Of a DNA stretch of 64,000 nt, positions 1-64,000 are shown piece by piece; within the stretch, counting starts at the first letter, position 1; each line of letters begins with the position of its first letter. Below the pieces are notes generated by a model, which had not been told where the DNA came from, searched no databases, and worked only from the letters and a program-made list of their open reading frames with translations. The translations under genes were made by a program, and so were the position numbers. Source of the stretch: Pseudoxanthomonas winnipegensis (GTDB lineage Bacteria > Pseudomonadota > Gammaproteobacteria > Xanthomonadales > Xanthomonadaceae). The DNA lies in the NCBI RefSeq assembly GCF_004283755.1, contig NZ_SHMH01000004.1, forward strand, positions 186,001-250,000. Direction: 5' to 3'.

Positions 1-85
1 GCCAAGCGGCGGATGCCGATGGGGAACCGCTTCCGCAGGCAGGCGGTCACACCGGTCTCCCTTCGCAACAGAGGCGTCGCGCCTG

Positions 86-916
86 ATGCCGTCATCTCCT
101 TCTTCGACGCCGCGCTGGCCCTGGGTCATCGTCGTGGTCCTGGTCGCCGCCGCCGGCTGGTGGCTGTTCGGCCAGCGCGAGGCGCCGCAGTCAGCCCCTG
201 ACACCGACGCGGCGACCGCAGCGCAGCCGCAAGGCTCGGCCGCCTCGACGCCGCCCGCCGGATCCCAGCCCCAGGCCGCCCCGGCCATCCAGCATCCGGT
301 GCCCGGCGATGCGGCCGATGCCGCACTGCCGGCGCTGGCCGCCAGCGACGACGCGGCCTGGCAGGCCTTGTCCGGCGCGTTCGGCAACGACGCAGCACTC
401 GGCATCGTGCTGCGCGAGCATCTGATCCAGCGCCTGGTGGTGATGATCGACAACCTCACCCAGCCCAGCCTCACGCGCAATGCGTTGGCGGTGAAGCCGG
501 TGGAAGGCACGCTGCAGGTCAGGGAAGGCGAGACGGCGATGGAGATCGATCCGGCCAATGCGCAGCGCTATGCGCCGTATGTCGCGGCCTTCACCCATGC
601 CGACCCCGCCACGCTGGTGCAGGCGTATCGGCGCTTCTATCCGCTGTTCCAGCAGGCCTACCTGGAATTGGGCAAACCCAATGCCTACTTCAACGACCGC
701 CTGGTGGAGGTGATCGACCATCTGCTGCAGGCGCCGGATCCCAGCGGGCCGCTGAGCGTCGAACCCGACGGCAAGGGCCGCCTGCGCTTCACCGATCCGG
801 CGCTGGAGCGCCTGTCGGTGGGGCAGAAGGCGCTGGTGCGTCTGGGCCCGCAGCAGGAGCCCGCGGTGAAGCAACAGCTGCGCGCCATCCGCACCGCGCT
901 GACGCGCATGGACTAG
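86..916 (+). CDS. DUF3014 domain protein, membrane-anchored
   Basis: 276 aa. Residues about 11-28 form one strongly hydrophobic segment near the N-terminus (an uncleaved anchor or signal-anchor). A Pro/Ala/Gln-rich linker follows to about residue 70, then a globular periplasmic region to the end. The conserved block around IDNLTQPSL and the later YRRFYPLFQQAY segment match the DUF3014 family, which is common in Xanthomonadaceae and has no established function. The ATG at 86 is the only start that precedes the membrane segment closely. The Shine-Dalgarno is weak (GAGG about 11 bases upstream). It is convergent with the GST gene downstream. Confidence 0.8.
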   Translation: MPSSPSSTPRWPWVIVVVLVAAAGWWLFGQREAPQSAPDTDAATAAQPQGSAASTPPAGSQPQAAPAIQHPVPGDAADAALPALAASDDAAWQALSGAFGNDAALGIVLREHLIQRLVVMIDNLTQPSLTRNALAVKPVEGTLQVREGETAMEIDPANAQRYAPYVAAFTHADPATLVQAYRRFYPLFQQAYLELGKPNAYFNDRLVEVIDHLLQAPDPSGPLSVEPDGKGRLRFTDPALERLSVGQKALVRLGPQQEPAVKQQLRAIRTALTRMD

Positions 917-917
917 G

Positions 918-940
918 CCTGCCCGAAAACGAAGGGCAGG
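918..940. terminator. Hairpin between convergent genes
   Basis: CCTGCCC (918-924) can pair with GGGCAGG (934-940) across a 9-base loop, just after the DUF3014 stop and just before the GST stop on the other strand. There is no T-run, so this is a weak bidirectional terminator candidate. Confidence 0.4.
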
Positions 941-945
941 GCGTC

Positions 946-1653
946 TCAGGCCGCGTCCAGCTCCGGGTAGTGGCGGAAGATGCCGTTGGTGTTGAACGGC
1001 AGCCGCCGCTCCGAGGCGAGATAGGCCGCGATGCGCGGGCGCTGCGCCACGCGCTCCTGCAGGCCGTGCAGCAGCGGCAGCTCCGGCGCCAGCGCGGCCA
1101 TGCGCCGCGGGAACATGTACTGCAGCCCGCTCATCAGCTGGAACAGCGACAGGTCGACGTAGGAATGCTGGCGCAGCGCATGCCGGCCATCGGCCTGCGC
1201 GAGCACCTGTTCGAAGTAGCCCAGGAACTTGGGCAGGCGCTGCGCGCGCAGGTCCGCGGCGCGCCGCTGCGCCTCGGCCTGCTGGTCCTGGTAGTACAGC
1301 GAGGAGGCGATGGGGTGGTGGGTGTCGTGCACCTCGGCGACCAGGTCGGCGATGGTCAGCTGCAGCTGCAGGGCCTGCAGGCGGCGCGACTCGGCCTCGG
1401 GCACCAGCTCCAGCGTCGGGCCCAGGTAATGCAGGATCGCGCTCACCTGGGCCAGCACCAGACGCCCGGCCTTGAGGAAGGGCGGCGCGAACGGCCGCGC
1501 GCCATCCTGCTGGCCGGACAGGAACGGCTCCATCGCCGCATCGCCCTGCTCGCGGACCACGTCGGTGTAGTCGGCGCCGGCATCTTCCAGCGCCAGCCGC
1601 ACGAACTCGCCGCGCCCCTGAATGCCGCTCCAGTAGTACAGCTCGTAATGCAT
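946..1653 (-). CDS. Glutathione S-transferase family protein
   Basis: 235 aa, a usual cytosolic GST length. The N-terminal third is a thioredoxin fold: an early Tyr (YYWSGIQGRGE) in the position of the catalytic Tyr, and a QVSAIL motif near residue 70 that corresponds to the glutathione gamma-glutamyl contact. The rest is the all-helical C-terminal domain. The layout resembles alpha/sigma-type GSTs; the substrate is unknown. The ATG at 1653 has GGAG 6-7 bases upstream. A stand-alone gene, convergent with the DUF3014 gene. Confidence 0.85.
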   Translation of the reverse strand: MHYELYYWSGIQGRGEFVRLALEDAGADYTDVVREQGDAAMEPFLSGQQDGARPFAPPFLKAGRLVLAQVSAILHYLGPTLELVPEAESRRLQALQLQLTIADLVAEVHDTHHPIASSLYYQDQQAEAQRRAADLRAQRLPKFLGYFEQVLAQADGRHALRQHSYVDLSLFQLMSGLQYMFPRRMAALAPELPLLHGLQERVAQRPRIAAYLASERRLPFNTNGIFRHYPELDAA

Positions 1654-1829
1654 CGCGCGCTCCGCGTCCGGGGGAGCGCGTCAGGTTAGTCGAGCCGTGG
1701 CGAGGGAGGCGTGATGCGCGCCCGGTGCGGTTCGCACCATTGCCCAACTGTCGCGGATCGTCGGCGTGCGCCCCTGAGTCCCGCACACCAGCGCCCGGCC
1801 AGTCGCCAGGCGCCGGCGTCGCCGCTGTC

Positions 1830-3137
1830 TCAGTAGACCTCCAGCTCGTAGATGCGCGTGGCCGGGTCGCCGTTCTGCGTCGGCGTGTTGATCTTGAGCT
1901 GCACGTAGCGCGCCGTGACCGGATTGATGTCGTGCGTGCTGACGTTGGCGGTGTTGCTGCTGGCGCTGGCCACGGTGGACCAGGTGCTGGCGTCGGAGGA
2001 CACCTGCAGCGTGTAGGCACGGGTGTTCAACGCGCTGTTCTCGCCGCCGGCGCCGGCGTGTCGCACGATCACGCGCTTGACGCTCTTGGCGCTGCCCAGA
2101 TCGACCCGCAGCCACGCGCCGCTGACCAGGGAACAGAACTTGTCGCTGGTGCCGCCCGAGACGCTGCCGTTGACCGCCTTGGCCGGCGTCTCGTTGGCGT
2201 TGCAGGCGCTGCTTCCGGTGGCGGTCTTGGCATAGGCCAGGTTCGGCGAGGCGGTGCCGATGCCGCTGCTCACCGCCTGGTTGATGGCGCCCGCATAGTC
2301 GGCCGCGGTGCCCTGCGCGGCGCAGGCCTGGATATCGTCGTAGAGCCAGATGAAGCCGCCGGCGATGCCGGCCGAGGACTTCCAGGCGCTCATGCGACTG
2401 TTGACGCTGGCCGGGCTGTCGCCGCTGGCGCAGTTGCTGCCGTGTCGGCTCCACAGCCCCGGATCGACGGTGATGCCCAGGCTGTCGGACCAAGACTTGG
2501 GATCGTTGCCGGCGCCGCCGTCGTAGACCTGCAGATAGACCCCGTCGACCCGATCGCCCAGGTTGGTCTTGAGCGTCTTCCAGAACGTCACCTGCGTATA
2601 CGGCGCGAAGGTGATCGCCAGGCCCAGGCTGTCGTAGAGCATCTTGCCGAAGGCGGTGGCCGAGGCCAGGTCGTAGGCCGACTCGTCGTCGAAGTTGACG
2701 GCGTTGGCGCCGGTGGCGTTCTTCAGCGCCTGGAAGTTGCGGTACAGGATGCTGTCCGACCCGGTGCCCTGGCTGTTGATCAGCGCTTTGATGTTCTCGA
2801 AATCGGTGGCGCCCGCCGAGCCGACGGACAGCTCGATGCGCGTCACCGAGGTCGGCGCGGCCTTGAGGCGGGTCAGGCGGCTGGGCCAGCCGCTGTCGCC
2901 CACGTAGCTGCCGTTGGACACGATCAGCTTGTCGTTGAGGTACAGGTCGCCGTTGGACTGGACGTGCACGCTCCAGAGCATGACGGTGGTGAAGCCCGAG
3001 GCGCGCAGATCGTCGATGACGGTGGTGCCGCCGGAGTAGAACGGGCCGCCGCCGTAGATGGCGGAGTCGGCACGGGCCTGGCCGGGGAACAGCGCAGCGA
3101 GCAGCAGGCAGAGCGAGAGACGGGTCGTGCGGTGCAT
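1830..3137 (-). CDS. Secreted discoidin (F5/8 type C) domain protein with GH18-like N-terminal region
   Basis: 435 aa from the ATG at 3137, chosen because AGGAG lies 7 bases upstream and a clean Sec signal peptide follows (MHRTTRLSLC... ending near QARA, about residue 21). An upstream in-frame ATG at 3308 would put about 57 unlikely residues before the signal peptide. Residues about 22-280 read like a TIM-barrel hydrolase-type domain: VMLWSVHV, a NFDDE patch where GH18-like proteins carry acidic catalytic residues, and GGFIWLYDD. Residues about 290-435 form a discoidin/F5-8C carbohydrate-binding domain (AVNGSVSG, WLRVDLGSAKSVKRV, C-terminal RIYELEVY). Likely a secreted glycan-binding or glycan-active protein; no substrate can be assigned. 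Confidence 0.75.
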   Translation of the reverse strand: MHRTTRLSLCLLLAALFPGQARADSAIYGGGPFYSGGTTVIDDLRASGFTTVMLWSVHVQSNGDLYLNDKLIVSNGSYVGDSGWPSRLTRLKAAPTSVTRIELSVGSAGATDFENIKALINSQGTGSDSILYRNFQALKNATGANAVNFDDESAYDLASATAFGKMLYDSLGLAITFAPYTQVTFWKTLKTNLGDRVDGVYLQVYDGGAGNDPKSWSDSLGITVDPGLWSRHGSNCASGDSPASVNSRMSAWKSSAGIAGGFIWLYDDIQACAAQGTAADYAGAINQAVSSGIGTASPNLAYAKTATGSSACNANETPAKAVNGSVSGGTSDKFCSLVSGAWLRVDLGSAKSVKRVIVRHAGAGGENSALNTRAYTLQVSSDASTWSTVASASSNTANVSTHDINPVTARYVQLKINTPTQNGDPATRIYELEVY

Positions 3138-3396
3138 GGTCCAGCTCCTGGTTGGCGAAGGCGGGGGACGCCGACGCTCGGCAGGGCGGTGGGCGCCGTC
3201 AATTCGCGGAAAACGGTTGCGGCCCGCCGCCTGCGTCGATGTGTGACCTACAACGCAGTTGGGTGCGCCTGCGACGCCCTGGAAAAGTCGGAGATTAGAT
3301 CGATCCAAAGGCTGCTATTGCGCCGCAGCAGCGGTTTTGCGCGAAGGCATGCGCCGATCGCCGGCCTGCCGTGCGCCTGCGTGTCATGACGCGGGG

Positions 3397-3654
3397 CTAG
3401 GCTCCCGTCAGCCAGGCCTGCTTGCGGGCGCGCGGCAGCTGCTTGACCTGCCATTCGGCGCGCGCGGCGCTGGCGCGGTCGGGGTAGGCGCGGCTGGCCA
3501 GGATGCGCAGCGGCGGATGGGCGCGGGTATAGCGCGCGCCGCGGCCCTGCTGATGGGCGGCGAAGCGCGCGGCCACATCGGTGGTGATGCCGCAGTAATA
3601 GCTGCCATTGCGGCATTCGAGCAGATAGACGAACCAGGGCGCAGGCGCAGGCAT
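3397..3654 (-). CDS. GIY-YIG nuclease family protein (UPF0213/YhbQ type)
   Basis: 85 aa. The N-terminal [18 protein letters not shown] holds the GIY-YIG pattern in its YhbQ form (VYLLEC and YYCGIT), followed by a basic segment ([17 protein letters not shown]) typical of UPF0213. These are stand-alone single-domain GIY-YIG proteins; a role in DNA processing is inferred from the fold only. It lies immediately upstream of and divergent from clpB, sharing about 120 bases of intergenic DNA. Confidence 0.85.
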
Positions 3655-3697
3655 CGGCGGGAATTATGCAGCGCCTGAGCACTGCGTCTCACCACCC

Positions 3698-3725
3698 CTT
3701 GAAACACGCTGGCTGAACGCCATGT
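3698..3725 (+). promoter_or_regulatory. Sigma-32 (heat-shock) promoter for clpB
   Basis: CTTGAAA at 3698-3704 is an exact match to the sigma-32 -35 box. After a 13-base spacer, CGCCATGT at 3718-3725 fits the CCCCATnT -10 consensus with two mismatches. It ends about 48 bases before the clpB start, as expected for heat-shock control of this chaperone. Confidence 0.75.
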
Positions 3726-3773
3726 GGAAGACATTGCCGGTATCGCCGGCCCCCTTTCTTCGAGGATGTTCCC

Positions 3774-6359
<2,586 letters not shown>

Positions 6360-6367
6360 TCCGGGGG

Positions 6368-6467
6368 GCGGGATTGGGGACTCGGGATTGGGGATTCGCA
6401 GGAGCGGTCCTTCGATCCCGGCCTCGCCCGCTCTGACCAATCCCCAATCTCGAATCCCCAATCCCCG
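6368..6467. repeat. Inverted repeat of GGGATTGGGGATTC-type units
   Basis: Just after clpB, two units of GATTGGGG with slight variation (6370-6398) are mirrored by CCAATCCCCAA...AATCCCCAATCCCC (6437-6467). The arms can form a large stem. Intergenic families of this kind are frequent in Xanthomonadaceae. It may also serve as the clpB transcript end, since no classical terminator is visible. Confidence 0.6.
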
Positions 6468-6555
6468 ACGGCAACAGCCGTCGAGGACAGCTTGGCGAAA
6501 GCCAGCGGCGTGATGCTGTGGGGGCCGGCCTCGTGCCCCTCTTCGCCGTCTTCGC

Positions 6556-7656
6556 ATGTCTGGTTTCGCCCTGGTGTCGTCCGTCGCCCATGCCTGGTCC
6601 ACGCTGGTCGACCTGCTCTCGCGGCATGCCGTAGCGCCGCTGCTGGACGCGCTGCACCTGCGTGGCCTCAGCGACGACCCGCACGACATCGCCGCCTCGC
6701 TGCTGATCGCCGCGCTGCAGCTGGCGATCATCGGCCTGGTCTTCCGCCCGCTGGAGAGCCTGTGGCCGGCCGAACGCTGGGAAGATCGGCGGCTGGCGCG
6801 GATCGACTTCCACTACACCTGGGTGATGCTGGTCGGGGTGTTCCCGCTGTTCTCGTTCCTGGTGCTGACGCCGCTGGCGAACCTGGCCGGCGGCGGCGCC
6901 GATGCCGGCTCCGCCGGGCACGGCCTGCGCGACGCCTGGCCATGGCTGGACCGCCATCCTGCGGTGCTGTTCGTCGCCTATTACGTGGTCTACGACTTCA
7001 CCTACTACTGGATGCACCGCGTGCAGCACTGGATGCCGTGGTGGTGGGCGATGCATTCGATGCACCACAGCCAGCGCCAGCTCAGCTGCTGGGCCAACGA
7101 CCGCAGCCATTACCTGGACGGGGCGCTGCAGTCCTTCGTGCTGGCCGGGGTGGGCGTGGCCTTCGGCATCCGCGCCGACGAGTTCGCCTGGATGATGCTG
7201 CTGGGCGAGCTGGTGCAGAACTTCTCCCATGCCAACGTGCGCATCGGCTTCGGCCCGGTGCTGGGCAAGGTGCTGGTGGATCCCACCTTCCATCGCCTGC
7301 ACCACATGGTCGTCGATCCGCAGCGGCCCAACCTGCACAACTGCAACTTCGGCCAGGTGCTGGCGGTGTGGGACGTGCTGTTCGGCACCGCGCTCTACGG
7401 CAAGCCGGTGCGGCCCACCGGCGTGGCCGACCCGATGGTCGACCGCGACAACGAGCTGGGCCTGGTGGCGATGCAGTGGGAGACGCTCAAGCGCTTCTGG
7501 GGCGCGGTGCGCTGCCGCGCGGGCTGGACGCCGGGGGACGTGGCCTTCGATGCGCACTATCGGCCGGTGCCGGTGCAGCACGAGGCGCATGCGCCGGTGC
7601 CGGCACACGGTGCGCAGGGCGTGCCGGCGCTGGAGGGCGAGCGCGTCCGCTGCTGA
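6556..7656 (+). CDS. Sterol desaturase / fatty acid hydroxylase superfamily membrane protein
   Basis: 366 aa. It contains the di-iron histidine clusters of the FA_hydroxylase superfamily: HRVQH at about 154-158, HSMHH at about 167-171 and HRLHH at about 246-250, between hydrophobic segments at about 50-70, 88-115, 130-150 and 185-205. Members are integral membrane oxygenases acting on lipids or carotenoid-like substrates; the actual substrate is unknown. The last 60 residues (after WETLKRFWGAV) are Pro/Val/His-rich and look like a tail outside the domain. The start at 6556 lacks a clear Shine-Dalgarno, so a slightly later start is possible. Convergent with the antiporter gene. Confidence 0.8.
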   Translation: MSGFALVSSVAHAWSTLVDLLSRHAVAPLLDALHLRGLSDDPHDIAASLLIAALQLAIIGLVFRPLESLWPAERWEDRRLARIDFHYTWVMLVGVFPLFSFLVLTPLANLAGGGADAGSAGHGLRDAWPWLDRHPAVLFVAYYVVYDFTYYWMHRVQHWMPWWWAMHSMHHSQRQLSCWANDRSHYLDGALQSFVLAGVGVAFGIRADEFAWMMLLGELVQNFSHANVRIGFGPVLGKVLVDPTFHRLHHMVVDPQRPNLHNCNFGQVLAVWDVLFGTALYGKPVRPTGVADPMVDRDNELGLVAMQWETLKRFWGAVRCRAGWTPGDVAFDAHYRPVPVQHEAHAPVPAHGAQGVPALEGERVRC

Positions 7657-7692
7657 TCCGGCCCGCGGCGCCGGGGCGGGCGTGCGGCCGCC

Positions 7693-9420
7693 TCAGGCAG
7701 ACGTTGCGGCCGGCTCGGCAGCGGGCGGGCGGCCCTGGCGGTAGGGCGGCATGGCCATGATCATCTCGGCCAGCGAGAACGCCAGTTCGCGCTCGGCCAG
7801 CACGGCGGCATCGGCGCCGTGTTCGAGCAGGTGTTCGACCTCGGCCTCGCTGTGCGCGCGCGCCAGCACGGTCAGCTCGGGATTGAGTGCGCGCAGCTTG
7901 GCGATGGCCTCGCCGGCCTCCAGCGGCTGCGGGATGGCCAGCACCGCGATGCGCGCCTTGTCCGGCTGGGCCTCGGACAGCACCGCATCGGCCGCGGCGC
8001 TGCCGCGGATGGCGGAAATGCCGGCCGCATGCGCCTTGTCGACGTTGTCGCGGCTGTCGTCGATCACCACCACCGGCACGCCGCGCTCGTGCAGCACGTG
8101 CACCAAGTTGCTGCCGACCCGGCCATAGCCGATCACGATGGCGTGCTCGCCGGCGCGCAGCGGCGGGCCGGGCAGGGGCTCGGGCTCGACCGCCGGAATG
8201 CCGGGGGCATCCTGCGGATGGCGCCGCAGCCAGCGGTCCAGCGCGGTGAACAGGAAGGGGTTGGCCACGATCGACAGCAGCGCGCCGGCCAGGATCAGGT
8301 CGTGGCCCTCCTGCGGCAGGATCTTCAGGGCCAGGCCCAGGCCGGCCAGGATGAAGGAGAACTCGCCGATCTGCGCCAGGCTGGCCGAGATGGTCAGCGC
8401 CGTGCCCTTGGGATAGCCGAAGCTGCGCACGATGGCATAGGCCGCCAGCGACTTGCCGACCACGATGATCAGGAAGGTGGCCAGCACCTGCAGCGGGTAC
8501 TTCACCACGATGGTCGGGTCGAACAGCATGCCGACCGAGACGAAGAACAGCACCGCGAACGCATCGCGCAGCGGCAGCGAATCGTTGGCCGCCTTGTGGC
8601 TGAGCTCGGACTCGTTGAGCAGCATGCCGGCGAAGAACGCGCCCAGGGCGAAGCTCACGCCGAACAGCTTGGCCGAGCCGAACGCCACGCCCAGCGCGAT
8701 CGCCAGCACCGACAGGGTGAACAGTTCGCGCGAGCCGGTCGCCGCGACGCGCTCCAGCGTCCAGGGGATGACCCGGCGCCCGACCAGCAGCATCACCGCC
8801 ACGAACGCGGCCACCTGCAGCAGCGTGGCGCCCATCGCCTTGGCGATCTCCATCCACGCGCCGCCGCCGGCCCGGGCGCCGGCCTCGCCTTCGCCCAGCG
8901 CGCCGGCCAGCGCCGGCAGCAGCACCAGCGCCAGGACCATGGCCAGGTCCTCCACGATCAGCCAGCCCACCGCGATGCGGCCGCGGCTGGTGTCGAGCAT
9001 GCGCCGCTCCTCCATCGCCCGCAGCAGCACCACGGTACTGGCCACCGACAGCGCCAGGCCGAAGACGAAGCCCTGCATCGGGTTCCAGCCCATCCACCAG
9101 GCCAGCCCGAAGCCCAGCAGCGTGGCCACGGTGATCTGCACGACCGCGCCGGGGATGGCGATCTTCTTGACCGACATCAGGTCTTCGAGCGAGAAGTGCA
9201 GGCCCACGCCGAACATCAGCAGCATCACGCCCAGCTCGGACAGCTGCGTGGCCAGGTCCTGGTTGGCGACGAAGCCGGGGGTGAACGGCCCGACGATCAT
9301 GCCGGCCACCAGGTAGCCCACCAGCGGCGAGAGCTTGAGCTTGTTGGCCAGCGCGCCCAACACGAAGGCCACGGCCAGGCCGACGGCGATGATGTCGATC
9401 AGGCTGGTGTCGTGATGCAT
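7693..9420 (-). CDS. ybaL: CPA2 family cation:proton antiporter with TrkA-N domain (YbaL/KefB-like)
   Basis: 575 aa from the ATG at 9420, which has AAGGA 6 bases upstream and leads directly into the membrane domain (MHHDTSLIDIIAVG). Residues about 8-395 are the Na+/H+ exchanger domain with a dozen or so hydrophobic segments, including GYLVAGMIVGPFTPGF and FFVSVGMLFDP. Residues about 425-545 are a RCK/TrkA-N Rossmann domain with GYGRVG at about 431-436 and an acidic second-strand end (VVVIDDS), typical of NAD binding. The layout equals E. coli YbaL, a predicted K+ efflux antiporter. The upstream in-frame ATG at 9501 is less likely. Confidence 0.88.
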   Translation of the reverse strand: MHHDTSLIDIIAVGLAVAFVLGALANKLKLSPLVGYLVAGMIVGPFTPGFVANQDLATQLSELGVMLLMFGVGLHFSLEDLMSVKKIAIPGAVVQITVATLLGFGLAWWMGWNPMQGFVFGLALSVASTVVLLRAMEERRMLDTSRGRIAVGWLIVEDLAMVLALVLLPALAGALGEGEAGARAGGGAWMEIAKAMGATLLQVAAFVAVMLLVGRRVIPWTLERVAATGSRELFTLSVLAIALGVAFGSAKLFGVSFALGAFFAGMLLNESELSHKAANDSLPLRDAFAVLFFVSVGMLFDPTIVVKYPLQVLATFLIIVVGKSLAAYAIVRSFGYPKGTALTISASLAQIGEFSFILAGLGLALKILPQEGHDLILAGALLSIVANPFLFTALDRWLRRHPQDAPGIPAVEPEPLPGPPLRAGEHAIVIGYGRVGSNLVHVLHERGVPVVVIDDSRDNVDKAHAAGISAIRGSAAADAVLSEAQPDKARIAVLAIPQPLEAGEAIAKLRALNPELTVLARAHSEAEVEHLLEHGADAAVLAERELAFSLAEMIMAMPPYRQGRPPAAEPAATSA

Positions 9421-9746
9421 GGGCGTCCTTCGTGTTGCGAGCCGTCGAGTTTGGCTCAGCATGAACAGGCTGCGCAAATCGAAAATGACCGAACGGTTCA
9501 TGCAGCCTATCGCTCATGACCGAACCGACAGCTGCGATGCCCCGACCTTACGCCCATCGCCGTTCGCTTCATGCCGATGCGATCTTGTGGTGGCTGCGCG
9601 CCCCGCTCGGCGCCACACGCCCCCAACCGCCGTCTTTCCCGCGAACGCGGGAAGTGCCTTTCGGCAGACGCATGTCTGACTATCCGTGGATTTTGGCGAT
9701 CACGCGCGAAACGCCAAGGTGGCGGCACCCGGCGCCGCACAGCGCG
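9421..9746. other. Intergenic stretch with short palindrome
   Basis: 326 bases between the antiporter start and the 3' end of the EamA gene. No convincing gene is present. It contains the palindrome TTCCCGCGAACGCGGGAA (9637-9654), a widespread intergenic element that occurs again near 19090. Confidence 0.6.
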
Positions 9747-10703
9747 CTATGGATGCACTTCCGGCCGGATACGCACGGCCACCAGCACGCCCGCGATCAG
9801 CAGCCCGATCCCGAGCAGCATCACGCCGCCGGGCCAGCTGCCGCGCAGCAGGAAGGCGTAGAGCAGGGCGGCCAGGGTCTCGAACACGATGAGCTGGCCC
9901 ACCAGCGCGGTGGGCAGGCGTTGGCTGGCGGCATTCCAGCACAGCGTGCCGGCCCAGGAAGACAGCAGGCCGATGGCGCCCATGAGGCCGACGAAGGCCC
10001 AGGGGCGCGGACCCAGCGGCGCCACATCGGCCGCCGCGCCCGCCGTTGCGTAGCGCCAGGCCAGATAGGCCGCATAGCCGAGCAGGGCGATCGGCAGAGT
10101 CGCCAAGCCCTGGGCCGTGGCCCAGGCGCGCGCCTTGCGGTTCGGATGGGCGCGCATCCAGTCGCCGTTGCGCAGGGGATACCAGGTCCAGCAGGCGACG
10201 GCGCCGATCGCCAGGATCGCGCCCCACAGGTAGCGGCTGCGCTGGGCCGCAGAGGCGTGGGCGAGCGTGGCCATCTCGACCTGGTTGACGCAGGCGATGC
10301 CGGCCAGGATCACCAGCAGGGCGGGGGCGAGGCGGGGCCAGGGCAGACGCCCGTCGCGGGCGTGGTTGCGCAGGTTGGCGGCGATGGCGATGACCACGGG
10401 CAGGGTGCCGATGATCATGGTCGGCAAGGGCGCGCCGGCGCGCTGGATGGCGCTGGAAAGACACAGGTAGTACAGGAAGTTGCCGACCACCGAGAGCTTG
10501 AGCGCTTCGGTCCAGTCGGCGCGCGTGAGCCGCCGCAGTTCGGCGCGGTCCCACCAGGCCAGCGGCAGCGTGATCAGGCCGAACGCCAGGTAGCGGCCCA
10601 GGGTGTGGAGGATGGGCGGGTACTCGGGCAGCAGCAGCGGCCCGACGAAGACCAGGCCCCACATCAAGCCTGCCATCAAGGCGAATGCCACGCCTGCGCC
10701 CAT
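9747..10703 (-). CDS. EamA/DMT superfamily transporter
   Basis: 318 aa, highly hydrophobic, with about ten membrane segments in two EamA repeats (about 5-140 and 155-305). Typical features are the N-terminal GLMWGLVFVGPLLLPEY and the FVGLMGAIGLLSSWAGTL helix of the second repeat. The family exports metabolites or amino acids; the substrate is not readable. The ATG at 10703 has AGGGGA about 9 bases upstream. The AraC regulator gene lies 102 bases upstream on the same strand, so the two may be functionally linked, with the regulator controlling the exporter. Confidence 0.85.
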   Translation of the reverse strand: MGAGVAFALMAGLMWGLVFVGPLLLPEYPPILHTLGRYLAFGLITLPLAWWDRAELRRLTRADWTEALKLSVVGNFLYYLCLSSAIQRAGAPLPTMIIGTLPVVIAIAANLRNHARDGRLPWPRLAPALLVILAGIACVNQVEMATLAHASAAQRSRYLWGAILAIGAVACWTWYPLRNGDWMRAHPNRKARAWATAQGLATLPIALLGYAAYLAWRYATAGAAADVAPLGPRPWAFVGLMGAIGLLSSWAGTLCWNAASQRLPTALVGQLIVFETLAALLYAFLLRGSWPGGVMLLGIGLLIAGVLVAVRIRPEVHP

Positions 10704-10805
10704 GGTCGGTGTTCCCCTGCGATGCCGTCACGTCAGGCCGCAGGGTGGCGCGTGGGCGCGGCCGTCGTCTTGTACCAGCTTGCGCTTGCGGTGGGGCGGA
10801 GGCGT

Positions 10806-11633
10806 TCAGCGGATCTGGCGTTGATAGCGCGCCGGGGTGACGCCGTAGCGGCGTGCGAAGGCGCGGGTCAGATGGGCCTGGTCGGTCAGGCCGGTGGCCG
10901 CGGCGACCTCGGCCGGGCGCATGCCGCGGGCCAGCAGGCGCTTGGCTTCGGCCAGGCGCAAGGCCATCAGCATCTGGTGGGGAGTGAGGTGGTACTGCGC
11001 CTTGAACTTGCGCAGGAAGTGGAAGGGGCTCAGGTTCGCCACGGCGGCCAGGTCGGCCAGCGCCAGCGGCTCGTGCAGCGCGGCGCGCATGGCGTCGATG
11101 ACGGGCGCGAGGCGTGCGGTGGCGCCATCGCGGAGCTCGCGCGTGGCGGTCCGCGCCAGGGGGCGCAGGCTGGCGATGAATTCCAGCAGCAGGCCATCGG
11201 CCTGCAGGGCATCGCTGCATTGCCACAGGTGCTGATGCAGGGAGGTCAGGCGCTGCGCGAGTTCGGGATGGCGCGATTCCACCACGTCGCCGAACCACCA
11301 GTGCGCTTCGCCGCTGAGGGCGCTGACCAGGGCCGGATCCAGATACAGCATGCGGTAGCGCCAGCCACCCGCGGTTTCCGCGCGGCCGGTATGCGGTACG
11401 TCGGGGTGCATCAGGACGAGGGATTGTGGGGTGGCGAGGTGGTCGGCGCCGCGGTAGCGGAACCGTTCGACGCCGGTTTCGATGATGCCCAGTCCGTATG
11501 CCTGGTGCGTGTGCGGCTCGAAGGCGTGCTGCACGATGCTTGCGCGGTAGAGCTCGGCGCCCGGCCGGCCCGCCACGTTCCGAAATTCGGCGTGGTCTTC
11601 GGAGGCGGTCAGGGGCTCTGGCAGGTGGGGCAT
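10806..11633 (-). CDS. AraC family transcriptional regulator
   Basis: 275 aa. The N-terminal half is an AraC-type cupin sensor (HTHQAYGLGIIETGVERFRYRG, SLVLMHPDVPHTG). The C-terminal 100 residues hold two helix-turn-helix units: LALADLAAVANLSPFHFLRKF and the second with RPAEVAAATGLTDQAHLTRAF ending in the signature YGVTPARYQRQ. Probably acts on the adjacent EamA exporter gene, which is on the same strand just downstream. The effector is unknown. Confidence 0.88.
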   Translation of the reverse strand: MPHLPEPLTASEDHAEFRNVAGRPGAELYRASIVQHAFEPHTHQAYGLGIIETGVERFRYRGADHLATPQSLVLMHPDVPHTGRAETAGGWRYRMLYLDPALVSALSGEAHWWFGDVVESRHPELAQRLTSLHQHLWQCSDALQADGLLLEFIASLRPLARTATRELRDGATARLAPVIDAMRAALHEPLALADLAAVANLSPFHFLRKFKAQYHLTPHQMLMALRLAEAKRLLARGMRPAEVAAATGLTDQAHLTRAFARRYGVTPARYQRQIR

Positions 11634-11845
11634 GCCGAGAGTCTAAGAGCGATGCGCGTCCTGGTGGCGGTGCTTGAGTCTGGCTTTTGACCGATCTGCT
11701 ACTTGTTGCAGCGTCATTCGCGTTTGGAGCTCAGTGCCGCAATGTTCCGGCTTCGTCGTTCCATGGGCCGGGTGTTCTAGTTCTGTCGAAGAACAAAAAG
11801 CGCTCTTTGCCTGATTGAGGTATCGCGGCGCGTGGTTGTTGTTTT

Positions 11846-11999
11846 GGCTTCGGGTGGGCGGCGGTCCGGCGGGCGGTGTCCGCTTTTCCCTCGGTCAGGG
11901 CATCCTGCCCTGACTCGGGCGCTCGGCGTCCTGCCTCGCTAGGCGCGGCCACCGCCCGCCGGCCCGCTGCTGCGTGCGTTTGGTTGAAGGGCTTCGGGT
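11846..11999 (+). repeat. Long intergenic repeat, copy 1 (about 155 bp)
   Basis: Starts GGCTTCGGGTGGGCGGCGG and ends near GGGCTTCGGGTTGAAG. The core is bounded by GGCGGGCGGTG / CACCGCCCGCC and contains CAGGGCATCCTGCCCTGA and GGGCGCTCGGCGTCCTGCCT. The same series of blocks recurs in the same orientation at 19214-19371. Confidence 0.75.
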
Positions 12000-12140
12000 T
12001 GAAGGAAGTCTCGATCCATCTGCCCCAAGGCTCGACCCGATCGGGCCATGCGGAAAGCGGGCCATGATGGCTCGCGACGGCGCGTGGGTGCGATGCGTCC
12101 TTGCGGAATGCCGACGACAGATGCGTTGTCGGACCCCATC

Positions 12141-12208
12141 GTGGGAGCCGCCATGGCGGCGATGAGGCTCTACCGGGAAAGCCCCATCGCCGCCATGGCG
12201 GCTCCCAC
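12141..12208. repeat. Near-perfect 68-bp palindrome
   Basis: GTGGGAGCCGCCATGGCGGC at the left end is mirrored by GCCGCCATGGCGGCTCCCAC at the right end. The arms extend inward through GATG...CATC, leaving a loop of about 12-16 bases. Degenerate relatives are visible near 19671-19690 and 63087-63135. A miniature intergenic repeat without coding capacity. Confidence 0.8.
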
Positions 12209-12343
12209 CAGGCAGGGTGCGGAGTCTCAATCCTCTCCGGTCCAAGGCTGAGCCTGGGAGAGTTGGTGAGCCGAGGAGCCTTGCCCCGCCGGATCGAGGC
12301 TGGTGGGCAAAGTGCGCCCACCGACCCTGTGCCTGGGCGCAAG

Positions 12344-12375
12344 AAAAAAGCCCCGGCCAGATCGGCCGGGGCTTT
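12344..12375 (-). terminator. Intrinsic terminator of TonB receptor gene
   Basis: AAAGCCCCGGCC (12347-12358) pairs with GGCCGGGGCTTT (12364-12375), followed on the minus strand by a T-run (the A-run at 12344-12349). It lies 28 bases past the receptor stop codon. Confidence 0.9.
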
Positions 12376-12402
12376 GGGTTCACGCGATGACGCTGGGGCG
12401 GC

Positions 12403-14820
12403 TTACCAGGTGTAGGCGATGCGGCCGTACACGTAGGCGCCGTTGAAGCCGAACGGCGAGTAGTTGCTGTACGGGAACACGCCGCTGGTCGAGTTGGCGT
12501 AGGTGTTTTCCTGCGGATAGGTGTCCAGCACGTTGTCCGCGCCCACGGTCAGCGTCCACTGCGAGGTCGGCTTGTAGCTGGCGTTGACGTCGACCAGCCA
12601 CTTGGCGTCGAAGGTCTGGTCGTTGGCCGGCGTGGTCGAGTTGCGCACGGTGACGCTGCCGTAGCGCGTGCCGGTCAGGCCCACGCTCCAGTGGTCGCTA
12701 TGCCAGGTGCCGCCGACGATCGCCTTGCTCTTGGGGAAGCTGTCTTCCAGTCGGCCGATCTCGTCGCGCCCGACCAGGCCGGTGGTGATGCCCAGGCCGG
12801 TCAGCACGGCCGGCGAGGCGTCCAGGCGGGTCACTTCGGTCTTGCCGTAGCTGTAGCTGGCGGTCAGGTCCAGGCCGCTGGTGGCGAACGGGATCGCATA
12901 GGTGCCCACCACGTCCACGCCGCGGGTGCGGGTGTCGGCGGCGTTGGTGAAGTAGCGGAACTGGGTCACCTGGTCCTGGCCCAGGCTGGTCAGCAGCGCG
13001 CGCGCGGCCGGGGTGGTGTTGACGTTGGAGGACAGCAGGATGCGGTCGTCGATCTTGATCTGGTAGGCGTCGACCGTCAGCGAGAACGCATCGGTCGGCT
13101 GCAGCACCAGGCCCACGCTGTAGGAGGTCGAGGTCTCGGCCTTGAGCGGCTTGGCGCCCAGGGCCTGGGCCACGGCGGTGTCGGCCGGGAAGGTGCCGGA
13201 CTGGAAGAACACGCCGTTGTTGATCGTGCTGGAGATGGCCTGGAAGCTCTGCTGGGCCAGCGACGGGGCGCGGAAGCCGTTGGACGCCGTGGCGCGCAGG
13301 GCCACGCGGTCGGTGAAGGCGTAGCGCGCCGACAGCTTGCCGGAGACCTTGCTGCCGAAGTCCGAGTAGTCCTCGTAGCGACCGGTCAGGCCAGCGGAGA
13401 ACTTGTCGGTGAAGTCGGCTTCCAGCCCGGTGTAGACCGCGTAGCTGTGGCGGTCGGCATGCACGGCATTGGCGGGGGTGAAGCCGCCGAAGCCCTGCGC
13501 GCCGGATTGGGAGCCGGCGATGCCCTGGCCCGCGTTGGCGTAGGAGCCGTACTCGCCCGGCGACTGGTTCCACTTCTCGCCGCGGTACTCGGCGCCGAAG
13601 GACCAGGTCACCGGATAGGCCAGGCCCCAGTCCAGCGCCTGGGTGAAGTCGGCGTTGAAGATGTTCTGGGTGTACTCCAGCGCACCATCGTAGAAGCTGG
13701 TCGGGCTGGCCGCACCGAGCGTGTAGTTGATGGTGTTGCGGGTGTGGTAGTCGATCTTGTTGTAGCCGTAGTTGTAGCTGACGTCCCAGGTGAAGCCGCC
13801 GTCGGTGTTGCCCTTGAGCCCGGCGATCAGCGAGCGGTCCTTGGAGTACTGGTTGATCACCGGCACGTAGCCGTCCGGGTAGAACTGCGCCAGCAGCGCG
13901 CTCTGGTTGTTGTGGTTCTTCGAGCGGTAGAAGGCGTAGGAATCGATGTCGCGGTTGCTGGCGATCGCCGTGGCGTAGGCGCTGAGGTGGTCGCTGAAGT
14001 CGAAGCTGGTGTTGGCCGACACCGCGCCGGCGTTCACGTCCGGGTCGCCGATCACGAAGGCCTTCTGGCCCACCGAGGGGAAGTTGCCGGTGTTGGGCGT
14101 GCTGCCGGCGTAGGCGCCGGAGCGGTTGGTCGGATCCTGGTAGCCGACCTGGCCGGCCACGTGCAGCTTGCCGCGACCGTCGGCGAAGCCCACGCCCGCA
14201 TCGCCGGAGAGCTGGTACTGCTCGCCATCGCCCTTGGCGTACTTGCCGTAGTTCACCGCCAGGCTGCCGCCGCTGCCGGCGCCCTTGAGCACGATGTTGA
14301 CCACGCCGGCGATGGCGTCCGAACCGTACTGCGCCGAGGCGCCGTCGCGCAGCACTTCCACGCGCTCGATGGCCGCGACCGGAATGCTGTTGAGGTCCAC
14401 CGCCGAGGAGCCGCGGCCGATGCTGCCGTTGAGGTTGATCGCGGCCGAGCTGTGGTAGCGCTTGCCGTTGACCAGCACCAGCACCTGGTCGGGCGAGAGC
14501 CCGCGCAGCTGCGCCGGGCGCACGCCGCTGGTGCCGTCCACCAGCGCCGGGCGCGGGAAGTTGAGCGAGGGCAGGGCGCGCGAGAGCGCGGTGGCCAGTT
14601 CGGTGGTGCCGGTGGCCTGCAGGGTCTCGGGCGAGATGATGTCGATCGGCGACTGGGATTCGGCCACGGTGCGGTCGGCCACATGCGTACCGGTGACGAT
14701 CACGGTATCCAGCGTGCTGGCTTTGACGGGCGCCGAAGAGGCGGCGTCCTGGGCGAAGGCGGGGGCGGCGGCCAGGGCGAGAGCCACGGCGGCGGCGAGG
14801 GGACTGGTCTTGCGGTTCAT
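12403..14820 (-). CDS. TonB-dependent outer membrane receptor
   Basis: 805 aa from the ATG at 14820, preceded by GGAG and followed by a signal peptide ([10 protein letters not shown]... AAPAFA, cut near residue 23). The plug domain, about residues 45-165, has [22 protein letters not shown] and [20 protein letters not shown]. The remainder is a 22-strand-type barrel ending in an aromatic residue (GRIAYTW). The Gly/Ser/Ala-rich [13 protein letters not shown] after the plug and the [17 protein letters not shown] signature place it with the iron-complex or nutrient receptors abundant in Xanthomonadaceae. The ligand is unknown and no Fur box is visible. Divergent from the ABC-F gene, with its own terminator. 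Confidence 0.9.
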
Positions 14821-15099
14821 CTGTGCAACTCCGGTAATAAAGGCTCGCATCGCTGGGGGAGGGCTCGTCACCTGAACAGGGGGCGAGGTCGCGATGCACT
14901 TTCGAATTAACGCTTTTCTAACTGATGTGTCAAACCCGGTTTCGGCTGAAATCGCTTTGGCTGTGCGCGCCGCGCGCCGGAAAATCCGCGCTTGCGGCGC
15001 CCCGCGCAGGCTCCGAGTCAAGTATTCGTTAACGTTAGAATGGCGTCGCAGGAAGGGTCCTCATCTCCTCATGCCCTTCGGTTATTTCGGAAAACCCCC

Positions 15100-16962
<1,863 letters not shown>

Positions 16963-16971
16963 GCCGGGGCG

Positions 16972-17859
16972 TCAGTCCGCCGGCGCGGCGTCCTGCGCCA
17001 CGCGCTGTTCGAGCCAGCGCCGGAACTGCTGCGCGGCCGGGCTCTCGGGCCGCGAGCGCAGCCGGGTGAGCCAGTAGCGACCCAGCGCGATGTGCCGATC
17101 GAACGGTCGCACGAGCTGGCCGCTGTCCAGCGCCTGCTGGAACAGCTCCACCGGCAGCAGCGCCACGCCGGCGCCCGCGGTGGCGGCCGCGGCCATCGCC
17201 AGCGACGTGTCGAACACCGGACCGCGCGCATCCAGCGGCGCGATGCCGGCCGCCGCGCACCAGCGCGACCATTCGTCCTGCCGGTAGGTGCGCAGCAGCG
17301 TGTGCGCGGCCAGGTCCTCCGGGCGGTGCAGGGTCCTGGCCAGGGCCGGGGCGCACAGCGGCGCGAAGCGCACCGCCATCACCGGGGTGCTGTGCTGGCC
17401 AGGCCAGTCGCCCTCGCCGAAGCGGATCGCCAGCTCCAGCCCCTCGCCGGCCAGATCGACGCGGTTGTTGTGGGTCTGCAGGCGCAGGTCGATGGCCGGA
17501 TGCGCCGCGCCGAACTGCGCCAGGCGCGGCAGCAGCCAGCCGATGGCGAAGGTGCCGACCACGCCCACGTTCAAGGTCTCGCGATAGCGGCCATCGGTGA
17601 AGCGATCCAGCGTGGCGGCGATGCGGTCGAAGCTTTCGTTGAGCATCGGGTACAGCGCCGCGCCCTCGTCGGTCAGCGCCACCCCGCGCGCCAGCCGATG
17701 GAACAGCACCACCTGCAGGCGCGATTCCAATACACGGATCTGATGGCTCAGCGCGGCCTGGCTGATGTGCAGCTCCAGCGCGGCGCGGGTGAAGTTCAAG
17801 TGGCGTGCGGCGGCCTCGAAGGCGCGCAAGGCATTGAGCGGCAGGGCGGATCGGAGCAT
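16972..17859 (-). CDS. ampR: LysR-type regulator, AmpR-like, beside class A beta-lactamase gene
   Basis: 295 aa from the ATG at 17859. The N-terminus PLNALRAFEAAARHLNFTRA closely follows the AmpR pattern, with the wHTH at about 15-70 (ISQAALSHQIRVLES). The effector domain follows (about 90-285). It is divergent from the beta-lactamase gene with a 168-base shared promoter region, the classic ampR-bla arrangement. AmpR-type proteins repress or activate bla depending on bound cell-wall muropeptides (family knowledge). A longer in-frame start at 17934 would extend into the divergent promoter and is less likely. Confidence 0.88.
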   Translation of the reverse strand: MLRSALPLNALRAFEAAARHLNFTRAALELHISQAALSHQIRVLESRLQVVLFHRLARGVALTDEGAALYPMLNESFDRIAATLDRFTDGRYRETLNVGVVGTFAIGWLLPRLAQFGAAHPAIDLRLQTHNNRVDLAGEGLELAIRFGEGDWPGQHSTPVMAVRFAPLCAPALARTLHRPEDLAAHTLLRTYRQDEWSRWCAAAGIAPLDARGPVFDTSLAMAAAATAGAGVALLPVELFQQALDSGQLVRPFDRHIALGRYWLTRLRSRPESPAAQQFRRWLEQRVAQDAAPAD

Positions 17860-18027
17860 GACGGCCGTACGGGAGGGAGAGGATGCAGGCACGCCGGCGG
17901 GGCATCGTGCGACGGGCACTGTAGCCCAAGCCATCGATCCAGCTTATGGCTGCCCCTGAAACTTCGCGCTGGTGGCCGCGGGGCGGCCTTCCAATAATCC
18001 TGGGGACCAACCGTTCGGAGTGCCGCC
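17860..18027. promoter_or_regulatory. Divergent ampR-bla intergenic region
   Basis: 168 bases between two divergent starts. In AmpR systems this interval contains overlapping promoters and the LysR-type T-N11-A binding site. I do not see an unambiguous site, so the assignment rests on gene arrangement. Confidence 0.5.
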
Positions 18028-18948
18028 ATGTCTGACCGTCGTCGATTCCTCCAGCGCAGCGGGACCGCGCTGCTCACCGCCTTCGCCGCGCCCTGGGCGG
18101 CCGCCGTCGCGCCGGTGGCCCCTGCCGCCGCCGCAAAGGGCGGCGTGGCCGCGGCCATCGCCGGGGCCAGGGACTTTGCCGCGCTGGAGCAGGTCAGCGG
18201 GGGACGGCTGGGCGTGACCCTGCTGGAGGTCGGCACCGGCCGCCGGATGGGCCGCCGCCAGGACGAGCGCTTCCCGATGTGCAGCACCTTCAAGGCGCTG
18301 CTGGCCGCGCACGTCCTGAGCCTGGCCGACGCCGGGGCGCTGTCGCTGGATGAGCGCCTCCCGATCCGCCAGGCGCAGCTGCTGTCCTGGGCGCCGGAGT
18401 CGGAGCGGCACGTGGGCAAGGACCTCACCGTGCGCGATCTCTGCCGCGCGGTCGTCACCAACAGCGACAACACCGCGGCCAATCTGCTGCTGGCGCGGAC
18501 CGGTGGGCCGCCGGCGCTGACGGCGTTCCTGCGCAAGCAGGGCGACGCGGTGACCCGCAGCGATCGCTACGAGCCGGAGATGAACAACTTCGCACCCGAC
18601 GATCCGCGCGACACCACCAGCCCTGCGGCGGTGGCCGCCAGCCTGGCGCGCTTCGCGGTGGGCGATGGCCTGTCCAAGGCGTCGCGTGCGCAGTACGCGG
18701 ACTGGCTGATCGACAACCAGACCGGCGACGCCTGTCTGCGCGCCGGCCTGGGCAAGCGCTGGCGCGTGGGCGACAGGACGGGCAGCAACGGCCGCGACAC
18801 GCGCAACGATCTGGCGGTGCTGTGGCCGCTCGCGGGCGGCACCCCGTGGGTGCTGGTGGCGCTGCTGCAAGGCGCCCGGGTCGATGCGGATCAGCGCGAC
18901 GCGGTGCTGGCGCGCGTGGGTGCGCTGGCGGATCAGATGATCGGTTGA
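18028..18948 (+). CDS. Class A serine beta-lactamase, L2-like
   Basis: 306 aa. The N-terminus SDRRRFLQRSG is a twin-arginine (Tat) signal, as in the L2 enzyme of Stenotrophomonas maltophilia, followed by an Ala-rich h-region to about residue 37. Active-site elements: S86-x-x-K89 (FPMCSTFK, nucleophile S70 in ABL numbering, with the preceding Cys as in L2), SDN at 146-148, and EPEMN at 182-186 (general base E166). The position of the usual KTG is RTG at 250-252 (VGDRTGSNG), so K234 is replaced by Arg. The enzyme hydrolyses beta-lactams in the periplasm; L2 is an inducible cephalosporinase (family knowledge). Control by the divergent AmpR-like gene is likely. Confidence 0.93.
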   Translation: MSDRRRFLQRSGTALLTAFAAPWAAAVAPVAPAAAAKGGVAAAIAGARDFAALEQVSGGRLGVTLLEVGTGRRMGRRQDERFPMCSTFKALLAAHVLSLADAGALSLDERLPIRQAQLLSWAPESERHVGKDLTVRDLCRAVVTNSDNTAANLLLARTGGPPALTAFLRKQGDAVTRSDRYEPEMNNFAPDDPRDTTSPAAVAASLARFAVGDGLSKASRAQYADWLIDNQTGDACLRAGLGKRWRVGDRTGSNGRDTRNDLAVLWPLAGGTPWVLVALLQGARVDADQRDAVLARVGALADQMIG

Positions 18949-19213
18949 GGGCGAGGCTGCGTTTCGCATGTTGCCGGTTCTTCCGATTGCATGATCTTGG
19001 CGTTTGGGCGTTCGGCTTCGAAGAGCAGCGCTACGGCCGACGGTGTTCGCTTGTCCCTCGGTGGGGTCATCTGCCGCGCCTTATGTGTCTATCGTCGTTC
19101 CCGCGAACGCGGGAACCCAGGGACTTTCGCTCGGAGCACCAAGACCAGGTTCTTCCCACGATCCTGAGGTCACGTTGCAACTGTGCGTTGTGACTTCGGA
19201 GGAGCGGTGCTTC

Positions 19214-19371
19214 CGGCTTCGGAAGGGCAGCGGTCCGGCGGGCGGGGGCCGCTTATCCCTCAAACAGGGCGTCCTGCCCTGATTCGGGCGCTCGGCTCCT
19301 GCCTCGCTAGCCGCGGCCCCCGCCCGCCGGCCGCCGCCGCGCGCGTTAGGTCATAGGGCTTCGGTTTGCGC
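19214..19371 (+). repeat. Long intergenic repeat, copy 2 (about 155 bp)
   Basis: Same orientation and block order as 11846-11999: GGCTTCGG, GCGGTCCGGCGGGCGG, CAGGGCGTCCTGCCCTGA, TCGGGCGCTCGG, TCCTGCCTCGCTAG, CCCGCCCGCCGGCC, AGGGCTTCGG. The middle is well conserved and the ends diverge. Confidence 0.75.
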
Positions 19372-19693
19372 AGCCGTTTGAATCCCCTCCCTCGCGCGCA
19401 ACGCGATCAGTGGCGGGAAATGATCGACTTGAGGCCCCCTCCCTTGCGCGCAGCGCAGGGGAGGGATGGGGAGGGGTCGAGGCTTTCCCGGTCAAGCCAC
19501 CGAAGCGAAGAGCAAAAGCACCCCACCCCCTCAGTCGCTAGTTCGCGACTTCGAGCTCCCCTTCGCCTGCGGCGAAAGGGAGGGGGCAGAGCGCTGCTCG
19601 ATGCCTTCGAGTTGAAAGACGTCCTGATCCATCCACAGTGGGGCTTCCACCGGTCGGTGCTGATCCCATGTGGGAGCCGCCATGCCTCCCACT

Positions 19694-19769
19694 TGTAGAG
19701 CGGAGCTTGCTCCGCTGGGGCTCTCCCTACGAACCGAACGAAGAGCAGCGGAGCGAGCTCCGCTCTACA
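19694..19769. repeat. GTAG-type palindrome pair (REP/SMAG-like), copy 1
   Basis: GTAGAGCGGAGCTTGCTCCGCTG at the left and CAGCGGAGCGAGCTCCGCTCTAC at the right, each itself palindromic, flank a spacer containing GAACCGAACGAAGAG. GTAG-headed palindromes of this form are the SMAG/REP class described in Stenotrophomonas. The same unit occurs in reverse orientation at 62940-63015. Confidence 0.8.
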
Positions 19770-19954
19770 GACTGGCGGCTGCTAGATTTGAGGGACAGCT
19801 GCTCCCACAAGAGCATGCAGCGCTGTCAATCCTTTTCATCCCGGCGTCCGCTGTCGTTGGCGGATCGAGCCGAGGAGCCGCGCCCGGCCGGATCGCGGCT
19901 GGGCGGCGACGTCCGCTTTTGCAGCGGCCAGAATCTCGGCGAAGAACCAACAAA

Positions 19955-19983
19955 CAAAAAGGCCGCTTCTCAGCGGCCTTCTT
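19955..19983 (-). terminator. Intrinsic terminator of metK
   Basis: AAGGCCGCT (19959-19967) pairs with AGCGGCCTT (19972-19980). On the minus strand a T-run follows (A-run 19956-19960). It lies 30 bases past the metK stop. Confidence 0.88.
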
Positions 19984-20012
19984 GCAGTCTGCGGCGCGGG
20001 TGCGCGGCAGGC

Positions 20013-21224
20013 TTACTTCAGCTTGGCGTCGGCGCGCAGGGCGTCGGCCTTGTCGGTCTTCTCCCACGAGAAGGCGGTGGCGGTGTGCTGCGTGCCGGCG
20101 CCGTCGGTGTAGGTGAATTCCTTCGGCTTGCGGCCGAAGTGACCGTAGGAGGCGGTCGGCTGGTACATCGGGTGGATCAGGTCGAGCATCTGGATGATGC
20201 CGTACGGACGCAGGTCGAAATGCTTGCGGATCAGCTTCTCGATCTTCTCGTCGGCGATCTTGCCGGTGCCGAAGGTGGTGACCGAGATCGAGGTCGGCTC
20301 GGCCACGCCGATGGCGTAGGAGACCTGCACCTCGCAGCGGTCGGCCAGGCCGGCGGCGACCACGTTCTTGGCCACGTAGCGCGCGGCGTAGGCGGCCGAG
20401 CGGTCGACCTTGGACGGATCCTTGCCCGAGAACGCGCCGCCGCCGTGGCGGGCCCAGCCGCCGTAGGTGTCGACGATGATCTTGCGCCCGGTCAGGCCGC
20501 AGTCGCCCACGGGGCCGCCGATGATGAACTTGCCGGTCGGGTTGATGTGGAACTTGGTGCCCTTGTGCAGCCACTTGGACGGCAGCACCGGCTTGATGAT
20601 CTCCTCGCGCACCGCCTCGATCAGGTCCTTCTGCTTGATGCCCGGATCGTGCTGGGTCGATAGGACCACCGCGTCGATGGCCGTGGCCACGCCGTCCTCG
20701 TAGCGCAGGGTGACCTGCGACTTGGCGTCGGGGCGCAGCCAGGACAGCGGCGAGTTCTTCTTCTTGCGGATCTGCGCCTGGCGCTCGACCAGCCGGTGCG
20801 AGAGGTGGATCGCCGCCGGCATGTAGCTGTCGGTCTCGTTGGTGGCGTAGCCGAACATCAGGCCCTGGTCGCCGGCGCCCTGTTCCTCGGGCTTCTTGCG
20901 GTCCACGCCCTGGTTGATGTCCGGCGACTGCTTGCCGATCAGGTTGAGCACGCCGCAGGTCTCGCCGTCGAAGCCGACCTCGGAGCTGTTGTAGCCGATG
21001 TCCAGGATGACCTTGCGGGTCAGGGCTTCCAGATCGATCCAGGCGCTGGTGGTCACTTCGCCGGCCACGATCGCCACGCCGGTCTTGACCAGCGTCTCGC
21101 AGGCCACGCGGGCGCGCTTGTCCTGGGCCAGGATCGCGTCCAGGACGGCGTCGGAGATCTGGTCTGCGATCTTGTCCGGATGGCCCTCGGAGACCGATTC
21201 GGAAGTGAACAGGTAGCTGGACAT
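20013..21224 (-). CDS. metK: S-adenosylmethionine synthetase
   Basis: 403 aa, near the 384-aa E. coli length. It makes S-adenosylmethionine from ATP and methionine in the cytosol. Signatures: [14 protein letters not shown] at about 8-21 (ATP/Mg site), [15 protein letters not shown] at about 116-130, and [16 protein letters not shown] near residue 260. The ATG at 21224 has AAAGGA 10 bases upstream. The 225-base leader region shows no obvious SAM-binding riboswitch. It has its own terminator and appears monocistronic. Confidence 0.98.
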
Positions 21225-21449
21225 CAGGCTTATATCCTTTGATTCGGATGAAAAGATGGCCGCGCATGATACACGCGCGGCGCCGGCCGCGCATGGTGGC
21301 GTGCCCCGTGTTGCCGGGACGTTACTTTCCGCGCCCCGGCCCGCGGCCGGGCGGTGTCATCGCCGTGCCGCACGCGTGCAACGCGGCTGACGCCATCGCG
21401 GCCCAGTCTGGCGTTCCAGATCCGCCGCTGACCGGGATGGGACCCGACC

Positions 21450-23156
21450 ATGCGCCCTCTGGAAGACACCCTGCTCGAACGTTATCCGCGCTGGTTCGGC
21501 GGCCGCCGTGGCCTGCTGACCCGGCCGCTGTTGCGCCGCTACGGCCACTGGTCCGGACTGGACCAGGCGCTGGCCTTCCTGAACGCGCACCGGGACAGCA
21601 CGCCCTGGGACTTCGTCGCCGCCGCGCAGGACTTCCTGCAGCTGGACGGCAGCTTCGATGCGCAGGCCTTGGCGCGCATTCCCGCCAGCGGCCCGCTGCT
21701 GGTGGTCGCCAACCATCCTTCCGGCGCGCGCGATGCGATGGCGCTGCTGCATCTGGTCGGCCAGGTGCGGCGCGACGTGCGCATCGTCGCCAACGCGGTG
21801 CTGACCCACATCGCGCCGCTGCGCCCGCTGCTGCTGCCGGTGCGCGTATTCGGCGGCAGCTCGGCCGCCGGCAGCCTGCGCGCGGTGCGCGCGGCGCTGG
21901 ATGCCGGGCAGTGCGTGATCGTGTTCCCGGCCGGCGAGGTGTCGCGCCTGTCGCCGCTGGGCGTGCGCGATACGCGCTGGCGGCCGGGCTTCGTGCGCTT
22001 CGCCCGGGCCAGCGGCGCCCAGGTGCTGCCGGTGCGCGTGCAGGCGCGCAACTCGGCGCTGTTCTATGGCGCCTCTGCGGTGTTCAAGCCGGCCGGCACG
22101 GTGCTGCTGCCGCGCGAGATGTTCGCGCGCCGCCAGCAGCCGCTGCGCCTGTACGTGGGCCAGGCGCAGGCCCTGGCCACGCACGCCGACGAGACCACCG
22201 TGCTGCGCCAGCTGCGGCGCGCGCTGTACTCGCTCGGCAGCCGCGCCGATGCCGGGGCCGAATCTCCGGCCGCGCTGGTTGCGCCGGTGCCGGTGGCGCA
22301 GCTGCGCGCGGCGATCGCGGCGTTGCCGAGCTTCGGCCGCACCAGCGAGGGCCGGCGCATCGTCGCCGGGCCGCTGGCCGCCGACTCGCCGCTGCTGCGC
22401 GAGATCGGCCGCCTGCGCGAGCTGACCTTCCGCAAGGTGGGCGAGGGCACGGGCCGGGCGCTGGACGTGGACGACTACGACACCTGGTACGACCACATCG
22501 TGCTGTGGGACGAGGAGGCCGGCGCGGTCGCCGGCGCCTACCGCGTGGCGCGCGGGGCGCAGGTGCTGGCCAGGCGTGGGTTGGCCGGACTGTACACGGC
22601 CAGCCTGTTCGACTGGTCCGAGGGCGCGCTGCCGCGCATCGCCCAGGGCATGGAGCTGGGCCGCAGCTTCGTCGCGCCCGACTACTGGAACAGCCGCAGC
22701 ATCGACCAGCTGTGGCAGGGCATCGGCGCCTACCTGGTGGCCCATCCGCAGGTGCGCTATCTGTTCGGCGCGGTGTCGATGAGCGCGGCGTTGCCGCAGG
22801 CCGCGCGCGAGCAGATCGTGGCCTATTACCAGCGCTTCCACGGCCAGGACGCCGGCGCCACCGCGCGCCATCCCTTCGTACTGCAGGCGGTGCCGGCGGC
22901 GTTCGAGACGCTGGATGCGCAGGCGGCCTTCGCCGTGCTGCGCGAGAACCTCGCCGCGCTCGGCGCCCAGGTGCCGATGCTGTTCCGCCAGTACACCGAG
23001 CTGTGCGAACCGGGCGGCGCGCGCTTTCTGGCCTTCGGCGTGGACGCCGACTTCGCCGGCTGCGTCGACGGGCTGATCGAACTGGACCTGGAGCGCATGC
23101 ACACGCGCAAGCGCCAGCGTTATCTGCACACCCCCACGCAGGAGCAAGCCGCATGA
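21450..23156 (+). CDS. Two-domain acyltransferase: PlsC-like plus GNAT-like (OlsF/hemolysin type)
   Basis: 568 aa. The N-terminal half (about 60-270) is a glycerophospholipid acyltransferase-like domain with NHPSG and the catalytic pair H89...D95, then VFPAGEVSRLSP. The C-terminal half (about 300-500) matches the OlsB/hemolysin-type GNAT domain: LRELTFRKVGEGTG, DDYDTWYDHIVLWDEEAG, AGAYRV, ELGRSFV. This domain order is that of OlsF-type bifunctional enzymes, which make ornithine or related aminolipids by N- then O-acylation (family knowledge). That product is inferred here. It overlaps the next gene by 4 bases (ATGA), so the two are translationally coupled. Confidence 0.8.
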   Translation: MRPLEDTLLERYPRWFGGRRGLLTRPLLRRYGHWSGLDQALAFLNAHRDSTPWDFVAAAQDFLQLDGSFDAQALARIPASGPLLVVANHPSGARDAMALLHLVGQVRRDVRIVANAVLTHIAPLRPLLLPVRVFGGSSAAGSLRAVRAALDAGQCVIVFPAGEVSRLSPLGVRDTRWRPGFVRFARASGAQVLPVRVQARNSALFYGASAVFKPAGTVLLPREMFARRQQPLRLYVGQAQALATHADETTVLRQLRRALYSLGSRADAGAESPAALVAPVPVAQLRAAIAALPSFGRTSEGRRIVAGPLAADSPLLREIGRLRELTFRKVGEGTGRALDVDDYDTWYDHIVLWDEEAGAVAGAYRVARGAQVLARRGLAGLYTASLFDWSEGALPRIAQGMELGRSFVAPDYWNSRSIDQLWQGIGAYLVAHPQVRYLFGAVSMSAALPQAAREQIVAYYQRFHGQDAGATARHPFVLQAVPAAFETLDAQAAFAVLRENLAALGAQVPMLFRQYTELCEPGGARFLAFGVDADFAGCVDGLIELDLERMHTRKRQRYLHTPTQEQAA

Positions 23157-23950
23157 ACCGCGCCGTGTTCGTCTCCGACGTGCATCTGGGTTCCACCCAT
23201 TGCCATGCCGCCGAGTTCGCCGACTTCCTGACCCGGCTCAAGTGCAGACAGCTCTATCTGGTCGGCGACATCGTCGATCTGTGGTGGATGTCGCGGCGCC
23301 GCGCGCGTTGGGACGCCGCCCACCAGCGCGTGGTCGAGGCGCTGCACGCGCTGGCGCGCAACGGCACCGAGCTGATCTACGTGCCCGGCAACCACGACCG
23401 CGCCGCGCGCCGTTTCTGCGGGCTGATGCTGCCGGCCATGCAGGTGCGTCGCCGCGTGATCCACACCACCGCCGACGGCCGCCGCCTGCTGGTGGTGCAC
23501 GGCGACGACTACGATGCGGCCACGCACTTCGGCGGGCTGCAGGAGCAGTTCGGCGACTGGCTGTACTACCGCATCCTCACCGGCAACAAGTTGGTCAACC
23601 GCATGCGGCGGCGCTTCGGCCTGCGCTACTGGTCCCTGGCCGAATACCTCAAGCGCAAGAGCGCGGCGGCCGAGCGCTACATCGCCCGCTTCGTCGAGGC
23701 CGGCCTGGCTGACGCGCGCCGGCGCGGCCTGGACGGCATCGTCTGCGGCCACATCCATCGCGCCGCGCTGATCCGACGCGACGGCTTGGTGTACGCCAAC
23801 GATGGCGACTGGGTCGAGAGCCTCACCGCGCTGTGCGAGACCGCCGACGGCAGCCTGCAGCTGGTGTCCCACGCCGGCCAGGTGCTGAGCGAACTGCCGG
23901 CGCGCCTGCGCCTGGTACCGGACGAGCCGGCGCTGCCGCAGGCGGCCTGA
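23153..23950 (+). CDS. LpxH-like metallophosphoesterase
   Basis: 265 aa. Complete calcineurin-type metal-binding series: SDVHLG (about 8-13), GDIVDLWW (38-45), GNHD (79-82), VHGDDYD (115-121) and GHIH (199-202). Sequence and length resemble the UDP-2,3-diacylglucosamine diphosphatase-like family, but the true lipid A enzyme gene may lie elsewhere. The start ATG at 23153 overlaps the TGA of the acyltransferase gene, so the two form an operon and a lipid-phosphoester substrate is plausible. Confidence 0.82.
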   Translation: MNRAVFVSDVHLGSTHCHAAEFADFLTRLKCRQLYLVGDIVDLWWMSRRRARWDAAHQRVVEALHALARNGTELIYVPGNHDRAARRFCGLMLPAMQVRRRVIHTTADGRRLLVVHGDDYDAATHFGGLQEQFGDWLYYRILTGNKLVNRMRRRFGLRYWSLAEYLKRKSAAAERYIARFVEAGLADARRRGLDGIVCGHIHRAALIRRDGLVYANDGDWVESLTALCETADGSLQLVSHAGQVLSELPARLRLVPDEPALPQAA

Positions 23951-24027
23951 GCGCGCGCTCGATGTAGCCGCGCTTTCGTTCCGCGCATCGCCTGTCCGGG
24001 TGGCGCCGTGGGCTGCGTGTGCTGGGC

Positions 24028-26106
24028 ATGGAGCCAAGACTGCGCGCATCATTCCCCGGACTGCTGCTGATCGCGGCCCTGCTGGCGTTGGCGCTTGCGC
24101 GCGCGATGGTCGGCACCGCCCGCGATGGCCTGACCCTCGACGAGCCCTACCACTACGCCGCCGGTGTGTCCTACGCGCGGCTCGGCGACTACCGGATCAA
24201 TCCCGAGCATCCGCCGCTGGCCAAGCTGTGGACCGGCTGGCTGGCGCCTGCCTCGGTGGTGCTGCCGCCGCTGCGCGCGCTGCACGAGAAGGACGACGAG
24301 CGCATCTACACCCAGTCCATGGCCTACCTGGACAACGCGCCGGCCGATTCCCAGCACCACATCCGCGTGGCGATGTTCGCGCTCAACCTGCTCCTGCTGG
24401 CCGCGCTGGCGCTGCTGGTGTGGAAGGTGGCGGGCCTGTGGTGGGCGGCCGGGCTGCTGGCCTGGCTGGCGGTGGATCCCACCGTCGGCGCGCACCTGCC
24501 GGTGCTGATGACCGACCTGCCGGTGGCCCTCGCCCTGGGCATGAGCGCGGCCAGCGCGGCCTGGCTGGCCAGCACCTGGCGCTGGCCGGCCTGGCTGGCC
24601 TTCGCGTTGTCGGCGGGGCTGGCGCTCGGCTCCAAGCACTCGGCGCCCGGCGCTGTGGCCGGCATCGGCGTGGCGCTGCTGCTGGCCGCGGCCTGGCGGC
24701 ACTGGCGCAGCCGTCGGGACGCGCTGCCCGGCGCGCACGAGCGCGGCGCGACCCTGCTGGCGCGGTGGGCGGCGGTCGCACTGGCCGCCCTGGTCGCGGT
24801 GGCCGTGCTGTGGTCGCTGTACGGATTCCGCTTCCATGCCGGGCGCGATGGCAGCGACGCCTTCAACCGGCCGATGGCGCCCAAGATCGACGACCTGGCC
24901 TCGCCCGTGCAGCGCCGGGTGCTGCATGCGCTGGACGACGCGCGCCTGCTGCCGCGGGCCTATCTGTGGGGCATGGCCGACACGCTGCGCGCCGGCGTGG
25001 AAGGCCGCGGCCAGCGCGAACACAAGCTGTTCGGCCACGACTTCAAGGGCGCGCCGCCGTGGTTCTTCTGGCCCGGCGAGCTGGCGGCCAAGCTGCCGCT
25101 GCCGCTGTTGGCCGGCGCGCTGCTGGGCCTGCTGGCGCTGTGGCGCGCGCCGCTGTCGAGCGGGCAGAAGCACCTGCTGCTGACCATGGGCGCGCTCGGC
25201 GCGGCGTACTGGGCCAGCCTGCTCGGCTCGCGCGGTACCTATGCAGGCGTGCGCCATGCGCTGCTGCTGTTCCTGCCGCTGGCCACGTTGGCCGGCGCGC
25301 TGGCCTGGCGTGCCTCGGTGTCGGTACGGCGGCGCTGGCTGCTGCCGCTGGCCTTCGCGCCCACCGCGCTGGCGCTGGTGATGACCGCACGCGAGCCGCG
25401 GCTGTGGGAGTACTTCAACGAGCTGGGCGGCGGCAGCGCGGACGGCTGGCGCAACTTCTCCGATGAAGGCGTGGACCTTGGCCAGCGCCTGCCCGAGATC
25501 AGCCGCTGGATGCAGACCCACCAGCCGCCGGGAACCACGCTCTACAACAGTTATATGTACATGCCCGAATGGGTGCGCGGCAGCGGCTCGCCGCTGCGCG
25601 AATACGTGGAGAGCGTGGACGACACCAATCTCGCCGGGCGCTACGCCGGTCTGTTCGTGATGCGGTTGAGCAGCACCATTCCCGAGCCCGAGTACAACTG
25701 GAATCCGGCCGTCACCATGCGCAACCTGCACCAGGTCGGGCGGATCGGCGTGCTGGGCATCTGGCAGGGCCGGATGGACGACAAGCGCCTGCGCGTGCGC
25801 GGCCTGTATCGCGAGGTGCTTAAGGAGGTCTATCGCACGCCCTCGCCCGACTGGCGGCAGGTGGCCACGCGCTGCGCGGAGATCCTCGAGGCGGTGCCGT
25901 TCGCCACCGGCTGCTACGTCGAGCGCGGCAATGCGCTGGCGCGGCTGGGCGATGTCGCCTGTGCGCGCAAGGCCTGGGCGGGCGGGGCCGATCAGCTTGC
26001 GCCAGACGATCCCATCGGCTTGCAGCTGCGCGCGCTGGTCAAGGCCAGCGAAGGCGATCGTCTTCCGGCCAACTGGCGGCCGGTGCGCAATCCGAGCCTG
26101 GAGTGA
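24028..26106 (+). CDS. GT-C type membrane glycosyltransferase-like protein
   Basis: About 692 aa (ATG at 24028; a GTG at 24019 would add three residues). An N-terminal membrane helix is followed by TLDEPYHY, with the DE pair (about D38-E39) in the first periplasmic loop as in PMT/ArnT-like GT39/GT83 enzymes. Then come many hydrophobic segments (to about residue 455) and a soluble C-terminal domain of about 230 residues with FNELGGGSADGW and DLGQRLPEI. Likely moves a sugar from a polyprenyl-phosphate donor to an acceptor in the periplasm; donor and acceptor are unknown. Neither start has a strong Shine-Dalgarno. Confidence 0.72.
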   Translation: MEPRLRASFPGLLLIAALLALALARAMVGTARDGLTLDEPYHYAAGVSYARLGDYRINPEHPPLAKLWTGWLAPASVVLPPLRALHEKDDERIYTQSMAYLDNAPADSQHHIRVAMFALNLLLLAALALLVWKVAGLWWAAGLLAWLAVDPTVGAHLPVLMTDLPVALALGMSAASAAWLASTWRWPAWLAFALSAGLALGSKHSAPGAVAGIGVALLLAAAWRHWRSRRDALPGAHERGATLLARWAAVALAALVAVAVLWSLYGFRFHAGRDGSDAFNRPMAPKIDDLASPVQRRVLHALDDARLLPRAYLWGMADTLRAGVEGRGQREHKLFGHDFKGAPPWFFWPGELAAKLPLPLLAGALLGLLALWRAPLSSGQKHLLLTMGALGAAYWASLLGSRGTYAGVRHALLLFLPLATLAGALAWRASVSVRRRWLLPLAFAPTALALVMTAREPRLWEYFNELGGGSADGWRNFSDEGVDLGQRLPEISRWMQTHQPPGTTLYNSYMYMPEWVRGSGSPLREYVESVDDTNLAGRYAGLFVMRLSSTIPEPEYNWNPAVTMRNLHQVGRIGVLGIWQGRMDDKRLRVRGLYREVLKEVYRTPSPDWRQVATRCAEILEAVPFATGCYVERGNALARLGDVACARKAWAGGADQLAPDDPIGLQLRALVKASEGDRLPANWRPVRNPSLE

Positions 26107-26326
26107 GGGGCCTCGTCCGGTGTTGATCGCGGGCATCGGCATGCGTTGGGCCTGAAGCCAAGGGACCGGGCCGTGCGTGCGTGGCATCCGGGCAGGGCGG
26201 CTTGATCGGCAATCTCATCGGGCCGCTCGTGCAATGCAGTGCACGGCGCGATCGCCCGCTGGCGGCTCGGCATGGAAGCGGCGGCACATAGAGCCCGCAG
26301 CCCCGACCAAGCAGGCATGATGGGGC

Positions 26327-27421
26327 ATGGATTCGGTCACTCATCTTCTGCTTGGCGGCGCCATCGGCGCGGCCCTCGCCCCGGCGGGTCAGCGCCGGGC
26401 CGCCATCCTGGCCGGCGCGGCGCTCAACACCTTGCCGGACCTGGACGTGCCGCTGCTGCCGTGGTTCACCGACGACCCGGTGATGCTGATGACCTGGCAT
26501 CGCAGCTTCCTGCATTCGGTATTCGTGCTGCCGCTGATCGGCGCGCTGGTATGGTGGGTGTGCCGGGTGCGCGGCACCCGGGTCAATTCGGCGCCGGCGC
26601 GCTGGTTCTGGCTGATCCAGGCCTGCCTGCTCAGCCATCCGCTGATGGATGCCTGCACGGTCTACGGCACCTCGCTGCTGTGGCCGCTGGATGTGCCACC
26701 GACGATGTGGTCGCTGTTCTTCATCATCGAACCGGCCTTCACCCTGTGGCTGCTGCTGGGCTGCGTCATCGCCTGGTGCGTGCCGCGCAAGCCGTTGGGC
26801 CAGCGCGGCGCGATCGCCGGCCTGGTGCTGGCCGCCGGCGTGCTGGGCGTGGCCGGCCTGGCCAAGGCGAGGGTCGATCGCGAGGCCGAGCGCACCCTGG
26901 CGGCGATGGGGTTGGACGATGCGCCGCGCTTCTCCACGCCGATGCCGTTCTCCACCCTGCTGTGGCGGGTAGTGGCGATGACGCCGTCCGGCTATGTCGA
27001 TGCCGAACGCTCGGTGTTCGATCGGGGGCCGATGGTGTTCCGCGGCCATCCCTCCAACACCCAGGCGCTGGCGCAGGCGATGCGGATCGGCATCCCGGCG
27101 GTGACGCGGCTGGACTGGTTCAACCACGGCTTCATGCGCGCCCAGGTGCAGGACGGGCGGCTGGTGCTGTCGGACCTGCGCATGGGCCTGGATCCGGACT
27201 ACACCTTCAATTTCGCCGTGGCCGAGCTGCGCGATGAGGACTGGCAGGCGATGGAGCCGCAGCAGATCCAGGCGCCGCTGCCGATTTCAGGCGTTGACGG
27301 CTTCAGGCGATTGATCGGCGCGGTGTGGCAGCGCACCTGGCAGGAGGACGACACGCCGCTGCGGGAGCGCGTGCTGGACGAACCGCAGCCCGCTTCAGCG
27401 GGCCGCGGCGCACAGCGCTGA
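26327..27421 (+). CDS. Metal-dependent hydrolase-like inner membrane protein (YdjM/DUF457 type)
   Basis: 364 aa. The N-terminus MDSVTHLLLGGAIG, the NTLPDLDVP patch, HRSFLHSVFVLPL and LLSHPLMDACTVYG are the signature His/Asp blocks of the YdjM-type membrane hydrolase family, spread over 4-5 hydrophobic segments. The C-terminal half is soluble. Function within the family is poorly known (stress or membrane-associated hydrolase). It lies just left of the catabolic island; CTTGATCGG occurs 118 bases upstream. Confidence 0.8.
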   Translation: MDSVTHLLLGGAIGAALAPAGQRRAAILAGAALNTLPDLDVPLLPWFTDDPVMLMTWHRSFLHSVFVLPLIGALVWWVCRVRGTRVNSAPARWFWLIQACLLSHPLMDACTVYGTSLLWPLDVPPTMWSLFFIIEPAFTLWLLLGCVIAWCVPRKPLGQRGAIAGLVLAAGVLGVAGLAKARVDREAERTLAAMGLDDAPRFSTPMPFSTLLWRVVAMTPSGYVDAERSVFDRGPMVFRGHPSNTQALAQAMRIGIPAVTRLDWFNHGFMRAQVQDGRLVLSDLRMGLDPDYTFNFAVAELRDEDWQAMEPQQIQAPLPISGVDGFRRLIGAVWQRTWQEDDTPLRERVLDEPQPASAGRGAQR

Positions 27422-27549
27422 ACGAAGGCGCCGACAAGGATTGGGGCGCATCCAGGCAAACGCAGTCCTCCGCATTCCGTAAGCTCCAGGGCAGAGGCCG
27501 CCATGCGCATGCGAAGGCGGCACGGGCGCGAGGCGGAACTAGGGTGCCG

Positions 27550-28521
27550 ATGCAGGCCAGCGAACTGGAGATCCAAGTGCGCGTCCACGCCGTGGACGAC
27601 CAGGCGCGGGGCGTGCGCGTGTTCGACCTGCGCCACGTCGATGGCGCGCCGCTGCCGGACTTCGAGGCCGGCAGCCATATCGACCTGGCCGTGGGCGAGG
27701 CCGGCGTGCGCCAGTACTCGCTGTTCAACGCGCCCGGGCAGACCGATCGCTATTGCATCGCCGTGGCCCTGGATGCGCAGAGCCGAGGCGGTTCCCACTT
27801 CCTGCACGAGCGGGTGCGGCCCGGCGACGTGCTCGCCGCCAGCGCGCCGCGCAACCACTTCGCGCTCGCCCCGGACCCGGCCCCTAGCGTCCTGATCGCC
27901 GGCGGGATCGGCATCACGCCGCTGTGGGCCATGGCCCAGGCCCTTGAGGCGCAGGGACGGCCGTGGGAACTGCACTACGGCGCGAGCGACCGCGAGGACG
28001 CGGCGCTGCTGGCACAGATCGAACCGTTCGCGGCGCGAGCGCGCCATGGACGGGTTCGCCTGTACTTCAGTCGTGCCGCCGGCGGCGGCCGCATGGCGCT
28101 GGGCTCGGTGATCCGGCAGGCGCCGACGCAGGCGCATCTCTACTGCTGCGGCGGCAAGGCGATGCTGGAGGAATACAAGGCGCTCACCCGGTCGCGGCCT
28201 GCCTCCCACGTCCACCTGGAACACTTCCAGCCCACCCAGGCGGCGGCCACCGCCGGCGGCTATGCGGTCATGCTCGCGCGCAGCGGTCGGCAGGTGGACG
28301 TCGGCGCCGGGCAGACGATTCTGGATGCACTGGAGGGCGCCGGGATCCGGGTCGCCTACACCTGCCGTGAGGGCATCTGCGGCGACTGCGAGGTGCGCGT
28401 GCTCGAAGGCGTCCCGGAACACCGCGACGACGTGCTGACCGAAGCCGAGCGCGCGACCAACGCCTCGATGATGATCTGTTGTTCCGGCTGCCGGGGAACG
28501 CGGCTGGTGCTGGACCTGTAG
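27550..28521 (+). CDS. PDR/VanB family oxidoreductase (FMN and 2Fe-2S reductase)
   Basis: 323 aa from the ATG at 27550. Order: flavin-binding barrel with RQYSLFNAP (about 55-63), NAD-binding domain with GGIGITPL (about 118-125), then a plant-type ferredoxin domain with C272-x4-C277-x2-C280-x29-C310. This is the class IA reductase layout (as in VanB and phthalate dioxygenase reductase) that passes electrons from NADH to a Rieske oxygenase. No oxygenase gene is adjacent; the nearest candidate partner is the Rieske protein at 41477-42679. A longer in-frame start upstream is possible but would add non-conserved sequence. Confidence 0.88.
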   Translation: MQASELEIQVRVHAVDDQARGVRVFDLRHVDGAPLPDFEAGSHIDLAVGEAGVRQYSLFNAPGQTDRYCIAVALDAQSRGGSHFLHERVRPGDVLAASAPRNHFALAPDPAPSVLIAGGIGITPLWAMAQALEAQGRPWELHYGASDREDAALLAQIEPFAARARHGRVRLYFSRAAGGGRMALGSVIRQAPTQAHLYCCGGKAMLEEYKALTRSRPASHVHLEHFQPTQAAATAGGYAVMLARSGRQVDVGAGQTILDALEGAGIRVAYTCREGICGDCEVRVLEGVPEHRDDVLTEAERATNASMMICCSGCRGTRLVLDL

Positions 28522-28745
28522 GACCTTGCGCACCGTGGGCGGACGCGATCAGGCCCGAGCGGGAGGCCACGCCGTGGCCGGCGTCTGCCGCAGGCGAACG
28601 CGCACAGACGCCGTTACTGCAGCGCAACAACAAAAAGGGCGCTGCAAATCAAGAAGGTGACAGGCGCGTGAACAATCGTGGAGCCGTCATCCCGGGTTGC
28701 CCGAGCGCCCGGCCCATCCAGCCATGATCGACTGAGGTAACTCCG

Positions 28746-31151
28746 ATGCGTAGCTCCAAGAGTAGGCCGGCACGAGGCAGTCTGGCGTTGGCGGTGTCCC
28801 TCGTCGTCCTCGGTATGTCCCTGGGCCGGCCGGTCCTGGCGGCGGACGCGCCGGCCGAGGAGCCGGCCGCTCCGGCCGATCAGACCGGCACCAAGCAGCT
28901 GTCCACCGTCACCGTCACCGCCGAGCGGCGCAGCGTGGACCAGCAGAAGGCGCCGCTGTCGGTCAGCACGATCTCGGCCGAGCAGCTGGACCAGGCCAAC
29001 ATCAACGACGTCACCGGGTTGAACGGCAGCGTGCCCGGTCTGGTGGTGGCCAGGAGCGGCGGCGCCGAGCGGGTGATGTCGATCCGCGGCATCGGCTCGG
29101 AGACGCCGGAGAACACCAACACCCAGCCCGGCGTGTCGCTGCACGTGGACGGGGTGTACATCTTCAACTCGATCGCCGCCAACGCCGCCTTCATCGACCC
29201 GGCCCAGGTCGAGGTGCTGCGCGGCCCGCAGGGCACCATGTTCGGCCAGGGTTCCACCGGCGGCACCGTCAACGTGGTCAGCAAGCAGCCCGAGCTGGGC
29301 TACCTGGGCGGACAGGTCAAGCTGGGCGTGGGCAACTACGATCTGACCAAGAGCAATGCTTCAATCAACCTGCCGGTGGGCCAGACCTTCGCCGTGCGCG
29401 TGGCCGGGCAGGAGTACCGCCACGACGGCTACGCCAAGCTGACCGACGTCTACGGCAAGTACGGCTACCAGGCCGATCAGGCCGACGACCTGGGCGGCAA
29501 GATCATGGCGCTGTGGAAGCCCAGCGACAGCTTCGAGGCGACCCTGAGCGCGATCACCTACCGGAGCGACACCAACGCCCCGGCGCAGAAGAACATCCTG
29601 GACCCGATCGCCAATCCGCGCGTGATCAGCTCGGACTATCCGGGCATCTCGGTGGTCGACTTCGACCTGTACTCGGCGGTCCTCAAGTGGAACCTGGACT
29701 GGGCCACCTTCAAGTCGATCTCCGCCTACCAGAAGCTGCATTCCAACCAGTCCTGGGACTCTGACGCCCTCACCGCCAAGCTGTTCTGGGCGCAGACCTA
29801 CAGCCCGCTGACCTATAGCGGCTACACGTACGACCACACGGCGAAGTGGCAGAGCGACGTCAAGTCCTACTCGCAGGAGTTCAATCTGGCCTCCAATGGC
29901 GATGGCAGGTTCCAGTGGATCACCGGCGCGGTGTTCCTGAAGTCCACCAACAAGCAATACATCGTCGAGTACCGCGGCAGCGACACCAATCTGGTCCGCC
30001 CAGCGATTCCGGCCGACACCGCGTGGAACGCGCCCGAGGTGGCCAAGGTCACCTACGCCGACCTGGAGGAGTACACCCGCCGCTCCGGGGCCGCCTATTT
30101 CCAGGGCACCTACGCGCTGACCGACAAGCTCAGCCTCACCGCAGGCGCACGCTACAACGCCGACAAGTACGAGGGCGAGGCCAACAGCATGAGCGGTGGC
30201 GCCTCCAAGTGGACCTCCGGTCCCTACCTGCAGCCGCAGACCGCGCCCGGCTACAAGAGCAACGAGACCACCGGCAAGCTCTCGCTGGATTACCAGTTCA
30301 CGCCGGCCAGCCTGGGCTATCTGAGCTTCACCCGCGGCTACAAGCCCGGTGGGCTCAACGGCTCGTCCACGGCCAATGGCGCCGCCGCGGTGATCGGGCC
30401 GCACTACCTGCCCGAGACGGTCAACGCCTTCGAGGTCGGCAGCAAGAACCGGTTCCTGGACAACTCGCTGCAGCTCAACGCGTCCTCGTTTCTGTACGAC
30501 TACAAGAACATGCAGTTCCTCAACGAGGACCCCATGCTGTACGGCGAGGGCACCAGCAATGCCCCCAGCGCCAGGATCTATGGCCTGGAGCTGGAGAGCA
30601 AATGGCTGGCCACGCAGAACTGGCGCTTCGACGCATCCCTGGCGCTGCTGCACGGCAAGTTCAACAAGGACTACGAGGCGCTGGACCCGGCCTCGGCCTC
30701 GGCGGCCCAGATCGCCGCCGGCTACCCGGGCTGGCTGTACTGGGCGAATTTCGCCGCCGCCGTCGCCGCGCGCGCGAGCGCCTCGCAGAACATCAACGGC
30801 AACACCGTGCCCAAGATCCCCGGCTTCCAGGGCAACGTCAGCGCGACCTATACCAATGAGATCGGCAGCGGGCTGTTCACCGCCAGGGCCGAGCTGCTGC
30901 ACCGGGGCTCCTACCAGTACCGGCTCTACAACAATGCCGCCGACGACAAGGTGCCGTCCTACGACCAGGTCAACCTGTTCCTCAGCTACGCGCCGGACGA
31001 CTCGCACTGGGACTACGCGCTGTCGGTGACCAACCTGCAGAACCGCAACGGGGTGAACTCGCGCTTCAGCGACCCCTACGGCAGCGCCCAGGTCACCCAG
31101 ACCTTCATCGCCCCGCGGCAGTACATCTTCTCGGTGCAGTATTCGTTCTGA
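28746..31151 (+). CDS. TonB-dependent outer membrane receptor of the catabolic island
   Basis: 801 aa. The signal peptide ends near VLAAD (about residue 32). A short TonB-box-like stretch STVTVTAERR precedes the plug domain (about 50-165: KAPLSVSTISAEQLDQ, VMSIRGIGSE, VEVLRGPQGTMFGQGSTGGT), then a beta barrel ending in Phe (FSVQYSF). GAGG lies 10 bases before the ATG. It lies between the VanB-type reductase and a TfdA-type dioxygenase on the same strand, so it probably imports the pathway substrate across the outer membrane rather than iron. The ligand is inferred only. Confidence 0.88.
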   Translation: MRSSKSRPARGSLALAVSLVVLGMSLGRPVLAADAPAEEPAAPADQTGTKQLSTVTVTAERRSVDQQKAPLSVSTISAEQLDQANINDVTGLNGSVPGLVVARSGGAERVMSIRGIGSETPENTNTQPGVSLHVDGVYIFNSIAANAAFIDPAQVEVLRGPQGTMFGQGSTGGTVNVVSKQPELGYLGGQVKLGVGNYDLTKSNASINLPVGQTFAVRVAGQEYRHDGYAKLTDVYGKYGYQADQADDLGGKIMALWKPSDSFEATLSAITYRSDTNAPAQKNILDPIANPRVISSDYPGISVVDFDLYSAVLKWNLDWATFKSISAYQKLHSNQSWDSDALTAKLFWAQTYSPLTYSGYTYDHTAKWQSDVKSYSQEFNLASNGDGRFQWITGAVFLKSTNKQYIVEYRGSDTNLVRPAIPADTAWNAPEVAKVTYADLEEYTRRSGAAYFQGTYALTDKLSLTAGARYNADKYEGEANSMSGGASKWTSGPYLQPQTAPGYKSNETTGKLSLDYQFTPASLGYLSFTRGYKPGGLNGSSTANGAAAVIGPHYLPETVNAFEVGSKNRFLDNSLQLNASSFLYDYKNMQFLNEDPMLYGEGTSNAPSARIYGLELESKWLATQNWRFDASLALLHGKFNKDYEALDPASASAAQIAAGYPGWLYWANFAAAVAARASASQNINGNTVPKIPGFQGNVSATYTNEIGSGLFTARAELLHRGSYQYRLYNNAADDKVPSYDQVNLFLSYAPDDSHWDYALSVTNLQNRNGVNSRFSDPYGSAQVTQTFIAPRQYIFSVQYSF

Positions 31152-31266
31152 TCCGGCCGCCCAGCCGGCGCGGGCAACGATCCGTGCATCTGGGCGCAAG
31201 CCGTCCAGGTGCGCGGGAGGGACACTGCCACTTCAGATGCCGACGTATCGACCCCGCGAGCGTGCC

Positions 31267-32355
31267 ATGACCGAAATCCTCGAGCTTGAACCCGTCACCA
31301 CCGAGGCCGCCTGGCGTGGCGATGTGCTTGCCACCCGCGCCGAATGGATCTACCTGCTCTCCGATGCCCAGGTGGCCGAGCTGGAGGCGCTGGGCACGCG
31401 CCTGGTGGAGGACGATCCGGACCTGCGTCTGGTCCAGGCTGCCGACTATCCGCTGGACGCCTGCGCCGGCGCGGTAGCCTCCTGGGGGCGCGATATCGAT
31501 ACCGGGCGCGGCTTCGTGCTGGTGCGCGGCCTGCGCACCCATCTGTACTCGGACGCGCTGTCGGCGGCGATCTACTACATCCTGGGCCTGCACCTGGGCG
31601 AGCCGATGCGGCAGAACCGGCTGGGCGACCTGGTCGGCCACGTCTACGCGACCTCGGACAAGACGCTGGACGATCCCACCGCGCTGTCGGCCAGCATCCG
31701 CGACGCGCTGCCGTTCCACTCGGACAGCTCGGACGTGGTGGCGCTGATGTGCCTGCGGCCGTCCAAGCAGGGCGGCGCCTCGTGCCTGGTCTCCGGCGCG
31801 CAGATCTACAACGAGATCCTCAAGCGCCGCCCGGACCTGGCGCCGCTGCTGTTCGAGCCGTTCCACTGGGACTGGAAGCGCCAGGACCACAACGCCCCGG
31901 CCAACACCTACACCTCGCCGATCATCGACCTGACCGACGGGGTCTTCAGCATGTATGCCGGCGCGCTTTACATCTTCACCGCGCAGGACTACCCGGAAGT
32001 GCCGCGGCTGAGCCCACAGCAGATCGAGCTGCTCAAGCTGTTCGACGACATCACCTACGAGCCGGGCATGGCCATCGAGATGGATTTCCGCCCGGGCGAT
32101 ATCCAGTGGCTGTCCAACTACGCCGCGCTGCACTCGCGCACCTTCTTCAGCGACTACGAGGAGCCGCAGCGCCGGCGCCACCTGCTGCGGCTGTGGCTGC
32201 GCCGCACGGGCGATCGGCCGGTGATCGACGGCTTCGGCAAGAACGCGGTGGTCGAGGACCGGGCCAGCATCGCCAATCCCGACGGCGTTGGCGGCAGCGA
32301 GGGCGGCCGCTTCCGGATCGGGATCGCCGCGGTGCCCAGGGTGGAAGGCGTGTGA
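31267..32355 (+). CDS. TauD/TfdA-family Fe(II)/2-oxoglutarate dioxygenase
   Basis: 362 aa from the ATG at 31267 (an in-frame ATG lies 30 bases upstream). The 2-His-1-carboxylate site is visible: H151-x-D153 (PFHSDSSD) and distal H289 (YAALHSRTFF), with the Arg-rich RRRHLLRLWLRR supplying the 2-oxoglutarate Arg. It is longer than typical TauD (about 280) and resembles the larger TauD/TfdA-like proteins. Reaction class: oxidative hydroxylation or cleavage coupled to 2-oxoglutarate decarboxylation. Directly downstream of the TonB receptor gene, so the imported ligand is the likely substrate. Confidence 0.85.
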   Translation: MTEILELEPVTTEAAWRGDVLATRAEWIYLLSDAQVAELEALGTRLVEDDPDLRLVQAADYPLDACAGAVASWGRDIDTGRGFVLVRGLRTHLYSDALSAAIYYILGLHLGEPMRQNRLGDLVGHVYATSDKTLDDPTALSASIRDALPFHSDSSDVVALMCLRPSKQGGASCLVSGAQIYNEILKRRPDLAPLLFEPFHWDWKRQDHNAPANTYTSPIIDLTDGVFSMYAGALYIFTAQDYPEVPRLSPQQIELLKLFDDITYEPGMAIEMDFRPGDIQWLSNYAALHSRTFFSDYEEPQRRRHLLRLWLRRTGDRPVIDGFGKNAVVEDRASIANPDGVGGSEGGRFRIGIAAVPRVEGV

Positions 32356-32564
32356 CCTGAGGCGATTGAGGCTGCGCCTCAGGCGCCGGGCAGCGGCCTC
32401 TGATGTTCGTCAACGGACCCGTCGGACGGTCGGCGCCGGGTGATCGCCGTCGTGGCTCCCATCACCAGTCAAACCATCCCCGAAATTCACTCGCCGGCCT
32501 ACCCGCGCTTTTCAGCCGGGTGAATGCTGGCGCAGCACCGCGCGGCATCCCGCCCCGGAATCGC

Positions 32565-33095
32565 TCAGGAAGCGTCCTGGAAATGGCCGAACCGGCCGCG
32601 ATGGAACAGCAGCGGTTCGCCGGGATGTTCCTGGATGTGCTGGACGCGGCCGATGACGATGCTGTGATCGCCGGCCGGGACGATGCGCTCGGTCGCGCAT
32701 TCGAAGCGCACCAGGCAGCCGGACAGCAGCGGCACGCCGTGGGCGTTGTCCACCACCGCCAGGCCGGCGAAGCGATCCTGCGCGGACTGCTGGAACTGCC
32801 GGCTCAGCGCGCGCTGGTGTTCGCCCAGGACGTGGATGGCGAAGTGGCCGACCTCCCCGGCGAACCGATCGTGGCTGCGCGAGCTGCAGGCGATGCTCCA
32901 CAGCAGCAGCGCCGGCTGCAGCGACAGCGAGGCCAGGCTGTTGATGGTCATGCCCAGGCGCTGGTCGTCGCTGCCGCGGGCGGTGACGATGGCCACGCCG
33001 GTGGCGAAATGCCCGAACGCGTCGCGCAGGCGGCGGGCATCGAACGGGGATTCCTGCGTTTCGGGCGCGGGCAGGGCGGCGGCTTGTGCACTCAT
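32565..33095 (-). CDS. Flavin reductase family protein (RutF/HpaC-like)
   Basis: 176 aa, the standard size for the short-chain flavin reductases that supply free FMNH2/FADH2 to two-component monooxygenases. Seen: DAFGHFATGVAIVTARG, GMTINSLASLSLQPALLLWS, FAIHVLGEHQ and the closing FHRGRFGHF. No monooxygenase is adjacent, but the RutA-like LLM monooxygenase at 44191-45318 needs such a partner. On the same strand as the AraC-amidase fusion, 110 bases downstream of it, so co-transcription is possible. Confidence 0.87.
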   Translation of the reverse strand: MSAQAAALPAPETQESPFDARRLRDAFGHFATGVAIVTARGSDDQRLGMTINSLASLSLQPALLLWSIACSSRSHDRFAGEVGHFAIHVLGEHQRALSRQFQQSAQDRFAGLAVVDNAHGVPLLSGCLVRFECATERIVPAGDHSIVIGRVQHIQEHPGEPLLFHRGRFGHFQDAS

Positions 33096-33205
33096 GGCGC
33101 CAGCTTGGATCGCGGGCGCGCGGGCATCTTGTCGGCGGATGCATCAATTCTTGCGGACCGCGGCATGGCGGCCACCGCCCGGACCACCTTCGCGGCATGC
33201 GCGTC

Positions 33206-35554
33206 CTACGGCGTGGGACGTGCCGAGGCGGCCTCCTCGGTGAAGATCTCCTTGCGCAGGATGCCGTGGACGCACCAGTTGCCGTCCACTACCTGGGTCA
33301 CGCCGAAGTCCACCGCCACCGAGATCAGCGACAGCGCCTCGTCCTCGCTCAGGCCCTTGTAGGTCATCAGGAAGCGGCGCATCTTGCGGAAGGCGTCCTT
33401 CATCGCCAGGTCCAGCGAGGATTTCTTGTAGATCTCGCTCTGCGCCTTCTCGCCCAGCTCGGCCAGGTAGTTGGCGTAGCTGAAGCCGTGGATCACCCAC
33501 TCGTCGCGGGTCTCCAGCAGGGGATAGTTGAGGTCGAAGTAGGGCTTGCCCGGCAGGTCGCGCCGCTTGTGCAGCACCAGCTGGAACAGCCCGGTCATCG
33601 AGCACTCGATGGCCGTGCCGCACAGCTCCGAGTCGCCCTGCGAGGCGTGCGGATCGCCCACCGAGAACAGCGCGCCGGCCACGCTGACCGGCAGGTACAG
33701 CGTGGCGCCCTTGCCGGCACGCTTGTTGTCGATGTTGCCGCCGAAGTAGGAGGGCGGGATGGAATCGACCATCTCCGCCTCGCGCGGGGCTACGGCCAGC
33801 ACGCCGAAGTGCGGCTGCACGGGCACCCGCACGTTGCGCAGGATGTCGTGGTTCTCCACCACCGTGCGGTGATCCACCGGCACGCCGGGATAGTCGATGG
33901 TGTGGTGGACCACGCCGAAGGGATCGGTCTGCGGAGTCCAGCGGAAGTTGTAGACGGCGCGCGCGTACTGCTTCTGGGTGCCCCAGTCCAACTCGTAGAT
34001 CGTGATGACCTCGCGCTGCTTGGGCTCGGTCAGCATCTCGTCGTAGTGGAATCCCCACCAGGTGGCCGCGTTGCTGCCATAGGTGTGGCTATGGAAGCGC
34101 GGGTCGGCCGCGGCGCGCGGCGTGACGTCGAGAATGCGGATCTCCAGCACGTCGCCCGGCTCGGCGCCGCGCACGGCCACCGGTCCGGTGCATACATGCA
34201 CGCCGAAGCCCTCGCCGGCGCCGCGCCCGTAGATCGAGGCGTCCGCCGGGCCGGAGCCGCGGCGATCCACGTTCTTGCCCTGCGCGGTCCAGTGGAACAC
34301 GCTTTCGGCGCCCGGATCGTCCTTGATCATGCGGTCGTAGTCGTCGTAGGCGTGGTGGGTGAGGGTCTCGATGGCGACCGTGTCGCCCGAGTCCACCTCC
34401 AGCACCGGCTTGAGGGCGGAGCTGAAGTAGCCCCAGTGCACGGTCTGCGCGTTGACCGGCAGGTAGTGCAGATGCGGGTTGACCGCGCTGGCGGTCGGCA
34501 GGCCGGGCGGGCTGGCCGGCGGGCTGGGCCTGGCCTTGAGGTTCTTGGCGGCTTCCTCGTTGAGTTCCGGCCAGCCGCGGCTGAAGCGGCTCAGCAGGTC
34601 CTCGGACAGCGCCTCGCTGATCTCGCGCCGGTAGCGGCGCGGCGAGACCCCGTACTGCTCCTTGAACGCGCGGCTGAAATGGGCCGAGTCGTTGAAGCTC
34701 CAGCGAAAGCAGATGTCCGAGATCGACAGCTTGGCGTAGAGCGGATTGATCAGGTCGGCGCGACATCGCTCCAGCCGGCGCACGCGGACGTAGTGGCTGA
34801 AGTTGTCGTTGGCCGACTCGAACAGCTTCTGCAGATAGCGCGGAGAGACTCCGGCCTGCTGCGCGATCTGGCCGATGCTCAGGTCGGCCTCGGTCAGGCG
34901 CGCCTCGATCAGCTGGCTGATCCGGTGCAGCAGCGCGGTCTGGGTGCTGGTCGAGCCGGTGATGGCGTTGGCGAACTCGTCGTCGGTCAGGCTGGTGATC
35001 AGCAGCTCGGACAGCGAGGTCTCGATCGGCCGCAACTGGTCCGGGCCGAGGTCCTGGATGGTGTCGGCCACCGCGCCCAGCAGGCCGGAGAACACGTGGC
35101 CGATGCCCGAATGCCCGGACAGCACGCCCATGCGCGAGGACAGCGGGATCGGCAGGCGCGCGCGGAACACCGAGCGCGGGATCCGCACCAGCAGGTGGCG
35201 GAAGTTGCTCTGCAGGGCGATGGTGCCGACCGCGTCGGCGATGTTGTAGACGATGTCGCCGGGGCGCAGGCGGGTCTGGTGGGTGCGGTCGAGCAGCGAG
35301 GCCGTTCCTTCCACGTGCAGGGCCAGCTGGATCGAGCCGGCCTGGACAGGGTCCTTGTAGAAGATCTCCTGCGGGCAGGAGGACACCAGCGAAAAGCTCA
35401 TCCCCTGCTGCGATTCGAGCGTGGTCAGGGTGCCGAACAGCTGCGGGGCGGTGATGCGCGTGCGCACCGAGATCCGTTCCAGCGCCTGCTGCCAGGCCTC
35501 CTGGCGATGGCTGGAAGGGTAGGACTCGGCGGTGAAGAAGGACGGCTTGGTCAA
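33206..35554 (-). CDS. Fusion protein: AraC-type regulator plus acetamidase/formamidase domain
   Basis: About 782 aa from a proposed TTG start at 35554. Residues about 1-165 are an AraC-binding-like sensor domain (SSHRQEAWQQALERISV, LRPGDIVYNIADA). Residues about 205-310 are a two-unit AraC DNA-binding domain (SIGQIAQQAGVSPRYLQKLF; SDICFRWSFNDSAHFSRAF then YGVSPRRYR). After a Pro-rich linker (about 325-350), residues about 360-775 are a full FmdA/AmdA amidase domain: QTVHWGYF, GVHVCTGPVAVRGAEPGD, YFGGNIDNK, LFSVGDPHASQGDSELCGTA, FGVTQVVDG. The frame is uninterrupted through the junction. A GTG at 35644 is an alternative start; the ATG at 35836 lies upstream of the probable promoter. Likely an amide-hydrolysing protein that also controls neighbouring genes; the coupling of the two roles is inference. 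Confidence 0.85.
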   Translation of the reverse strand: MTKPSFFTAESYPSSHRQEAWQQALERISVRTRITAPQLFGTLTTLESQQGMSFSLVSSCPQEIFYKDPVQAGSIQLALHVEGTASLLDRTHQTRLRPGDIVYNIADAVGTIALQSNFRHLLVRIPRSVFRARLPIPLSSRMGVLSGHSGIGHVFSGLLGAVADTIQDLGPDQLRPIETSLSELLITSLTDDEFANAITGSTSTQTALLHRISQLIEARLTEADLSIGQIAQQAGVSPRYLQKLFESANDNFSHYVRVRRLERCRADLINPLYAKLSISDICFRWSFNDSAHFSRAFKEQYGVSPRRYRREISEALSEDLLSRFSRGWPELNEEAAKNLKARPSPPASPPGLPTASAVNPHLHYLPVNAQTVHWGYFSSALKPVLEVDSGDTVAIETLTHHAYDDYDRMIKDDPGAESVFHWTAQGKNVDRRGSGPADASIYGRGAGEGFGVHVCTGPVAVRGAEPGDVLEIRILDVTPRAAADPRFHSHTYGSNAATWWGFHYDEMLTEPKQREVITIYELDWGTQKQYARAVYNFRWTPQTDPFGVVHHTIDYPGVPVDHRTVVENHDILRNVRVPVQPHFGVLAVAPREAEMVDSIPPSYFGGNIDNKRAGKGATLYLPVSVAGALFSVGDPHASQGDSELCGTAIECSMTGLFQLVLHKRRDLPGKPYFDLNYPLLETRDEWVIHGFSYANYLAELGEKAQSEIYKKSSLDLAMKDAFRKMRRFLMTYKGLSEDEALSLISVAVDFGVTQVVDGNWCVHGILRKEIFTEEAASARPTP

Positions 35555-35884
35555 GGCGGCGATGCCATCGGTTCCCGAACGTGGAAGGACACCGCCGGAA
35601 TGGTTGTCGGGCCCGATGGCCCTGTCTTCGCCGCGACCACGCACAGGCCGCCGCGGCCGGCACCTGTCGTACGTCGTTGTCCCTAGCGGCGCAACCAAAC
35701 CCGCGGTTTGCTGCACATGCACAATCGAGATATACAGCCCGGCGAGCGCTGTCAAGCGCCCGGTCTCCGCCGGCCTGAAGCGGCCAAGGAATAGGGCGCA
35801 CCCGCGCAAGATGACCGACGCGCCGCTCCGCACCATCGGAGCATCGGCGTCGGGTGGCGCGACACATCCTCAAGGTGACACGGC
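35555..35884. other. Divergent intergenic region between AraC-amidase and TauD genes
   Basis: 330 bases if the TTG start is right. It holds the minus-strand promoter above and the TauD leader. Self-regulation by the AraC part of the fusion would be expected to act here. No paired AraC site could be defined by eye. Confidence 0.5.
35727..35755 (-). promoter_or_regulatory. Promoter of the AraC-amidase fusion gene
   Basis: On the minus strand a perfect TTGACA (35755-35750), a 17-base spacer, and TATCTC (35732-35727). The predicted transcript starts near 35720. That rules out the most upstream ATG (35836) and leaves a 75- to 165-base leader for the GTG or TTG starts. Confidence 0.6.
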
Positions 35885-36697
35885 ATGTACAGGCATATCC
35901 AGGTCAGCCCCTGCACGGCGCGCATCGGCGCGGAGATCTCGGGGGTGGACCTGACCGCCGCGCTGGGGCCGGAGCAGGTGGAGGAGATCCGGCGCGCGCT
36001 GCTCCAGTTCGGCGTGATCTTCTTCCGCGACCAGCCGATGGGCCACGAGGACCATATGCGTTTCGGCCGCTGCTTCGGCGAGCTGATCGTCCACCCCGGC
36101 GCGCCCGGCATCGAGGGGTTTCCGCTGATCGTGGCCATCCACGGCGATGCCAACTCCACCTATGTGGCCGGCGAGCAGTGGCATTCGGACCTGTCGTGCA
36201 ACGCCGAGCCGCCGATGGGCAGCATCCTGTACCTGCATACGGTGCCGCCGGTGGGCGGGGATACGCTGTGGGCGGACATGTACTCGGCCTACGAGGCCTT
36301 GCCCGAGCGGATGAAGGCCTATCTGGACGGCCTGACCGCGCAGCACGATGCCAACCACGTCTACCACGCGCTGTACCACGACTACGACAAGGCCTATCCG
36401 CGCAACGACCACCCGGTGGTGATCACCCATCCGGAGAGCGGGCGCAAGGCGCTGTTCTTCAACCCGCAGTACGTCTCGCACTTCAACGGCGTCTCGGACG
36501 CGGAAAGCCGGATGCTGTACGACTTCCTGACCGCGCACTGCGCCGATGCCCGGTTCCAGGTGCGCTTCCGTTGGCGGCCGCATTCGGTGGCGTTCTGGGA
36601 CAACCGCTGTACCCACCACCTGGCCATCTGGGACTACTACCCGCAGACCCGGTCGGGCTTCCGGGTGACGCTCAAGGGGGAGCGACCGACGTTCTGA
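35885..36697 (+). CDS. TauD-type Fe(II)/2-oxoglutarate dioxygenase
   Basis: 270 aa, the normal TauD length. The iron site is H100-x-D102 (QWHSDLS) and H245 (NRCTHHLAIWDYYP). The C-terminal Arg of RSGFRVTLKG fits the 2-oxoglutarate carboxylate contact. TauD relatives oxidise sulfonates, aryloxyacetates or N-alkyl compounds, releasing sulfite, phenol or amine (family knowledge). AAGGT lies about 9 bases before the ATG. Divergent from the AraC-amidase gene and leading a probable +-strand unit with the SDR and cysteine hydrolase genes. Confidence 0.9.
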   Translation: MYRHIQVSPCTARIGAEISGVDLTAALGPEQVEEIRRALLQFGVIFFRDQPMGHEDHMRFGRCFGELIVHPGAPGIEGFPLIVAIHGDANSTYVAGEQWHSDLSCNAEPPMGSILYLHTVPPVGGDTLWADMYSAYEALPERMKAYLDGLTAQHDANHVYHALYHDYDKAYPRNDHPVVITHPESGRKALFFNPQYVSHFNGVSDAESRMLYDFLTAHCADARFQVRFRWRPHSVAFWDNRCTHHLAIWDYYPQTRSGFRVTLKGERPTF

Positions 36698-36782
36698 GGA
36701 GTGAGTGCGGAAAAGTGAGGCGTGAGCGAAGCCCGAAGCGGGCATTCGTCGCCCGTAACAGGCGCTTAGCAAGGAACCCGGC

Positions 36783-37655
36783 ATGTCCAGCCACGACACC
36801 AACACATCGACCGCGCCCCAGGTCTGGCTGATCACCGGCGCCGGCTCGGGCCTGGGCCGCGCCCTGGTGGACGCCGTGCTGGCGCGTGGACATTGCGTGG
36901 CCGGAACCGTGCGCCGCCCGGCCGACGCGCAGGCGCTGGAGGCCCTGGCACCGGGCCGGGTCATGGCGCTGCGCCTGGACGTGACCGACACCGAGGGCGT
37001 GCGCACCGTGGTGGCGGCGGTGGAGGCCCGCTTCGGGCGCATCGACGTGCTGGTGAACAACGCCGGCTATGGCCTGGTGGCCGGGGTCGAGGAGGCCAGC
37101 CTGGACGAGGCGCGGGCGCAGTTCGAGGTCAACGTGTTAGGCGCGCTGGCGATGATGCAGGCGGTCCTGCCGGCGATGCGCCGCCGCCACGCCGGCACGC
37201 TGGTCAACATCACCTCGGTCTCCGGCCTGGTCGGCTGGCCCAGCCTGGGCATCTACTCGGGCAGCAAGTTCGCCCTGGAGGGCATCAGCGAGACGCTGGC
37301 GCAGGAGGTGGCGGGCCTGGGCATCCGGGTGATGATGGTGGAACCGGGCGGCTTGCGTACCGATTTCGCCGGACGCTCGCGGGTGCGGGCCACGCAGGTC
37401 ATCGCCGATCCCGGTTACCTCGACGGCGCGCTGGGCGCGTGCAAGCGCACGCTGGACGAACACGCCGGCCACGAGCGCGGCGATCCTGCGCGCGCCGCCG
37501 CGGCCATCTGCCAGGCGGTGGAAGCCGAGGCGCCGCCGCTGCGGCTGCTGCTGGGCGCCGACGCGCTGGGCTATGTGTTGGGCAAGCAGGCCGACCAGCA
37601 GGCCGAACTGGCGCGCTGGCTGGCGCTGACGACCTCGACGGATCACGTGCCGTGA
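36783..37655 (+). CDS. Short-chain dehydrogenase/reductase
   Basis: 290 aa, classical SDR. Cofactor motif TGAGSGLG (about 18-25), NNAGYG near residue 90, catalytic Y158-x-x-x-K162 (IYSGSKFALEG) with the Ser of ITSVSG about 13 residues before. The acidic/basic pattern after strand 2 (TVRRPADAQ) favours NADP(H). AAGGA is 8 bases before the ATG. 85 bases after the TauD gene, same strand. The substrate is not readable; oxidation or reduction of an alcohol or aldehyde intermediate is the family role. Confidence 0.9.
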   Translation: MSSHDTNTSTAPQVWLITGAGSGLGRALVDAVLARGHCVAGTVRRPADAQALEALAPGRVMALRLDVTDTEGVRTVVAAVEARFGRIDVLVNNAGYGLVAGVEEASLDEARAQFEVNVLGALAMMQAVLPAMRRRHAGTLVNITSVSGLVGWPSLGIYSGSKFALEGISETLAQEVAGLGIRVMMVEPGGLRTDFAGRSRVRATQVIADPGYLDGALGACKRTLDEHAGHERGDPARAAAAICQAVEAEAPPLRLLLGADALGYVLGKQADQQAELARWLALTTSTDHVP

Positions 37656-37773
37656 GCCGCATCGCATCCGCAATCGGGATGGCGCCGCGATGCCCGGGCA
37701 AGTCATTCGCGGTCGCGCGTCCGGAGAGGCGCGAGGCGATCGCCCTCGCACCGTTCCCGACCCGGTAGCCGCC

Positions 37774-38454
37774 GTGCATCGCATCGAGCTTCCCGACTGG
37801 GCCATGGCGCGGGGTCGCCCGATCCAGGCGCTGGATCGCCTGGATCCGGCGCGCACCGCGCTGGTGGGCATCGACATGCAGCAGGCCTTCATCGCGGAAG
37901 GTCAGGTGTTCGCCAATCCGCATGCGTTGGACATCATCGGCAACGTCAACCGCCTGGCCCGCGCCTGCCGCGCGGCGGGCGTCGGGGTGTGGTGGACCCG
38001 GCAGACGGTGGACGAAGACGATCCACACCGCGCCGACCCGCACTGGCGGCGGTTGGCGGGCGATGCCGCGGTGGACGCCGCCAAGGCGGCGCTGCGCGCC
38101 GGTTCGTCGGGCCATGCCCTGCATCCGGACATCGCGCTGGATCAGGCCGACGCGGTGATCGACAAGTTCCGCTACAGCGCCTTCCTGCCCGGCTTCTGCG
38201 ACCTGCATGCGCGGCTGCAGGCGCGTGGCGTGGACACCCTGATCATCGCCGGCACCCTGACCAACTGCTGCTGCGAGAGCAGCGCGCGCGATGCCTTCAT
38301 GCTGGGCTACCGGGTGCTGTTCGCCGCCGACGCCACGGCCGCCGTCACCGACGCCGAGCACAACGCGGCGCTGCTGAACCTGGCGGTGCTGTTCGCCGAC
38401 GTGCGCGGCACCGAGGAGATCATCGCGCTGCTGGCCAGGGCCCCGGGGCGGTAG
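37774..38454 (+). CDS. Cysteine hydrolase, isochorismatase superfamily (RutB-like)
   Basis: 226 aa from a GTG at 37774, whose product (HRIELPDWAMARGRP) resembles RutB-type N-termini; an ATG at 37690 is the alternative. The Asp-Lys-Cys triad is visible: D34 (VGIDMQQAF), K131 (IDKFRYSAF) and the nucleophile in GTLTNCCCES, where C166 aligns with the catalytic Cys of RutB (TNVCVES). The family hydrolyses amides such as ureidoacrylate, nicotinamide, maleamate and N-carbamoylsarcosine. The Cys is flanked by two more Cys, which is uncommon. Located after the TauD and SDR genes on the same strand. Confidence 0.85.
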   Translation: MHRIELPDWAMARGRPIQALDRLDPARTALVGIDMQQAFIAEGQVFANPHALDIIGNVNRLARACRAAGVGVWWTRQTVDEDDPHRADPHWRRLAGDAAVDAAKAALRAGSSGHALHPDIALDQADAVIDKFRYSAFLPGFCDLHARLQARGVDTLIIAGTLTNCCCESSARDAFMLGYRVLFAADATAAVTDAEHNAALLNLAVLFADVRGTEEIIALLARAPGR

Positions 38455-38503
38455 GGCGACGACCGCCCCGGGGATGGCGCCGATCGAGCTGCCCGGCCTG
38501 GGC

Positions 38504-39835
38504 TCAGCCGGGCTGTCCGCTGCGATGGCGGCCGCACAGCGCCAGCGCGGTCAGGGCGTACAGCTCGGTGCACTGGTACAGGTCCTCGATGCTCGGCAGC
38601 CAGCGCACCGGGCCAAGGGTGACCGCGGGGACGCGGTTCATGTTGAACACGTTGTGGTCGCGCCACATGCTGGAGAACACCGGATGGCCCACCTGGACCG
38701 GCCCGCCGCGGACCTGCTGGTGAGCCAGGTCGATGGCCTGGCGCAGCGGTTGCACCGCCTGCGGGTCGGCCTCGAAGCCGGTGCGCACGGCATAGGGCTC
38801 CACCTCGCAGTCGTCGATGCCGGCGGCGCGCAGCACGCGTTTCAGTTCGCGGTCCACATCGCCGACGCGCTGACGCGGTCCGGTGATGATCTCCAGATAG
38901 AGCGAGCAGGCTTCGCTGCTGGCGCCGATGGCCTGCGGATTGCCGCCGCGGATCGCGCCGATCTGGACCTTGGGCACCACCGTGCCGCCGCCGGGGCTGT
39001 GATAGGTGTGCTCGACTTCGTAGCGCGCGGCCCAGGCGGTGATCGCGGCGATGGCCTGGCCCATGCGCACGATCGGGTTGTCGCGCGGGGTGCGGGCGTG
39101 TTCCAGGATCGGGGTGAAGATCGCCTCCCCGTACAGGGTGATGCGGTAGTAGCAATAGCCGCAGGCGGCCCAGTTCAGGCCGAAGTCGGTGCCCTCTGCG
39201 GCGATGGCGAAATCCGGCGCCACCCCGCCGTGGGCCAGCAGATAGGCCGCGCCCAGTTCGCGCCCGGTGTGGGCGATGCCTTCGTGGCCTTCGGTGGGTT
39301 CGGGCTCCGGTCCGATCTCGCCCGGGCAGGCGGTCAGGTACAGCGTGCCGTCCAGTTCGATTCCGGCGCGCTTGAGCGCGGTGGCCGCCAGCAGGAAACA
39401 GGCCATCGGGCCGCGGTCGTTGGCCACTGCGTAGCCGTGGAAGCGCTCGCCCTCCAGCCAGGCCTCCAGCCACTCGCGCCGGTCCACGCCGCCGGGCCGG
39501 TAGGTGTGCCGGTCCACCGCCGAGTAGAACGGACTCTCGGTGTCCAGGTGGCTGGTGAACAGCAGGTTGGGGCCGTCGCCGTGCCCGCCGTAGCGGCCGA
39601 CCACGTTGAACCGGTCCTCCACCAGGCCGACCTTGCGCGGCGCGAAGCCTTCCTCGCGCATCCAGGCGTGCACGTACTCGCCGGCCGCGCGCTCGCCGCG
39701 CATCGGGCTGGGGATGTTGCACAGCTCCAGGATGCGCTGGACCAGTTCGTCACGGTCGATGCCGCGGCGGATCGCCTCGCGCTCCTGCGCGGTGACCTGG
39801 TGGCAGGCCGGAAAGGGCGGGGGGCAAGACGTCAT
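38504..39835 (-). CDS. M20 family metallo-amidohydrolase/peptidase
   Basis: 443 aa. Metal site elements of the ArgE/DapE/CPG2 family: H96-x-D98 (TSHLDTES), AVANDRGPMACF with the bridging Asp, CPGEIGPEP acidic pair region, and late HNVFNMN. The lid domain lies in about 210-330. The family cleaves amide bonds of N-acyl or N-carbamoyl amino acids with two zinc ions. Its ATG directly abuts the TGA of the MFS gene, and GGAG of the MFS 3' end serves as ribosome site, so the two are one operon: uptake followed by amide cleavage. Confidence 0.87.
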   Translation of the reverse strand: MTSCPPPFPACHQVTAQEREAIRRGIDRDELVQRILELCNIPSPMRGERAAGEYVHAWMREEGFAPRKVGLVEDRFNVVGRYGGHGDGPNLLFTSHLDTESPFYSAVDRHTYRPGGVDRREWLEAWLEGERFHGYAVANDRGPMACFLLAATALKRAGIELDGTLYLTACPGEIGPEPEPTEGHEGIAHTGRELGAAYLLAHGGVAPDFAIAAEGTDFGLNWAACGYCYYRITLYGEAIFTPILEHARTPRDNPIVRMGQAIAAITAWAARYEVEHTYHSPGGGTVVPKVQIGAIRGGNPQAIGASSEACSLYLEIITGPRQRVGDVDRELKRVLRAAGIDDCEVEPYAVRTGFEADPQAVQPLRQAIDLAHQQVRGGPVQVGHPVFSSMWRDHNVFNMNRVPAVTLGPVRWLPSIEDLYQCTELYALTALALCGRHRSGQPG

Positions 39836-41131
39836 TCATTCCACTCCGGAGGCCAGGCGCAGCGGCGCGGCGTCCGGGGCGGCCGGCGGGTCTTCGGCGC
39901 GCTCTCGCACCTGGTCGTCGCGCGTCTGCGGCGGGCGCAGGAACAGCCAGGTCGACAGCGTGACCAGGGCCAGCAGCCCGGCGAAGACCGCGTACAGCGG
40001 CGTGTAGCGGCCCAGATGGTCGGCGACCACGCCGGCCGCCCAGGGCCCGACCACGGCCACGGTGGTCATCATCGTGGCCATGGCCACCATCGTGCCGGAG
40101 ATGGCGCTGCCGAAGTAACGCAGGATCAGCACGTGGGCGCACAGCCAGCTCAGGCCCCAGCCGACGCCGAACAGCAGCGCGAAGACGAACGCGGCCCAGG
40201 CCGTGGGCACCGCCGCCAGCAGGACGAAGCCGACGCATTGCAGGCTCAGCCCCAGGATCAGCAGCCCGCGGGAGTCGCGGCGCTCGGCGATGCGCCCGGC
40301 CACGCCCTTGGTGATGGTGCCGCTCAGGGCCAGCATGCTCATCGCCAGGGCGCCGGCGGTCTGGCTGGCGTTGACGAAGGTCAGCTGGGTCACCAGGGTC
40401 GAGTGCATGGTGGTCACCACCGTCTGCACCACCATCATCGCCAGGGCGATGACCGCGAACTGCCGGCTGCTCAGCGCCTGCGGCACGGTCCAGGCCGTGG
40501 GCGCGGGCACCTGCGCCTGCGGCTCCAGCGACGCCCCGGCGTTGCGGACCTCCTCGACCGAGCGGATGCGCGCCACGTCGCGCACGCACGCCAGACAGAC
40601 CACGGCCAGCACGACCGCCGCGGCGGCGATGATCCGCCAGTAGGTCTGCCAGTCCCCGCTCAGCGCCACGATGGCGCGCACCGCCGGCGGACCGACCACG
40701 CCGCCGAAGGCGCCGATCATGAAGTAGTAGCCCATCATCCGCGCGCAGTTATGCGGGAACCAGTTGGCCAGCAGGTACACCGCCGGCGCTGGCGCCAGCA
40801 GGGTGAAGCCCACGCCCATCAGGCTGGTGCTGAAGAAGAACAGCCCGATCCCCTGCGAGACCGAGGCCAGCGCGAAGCCCGCCGCCAGCACCAGCGCGCC
40901 GATGCACATGGTCCAGCGCGAGCCGATCCATTTCATGGTCAGGGCCGGCAGCGGACTGGACAGGCCGCAGGCCAGGCCCAGCAGGGAGAAGCTGAAGCCG
41001 GCGGCCGCCTGCGACCAGTGCAGCTGGCCGACCATGGTGTAGAGCACCACCGCCAGCGAGGTGAACGTCGTGGCGGTCACGAAGAAGAAAGCCAGCGAAA
41101 CCGCCAGCATGATCGCGTGTCTGCGCTGCAT
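39836..41131 (-). CDS. MFS transporter
   Basis: 431 aa from the ATG at 41131 (AGGA 8 bases upstream). Two blocks of about six hydrophobic helices are joined by a soluble loop (about residues 185-215, RDVARIRSVEEV). Features: FSFSLLGLACGLSSPL in helix 2, FSTSLMGVGFTLLAPAPA, and C-terminal half ALFGVGWGLSWLCAHVLILRYFG. It resembles the oxalate/formate or monocarboxylate-type MFS carriers; the substrate is probably an organic acid or amide of the island pathway. Operonic with the M20 hydrolase gene. Confidence 0.88.
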   Translation of the reverse strand: MQRRHAIMLAVSLAFFFVTATTFTSLAVVLYTMVGQLHWSQAAAGFSFSLLGLACGLSSPLPALTMKWIGSRWTMCIGALVLAAGFALASVSQGIGLFFFSTSLMGVGFTLLAPAPAVYLLANWFPHNCARMMGYYFMIGAFGGVVGPPAVRAIVALSGDWQTYWRIIAAAAVVLAVVCLACVRDVARIRSVEEVRNAGASLEPQAQVPAPTAWTVPQALSSRQFAVIALAMMVVQTVVTTMHSTLVTQLTFVNASQTAGALAMSMLALSGTITKGVAGRIAERRDSRGLLILGLSLQCVGFVLLAAVPTAWAAFVFALLFGVGWGLSWLCAHVLILRYFGSAISGTMVAMATMMTTVAVVGPWAAGVVADHLGRYTPLYAVFAGLLALVTLSTWLFLRPPQTRDDQVRERAEDPPAAPDAAPLRLASGVE

Positions 41132-41476
41132 CTGCGGAGTCCTGCGTACGCGTTTGGGGGGAGGGGGCACCGCCGGGCACGGCAGGCCAGGACACAGTGT
41201 GGCCCGGGCCGTTGTCCATCTTGATCGGCCGCGCCCTAAAAGTTGCTTGGAGGTCGATCCGCCTGCGTTCGCGTGCGCGCCCGAAGGTGAACCCGGCCGG
41301 CGAAGGCCGTCGAGCCATCGTGCGGACCGGCCGTGGGACGGTGATTGAGGACACGCGCGAGTGCGCCTGCGATCAATCCGGCCGGCGAGCTTTGTCCTAG
41401 CATCCTGCAGGCACCGCGCGTGCAACACGCGCCGTCATCCGCCGCCACGCACGACCCAGCCCAGCCGGAGCCTCGC
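41132..41476. promoter_or_regulatory. Divergent control region of the MFS-M20 and Rieske units
   Basis: 345 bases with no supported gene. It contains CATCTTGATCGG (41217-41228); CTTGATCGG recurs in the LLM/amidase divergent region (45399) and upstream of the 26327 gene (26201). Promoters for both directions must lie here, but no clear -35/-10 pair stands out. Confidence 0.5.
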
Positions 41477-42679
41477 ATGAAAGACGGTTTTCGCAACGAC
41501 GCATTCTTCGACAGCATGGAGAGCTCGATCCTGCCGGTGGAGATGGCCGAATCGCTGCCGCCGCTGTGCTACACCGACCGGGACTTCTACGAGTTCGAGA
41601 AGGACGCCCTGTTCGCTCGGGAATGGCTGTGCGTGGGGCGCGAATCCTGGGCTGCCAAGCCGGGCGACTACTTCACCACCGCCATCGTCGACGAGCCGAT
41701 CGTGGTGGTCCGCGACCGCGACGGCCAGCTGCGGGCGATGTCCTCGGTGTGCCAGCACCGGGCCATGCTGGTGGCCGAGGGCGCCGGCAATACGCGCACC
41801 TTCACCTGTCCCTACCACCACTGGGTCTACGGCCTGGACGGCCGCCTGCGCGGCGCCCCGGCGATGGAGCGCACCTGCCAGTTCCAGAAGGAGGACATCC
41901 GCCTGCCCAACTTTCGCCTGGAGACCTGGCAGGGTTTCGTCTTCATCAACTTCGACGACAACGCCGCGCCGCTGGCGCCGCGCCTGAAGCACCTGGATCC
42001 GATCCTGGCCGGGTATGGCATTCCCGAAGCCGAGGGTCCGGCGCCCGAGATCGGCACGCCGTATCCGTTCAACTGGAAGGTGATGTTCGAGAACAACAAC
42101 GACGGTTATCACGCCAACCGCCTGCACCATGGCGAGTTCCACGACTACGTGCCCAGCGAGCTGGCCTGGTTCCCCGACGACCTGCCGGCCGAGACCGCCG
42201 GCTACTACCGGCTCAACGGCACCCTGCACCGCGATGCCAGCTTCAACCCGACCCAGCGCGCCCTGATGCCGGTGTTCGCCGGGCTGTCGGAGCAGGAGCG
42301 CGACCGCATGGCCTTCGCCAACCTGCCGCCGACCCTGTCGCTGGTGCTGACCGCCGACGCGGTGATCTATCTGATCCTGCGCGCGGACGGCCCGGAGAGC
42401 CACAAGCTGGACCTGGGCATCTTGTTCGCGCCCGGCGCGCTGCAGGACCCGGAGTTCGACCGCAAGATGGAGCAGATCATGGAGCGCGCCCTGCAGATCA
42501 ATGCCCAGGACGTGCACGTGGACGAGCTGGTGCAGGTGGGCCTGCGCTCGCGCTTCGCCCCGCGCGGGCGCTACTCCTGGCAGGAGGGCGCGCAGCGCCA
42601 GTTCAACACCTGGCTGGTGCCGCGCTACCGCGCCTGCTGGGAGCGCATGAAGCAGGCGCGCGCCGCGGTGGCCGCATGA
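41477..42679 (+). CDS. Rieske non-heme iron oxygenase, alpha subunit
   Basis: 400 aa. Rieske [2Fe-2S] ligands C92-x-H94 and C111-x2-H114 (CQH ... CPYH). The mononuclear iron site is in NNNDGYHANRLHH, with H212 and H217 as ligands and D209 as the electron bridge. N-terminal Rieske domain about 40-150, catalytic domain 170-400. The ATG at 41477 has GGAG 7 bases upstream. No small (beta) subunit gene is present, as in alpha-only O- or N-demethylases and carnitine-type oxygenases. Electrons would come from a VanB-type reductase such as 27550-28521. It overlaps the next gene by ATGA. Confidence 0.92.
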   Translation: MKDGFRNDAFFDSMESSILPVEMAESLPPLCYTDRDFYEFEKDALFAREWLCVGRESWAAKPGDYFTTAIVDEPIVVVRDRDGQLRAMSSVCQHRAMLVAEGAGNTRTFTCPYHHWVYGLDGRLRGAPAMERTCQFQKEDIRLPNFRLETWQGFVFINFDDNAAPLAPRLKHLDPILAGYGIPEAEGPAPEIGTPYPFNWKVMFENNNDGYHANRLHHGEFHDYVPSELAWFPDDLPAETAGYYRLNGTLHRDASFNPTQRALMPVFAGLSEQERDRMAFANLPPTLSLVLTADAVIYLILRADGPESHKLDLGILFAPGALQDPEFDRKMEQIMERALQINAQDVHVDELVQVGLRSRFAPRGRYSWQEGAQRQFNTWLVPRYRACWERMKQARAAVAA

Positions 42680-43467
42680 GCCAGGCGCCGCGCATGCCGA
42701 TGGTGTTCTTCGGCCACGGCAGCCCGATGAACGCGCTCGAGGACAGCGCGCTGACCCGGGTCTGGCGAGACATGGGCCGCACGCTGCCGCGGCCGAAGGC
42801 CATCCTGTGCGTGTCGGCGCACTGGCTCACCCGCGGCACCGCCGTGACCTCGACCGAGGCGCCGCGCACCATCCACGACTTCGGCGCCTTCCCGCAGGCC
42901 TTGTTCGACGTGCGCTATCCGGCGCCGGGCAGCCCGTCGCTGGCCGCGCGGGTCGCCGACCTGCTGGCGCCGCGCCAGGTGTTCGCCGACCAGGGCCAGT
43001 GGGGCCTGGACCACGGCACCTGGTCGGTGCTGGTGCATGCCTATCCCGAGGCCTCGGTGCCGGTGGTGCAGCTGAGCATGGACGCGGGCATCGACCCGGC
43101 CGAGCGCTACGCCATCGGCCAGCGCCTGGCGCCGCTGCGCGAGGAAGGCGTGCTGATCGTCGGCACCGGCAACGTGGTCCACAACCTGCCGCGGATGAAC
43201 TGGTCGTCGGCCGATGCCCCGGCCTACCCGTGGGCGCAGCGTTTCCATGACTACATCGGCGATGCCGTGCGCCAGGACCGGCCGCAGGCGGTGATCGACT
43301 TCGCATCGCAGGGCGAGGACGCGCGGCTGTCGGCGCCGACCCCGGACCACTTCTGGCCGCTGCTGTACGTGCTGGGTGCGCGCGCGGCCGGCGAGCCTGT
43401 GCGCATGGAGAACGACTTCATCCAGCACGCCTCGCTGGGCATGACCTCGATGGTGTTCGGCGGCTAG
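42676..43467 (+). CDS. ygiD: DODA/YgiD-type extradiol ring-cleavage dioxygenase family protein
   Basis: 263 aa. LigB/class III fold with the metal His pattern of 4,5-DOPA dioxygenases: GHGSPMNAL (H14), SAHWLTRG (H49), GTGNVVHNL and the C-terminal HASLGMTSM. It starts at 42676, overlapping the Rieske oxygenase stop (ATGA), so the two proteins are translationally coupled. The pairing suggests the Rieske enzyme produces a catechol-like or dihydroxylated ring that this enzyme opens. Chromosomal ygiD copies usually stand alone, so the coupling is notable. Confidence 0.85.
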   Translation: MSQAPRMPMVFFGHGSPMNALEDSALTRVWRDMGRTLPRPKAILCVSAHWLTRGTAVTSTEAPRTIHDFGAFPQALFDVRYPAPGSPSLAARVADLLAPRQVFADQGQWGLDHGTWSVLVHAYPEASVPVVQLSMDAGIDPAERYAIGQRLAPLREEGVLIVGTGNVVHNLPRMNWSSADAPAYPWAQRFHDYIGDAVRQDRPQAVIDFASQGEDARLSAPTPDHFWPLLYVLGARAAGEPVRMENDFIQHASLGMTSMVFGG

Positions 43468-43516
43468 GGCAGGCGGGCCGCCGTCCGAGGGGCCCTTCCT
43501 TGCCGAGCGCGCGCGG

Positions 43517-44194
43517 CTAGGATCCCGCCTGCCAGACTTGGAGCACCGCCGCGGTGTCCACCAGCAGCGCGCAGTTCCTGGCCAGGGCATCGAGCGTGGA
43601 CAGGTGCAGCGCCGGCTCGTAGGCCGCGCTGGCATCGGCGACCACGAAGACGCTGAAGTCGCGGTGGAAGGCGTCGCGCACGGTGCAATCGACGCAGCAC
43701 TCGGTGGAGAAGCCGCACACCACCAGCGTGTCGATGCCGCGTGCGCGTAGCTGCGTTTCGAAATCGGTCCCGTGGAAGCTGGAATACAGCGGCTTGCGTA
43801 CCTCGATGTCGCCGGTCGCCGGGGCGATGCGGTAGTAGTCCACGCCCGGGGTGCCGGCCCGGCACAGCTCCAGCGCTTCGGGCGGCAGGCCCTGGCGCGC
43901 ATAGAACAGGCGCAGTGCGCGGCTGTCGGTGGCCCGCTCGGTGACCACCCGGGCCAGGGCGACGGTGACAGCGGCCGCGCGCGCCGCCGCGATGAGCCGC
44001 TCGATCCGGGCCAGCGGCGCCTGCAGCGGCGCCATGTCCACACCGGCCTGGCCCAGCGCGCCATCGGCGGCGACGAAGTCGCGTTGCACATCGATCACCA
44101 CCAGCGCGGTGCGCGTCGGCTCCAGCATCGATCCCAGGCGCGCCGCCTCGACCAGCGGCGCCGGCCAGGCCGGCGTGTCGGCCGGTGGGCTCAC
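43517..44194 (-). CDS. Second isochorismatase-family cysteine hydrolase (RutB-like)
   Basis: 225 aa from a GTG at 44194. Triad: LVVIDVQRDF (Asp), VRKPLYSSF (Lys) and GFSTECCVDCT (nucleophile C167, next to C166). The GTG overlaps the TGA of the LLM monooxygenase gene by four bases (GTGA), the same coupled order as rutA-rutB in E. coli. Likely hydrolyses the amide or ureido product of that monooxygenase. It is clearly distinct in sequence from the first copy at 37774. Confidence 0.85.
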   Translation of the reverse strand: MSPPADTPAWPAPLVEAARLGSMLEPTRTALVVIDVQRDFVAADGALGQAGVDMAPLQAPLARIERLIAAARAAAVTVALARVVTERATDSRALRLFYARQGLPPEALELCRAGTPGVDYYRIAPATGDIEVRKPLYSSFHGTDFETQLRARGIDTLVVCGFSTECCVDCTVRDAFHRDFSVFVVADASAAYEPALHLSTLDALARNCALLVDTAAVLQVWQAGS

Positions 44195-45318
44195 GGCGTG
44201 TGCCCGTGCGGGAAGCGCGCGCGGATGCGCGGCAGGATGCTGTGCGCGAACAGCGGGAGGCCGTGCAGATAGTCCGGGAAGATCAGCATCAGGCCATCCA
44301 GGTCGCAGTCGTCGAGAATCTTCATCAGATGGGTCCCGACCGTCTCGGCCGAGCCGGCCACGTGCTCGCTGATGAAGCCGCTGCGGGCCTTGCGGGTGAA
44401 GGCGTTCTCCTTGCCGACCTCGGCATCCAGGAAGCCGTAGGCGCGCAGCATGCCGTGGAAGGCGCCTTCGTCGAAGCCCTCGCGATAGTGTTCGGCCTGC
44501 GCGGCGGCCTGCTCGTCGGTGTCGCCGATGACCAGGTTGATCATCGTATAGGTCTTGATCTTGCGGCCCGAGGCGGTCGCCATCTCCTTGGCCATGCGGC
44601 TCTTCCTGGCCAGATCGTCCAGATCGCTGCCGCCCAGGAAGATCGCATCCATGTGATCGATGGTGAACTGCATGCCCTTCGGCGAGGTCCCGGCGCAGAC
44701 CAGGAAGGGCCGCGGCCGCGAGATCGGCTTGGGGTCGGACTGGCAGTCGTCCATGTGGAAATACTGGCCGTCGAAGTGCACCGCCGGCTCGCTCCACAGG
44801 CGCTTGATCACCTCGATCCACTCGGCGCCCAGGTCGTAGCGGGCGTCGTGGCCGACCTCGTCGCGCCAGGCGCCCATCTGCGCGAACTCGTCCTTGTACG
44901 AGCCGGTCACCACATTGAGGCCGGCGCGGCCCTGGCTGATGTGGTCCAGGGTGGCGATCATCTTGGCGGTCACCGCCGGGTTCTGCAGCAGCGTGTGCAC
45001 GGTGGCCCACACCTTGACCCGGCTGGTGACGGTGGCCAGCGAGGCCATGAGCATCTGCGACTCCAGCGAATAGCGCCAGTGTTCGGTCACCCCGCCGTAG
45101 CCGCGCCACTTGGCCATGGCCATGATGAAGTCCAGCCCGTGCTGCTCGGTGAGCTCGGCGACCTGGCGGTTGTAGGCGTAGGAGCCGTCCAGGGTCGGGG
45201 TGTTGGTGGAGAGGATCCAGCCGCCGTTGGCCATCGGCAGGAACACGCCCAGGTCCTTGCCGCCGCGGTCCGAAGGTAGGCCGAAGTCGATCGCCGGGGA
45301 GAGTGTGGTTTCGATCAT
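44191..45318 (-). CDS. LLM-class flavin monooxygenase, RutA-like
   Basis: 375 aa, the size of RutA (about 363). Residues KDLGVFLPMANGGWILST, MAKWRGYGGVTEHW, LESQMLMASLATVTSRV, GRAGLNVVTGSYKDEFAQMG and FHMDDCQSDPKP run parallel to E. coli RutA, including the WRGYGG and NVVTG flavin-site patches. RutA opens the uracil ring with FMNH2 and O2; the long-chain alkanesulfonate relatives are less similar. The substrate here need not be uracil, because the rest of a standard rut operon is missing. The ATG is at 45318; it needs an external flavin reductase (candidate 32565-33095). Confidence 0.88.
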   Translation of the reverse strand: MIETTLSPAIDFGLPSDRGGKDLGVFLPMANGGWILSTNTPTLDGSYAYNRQVAELTEQHGLDFIMAMAKWRGYGGVTEHWRYSLESQMLMASLATVTSRVKVWATVHTLLQNPAVTAKMIATLDHISQGRAGLNVVTGSYKDEFAQMGAWRDEVGHDARYDLGAEWIEVIKRLWSEPAVHFDGQYFHMDDCQSDPKPISRPRPFLVCAGTSPKGMQFTIDHMDAIFLGGSDLDDLARKSRMAKEMATASGRKIKTYTMINLVIGDTDEQAAAQAEHYREGFDEGAFHGMLRAYGFLDAEVGKENAFTRKARSGFISEHVAGSAETVGTHLMKILDDCDLDGLMLIFPDYLHGLPLFAHSILPRIRARFPHGHTP

Positions 45319-45565
45319 GCTGGCCGCGTCCGGAAGGAAGTGCCCGTCAGCGTGCGCGCCGGCGCCCCGCGCCGGCTTGAGCGGCGGCGTCAAATCTCTT
45401 GATCGGTCACGACGCGCCCGGGCCGTGCCGACCGTGGCCGTCCAACTATTGATGCGTGGCTGGGCAAGATCGCCGCGATGCCCGCTCGGCAGACTCATCG
45501 GCAATGCAGAGGCGCCGGACCTCCCCGTCGTCCTCCGCAGCGAACCCGAACCCAAGGAGCCCACG
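45319..45565. promoter_or_regulatory. Divergent control region of LLM and amidase units
   Basis: 247 bases between two divergent starts. It contains TCTTGATCGG at 45397-45406, shared with the 41.2 kb divergent region, and a strong Shine-Dalgarno for the amidase. Confidence 0.45.
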
Positions 45566-46633
45566 TTGAGCAGCACACTGGCCAGTCCCGAGGACACCAC
45601 GCTCCCCGGCGCCCTGCACAAGCTGGAAGCCACGCCGGAGACCGTGCACTGGGGATACTTCGATCCCGGGATCGCGCCGGTGCTGCGCGTCAAGAGCGGC
45701 GACCTGATCCAGGCCGAGGCCATCACCCATCACGCCGGCGACGCGCCGGAGCTGATGATGGACGAGAAGATCACCCGGATCTTCCGCGAGATCGACCCCA
45801 GCGACCGCAACCCGGGCGTGCACATCATGACCGGCCCGATCCACGTCGAGGGCGCCAAGCCCGGCGACATGCTCGAGGTGCGCTACCTGCACATGCAGCC
45901 GCGGGTGCGCTACGGCTCCAACCTGGCAGCCAACTGGGGCTATCTGTACAAGGAGTTCGGCGAGCGCGAACGGGTCACCATCTACCAGCTCGACGCCAAC
46001 TCGCAGACCGCCTTCGCCCTGTACGCCTACGACTTCGAAGGCAAGTACGAAGTGCCCGGCACCATCACCGAATGCCCCGAGTGCAAGCGCCGGAAGGCGC
46101 TGGACGGGGTGCGCATCCCGGTGCGTCCGCACCTGGGCACCGCCGGGGTGGCGCCTGACACCCGCGGCCGGGTCAGCACCATTCCGCCCGGCGCGCACGG
46201 TGGCAACATCGACAACTGGCGCATCGGCGCCGGCAGCACCATGTTCTATCCGGTGCAGGTGGACGGCGCCCTGTTCTCCATCGGCGATCCGCACATCTCC
46301 CAGGGCGACGGCGAACTGAGCGGCACGGCCATCGAGTCCTCGCTCAACGTGCTGTTCCAGGTGATCGTGCGCAAGGACTTCCAGTTTCCCTCGCCGCTGC
46401 TGGAGGCGCCGGACTGCTGGATCGTGCACGGCTTCGACGAAGACCTGAACGTGGCCATGCGCAATGCCTCGCTGGACATGCTGCATCTGTTGACCGAGGA
46501 GCAGAGGCTCTCGCGCAACGACGCCTATTCGCTGATGAGCGTGGCCGCCGATTTCGGCGTGACCCAGGTGGTCGACGGTCGCCAGGGCATCCATGTGCGC
46601 ATCCCGCGCGGGGTCTTCCCGCCCAAGAAGTAG
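45566..46633 (+). CDS. Acetamidase/formamidase family protein (unfused)
   Basis: 355 aa from a TTG at 45566, chosen because AAGGAG lies exactly 6 bases upstream. FmdA/AmdA signatures: ETVHWGYF, GVHIMTGPIHVEGAKPGD, GGNIDNWR, LFSIGDPHISQGDGELSGTA and FGVTQVVDG. It carries CPEC (C170, C173), absent from the amidase half of the AraC fusion, which is its clear paralogue in this window. The family hydrolyses short amides such as formamide or acetamide to acid plus ammonia. Same strand as the nitroreductase 100 bases downstream. Confidence 0.9.
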   Translation: MSSTLASPEDTTLPGALHKLEATPETVHWGYFDPGIAPVLRVKSGDLIQAEAITHHAGDAPELMMDEKITRIFREIDPSDRNPGVHIMTGPIHVEGAKPGDMLEVRYLHMQPRVRYGSNLAANWGYLYKEFGERERVTIYQLDANSQTAFALYAYDFEGKYEVPGTITECPECKRRKALDGVRIPVRPHLGTAGVAPDTRGRVSTIPPGAHGGNIDNWRIGAGSTMFYPVQVDGALFSIGDPHISQGDGELSGTAIESSLNVLFQVIVRKDFQFPSPLLEAPDCWIVHGFDEDLNVAMRNASLDMLHLLTEEQRLSRNDAYSLMSVAADFGVTQVVDGRQGIHVRIPRGVFPPKK

Positions 46634-46733
46634 GCCGCACGCGCGGCGAGCGCATGCAGGCGCCCGGGCAGGCGCCGCGCCCGGCGCGGCGCTCCGGCCT
46701 GTCCCCCCTCCACCCACCACACGGAACACCCCC

Positions 46734-47333
46734 ATGAGCAACCAAGCCCTCCAGGTCCTGAGCAAGCGTCGTACCCAGTACGCCTTGGGGCGCAACGTCC
46801 AGGCCAGCAAGGAGGAGATCACCTGGCTGATCCAGGAGGCCATCCGCCAGGCGCCGTCCTCGTTCAACTCGCAGAGCTCGCGCGCGGTGCTGCTGTTCGG
46901 CGAGCAGAGCGAGCAGTTCTGGTCGCTGACCAAACAGGCGCTGCGTGCGATGGTGCCGGCCGATCAGTTCGCCAGCACCGAGGCCAAGATGGACAGTTTC
47001 GCCGCCGGAATCGGCACGGTGCTGTTCTACGAGGACCAGGACGTGATCAAGGGCCTGCAGCAGGGCTTTCCGCTGTACGCCGATGCCTTCCCCATGTTCT
47101 CGGCGCACTCGGCCGGCATGGCGCAGTACGCGGTCTGGACCGCCCTGGCCGACATCGGCATCGGGGCCAGCCTGCAGCACTACAACCAGGTGATCGAAGC
47201 GCAGGCGGCCAAGGCGTGGAATGTGCCGGCGTCCTGGGCCATCACCGCGCAGATGCCGTTCGGCTCCAACGAAGCGCCGATCGGCGAGAAGAGCTTCATC
47301 GACGACGCCACCCGGTTCATCGTCGCCGGCTGA
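46734..47333 (+). CDS. Nitroreductase family protein (Frm2/Hbn1-like)
   Basis: 199 aa. N-terminal LSKRRTQYALGRNV and EAIRQAPSSFNSQSSRAVLL match the FMN-binding start of the short nitroreductase branch that includes yeast Frm2/Hbn1 and bacterial homologues. ALADIGIGASLQHYN and PFGSNEAPIGEK complete the flavin site. Reactions: NAD(P)H reduction of nitro, quinone or enal groups. In the Rut pathway the RutE reductase belongs to the same superfamily, so a reductive step for a toxic aldehyde or enal is conceivable. Probable last gene of the island. Confidence 0.85.
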   Translation: MSNQALQVLSKRRTQYALGRNVQASKEEITWLIQEAIRQAPSSFNSQSSRAVLLFGEQSEQFWSLTKQALRAMVPADQFASTEAKMDSFAAGIGTVLFYEDQDVIKGLQQGFPLYADAFPMFSAHSAGMAQYAVWTALADIGIGASLQHYNQVIEAQAAKAWNVPASWAITAQMPFGSNEAPIGEKSFIDDATRFIVAG

Positions 47334-47349
47334 TCCCTGGCACTGCGTC

Positions 47350-48348
47350 CTAGGCGGCGTCGGCGAACGAGGCCGCCACGCCGGCCTCCAGCGCGTCGAA
47401 GTAGTCGCGCGTCAGGCGCAGCTGTTCCTCGGCGCTCTCGGCGCGGTTGACCACTGCGCGGAAGGCGGCGTTCTCCGGGCGGTCCTTCGCGTACCAGCCC
47501 AGGTGCTTGCGCGCGATGCGCACGCCCTGCGGCTCGCCGTAGAAGTCGTGCAGGGCCTGCAGATGGCCGAGCAGGAGGTCGCGCACTTCGCCAATCGTGG
47601 GCGGAGGCAGTTCCTCGCCGGTGGCCAGGTAGTGGGCGATCTCGCGGAAGATCCACGGCCGTCCCTGCGCGGCGCGGCCGACCAGGACCGCGTCGGCCCC
47701 AGTATCGCGCAGGACCTGCGCGGCCTTGCGCGGGGAGTCGATGTCGCCATTGGCGAACACGGGGATGTCCAGCGCGGCCTTGATCGCGGCGATGGTGTCG
47801 TACTCGGCCACGCCGGTGTACTGCTGATCGCGCGTGCGCCCGTGCACGGCCAGGGCGGCGATGCCGGCGTCCTGGGCGATGCGGGCGATGGTCGGTGCGT
47901 TGCGGTGCTCGGCGTCCCAGCCGGTGCGGATCTTCAGCGTCACCGGCACGTCCACGGCCTGGACCACCGCCGCGACGATGCGCGCGACCAGCGCTTCGTC
48001 GCGCATCAGCGCCGAACCGGCCCAGGCGTTGCACACCTTCTTGGCCGGGCAGCCCATGTTGATGTCGATGATCTGCGCGCCGTGGTCGACGTTGTAGCGC
48101 GCCGCCTCGGCCAGCTGCGCGGGCTCGGTGCCGGCGATCTGCACGCTGACCGGCGCCGGCTCGCCCTCGTGGTCCATGCGCCGCAGCGACTTGCCGGTGC
48201 TCCAGAAGCGCGGATCGGAGATGGTCATCTCCGACACGGCCAGGCCCGCGCCCAGCCGCTTGCACAGCTGCCGGAACGGCTTGTCGGTGACCCCGGCCAT
48301 CGGCGCCAGGATCAGCGGCGGTTCGATCTTGTAGGGGCCGATGTGCAT
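47350..48348 (-). CDS. dusB: tRNA-dihydrouridine synthase B
   Basis: 332 aa. FMN-dependent reduction of uridine to dihydrouridine in tRNA. Signatures: ILAPMAGVTDKPFRQLC, MTISDPRF, INMGCPAKKV with catalytic C100, HGRTRDQQYTG and GRAAQGRPWIF. Length and motifs agree with E. coli DusB (321 aa). In many bacteria dusB heads an operon with fis, but here the gene downstream on the minus strand is the unrelated nitroreductase on the opposite strand. It ends only 16 bases from that gene (convergent). Confidence 0.93.
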   Translation of the reverse strand: MHIGPYKIEPPLILAPMAGVTDKPFRQLCKRLGAGLAVSEMTISDPRFWSTGKSLRRMDHEGEPAPVSVQIAGTEPAQLAEAARYNVDHGAQIIDINMGCPAKKVCNAWAGSALMRDEALVARIVAAVVQAVDVPVTLKIRTGWDAEHRNAPTIARIAQDAGIAALAVHGRTRDQQYTGVAEYDTIAAIKAALDIPVFANGDIDSPRKAAQVLRDTGADAVLVGRAAQGRPWIFREIAHYLATGEELPPPTIGEVRDLLLGHLQALHDFYGEPQGVRIARKHLGWYAKDRPENAAFRAVVNRAESAEEQLRLTRDYFDALEAGVAASFADAA

Positions 48349-48431
48349 GGGCGAGGGGTGAGCGAAGAGGAGTGGGGAGTGAGCGGAGCAAGACGTAAGC
48401 AGGTGCTTCTACTCATTCCTCCACGCGCTTC

Positions 48432-49388
48432 TCAGCTTTCCGGCGTGAGCCGCGGCATCGACACCGCCGCGCCTTCGCTCTCGGTCGAGCGGGCGGCGAA
48501 ACGGTTGGCGAAGCGCACGTGCAGGTTGAACGCGGCCTGCGGCGCATGCGCCAGCGAGGCGGCCAGCGCGCCGTTGAAGGCATCGCCCGCGCCGGTGGTG
48601 TCCACCGTCTGCGCGGTGTCGGCCGCCACGCGGTAATAGGCCTGCGCGTCGCCGCGCAGATGCTCGTCCTCGTGCGAGACGAAGGCGCCGACCGCGCCCA
48701 GGGTGATGACCACCGTGCCGCCGGGCAGCAGCTGGCGGCACAGGCCGTGCAGCGTGTTGCCGTCCAGCGCGGCCACATCGTCGCCTTCCATGCGCTGGCC
48801 GACATGGCGGCCCAGCAGGGCGGCGAACTCGGTCTCGTTGGGCGTCAGGATGTCGCTCTGGCGCAGCAGCGCGATGCTGGCCACCGCGTTGGCCGGGGCA
48901 GGGTTGAGGATGGTGGTCACGCCCGCGGCGCGCGCGCTGGTCAGCGCCGCCTCGATGCTCTCCAGCGGCGACTCCAGCTGCGCCAGCACCACCTGCGCGC
49001 CGGCCAGCAGCGGCTGCTGCTGGGCGATGAAGCCGGGGCTCAGGGTGAAGTTGGCGCCGGGGCCGATCACGATGGTGTTGCGGCCGTGGTTGTCCACATA
49101 GATGCCGCCGGTGCCGGTGGGTTCGTCGCTGGCTTCGGCGACGACCTGCACGCCATCCTGCTCGGCCAGGGCGCGTGCCATCGCACCGCCGACATCGCCG
49201 CCCAGCGCGCATACGAACGTGGCCGCCGCGCCCGCGCGCGCGGCCGCGATGGCCTGGTTGAAGCCCTTGCCGCCGGGGCCGGAGCTGTAGCGCCCGGCGA
49301 TGGTGGCGCCGGCGGTGGGCAGCGCATCGCAGCGCCAGACGTGGTCGACATTGAACGAGCCGACGACAACGACAGAACTCATAGACAT
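48432..49388 (-). CDS. rbsK: Ribokinase
   Basis: 318 aa, PfkB family. N-terminal VVVVGSFNVDHVWRCD, GGKGFNQAIAAARAGA, NPAPANAVASI, ETEFAAL and the catalytic GAGDAFNGALAAS with the base Asp. Phosphorylates ribose (or a related pentose) to ribose 5-phosphate in the cytosol. It lies downstream of a CNT nucleoside transporter on the same strand, which fits nucleoside scavenging, although a terminator sits between them. Confidence 0.9.
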   Translation of the reverse strand: MSMSSVVVVGSFNVDHVWRCDALPTAGATIAGRYSSGPGGKGFNQAIAAARAGAAATFVCALGGDVGGAMARALAEQDGVQVVAEASDEPTGTGGIYVDNHGRNTIVIGPGANFTLSPGFIAQQQPLLAGAQVVLAQLESPLESIEAALTSARAAGVTTILNPAPANAVASIALLRQSDILTPNETEFAALLGRHVGQRMEGDDVAALDGNTLHGLCRQLLPGGTVVITLGAVGAFVSHEDEHLRGDAQAYYRVAADTAQTVDTTGAGDAFNGALAASLAHAPQAAFNLHVRFANRFAARSTESEGAAVSMPRLTPES

Positions 49389-49405
49389 CTCTTCTTCGAA
49401 TCCAA

Positions 49406-49434
49406 CATAAAAACGGCGGCCGCAAAGCCGCCGT
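49406..49434 (-). terminator. Intrinsic terminator of the nucleoside transporter gene
   Basis: ACGGCGGC (49413-49420) pairs with GCCGCCGT (49427-49434). On the minus strand the stem is followed by TTTTTATG. It lies about 100 bases past the transporter stop and only 18 bases before the rbsK start, so rbsK would depend on readthrough or a promoter within this short interval. Confidence 0.8.
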
Positions 49435-49535
49435 CGGGGGCGTCAGTATGCCGCAGCGCGGCACAGGCCTAGCGGCGAACGGCGTCGGCAATGCTGAACG
49501 AGGCGCGCGCGGTCAGCGCGCGCGGGCGACGTGGT

Positions 49536-50834
49536 TCAGCTGAAGTGGCTCAGCACGCCGGCGATGGTGGCGGTCATGAACGTGGCGATCGAGCCGCCCA
49601 GCACCGCGCGCAGGCCGAAGCGCGCCAGGTCCGCGCGGCGCTCCGGGGCCAGGCCGCCGATGCCGCCGATCTGGATCGCGATCGAGCTGAAGTTGGCGAA
49701 GCCGCACAGCGCGTAGGTGGCGATCAGGCTGCCGTCGGCGCTGAGCGACACGCCGGGCACCTGGCCGTTCACGATGCGCGCCAGCTCGGTGTAGGCGACG
49801 AATTCGTTGATCACCACCTTCTGCCCGATCAGTGAGCCGACCGTGGTCGCGTCTACCCACGGTGTGCCGATCACCCAGGCCACCGGCGCCAGCACATAGC
49901 CCAGGATCGTGGCCAGGTTGGTCGGCCGGCCGATCGCGGCGGCCAGGCCGCTCCATTCGCCGAACCAGGTCAGCGGCGCGTTGAGCAGGGCGATCAGCGC
50001 GATGAAGGCCAGCAGCATCGCGCCGATGTTCAGCGCCAGGCGCAGGCCGTCGCCGGCGCCGGCCGCGGCCGCGTCGATGACGTTGCTGGTGGTCTTCTCC
50101 ACTTCCATCTTGACCGTGCCGCGGGTCAGCGGCGTGCCGGTTTCGGGGATCAGGATCTTGGACACCACCAGGGTGGCGGGCGCGGCCATGATCGAGGCCG
50201 CCAGCAGGTGCTTGGCATAGAAGGCCTGCTGCACCGGATCGCCATTGCCCAGCATGCCCACGTAGGCCGCCAGCACGCCGCCGGCGATGTGGGCCATGCC
50301 ACCGATCATCATCGTGATCAGCTCCGACTCGGTCATCCGCGGGATGTACGGGCGCACGGTCAGCGGCGCCTCGGTCTGGCCGATGAACACACTGGCGCAG
50401 ACGCTGGTGGTTTCCGCGCCGGACACGCGCATCACCTTGGTGATGGCCCAGGCCATCGCCCGCACCACCGCCTGCATCACGCCCAGGTGGTAGAGCACGC
50501 CCATCAGCGCGGAGAAGAAGATGATGGTGGGCAGCACCTGGAAGGCGAAGATGAAGCCCGCCTTGGGCACGTCCATCAGGCTGCCGAAGATGAAGTTGGA
50601 GCCTTCGCCGACGAAGCTCAGCACCTTCACGAACACCTTGCCCAGCCAGTCGAAGACATCGCGCCCGCCGGGCACCAGCAGCACCAGCGCGGCGAAGCCG
50701 ATCTGCAGCGCCACGCCGGTCACCACCAGGCGCCAGTCCACCGCGCGCTTGTTGTTGGAGAACAGCCAGGTGATGCCCAGCAGCACGACCAGCCCGAACA
50801 GGCCGAACGCGGCCCGCGATACACCTTCCAGCAT
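49536..50834 (-). CDS. CNT-family nucleoside transporter (NupC-like)
   Basis: 432 aa from the ATG at 50834 (a GTG six codons upstream is possible). Concentrative nucleoside transporter fold: LPTIIFFSALMGVLYHLGVMQ, GQTEAPLTVRPYI (the nucleoside/cation site GQTEAP) and GFANFSSIAIQIGGIGGLAP (the second conserved half). Imports nucleosides with H+ or Na+ across the inner membrane. It pairs with the downstream ribokinase for ribose salvage and has its own terminator. Confidence 0.92.
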   Translation of the reverse strand: MLEGVSRAAFGLFGLVVLLGITWLFSNNKRAVDWRLVVTGVALQIGFAALVLLVPGGRDVFDWLGKVFVKVLSFVGEGSNFIFGSLMDVPKAGFIFAFQVLPTIIFFSALMGVLYHLGVMQAVVRAMAWAITKVMRVSGAETTSVCASVFIGQTEAPLTVRPYIPRMTESELITMMIGGMAHIAGGVLAAYVGMLGNGDPVQQAFYAKHLLAASIMAAPATLVVSKILIPETGTPLTRGTVKMEVEKTTSNVIDAAAAGAGDGLRLALNIGAMLLAFIALIALLNAPLTWFGEWSGLAAAIGRPTNLATILGYVLAPVAWVIGTPWVDATTVGSLIGQKVVINEFVAYTELARIVNGQVPGVSLSADGSLIATYALCGFANFSSIAIQIGGIGGLAPERRADLARFGLRAVLGGSIATFMTATIAGVLSHFS

Positions 50835-50990
50835 TGCGATCCCCAAGACCACGCGACGTCGAAGCGATGCAGCCTAAGTGAGGGGGACGGGCGCGGCAAG
50901 GCGAGGCGGCGCGAAAGACCGCGCCACGGGCGCCGGACGGCAGGGGCCGGGACCTGGCGGGCGCGGTCCGTGCGGGCGCCGCGCCCGGTG

Positions 50991-51863
50991 CTACTGGCAG
51001 GGCGCGGCGGCCGGATCGTCGGGCCGCAGCTCCAGGTCGGCGGACACCGGCGCGGCCAGCGCCCGGCTGCCGAAGGCCTCGCGGAACAGCCGCTGCGCCT
51101 GGCGTTCGGCGTCCACGCGCTGGCGCAGCGCCAGGGTCGAGACGTCCGGCGCCGGGCCGGCCTTCAGGTAGGACAGCAGCAGCCGGTAGCGATAGGCCAG
51201 CGCCGGGTCGTCCGGCACGCGCGCGTCGAGCAGGCCCTGATCGTCGCTGTAGGCGTTGGCCAGCAGCAGCGCCGCGCGCGGATCGCCGGCCTGCAGCGCA
51301 CGCTGCAGCATCGGCACGGCCTCGCCATACCAGTCGGCGAAGCCCGGGTCCTGCAGATAGCGCTCGTGGTCCTGGGCCTGGGCCGCCTGCGGGAAGGGGC
51401 CGGCGGCGTAGCGCAGCAGGGCGTCGCGGTTGCCGGCCAGCGCCGCCTTGCGCAGATAGAACGCGGCCTTGCCGCGCAGCCCGGCGTCTACGCCCTGGCA
51501 GCGGTCGCGGCCGGCGTCGGCGGGCGAGGGCGCGGCGCACAGCATCAGTTCCACCGCGATCCGGCAGGCGGCCGCCGCCTCGCCGGCATCGGCCCGGCGC
51601 AGGACGGCCTGAAGATTGGCGCCGAGCGGTTCGCTCCAGGGGGGCAGGGCGGAGGCGGCGAGCGCGTCGGTGCGCGGGGGCGCCGCGCCGGCCGGATCGT
51701 TGCGCGCGGCGAAGGCGCGCTGCGCCTGCGCGGTCTGCGCGGCGATCCGCGCCGACAGTGCGGCCGCCTCGTCGGCCTGCCGCCGCCAGCGCCAGACACC
51801 GAATCCCACGGCCGCCAGGACCAGCACGCCCATCACCAGGTTGAAGCGACCACGCGGGCTCAC
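50991..51863 (-). CDS. Membrane-anchored Sel1/TPR-like repeat protein, unknown function
   Basis: 290 aa from a GTG at 51863 with AAGGA 6 bases upstream. One membrane helix near residues 8-25 (LVMGVLVLAAVGFGVW) precedes a long helical, Ala-rich region. Segments such as AAFYLRKAALAGNRDALLRYAAG and AVPMLQRALQAGDPRAALLLANAYSD look like Sel1-type helical repeats, with four Cys (CRIAVELMLC, RCQG, final CQ). Probably a periplasmic protein-interaction scaffold. I do not recognise the family. Divergent from the heme cluster. Confidence 0.65.
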   Translation of the reverse strand: MSPRGRFNLVMGVLVLAAVGFGVWRWRRQADEAAALSARIAAQTAQAQRAFAARNDPAGAAPPRTDALAASALPPWSEPLGANLQAVLRRADAGEAAAACRIAVELMLCAAPSPADAGRDRCQGVDAGLRGKAAFYLRKAALAGNRDALLRYAAGPFPQAAQAQDHERYLQDPGFADWYGEAVPMLQRALQAGDPRAALLLANAYSDDQGLLDARVPDDPALAYRYRLLLSYLKAGPAPDVSTLALRQRVDAERQAQRLFREAFGSRALAAPVSADLELRPDDPAAAPCQ

Positions 51864-51991
51864 GCCGTGTCCTTGCTCGATCCGACAGCGACGAGTCTGC
51901 CATGGGCCCCGTGCATCCCACGCCGCCGTGGTGCGTGTGCGGATAAAGAATCGGAAGCGCGATGACCATCGAAAAATTCAATCAGGACCAT

Positions 51992-52019
51992 TTGACTCTT
52001 CAATGAGAATGATTATCAT
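51992..52019 (+). promoter_or_regulatory. Fur-controlled promoter of hemP
   Basis: TTGACT (51992-51997), a 16-base spacer and TATCAT (52014-52019). A Fur box TGAGAATGATTATCA (52004-52018) matches the 7-1-7 consensus TGATAATNATTATCA with one mismatch and overlaps the spacer and -10, so Fur-Fe would block the promoter when iron is sufficient. Confidence 0.88.
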
Positions 52020-52047
52020 CCACAGCGAACCACACAGGAGCTGCCCC

Positions 52048-52242
52048 ATGTCCGCCAACACCATCGCCTTCCCCCACGCCGACACGCGCGCCGCCGAGCG
52101 CAGCCCGCGCGTGGTGCCCCCGGCCGAGACCCTCAACAGCGAAGCCCTGCTCAAGGGCCGCCGCGAGATCCTGATCCAGCACGGCGACCGCGTGTATCGC
52201 CTGCGCCATACCAGCAACGACAAGCTGATCCTGACCAAGTAA
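52048..52242 (+). CDS. hemP: Hemin uptake protein HemP
   Basis: 64 aa from the ATG at 52048, with AGGAG 7 bases upstream. The last 32 residues carry the HemP hallmark: LLKGRREILIQHGDRVYRLR followed by TSNDKLILTK. HemP proteins are small iron-regulated proteins encoded next to heme receptors; in some bacteria they are needed for receptor expression (family knowledge). The Fur box just upstream and the heme receptor downstream fit. Confidence 0.92.
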   Translation: MSANTIAFPHADTRAAERSPRVVPPAETLNSEALLKGRREILIQHGDRVYRLRHTSNDKLILTK

Positions 52243-52413
52243 GTCTTGGTTTGGCGGGCGATGGAGCGCCCGCTGCCGTGTTCGCGCCCGCACCGGGCGG
52301 CAGCGGCCAGTTCGCGCGCGGCGATGGCGCTCCCTCTCTCACCATCGCCGCGCGCGGGCCGCTGTCGCCGCCGGTGCACCTGCCTGACGCCATCCGCCCC
52401 CCAGGAGCCGGTC

Positions 52414-53046
52414 ATGACCCTCGATACGATTGCGCCGCCCGCGCGCGCCGATGCGACCCGCCCGCTGCCGCTGCCGCAGCAGCTGGCCGCGCTGGGCACC
52501 GTGCTGTGCCTGTATCGCGCCCAGCAGGGCAGCGAGCTGGCCGGCTGGAACCAGGCGGTGCGCGCGGCGATCCAGTCCGGCGTGGAAAGCGACGGGCTGC
52601 GCGAGAGCCTGCTGTTCTTCGACCGCGACGGCGCCTGCTGCTGGCGGCTGTGCCTGCTGCCGGACAGCGACTTCCTGGCCTGGGACCAGCTCAGTGCGCG
52701 CCTGCCGGCGCAAGCGGCCGGCAACCCGCATGGGCGCGGGGTGAGCGAGCGGCTGTGGCAGCGCCTGGCCCGGCGCCTGACCGGCGAACAGTGGCGTGCG
52801 TGTCCGGTGCGCCTGCATGCCCTGGCAGCCGCCGGCGCGCAGGCGGTGCTGGCCGCCAGCCTGACGCCGGTCTCCGCGCTGGGCGCGGCCGCTACGCGCG
52901 AGATCGTGCACGCCGAGGGCGCCGAACTGGCGGCGTGGGACGACTGCTGCTGCGCACAGGCCGCGCTGCAGTCGGTGGGCGTCGGTGCGGCGCATGGCGA
53001 CCTGGCCGACTATGTGTTCAGGCCCGACCTGAAAGCCAGTCGATGA
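52414..53046 (+). CDS. Unknown protein of the heme uptake cluster
   Basis: 210 aa, soluble, no signal peptide. The ATG at 52414 has AGGAG 7 bases upstream. Visible features are a helical N-terminus (LPQQLAALGTVLCLYRAQQ), FFDRDGACCWRLCLLPDSDFLAWD, RLWQRLARRLTGEQWRA and an unusual Cys patch (DDCCCAQAA). It sits between hemP and a heme receptor gene, so it probably has a role in heme handling inside the cell, but no fold or catalytic motif is recognised. Roughly the size of small heme-utilisation proteins (HutX/HugZ), without a motif I can confirm. Confidence 0.75.
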   Translation: MTLDTIAPPARADATRPLPLPQQLAALGTVLCLYRAQQGSELAGWNQAVRAAIQSGVESDGLRESLLFFDRDGACCWRLCLLPDSDFLAWDQLSARLPAQAAGNPHGRGVSERLWQRLARRLTGEQWRACPVRLHALAAAGAQAVLAASLTPVSALGAAATREIVHAEGAELAAWDDCCCAQAALQSVGVGAAHGDLADYVFRPDLKASR

Positions 53047-53353
53047 CTTCGCGCGCATCCCCCTTATGTATGCCACTGGCTCGCCTCGTCCGATGGCGTG
53101 CGCCGCCTGCCTGGGACGGGCGCGACCGCGCCGGGCCGCGCTTGCCTGAGGCGCGCGCGGCCGACTGAAGCCCGGGCGCCTGCGCCTGGCCGGGACGACA
53201 TCGCCAAGTCGGGATCGCCGCGACCGGCGCTTCCCTGTTGAACCTCACCTTGCGGTGGCCCTGCGTCACCGCGTGTTCCTCATCCTCCTGGGCGCCAGCC
53301 TCGACCGTGCACGGTCGCGCCAGCCTGCCGGATCACCTTGCAAAGGGCCTGTC
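53047..53353. other. Leader region before heme receptor gene
   Basis: 307 bases without a supported gene. No Fur box or terminator is visible, so the receptor may be read from the hemP promoter. Confidence 0.5.
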
Positions 53354-55612
53354 ATGCCGACGTTGCGTGTTTCCCTGCTTGCCTGTGCGCTCGTCTGCGC
53401 GCTGGCGTCCCCGGCGCGCGCCGCCGATTCCTCCGTCACTCCGCCGGGCGCGGCCGGCGATGCGTTGCCCACGCACGACTTCGATCCGCTGCAGGTCACC
53501 GCCACCCGCAGCCAGCGCGCGGTGTCCGACGTGCCCAACACCGTGGATGTGATCGAGCGCCAGCGTCTGGACCAGACCCTGGTCTTCGACATCAAGGATC
53601 TGGTGCGCTACGAGCCCGGCGTGTCGGTGACATCCAGCTTCGGGCGCTTCGGCCTGGGCGGTTTCCGCATCCGCGGGCTGGAAGCCAACCGCGTGCAGAT
53701 CCTCACCGACGGCATCCGCGTGCCCGACGCGTTCGCCATCGGCAGCTATTCCAATGCCAACCGCAACTTCGTCGACCTGGACACGGTCAAGCGCGTGGAG
53801 ATCCTGCGCGGGCCGGCCAGCGCGCTGTATGGATCCGACGCGCTGGGCGGCGTGGTCGCCTTCGTCACCAAGGACCCTTCGGATTATCTGAAGGCGGGCA
53901 AGGACGCCTACTTCGGCCTCAAGTTCGGCTATGCGGGCGACTGGAACGGCCTGTTCGCCGGCGCCACGGCCGCCTTCGGCGGAGAGCGCTGGAGCGGACT
54001 GGCCGCGGTCAGCCATCGCCAGGGCCAGGCGCAGGAGAACATGGGACACGATCGCAGCCTGGCGCTGGTCGGCACCGCCGCCAATACCCGCACCGCGCCC
54101 AATCCGCAGGATCGCAACGGCACCAGCGTGCTGACCAAACTGGTCTACGCACCGTCGCAGACCAACCGCCTGCGCCTGACGGTGGAGGGCAACCGCGACG
54201 ACACCGGCACCAACGTGCTCACCTCGCGCGGCTACACCGCCTCGACCCGCGCCACCACCCTGGACCTGCGCGGCGACGACCACCCGTCGCGCGAACGCGT
54301 GGCCCTGGCCCAGGAACTGGACGCGCTGGACTGGGCGCTGGCCGACAGCCTGGACTGGCAGGTCTACTGGCAGGACAGCCAGACCACGCAGGACACCCAC
54401 GAGCTGCGCACTACCGCCAGCCTGGGCCAGCATCGCCGCGACCGGCGCTTCGACTTCGACCAGCGCGAGATCGGCGTGCAGGTCAACCTGCTCAAGACCA
54501 TCGACGCCGGCAGCGTGGTCCACACCCTGCGCTACGGCCTGGACCTGCAGCGCACGCGCACCGAACAGGAACGCGATGGCCGGGTGACCTACGCCAACGG
54601 CACCAGCACCAATGTAATGTCGCCGGACGTCTTCCCGGTGCGCGACTTCCCGATCACTGATACCACCACCTCGGCCCTGTACGTCCAGGACGAGATGGCC
54701 TTCGGCCAGCGCTTCAGCCTGGTGCCGGCGGTGCGCGTGGACCATTACGACCTGGACCCGAAGCCCGACGCCATCTTCGTCGAGGACAACCCGGGTGTGG
54801 CCGTGACCGGCCTGAGCAAGACCAGCGTCTCGCCCAAGCTGGGCGCGGTGTGGAAGTTCGCCGGCGACTGGTCGCTGTACGGCGGCTACGCGCGCGGCTT
54901 CCGCGCGCCGCCCTACAACGACGCCAACCTGGGCTTCACCAATCTGCAGTTCGGCTACACCGCCATCCCCAACCCGGACCTCAAGCCGGAGACCAGCAAC
55001 GGCTTCGAGCTGGGCCTGCGCTACACCGGCCCGGCGGTGTACGCCGCGCTGACCGGCTACCGCAACGACTACCACGACTTCATCGAGTCGCAGGATTTCG
55101 TGGGCTACAACGCGCAGGGCCTGATGGTGTTCCAGTCGCGCAACGTGTCCCGGGCGCGCATCTATGGCGGCGAGTTCAAGGGCGGCATCGACCTGGGCGC
55201 GCTGGCCGGCTGGAGCGGCTGGTCGCTGCGCGCGGCCGCGGCCTGGTCGCACGGGCAGGACCTGACCGCCGATGTGCCGCTGGACACGATCGATCCGCTG
55301 ACCGGCACGCTCGGCCTGATCTACGACGCGCCGACCTGGGGCGTGGAGTTGGCCGGTTCGTTCGCCCGGCGCAAGGACCGGGTGTCCGACGCGACCTACT
55401 TCCGCGCGCCCGGTTATGGCGTGGCCGATCTGCTGGCGCACTGGAACTTCGCGCCCGGCGCGCGGGTGAACCTGGGCGTGTTCAACCTGGGCGACCGCAA
55501 GTACTTCAGCCCGGGCGACGTGCCGGTGGGCACGTTGGCCAGCAGCGCGACGCTGGATCGCTACACCAGTCCGGGCCGCACCGTCTCGGCCAGCCTGACG
55601 GTGGAATGGTGA
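53354..55612 (+). CDS. TonB-dependent heme/hemoglobin receptor
   Basis: 752 aa from the ATG at 53354 with a signal peptide ending near PARAAD (about residue 25). Plug about 40-165 (VTATRSQRAVSDVPNTVDVI, VRYEPGVSVTS, FRIRGLEANRVQILTDGIRV, ALYGSDALGG). In the barrel, YARGFRAPPYND and IPNPDLKPETS are the FRAP and NPDL boxes typical of heme receptors (HemR/HmuR type). The C-terminal residue is Trp. Located downstream of the Fur-controlled hemP gene; imports heme or heme-protein iron across the outer membrane using TonB. Confidence 0.92.
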   Translation: MPTLRVSLLACALVCALASPARAADSSVTPPGAAGDALPTHDFDPLQVTATRSQRAVSDVPNTVDVIERQRLDQTLVFDIKDLVRYEPGVSVTSSFGRFGLGGFRIRGLEANRVQILTDGIRVPDAFAIGSYSNANRNFVDLDTVKRVEILRGPASALYGSDALGGVVAFVTKDPSDYLKAGKDAYFGLKFGYAGDWNGLFAGATAAFGGERWSGLAAVSHRQGQAQENMGHDRSLALVGTAANTRTAPNPQDRNGTSVLTKLVYAPSQTNRLRLTVEGNRDDTGTNVLTSRGYTASTRATTLDLRGDDHPSRERVALAQELDALDWALADSLDWQVYWQDSQTTQDTHELRTTASLGQHRRDRRFDFDQREIGVQVNLLKTIDAGSVVHTLRYGLDLQRTRTEQERDGRVTYANGTSTNVMSPDVFPVRDFPITDTTTSALYVQDEMAFGQRFSLVPAVRVDHYDLDPKPDAIFVEDNPGVAVTGLSKTSVSPKLGAVWKFAGDWSLYGGYARGFRAPPYNDANLGFTNLQFGYTAIPNPDLKPETSNGFELGLRYTGPAVYAALTGYRNDYHDFIESQDFVGYNAQGLMVFQSRNVSRARIYGGEFKGGIDLGALAGWSGWSLRAAAAWSHGQDLTADVPLDTIDPLTGTLGLIYDAPTWGVELAGSFARRKDRVSDATYFRAPGYGVADLLAHWNFAPGARVNLGVFNLGDRKYFSPGDVPVGTLASSATLDRYTSPGRTVSASLTVEW

Positions 55613-55698
55613 GCCTGCGCATGCGCCTCGCACACCGCCGCACGACACCCGCGCCTGGCGGGTTCCAGCCTCTGTCCCAAGTCAAAGGAACGCCTTCC

Positions 55699-56643
55699 AT
55701 GTCCTGTCGCCTGTCCATCGCCGCGCTCGCGGCCCTCGCCGTGCTCGCACCGGCGCATGCGAAATCCGCCGATCCGGCGCGCGACCATGCGGCCATCCTG
55801 AAGATCGCCGGCGAGTTCGCGGTGGACTTCGCCTTCGACGAGACCGTGCTGCTGCAACCCGGCTACGAGCGGGCCGCGGCCATGCGCAGCAGTGCCGACG
55901 AGGCGGTGGTCGTGGTCGAGGACACGCCCACGCGCGTGGTGCTGCAGCACCTGCTGGTCGACGGCAAGAGCGGCCACGTCACCAAGCACTGGCGCGAGGA
56001 TTGGGTCTACCAGGCGCCGCGGCGGTTCGAGTTCAGTGCCGACCAGACCTGGACCGTGCGCGCGCTGTCGCCGCAGGAGACCGCCGGCGCCTGGACCCAG
56101 TGCGTGTACGAGGTCAGCGACGCGCCGCGCTACTGCGGCACCGGTCGCTGGACCTACAGCGGCGAGGTGGCGACCTGGACCAGCGACGAGAGCTGGCGCC
56201 CGCTGCCGCGCCGCGAGTACACCCGCCGCAGCGACTACAACGCCTTGCGCGTGGTCAACCGCCACACCGTCACGCCCAACGGCTGGAGCCACGAGCAGTT
56301 CAACACCAAGGTGCTGCGCAGGCCCGACGGCCGCCAGGTGGAGATCGCGCGTGAGTTCGGCTTCGACGACTATCGCCGCGACAGCCAGGTCGACTTCGCG
56401 CCGGCCTACGCCTACTGGAAGGCGACCAGCGATTTCTGGGCCGGCGTGCGTGCGCGCTGGGCCGGATTCCTGAACGCGCCGCCGGGGCTGCACCTGAAGA
56501 CCAAGCTCGATGGCATGGCGATGGTGATGCCGCTGTTCGAGCAGGCCGACACCCTGGTGCACGGCGGCAAGGTCAAGGCCGCCGACACCGATGCGGTGTT
56601 CGCCAGGTACGTAGAAGCCGCGCCGGCGCCCGCCGATCGATGA
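55699..56643 (+). CDS. Secreted DUF6607-type protein of the heme cluster
   Basis: 314 aa. Sec signal peptide ending near APAHAKS (about residue 21). AAAGGA is 9 bases before the ATG. The body contains EDWVYQAPRRFEFSADQTW, WTYSGEVATWTSDESW and LPRREYTRRSDYNAL, the pattern of the uncharacterised DUF6607 family often encoded beside TonB receptors for heme or iron. 86 bases after the heme receptor, same strand, so probably in the same Fur regulon. A periplasmic or surface role in heme acquisition is inferred. Confidence 0.75.
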   Translation: MSCRLSIAALAALAVLAPAHAKSADPARDHAAILKIAGEFAVDFAFDETVLLQPGYERAAAMRSSADEAVVVVEDTPTRVVLQHLLVDGKSGHVTKHWREDWVYQAPRRFEFSADQTWTVRALSPQETAGAWTQCVYEVSDAPRYCGTGRWTYSGEVATWTSDESWRPLPRREYTRRSDYNALRVVNRHTVTPNGWSHEQFNTKVLRRPDGRQVEIAREFGFDDYRRDSQVDFAPAYAYWKATSDFWAGVRARWAGFLNAPPGLHLKTKLDGMAMVMPLFEQADTLVHGGKVKAADTDAVFARYVEAAPAPADR

Positions 56644-56690
56644 AGGCGCGGCGGCCGCCGGGCACGGCGGCGCATCCCCAGGCGCGCCCC

Positions 56691-56696
56691 TATAAT
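56691..56696 (+). promoter_or_regulatory. -10 element before SPFH gene
   Basis: A perfect TATAAT in otherwise GC-rich DNA, 46 bases before the SPFH start. No good -35 box is visible at the right distance. Confidence 0.5.
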
Positions 56697-56741
56697 CGTG
56701 CTCGGGAGCGCCCGCCTCGGGCGACAGGCAAGGGGAGTGCA

Positions 56742-57707
56742 ATGGGAACGGGAATGATCCTGGCCGCGTTGATCGTGGTCTTCGTCGTGGTCACGCTGTT
56801 CAAGGGCGTGCGCGTGGTGCCGCAGGGCTTCGAGTACACGGTCGAGCAGTTCGGCAAGTACACCAACACGCTCAGCCCGGGCCTGCACATCCTGATTCCC
56901 TACATGCAGGGCGTCGGCCGCAAGGTCAACATGATGGAGCAGGTCTTCGACGTGCCCTCGCAGGAGGTCATCACCAAGGACAACGCGGTGGTGAAGGTGG
57001 ACGGGGTGGTGTTCTTCCAGGTGCTGGACGCGGCCAAGGCGGCCTATGAGGTGTCCAACCTGGACCAGGCGATGATCGCGCTGGTGCAGACCAACATCCG
57101 CACCGTCATCGGCTCGATGGACCTGGACGAGTCGCTCAGCAACCGCGAGACCATCAACGCGCGCCTGCTGGGCGTGGTCGACCACGCCACCAGTCCGTGG
57201 GGCGTCAAGGTCAACCGCATCGAGATCAAGGACATCCAGCCGCCGCGCGACCTGGTCGACTCGATGGCCCGGCAGATGAAGGCCGAGCGCGACAAGCGCG
57301 CCTCGATCCTGGAAGCCGAGGGCGCGCGCCAGTCGGAGATCCTGCGCGCCGAGGGCGAGAAGCAGAGCGCCATCCTCGAGGCCGAGGGCAAGCGCGAGGC
57401 CGCCTACCGCGAGGCCGAGGCGCGCGAGCGCCTGGCCGAGGCGGAGGCCAAGGCCACCACCCTGGTGTCCCAGGCCATCGCCGACGGCGATGTGCAGGCG
57501 ATCAACTACTTCGTGGCGCAGAAGTATGTCGAGGCGTTCAAGGAACTGGCCACCGCGCCCAACCAGAAGTTCGTGCTGATGCCGATGGAGGCCTCGGGCA
57601 TGATCGGCTCGCTCGGCGGCATCGCGCAGCTGGCGCGCCAGGCGCTGGGCGAGGACGGCCCGCGGCCGCCGGCCATGCCGCCGAAGGTGCCGCGTGCCGG
57701 CGTTTGA
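56742..57707 (+). CDS. qmcA: SPFH/Band 7 (stomatin-like) membrane protein, QmcA-type
   Basis: 321 aa. N-terminal membrane helix (ILAALIVVFVVVTLF), SPFH domain about 25-190 (VPQGFEYTVEQFGKY, VDGVVFFQVLDAAKAAYEV, GVKVNRIEIKDIQPP), then an Ala/Glu-rich coiled coil (about 195-260, RASILEAEGARQSEIL). Such proteins form large ring assemblies in the inner membrane. GGGGAG is 6 bases before the ATG. The next gene (NfeD) overlaps by 14 bases, the usual SPFH-NfeD pairing. Confidence 0.92.
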   Translation: MGTGMILAALIVVFVVVTLFKGVRVVPQGFEYTVEQFGKYTNTLSPGLHILIPYMQGVGRKVNMMEQVFDVPSQEVITKDNAVVKVDGVVFFQVLDAAKAAYEVSNLDQAMIALVQTNIRTVIGSMDLDESLSNRETINARLLGVVDHATSPWGVKVNRIEIKDIQPPRDLVDSMARQMKAERDKRASILEAEGARQSEILRAEGEKQSAILEAEGKREAAYREAEARERLAEAEAKATTLVSQAIADGDVQAINYFVAQKYVEAFKELATAPNQKFVLMPMEASGMIGSLGGIAQLARQALGEDGPRPPAMPPKVPRAGV

Positions 57708-58143
57708 CGCGGCGACCCTGCGCCTGGCGTTCTGGGCCGGCCTGGCGCTGGTGCTGTTCGCCGCCGAGGCGCTGGTGCCCGGCGCCTCGCTGATGTGGCT
57801 GGGCTTCGCCGCCACGGCGATGGTGCTGGTGATGCTGGTCGCGCCCGGGCTGGAGGTGCTGCCGCAGGCGGCGCTGTTCGCGGTCTTCGCCATCGCCTCG
57901 GTGCTGGTGTACCGGCGCTGGTTCCGCGCCCGTGCGCAGATCAGCGACAAGCCCTTGCTCAACCGGCGCGCCGAACAGCTGGTCGGCCAGACCGCCGTGC
58001 TCGAGCAGCCCATCGTGCGCGGCCGTGGCCGCATCCAGCTCGCCGACACTTACTGGAGCGTGGCAGGCCCCGACCTGCCCGCCGGCGCGGCGGTGCGCGT
58101 GGTGTCCACCGACGGCATGACCCTGCAGGTGGAAGCGGCCTGA
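57694..58143 (+). CDS. NfeD family membrane protein
   Basis: 149 aa from a GTG at 57694 inside the 3' end of the SPFH gene. Two or three hydrophobic segments (LVLFAAEALVPGASLMWLGF, MVLVMLVAPGLEVLPQAALFAVF) precede a C-terminal OB-fold (LVGQTAVLEQPIVRGRGRIQ, GDTYWSV-like ADTYWSVAG). This is the short NfeD1b form that works with a partner SPFH protein in membrane quality control. Confidence 0.9.
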   Translation: MPAFDAATLRLAFWAGLALVLFAAEALVPGASLMWLGFAATAMVLVMLVAPGLEVLPQAALFAVFAIASVLVYRRWFRARAQISDKPLLNRRAEQLVGQTAVLEQPIVRGRGRIQLADTYWSVAGPDLPAGAAVRVVSTDGMTLQVEAA

Positions 58144-58224
58144 CCGGCGCGGCCGTGGCCTGGGTCACGGCCGCTTGGCGGCGAGGTTCTGGGATAATGC
58201 CGGCCTCTTTGTAAGGACCAGCCC

Positions 58225-59331
58225 ATGACCCAGAAGACGATCCTCAACGACAGCCACCGCGCGCTCGGCGCCAAGATGGTCGATTTCGGCGGCTGGGACA
58301 TGCCGATCAGCTACGGCTCGCAGATCGAGGAACACCACGCCGTGCGCCGCGACGCCGGCATGTTCGACGTCAGCCACATGACCGTGGTCGACCTGCGCGG
58401 CCCGCGCGTGCGCGAGTTCCTGCGCTACCTGGTCGCCAACTCGGTGGACAAGCTCAAGAAGCCGGGCAAGGCGCTGTACACCGCGATGCTCGACGCCAAC
58501 GGCGGGGTGATCGACGACCTGATCGTGTACTTCCTGGAGGACGCCTTCTTCCGCCTGGTGGTCAACGCCGCCACGCGCGAGAAGGACCTGGCCTGGATCA
58601 ACAAGCAGGCCGCCGCCTATGGCGTGGAAGTGATCGAGCGCGCCGAGCTGGCGATGATCGCCGTGCAGGGCCCGAACGCGCGCGCCAAGGTCATCGGCCT
58701 GCTGCGCGAGGAGGATTGCGAGGCGGCCGACAAGCTGGCGCGCTTCGCCGCGCTGGACGCGGTCAGCAGCGCCGGGGTCGAACTGTTCCTCGCCCGCACC
58801 GGCTACACCGGTGAGGACGGCTTCGAGATCGTGCTGCCGGCCGAGCGCGCCGTGGCGTTCTGGGACGCGCTGCTGGAAGCCGGGGTCAAGCCGGCAGGCC
58901 TGGGCGCGCGCGACACGCTGCGCCTGGAGGCCGGCATGAATCTCTACGGCCAGGACATGGACGAGACCGTCTCGCCCTATGAGGCGGCGATGGGCTGGAC
59001 CGTGGCGCTGGATGAGGGCCGTGAGTTCGTCGGCCGCGAGGTGCTCGAGGCCCAGCACCTGCAGGGCGCGCCGCGCCAGCTGATCGGCCTGGTGATGGAC
59101 GAGAAGGGCGTGCTGCGCCACGGCCAGAAGGTGCTCACCGCGCAGGGCGAGGGCGAGATCCTGTCCGGCACCTTCTCGCCGACCCTGGGCAAGGCCATCG
59201 CCTTCGCCCGCGTCCCCAGCGGCGAGCCGGGTGAGGTGCGCGTGGACATCCGCGGCCGCGAGGTGCCGGTGCGGGTGGTCAAGTTCCCCTTCGTCCGCGA
59301 CGGGCAGCCGCAGCCCGGCGTCCTCGTCTAA
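58225..59331 (+). CDS. gcvT: Glycine cleavage system T protein (aminomethyltransferase)
   Basis: 368 aa, as in E. coli (364). Transfers the methylene group from the lipoyl-bound aminomethyl of GcvH to tetrahydrofolate, releasing ammonia. Seen: [49 protein letters not shown] and the C-terminal [25 protein letters not shown] 7 bases before the ATG. The GATAAT-like -10 is at 58193. No room exists for a glycine riboswitch in the 81-base leader. Confidence 0.97.
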
Positions 59332-59346
59332 AGGCAGGTCGCGACC

Positions 59347-59967
59347 ATGGCCGAGCAACTGGACTACTTCGTCACCCTGCTTTCGCCCTGGTCCTACCTC
59401 GGACACCGGGCGTTCCTGGACATGGCCGCGCGCCACGGCGCGGTCGTGCGCACGCGACCGGTGCGGATCTTCGATCTGTTCGGCGAGGTCGGCGCCCTGC
59501 CGCTGGCGCAGCGTCCGCCGGTGCGCCAGGCCTACCGGCTGATCGAACTGCAGCGCGTGCGCGAGCAGCGCGGCCTGCCGTTGAACCTGCGGCCGAAGTT
59601 CTACCCCTGCGATATCGCCCTGGCCGATCGCACGGTGATCGCGCTGATCGCGCAGGGCCACGATCCGCAGGCCTACATGGCCGACGCGTTCGCCGCGCTA
59701 TGGGCCAACGAGCAGGACCTGGCCGATCGCGCGACGCTGGCGACGCTGCTGTCCGCGCACGGCTTCGATGCCGAGGCGGTGCTCGCGCTGGCCGACGCGC
59801 CCCAGACCCATGCGACCCACCAGGACAACACCCGCGCCGCGATCGACGCCGGCCTCCCTGGCCTGCCGGGTTACGTGCGCGACGGCGAGCCGTTCTGGGG
59901 CCAGGACCGGATCGATCTGCTCGACGCTGCCCTGCGCAGCGGCCGCGCGCCATACCGCGCCGGGTGA
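59347..59967 (+). CDS. 2-hydroxychromene-2-carboxylate isomerase-like DsbA/GST-kappa family protein
   Basis: 206 aa, thioredoxin-like fold of the HCCA isomerase family. [13 protein letters not shown] (S13 in the nucleophile position; no CxxC), [33 protein letters not shown] and [19 protein letters not shown] are the family blocks. It normally acts in naphthalene-type degradation or glutathione-linked isomerisation. Here it lies 15 bases after gcvT and 71 bases before gcvH on the same strand, so it appears co-transcribed with glycine cleavage genes; the reason is unclear. Confidence 0.87.
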
Positions 59968-60038
59968 CAAGTCGCGGCGGCCTTTCGTTAGACTTGCGCC
60001 ATTCCCAACCATCGCGCCCAACCGGCCGGAGCATCCTC

Positions 60039-60434
60039 ATGAGCGAGATCCCTGGTGATCTGAAATTCCTCAAGTCCCACGAGTGGGCGCGTGTCGAAGG
60101 CAACGGCCGCGTCACCGTCGGCATTTCCGACCACGCCCAGGGGCTGCTGGGCGACCTGGTCTACGTCGAGCTGCCCAACGTGGGCGATGCGGTCACCGCC
60201 GGCAACGCCTGCGCGGTGGTCGAGTCGGTCAAGGCCGCCTCGGACGTCTACAGCCCGGTGTCGGGTACGGTCGTCGAGGTCAACGAGGCGCTGGCTGACA
60301 AGCCGGAGACCATCAACGAGGACGCCTACGGCGAAGGCTGGCTGTTCGTGGTCGAGATCAGCGACGCCGACGAGCTCAACGACCTGCTCGGCCCGGACGA
60401 CTACGCCGAGCAGCTGGAAGAAGACGAAGAGTGA
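60039..60434 (+). CDS. gcvH: Glycine cleavage system H protein
   Basis: 131 aa, standard length. Carries the lipoyl arm on K65 in ESVKAAS and shuttles the aminomethyl group between GcvP, GcvT and the Lpd protein. [29 protein letters not shown] and [15 protein letters not shown] are conserved. GGAG 6 bases before the ATG. Followed by a strong terminator (60476-60505). Confidence 0.97.
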
Positions 60435-60475
60435 TCCATGCACGCCGGCCCGGTGCCGGCGTCGCACGCAAGACC

Positions 60476-60505
60476 AACGCCGCGTCCTGGACGCGGCGTT
60501 TTTTT
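60476..60505 (+). terminator. Intrinsic terminator after gcvH
   Basis: AACGCCGCGTC (60476-60486) pairs with GACGCGGCGTT (60490-60500) across CTG, followed by seven T. Confidence 0.93.
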
Positions 60506-60927
60506 ATGGGTCCGTTCCGGCGCCATCGCGGCGTGATGTTCGTGTCGTCGAGACGCTCGCCTGCATCGACATGGCAGGCGATCGGGATGCGCGCGACGCC
60601 GCGCGCTTGGAAAAAGTTTGCGCAGTTGGCGCGCGAGGCAGCTTGTGCGACGCGAAAACGCATGCCGCGAGCGCCTTCGGAATCAGGTGCGATTCAACTG
60701 CGCGACACCTTCGACGCCACCATCGGCACGCGCGTCCGAGCGCATGCGTCGGCAGTCGCGTCACGCGCGACGCGCGCAGCAAACTGCATAAAAAAAGCAC
60801 TCTGCTCGACATGCGTTGTCGCGCGCGCGTCGCCGCGCCATCGGCTCGAACGCTATCGGCTCGGCAGCCCGGCGCGGCAAGGCGATGACGCGCTTCAAAA
60901 CACATGAGAAATTTTTCTGAAAAACCA

Positions 60928-60956
60928 TTGACACTAGAAAAAACCGTGATTAGGTT
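60928..60956 (+). promoter_or_regulatory. Sigma-70 promoter in gene-poor region
   Basis: A perfect TTGACA (60928-60933), a 17-base A-rich spacer and TAGGTT (60951-60956). The upstream sequence is A/T-rich (AAATTTTTCTGAAAAACC), like an UP element. The predicted start is near 60963. Confidence 0.65.
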
Positions 60957-60962
60957 TCGCCC

Positions 60963-61141
60963 CAACGCGCACAGGCGCTATGCAAATCAAGCGAGTCGGT
61001 CATCGCGACGAAACCCACAACGGCAAGGTCGCCCGCCCGTACCCCCGGCAGGATGGTCGAAGGCTTCGCTTCCCCTGAAGAAATTCGAACCCCGATCCGC
61101 ATCGACACCTGCGCCGCAGTCGCCGCAGGTGTCTTTGCTTT
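60963..61141 (+). ncRNA. Candidate small RNA, about 180 nt
   Basis: Bounded by the promoter at 60928-60956 and the intrinsic terminator at 61104-61141. It contains several local hairpins (for example CGAAGGCTTCG). A 32-codon open frame from the ATG at 60980 to the TGA at 61076-61078 (MQIKRVGHRDETHN...) also lies inside and lacks a clear Shine-Dalgarno, so a tiny protein is an alternative. No known RNA family is recognised; it does not resemble tmRNA or E. coli 6S RNA by eye. Confidence 0.4.
61104..61141 (+). terminator. Intrinsic terminator of the candidate small RNA
   Basis: GACACCTGCG (61104-61113) pairs perfectly with CGCAGGTGTC (61124-61133), then TTTGCTTT. Confidence 0.85.
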
Positions 61142-61303
61142 GACGGGTGCACGACGTCGGCCCCGGCCGGCGTCGCAACAGATCCGCCCCAGCGCGCATG
61201 GCGCGTCGGCGGCTGCATGCGGGTCCGACTCCCGCGGCGTTTTGAGTACTGGGCTTAGCAACGGATGTTTCATCCAAAGTAATCACTGACGAGGAGCCAT
61301 CAC

Positions 61304-61660
61304 ATGGCAACGAAGAAAGCTGCGAAGAAGCCGGCCAAAAAGGCCGTCAAGAAGGTCGCCAAGAAAGCGGCCGCCAAGAAGGCTGTAAAGAAGGTCGCCA
61401 AGAAGGCCGCCAAGAAGGTCGCTAAGAAGGCCCCGGCGAAGAAGGTCGTGAAGAAGGCTGCCAAGAAGGTCGCGAAGAAGGCCGCCAAGAAGGCCCCGGC
61501 GAAGAAGGTCGCCAAGAAGGCCGCCAAGAAGGCTCCGGCGAAGAAGGCTGCCAAGAAGGCTCCGGCCAAGAAGGCTGCCAAGAAGTCGCCGGCCAAGAAG
61601 GCGACCAAGAAGAAGGCCGCTCCGGTCGCTCTGCCGGCAACCCCGGCGCCGCTGATCTAA
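61304..61660 (+). CDS. Lysine-rich histone H1-like DNA-binding protein
   Basis: 118 aa, almost wholly AKK/APAKK/VAKK repeats with no other domain, ending in a short Pro/Ala tail (PVALPATPAPLI). It resembles eukaryotic H1 C-terminal tails and the bacterial H1-like proteins (HctB-type, AlgP-type tails) found in Xanthomonadaceae and other bacteria. Expected to bind DNA non-specifically and compact or bridge it. GAGGAG 8 bases before the ATG and a strong terminator downstream support a highly expressed single gene. The repetitive DNA makes copy-number change between strains likely. Confidence 0.9.
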   Translation: MATKKAAKKPAKKAVKKVAKKAAAKKAVKKVAKKAAKKVAKKAPAKKVVKKAAKKVAKKAAKKAPAKKVAKKAAKKAPAKKAAKKAPAKKAAKKSPAKKATKKKAAPVALPATPAPLI

Positions 61661-61964
61661 CGAGAAGTATCGCGGCGACATCGCCGCGCGCTGTCGTTCT
61701 GACTGCAGCTTCCTTCCCCGGTTGCCCAGCGGGGAAGGAAGTGTTTTTTTTTGGGGCGTCACCCCGGCGCCGCACGCGACACCCGGCCCGGCCCGCGCAT
61801 CGCCGACCACGGCATCGGCCTGCCAGGCGCAGGAACAAAGTGGCGCCCGCGCCCTGCGGCCCGCGAAAGCCGCGTGCTAACATCCCGACCGTATGCCCTG
61901 CGCAACGCAGGGGGGCGATCACGCCAGAGAAGTCGGGGCAAGACGGATGATTCATCGGGGGAGC
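61661..61964. other. Intergenic between H1-like gene and DUF2968 gene
   Basis: 304 bases. It holds the H1 terminator (61709-61752); the remaining 210 bases show no gene or clear promoter. Confidence 0.5.
61709..61752 (+). terminator. Intrinsic terminator of H1-like gene
   Basis: CTTCCTTCCCC (61709-61719) pairs with GGGGAAGGAAG (61731-61741), followed by TG and nine T. Confidence 0.93.
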
Positions 61965-62670
61965 ATGTCAAGGATCTGGTTCGGCGCGGCCATCGTGCTG
62001 ATCTCCACGGCCTGTGCGCCGCTGCCTGCCGCCACGCGGACCAAGAGCCCCGCCGCCCGAGCAGACCGCCGAAGTGGCCGAGCCCAGCATCGGCAACACC
62101 GCCGAGGAGCTGCGCCACCTGATGGACGCCGGCTCGCTGACCGAGCTGCGTACCACCTACAACGGCAACTACGGCGCCAGCCTGCTGTTCCATGCCGACT
62201 CGCTCAACTATTACGTCACCCTGTTCCGCGACAAGCAGTTCTGGCGCGTGATCCGCACCAGTTCGGTCGAGCAGGCCGAGCAGGTCTACAAGACCTTCGT
62301 CGACCAGACCAACCAGCTCTCCCAGGTCTATATCGACACCGTGCGCCTGGAGGCCGGCAAGCGCTACACCGAGCGCATGGTCGAACTGAATCAGAAGCGC
62401 CTGCAGGGACTCCAGGCCGAAGTCGAGCAGCAGCGCCAGCAGGCCCTGCAGGTCAGTAACGCCCTGCAGCAGAACAAGCAGCAGGCGGTGAGCCTGAGCA
62501 GCGACCTGCGCGCCACCAACACCGAACTGGAAGCGCTGACCCGCCGCATCGAACAGCTGCAGCAACAGCAGGGCAATCCCGCCCTGGAGCTGCCGCCGAC
62601 ACCGGCCACCGCTCCGGCAGTGCAGCCGACTGCGCCGAGCCCTTCGGTGCCGGCGCCGGGCACGGACTGA
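61965..62670 (+). pseudogene. DUF2968 lipoprotein gene with apparent frameshift after the signal peptide
   Basis: The ATG at 61965 begins a perfect lipoprotein signal (MSRIWFGAAIVLISTAC, lipobox STAC). That frame soon becomes unrelated sequence. The DUF2968 body (TAEVAEPSIGNTAEELRHLM, LFRDKQFWRVIRTSSVEQAEQ, then a Gln-rich coiled coil and a Pro-rich tail, about 205 aa) lies in the +1 frame, open from the GTG at 62014. One extra base, most simply in the CCCC/GCCGCC run near 62048-62058, would explain it. Either a sequencing error, a true pseudogene, or a start at 62014 giving an unexported protein. The DUF2968 function is unknown (envelope protein). Confidence 0.7.
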
Positions 62671-62717
62671 GCGAAGCGCCGGGTCGCGCCGTTTCGGCAT
62701 AGCCCGGTTCGCAATCA

Positions 62718-62743
62718 AGCCCGGCAGTTGCCGGGCTTTTTTG
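62718..62743 (+). terminator. Intrinsic terminator of DUF2968 gene
   Basis: AAGCCCGGC (62718-62726) pairs with GCCGGGCTT (62731-62739), then a T-run. Confidence 0.9.
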
Positions 62744-62939
62744 TTCCTCGCCGAGCGTGGGGCGTCAAGCGCCTGACGACCTGCATGCGGTCTTGGCCCA
62801 TCCATTCGCCGACCGGCCTCGCCCAGCCGAGCGCACCCGCTCGGTTGGTCATCCTCCCTGGCTGACGCTCGGATGGGAAAAGAATGAACTTGCCGCATCC
62901 CGTGGGAACCACTGTCTCTCAGATCAGCCGCGTCCTCCT

Positions 62940-63015
62940 TGTAGAGCGGAGCTTGCTCCGCTGCTCTTCGTTCGGTTCGTGGGGAAGGCTCCAGCGGAGC
63001 AAGCTCCGCTCTACA
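62940..63015. repeat. GTAG-type palindrome pair (REP/SMAG-like), copy 2, inverted
   Basis: TGTAGAGCGGAGCTTGCTCC at the left and its mirror GGAGCAAGCTCCGCTCTACA at the right, with a spacer containing CTCTTCGTTCGGTTCGT. The spacer is the reverse complement of that at 19694-19769 (ACGAACCGAACGAAGAG), so the whole unit is the same element inserted in the opposite direction. Confidence 0.8.
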
Positions 63016-63410
63016 GGGGGGGGCGCAATGGTGGTGATGAGGCACTACCAGGAAATGCGTGAAGCGCGATGAGACATCGCGGGTAAAGCCCCATCGCCGC
63101 CATTGGCCCAAAAGTCCAGAAGGGCGGCTCCCAGGGGATTTTCGCAAGGACTGTTTTATCGCCGTCCGACGGACCGCTGCCCCTGCGAAGCCGAAACGCG
63201 TGCGCCGCGATCCCTCGACCGAGAGACCCTTTTGTCCTGATTCCGGCGGCTACTTGCGCCTGTCGGTCGGGCACCCGGTCGATCAGACAATGCCGCAGTG
63301 AGCGGCACTGCGAAGACTGCAGGCGCACGCCGCACGGGCAGCAGCCCGCGACCCGTCCAGCCCGAATTGCGGCAATCACGCATCCGAGGCCCGCGGGGTA
63401 CCTCCCAACG

Positions 63411-63439
63411 AAAAACGCCGGGCAACGCCCGGCGTTTTT
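63411..63439 (-). terminator. Bidirectional terminator after serine hydrolase gene
   Basis: AAAAACGCCGGGC (63411-63423) pairs with GCCCGGCGTTTTT (63427-63439). A-rich on one side and T-rich on the other, so it works in both directions. It lies 27 bases past the hydrolase stop. Confidence 0.9.
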
Positions 63440-63465
63440 CTTGGCTATGTTCGCCGGTTGGCGGA

Positions 63466-64000
63466 TCAGTGCGGCGCAGCCACGGCCTTGCTCGAAGCCG
63501 CGCCGGCCTCGTCGTCGTCGCTGACGTTGTCGTCGGAGGCGGCGTGCATGGCCTGCGGCAGCGGATGACCATTGGTCTGCGCCAGCAGCAGCTGCTTGGC
63601 CATGTCGGTGTCCAGCCAGCGCTGCGGCGACAGACCCAGCGCAGTGTCCAGCACCGTCGGCAGCAAGCCGGACGGCAGCGGACTGTTGCTGTTCCACAGG
63701 ATCGCCACGCCGAAGTCGCGCCCCGGCACCAGCGCGACCAGGCCGCGGTAGCCCTCCACCGCACCGGCATGGAACACGACCTGCTGGCCCGAGTAATCCA
63801 GCACGCGCCAGGCCAGCGCATAGCTGGCCGACTCCACGCGCGCACCGCGCCAGCCGGCGCGCATCTCGCCCGGCGTGCTGATCAGCGGCGCATGCAGCGT
63901 GGCCAGCAGCGGCGCCGGCAGCACGTCCGGACGGTGGCCCAGCTGCGCCAGCAGCCACTGCGCCATGTCGCTGGCGCTGGCATTGACCCCGGCGGCCGGC
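63466..64000 (-). CDS. Serine hydrolase / beta-lactamase-fold (class C-like) protein, 3' part only
   Basis: The visible 178 codons are the C-terminal part; the 5' end lies beyond position 64000. The reading frame stays open to the window edge and includes VNASASDMAQWL, the block after the active site in PF00144 (AmpC/esterase-type) proteins. FHAGAVEGYRGLV matches the HxG motif that replaces KTG in this family (many hydrolases or peptidases rather than true beta-lactamases). The tail after about 63600 is Ala/Asp-rich and looks like an extension. The active-site SxxK and YxN are outside the window. Confidence 0.82.
   Translation of the reverse strand, partial: PAAGVNASASDMAQWLLAQLGHRPDVLPAPLLATLHAPLISTPGEMRAGWRGARVESASYALAWRVLDYSGQQVVFHAGAVEGYRGLVALVPGRDFGVAILWNSNSPLPSGLLPTVLDTALGLSPQRWLDTDMAKQLLLAQTNGHPLPQAMHAASDDNVSDDDEAGAASSKAVAAPH

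What the first reader, a model, noticed from the sequence alone, without database searches (positions are those of the whole stretch)
33206..35554. AraC-type regulator fused to an acetamidase/formamidase domain in one polypeptide
The reading frame runs without a stop from an AraC-binding-like sensor domain and a complete two-unit AraC HTH through a Pro-rich linker into a full FmdA/AmdA amidase. In the families I know, these are separate proteins. Such a protein could sense its substrate by hydrolysing it, or bind DNA according to amide availability (a one-polypeptide trigger enzyme). It is divergent from a TauD gene and sits amid amide- and ring-cleaving genes, so it may be the island's regulator. 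The paralogous unfused amidase at 45566 shows that the amidase part is a normal family member that was joined to a regulator.
Basis: partly seen in the sequence, partly recalled or inferred. Interest (0 to 1): 0.88.

Follow-up and report, generated by a model that had tools for sequence, protein, structure and literature searches.

The report
Gene regulator fused to amide-cutting enzyme
One protein joins a gene-switching regulator to an apparently working amide-cutting enzyme; the join is real and shared by many soil bacteria, but what it does has not been tested here and I found no study of it.

Summary
Window 33206-35554(-) is one open frame of 782 aa: FeaR-like AraC sensor, two-part AraC helix-turn-helix, disordered linker (327-358) and a full-length large-type FmdA/AmdA amidase. 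It is not an assembly accident: a second species keeps the frame at 92-93% identity (dN/dS 0.06 HTH, 0.10 amidase, 0.65 linker), and 80 of 80 kept GTDB loci have both halves in one frame. Amidase halves of fusions group together in a tree (support 84, not decisive), so one origin is likely. Of 71 positions conserved in unfused and distant relatives, 53 are kept in at least 95% of 62 fusions, including the GGN-D and H-Q-D-E motifs; 18 have drifted, and Y621 is L in every fusion. It is probably an active enzyme, perhaps with altered specificity. In 69 of 79 loci an unfused paralogue lies beside it, mostly with an ABC transporter. The window has a rarer context: an island of ring- and amide-cleaving genes in which other bacteria carry an AraC-only relative, or both forms. 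Best reading: a bifunctional island regulator and amidase. A true trigger enzyme is possible and untested. Searches of the held papers found no description. New variant of a known kind.

The parts
33206..35554 (-). AraC-FmdA/AmdA fusion, 782 aa, TTG start
34955..35554 (-). N-terminal FeaR-like sensor (residues about 1-200; AraC_binding_2 75-186)
   Evidence: FeaR NCBIfam 123.9 bits, below its cut-off 199; dN/dS 0.158 against L013
34595..34954 (-). AraC DNA-binding region (residues about 201-320; HTH_18 230-310)
   Evidence: dN/dS 0.058; R239, K243, R259, R260, F293, S294 invariant in 74 aligned fusions
34481..34576 (-). linker, residues 327-358, predicted disordered
   Evidence: pLDDT under 50; dN/dS 0.648 for 321-360
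33206..34480 (-). large-type FmdA/AmdA amidase (residues 359-782)
   Evidence: 3b9t, 660.8 bits, TM 0.92 by target length; 53 of 71 conserved positions kept in at least 95% of 62 fusions
35555..35884 (.). divergent intergenic region between the fusion and TauD; blocks conserved with P. spadix, including TTGTGCAnGTGCAGCAAACC at 35705-35724 (-)
   Evidence: no consensus sigma-70 site by the scan
35885..36697 (+). TauD/TfdA-type dioxygenase, divergent neighbour
36783..37655 (+). short-chain dehydrogenase
37690..38454 (+). isochorismatase-type hydrolase (RutB/biuret hydrolase-like, below cut-offs)
38504..39835 (-). M20-type hydrolase (Pfam score just below cut-off)
39836..41428 (-). MFS transporter (open frame; true start probably later)
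41345..42679 (+). Rieske ring-hydroxylating oxygenase alpha subunit
42676..43467 (+). LigB/DODA-type extradiol dioxygenase
   Evidence: relatives in L015, L139-L141 at 60-65%
43517..45109 (-). open frame whose C-terminal part is a second isochorismatase-type hydrolase
44191..45726 (-). open frame holding an LLM (luciferase-like) monooxygenase
   Evidence: its L015 relative (63%) is RutA-like, 266.8 bits, below cut-off
45200..46633 (+). unfused FmdA/AmdA amidase (frame; protein probably starts near 45566), 38% identical to the fused domain
31237..32355 (+). second TauD-type dioxygenase
32565..33095 (-). flavin reductase
28746..31151 (+). TonB-dependent receptor
48432..49388 (-). ribokinase-like PfkB kinase

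Best explanation
It is a bifunctional regulator-enzyme. The AraC half (cupin-type sensor plus two-part HTH) binds near its own gene and the neighbouring catabolic genes and, like other AraC-type proteins, most likely activates them when a pathway compound is bound. The C-terminal half is a working, cytoplasmic FmdA/AmdA amidase that hydrolyses an amide of the same pathway. Joining the two keeps enzyme and switch at a fixed 1:1 ratio and, if the sensed compound is the amidase's substrate (or product), makes induction self-limiting (or self-starting). Shown here: the fusion, its spread, both halves under purifying selection, linkage to amide and ring-cleaving genes, AraC-only relatives in the same islands. 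Inferred: activation, target promoters, inducer, catalysis.
For: Both halves under purifying selection while the linker is loose (sensor 0.158, HTH 0.058, linker 0.648, amidase 0.10; one species pair). Of 71 polar, Gly or Trp positions chosen without looking at fusions (at least 90% of 30 unfused large-type amidases and the same in 3 distant ones), 53 are kept in at least 95% of 62 fusions and 40 in all 62; H401, D404, H582, G605, G606, D609, H636, Q639, D641 and E681 are kept in 62 of 62, N607 in 61, E643 in 60. Model: AraC half like CuxR/ToxT/Rns, amidase like 3b9t. Linkage: of 79 loci, 69 have an unfused amidase within 600 bp, 68 a long ABC permease-ATPase protein within 5 kb, 62 a binding protein within 6 kb, 53 RidA within 1.5 kb (49 of the 79 are Bradyrhizobium). 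Dihydropyrimidinase near the fusion on Paraburkholderia pBN1. In G408, G908, G958 and G978 an AraC-only relative sits beside the island's FmdA.
Against: No experiment. 18 of the 71 conserved positions are below 95% in fusions, some far below (H400 60%, W611 53%, D523 48%, Y621 0%), and the window's copy itself departs at four of these 18 (580, 611, 621, 761), one next to the GGN-D motif; activity or specificity may have changed. No paper naming the catalytic residues turned up in the listings searched. No binding site was established: the conserved upstream block occurs once in the window within 3 mismatches, so not at the 41.2 or 45.4 kb promoters. The window lacks the close unfused amidase, ABC protein and RidA of the common context. 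Whether sensor ligand and amidase substrate are linked is unknown.
Confidence: 0.46

Rival explanations
1. True trigger enzyme: occupation or turnover in the amidase active site changes DNA binding of the AraC half, so the amidase is the real sensor.
For: L621 is fixed in 62 of 62 fusions and in 3 fusion fragments, where 30 of 30 unfused large-type and 3 of 3 distant amidases have Y: a change tied to the fusion. Across distant fusions the amidase half is more conserved than the regulator half (61-100% against 28-100% identity to the window in 79 loci plus the window; 67-99% against 41-99% in 120 proteins).
Against: Between window and P. spadix the HTH part is the better kept one, so the conservation contrast is not uniform. 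AraC-only relatives in the same islands persist without the amidase; the fusion keeps its own AraC sensor; linker disordered and relative position of the halves undefined in the model (pTM 0.58). L also occurs at this place in the distant amidase 2ii1 (alignment).
Confidence: 0.23
2. Two independent jobs on one chain: fusion only couples dosage; no regulatory link between the halves (possibly even split after translation).
For: Disordered, fast-evolving linker; AraC-only forms exist.
Against: The fusion is kept over Alpha-, Beta- and Gammaproteobacteria with only a few AraC-only offshoots seen (for the amidase side).
Confidence: 0.18
3. The amidase half is a catalytically silent ligand-binding or oligomerisation scaffold for the regulator.
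For: An unfused amidase usually lies next door (69 of 79), making a second enzyme partly redundant; 18 of 71 conserved positions have drifted in fusions.
Against: The GGN-D, H-Q-D-E and other motif residues are kept in 60-62 of 62 fusions; amidase dN/dS is 0.10; in the window no close unfused amidase exists.
Confidence: 0.11
4. Assembly or gene-calling artefact.
For: None found.
Against: Same frame in independent assemblies of many species and 14 of 17 matching plasmid records covering at least 80%.
Confidence: 0.01

Closest known systems
FmdA/AmdA amidases, large type (3b9t of Methylobacillus flagellatus; Pfam PF03069)
   Same: Fold and main conserved motifs; 66% identity over 414 columns in the structural match
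   Different: 3b9t is named a twin-arginine (exported) signal protein; the fused form carries an AraC regulator at that end and should be cytoplasmic (inference); L621 instead of Y
FeaR-type AraC/XylS regulators
   Same: Sensor and HTH layout; best NCBIfam match of the N half, 123.9 bits over residues 17-312
   Different: Below the FeaR cut-off of 199; carries a C-terminal enzyme
Trigger enzymes such as PutA and BirA (recalled; one search gave only a listing)
   Same: One polypeptide with an enzyme and a DNA-binding part
   Different: Different enzyme and HTH families; coupling not shown here
JGI name 'acetamidase/formamidase/AraC-like DNA-binding protein'
   Same: Automatic name for this architecture
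   Different: A label only; no function tested

Membership tests
FmdA/AmdA amidase family (PF03069) | Pfam score over curated cut-off, full length | tested here: met
   111 bits against 27; 3b9t aligned to residues 359-772
FmdA/AmdA amidase family (PF03069) | Conserved positions of unfused and distant members kept | tested here: inconclusive
   53 of 71 kept in at least 95% of 62 fusions, 40 in all; 18 below, Y621 in none; the window departs at 580, 611, 621, 761 among the 18. The first count had listed only positions already kept in fusions and was replaced.
FmdA/AmdA amidase family (PF03069) | Amide hydrolysis | not testable with these tools
   needs assay
Formamidase FmdA equivalog (NF045496) | Score over 500 bits | tested here: not met
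   64.1 bits
AraC/XylS regulators | Two-part AraC HTH over cut-off | tested here: met
   HTH_18 74.1 against 33.6; HTH_AraC 61 against 26.6
AraC/XylS regulators | AraC_binding_2 sensor over cut-off | tested here: met
   27.5 against 27, marginal; fold matches CuxR, ToxT, Rns and the AraC dimerisation domain
FeaR equivalog (NF007243) | Score over 199 bits | tested here: not met
   123.9 bits
Trigger enzymes | Same polypeptide catalyses and controls transcription | not testable with these tools
   both modules present and conserved, functions unmeasured
Trigger enzymes | DNA binding depends on substrate state of the enzyme part | not testable with these tools
   needs binding assays with and without amide

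The most novel reading that the evidence does not exclude
The fusion co-assembles, through its amidase half, with the unfused amidase encoded next to it in most loci seen (median 60% identical in 69 loci), forming a mixed enzyme-regulator complex; amide occupancy of that complex, not of the AraC sensor alone, sets transcription of the transporter-amidase operon. The change Y621L, shared by every fusion examined, would mark the sensing form. This would be a trigger enzyme of a new type, in which a catabolic enzyme is carried to the promoter by a fused paralogue. In the window, which lacks the close paralogue, the fused amidase would act as a homo-oligomer.
Probability: 0.1. Interest if true: 0.78.

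Novelty: new variant of a known kind. Interest (0 to 1): 0.5.

Why it matters
A widespread, apparently undescribed regulator-enzyme fusion gives a compact test of how metabolic enzymes become sensors: fused, AraC-only and amidase-only versions exist side by side in nature, sometimes in one island, so the effect of covalent coupling can be measured directly. It would also point to the regulator of amide and N-heterocycle catabolic operons in rhizobia and related soil bacteria.

Tried and rejected
Assembly or frameshift artefact: rejected. The 45.5 kb amidase as parent of the fused domain: rejected. Island as a riboflavin pathway (idea from the ribokinase and LLM genes): not supported; the published gene set (PMC12746152; abstract, outline and passages seen) uses a P450 and a xanthine oxidase, and the L015 LLM protein resembles RutA (219.8 bits) more than riboflavin lyase (78.7 bits). 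Shared binding motif: TTGTGCAnGTGCAGCAAACC was found only at its own place in the window; its half GTGCAGCAAAC within one mismatch twice, as chance would give. Alignment of upstream regions of 16 rhizobial-type fusions showed a conserved block near the start in most (tggcac...gttgc), not followed up. Promoter scan: nothing.

Literature (full text of the held open-access library only): searches with AraC plus amidase or fusion words gave 0 papers, or lists whose titles and abstracts do not mention this fusion (one search listed 12 of 49, among them PMC8636025, which holds 'AraC family' and amidase words and was not opened). The library cannot be searched for the slash form 'acetamidase/formamidase', so may have missed papers. 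PMC10781810 (section 5 part 1 and passages), PMC13209695 and PMC12746152 (passages) hold no 'AraC' in the main text; PMC12421990 was seen in passages without that term being asked.

A count I withdrew: one search listed only amidase positions that were already kept in at least 95% of fusions, so it could not show loss; one search repeats it with positions chosen from unfused proteins. After that I lowered the best explanation from 0.50 to 0.46 and raised the silent-scaffold rival from 0.08 to 0.11 and the trigger rival from 0.22 to 0.23.

Rows dropped before counts: L066 is missing from the neighbourhood tables because the simple ORF picker missed its fusion (79 of 80). In the tree, L084 and L014 (long branches) were left out; also six AraC rows that look like broken, truncated or oddly ended proteins (P0242, P0245, P0247, P0248, P0253, P0267), and also P0250. 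Only the best 80 of 147 loci and the best 120 of 2375, 6080 and 1213 proteins could be seen; trees used one row per similarity group.

Full report
What is there. Window 33206-35554 on the minus strand encodes 782 aa in one frame. The TTG start is preferred to the upstream ATG (35836), because the L013 copy of Pseudoxanthomonas spadix has a TTG at the same place and the stretch upstream carries insertions and deletions between the two. Pfam finds AraC_binding_2, HTH_18, HTH_AraC and FmdA_AmdA in order. The N half resembles FeaR best (123.9 bits, below the 199 cut-off); the C half is not the curated formamidase FmdA (64.1 against 500) but the large type solved as 3b9t. An AlphaFold2 model on 74 fusions has mean pLDDT 81.5 and pTM 0.58, with residues 327-358 under 50. 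Foldseek finds 3b9t for the amidase (TM 0.92 by target) and CuxR, ToxT, Rns and the AraC dimerisation domain for the regulator. The relative placing of the halves is not known.

It is real and under selection. Against L013 (92-93% identical in both halves), dN/dS by Nei-Gojobori is 0.158 for the sensor, 0.058 for the HTH region, 0.648 for the linker and 0.10 for the amidase. Of 2375 proteins with E up to 1e-20 (7996 candidates scored) the best 120 were shown; all 120 carry HTH_18 and FmdA_AmdA. A scan of GTDB genomes gave 147 relatives, of which the best 80 were kept; 80 of 80 have both halves in one frame, with L019 cut by its contig end and L080 stopping inside the amidase. Fourteen of 17 matching plasmid records hold at least 80% of the query; I opened three of these (H1, H6, H9) and one of the partial ones (H16), whose whole gene proves to be a full fusion with a divergent sensor (Pfam run on H1, H6 and H16).

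Distribution. The fusion is rare near home: 2 of 37 genomes of the window's genus (G000-G036), 1 of 369 of its class (the window's own), 7 of 398 of its phylum (matches spanning both halves). Named holders are mostly Bradyrhizobium and other rhizobia, with Burkholderiales, Sphingomonas, Nevskia and Pseudoxanthomonas. The genome itself is unnamed; its nearest named relative in this gene is Pseudoxanthomonas.

Origin. In a tree of 98 amidase domains the 62 fusions group with three short rows (support of that fork 84, not starred): P0122 on a 1.5 kb contig, P0123 labelled partial, and P0190, a near copy of the amidase half of fusion P0063. These three also share the fusion-specific L621. So a single joining event is likely, not proven. 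In trees of the AraC half, AraC-only proteins fall in one clade beside Sphingomonas-type fusions (99) and in two further places inside fusions (P0289, P0311); holding all 17 tested together is rejected (p-AU 3e-24, group named after seeing the tree). With distant outgroups, one of which fell inside the group, the root lies among the fusions. This suggests loss of the amidase half several times, but these are quick trees and the root is weak.

Active site. I chose 71 polar, Gly or Trp positions from unfused proteins only: at least 90% of 30 large-type amidases and identical in three distant ones. In 62 fusions 53 of them are kept in at least 95%, 40 in all. The motif residues GGN605-607, D609, H636, Q639, D641, E643, E681, H401, D404 and H582 are kept in 60-62 of 62. 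Eighteen are below 95%: mild for most, strong for H400 (60%), W611 (53%), D523 (48%), G761 (42%) and Y621 (0%). The window's copy departs at 580, 611, 621 and 761 among these. L621 is in 62 of 62 fusions and Y in 30 of 30 unfused and 3 of 3 distant proteins. The likely meaning is an active enzyme with changed substrate range, but a changed role cannot be excluded. Which residues are catalytic is inferred from conservation.

Two contexts. Common context, 79 of 80 loci tabulated: 69 have an unfused amidase (at least 55% identical to the window's domain) within 600 bp, 68 a long ABC permease-ATPase protein within 5 kb, 62 a family-3 binding protein within 6 kb, 53 RidA within 1.5 kb (families). 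Forty-nine of the 79 are Bradyrhizobium, so these counts are not independent; most of the set recurs in Comamonadaceae, Rhodopseudomonas, Tardiphaga and Aurantimonas and, by annotation, in Neorhizobium, Rhizobium and, without RidA, Paraburkholderia FT54. Identity between fused domain and neighbour in the same locus: median 60%, range 55-63%, 69 loci. On Paraburkholderia pBN1 the fusion lies by a smaller amidase, with dihydropyrimidinase, FmdB and DUF3830 genes close by.

Window context: TauD, SDR, isochorismatase, M20, MFS, Rieske, DODA, LLM, second amidase, ribokinase, flavin reductase, TonB receptor. In G408, G958, G908 and one island of G978 the regulator beside the second amidase is an AraC-only protein. 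In G821, G907, G897 and another island of G978 a fusion and an AraC-only relative lie together, their AraC parts 3.7-6.7 kb apart. This is the best evidence that the AraC half is the island's regulator and that the amidase half is an addition, not a need, for regulation. G908's AraC is almost the same as a protein named Phenylobacterium (P0316), so that group is probably Caulobacterales.

Mechanism. I favour a bifunctional protein: AraC-type activation of the neighbouring genes plus hydrolysis of a pathway amide by the fused enzyme. If the sensor binds the amide, the enzyme next to it shuts induction off as the substrate is used; if it binds the product, the enzyme starts induction. A trigger enzyme in the strict sense is possible; the fixed L621 is its only specific hint. 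No binding site was shown: the block conserved upstream of the gene does not recur in the window.

Known or new. The architecture is named by automatic annotation. The searches of held open-access papers showed no description of it (limits told under Tried and rejected). A review of formamidases (PMC10781810; section 5 part 1 and passages seen) has no 'AraC' in its main text. It is a new variant of a known kind: an enzyme-bearing transcription regulator.

Noticed in passing
   Followed up: partly
L135, L136, L137, L138: Fused and AraC-only versions of the regulator occur in one island, AraC parts 3.7-6.7 kb apart.
   Followed up: partly
window residue 621 of the fusion, and all fusions: Y621 of unfused amidases is L in 62 of 62 fusions and 3 of 3 fragments; meaning unknown.
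   Followed up: partly
L084 7929-10331: A very divergent fusion (long branches in both trees) lies divergently from a large-type unfused amidase of 482 aa.
   Followed up: no
L036 (record titled Frankia sp. RB7): Carries the fusion operon at about 50% identity to the window like the Bradyrhizobium loci; the organism name may be wrong.
   Followed up: no
upstream of fusions in L022, L024, L030 and others: A short block, tggcac...gttgc, is conserved near the fusion start in most of 16 aligned rhizobial-type regions; possibly a regulatory or ribosome-binding feature.
   Followed up: no
P0063/P0190/P0267: Near-identical set of one whole fusion and two halves, perhaps a recently broken fusion gene.
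   Followed up: no
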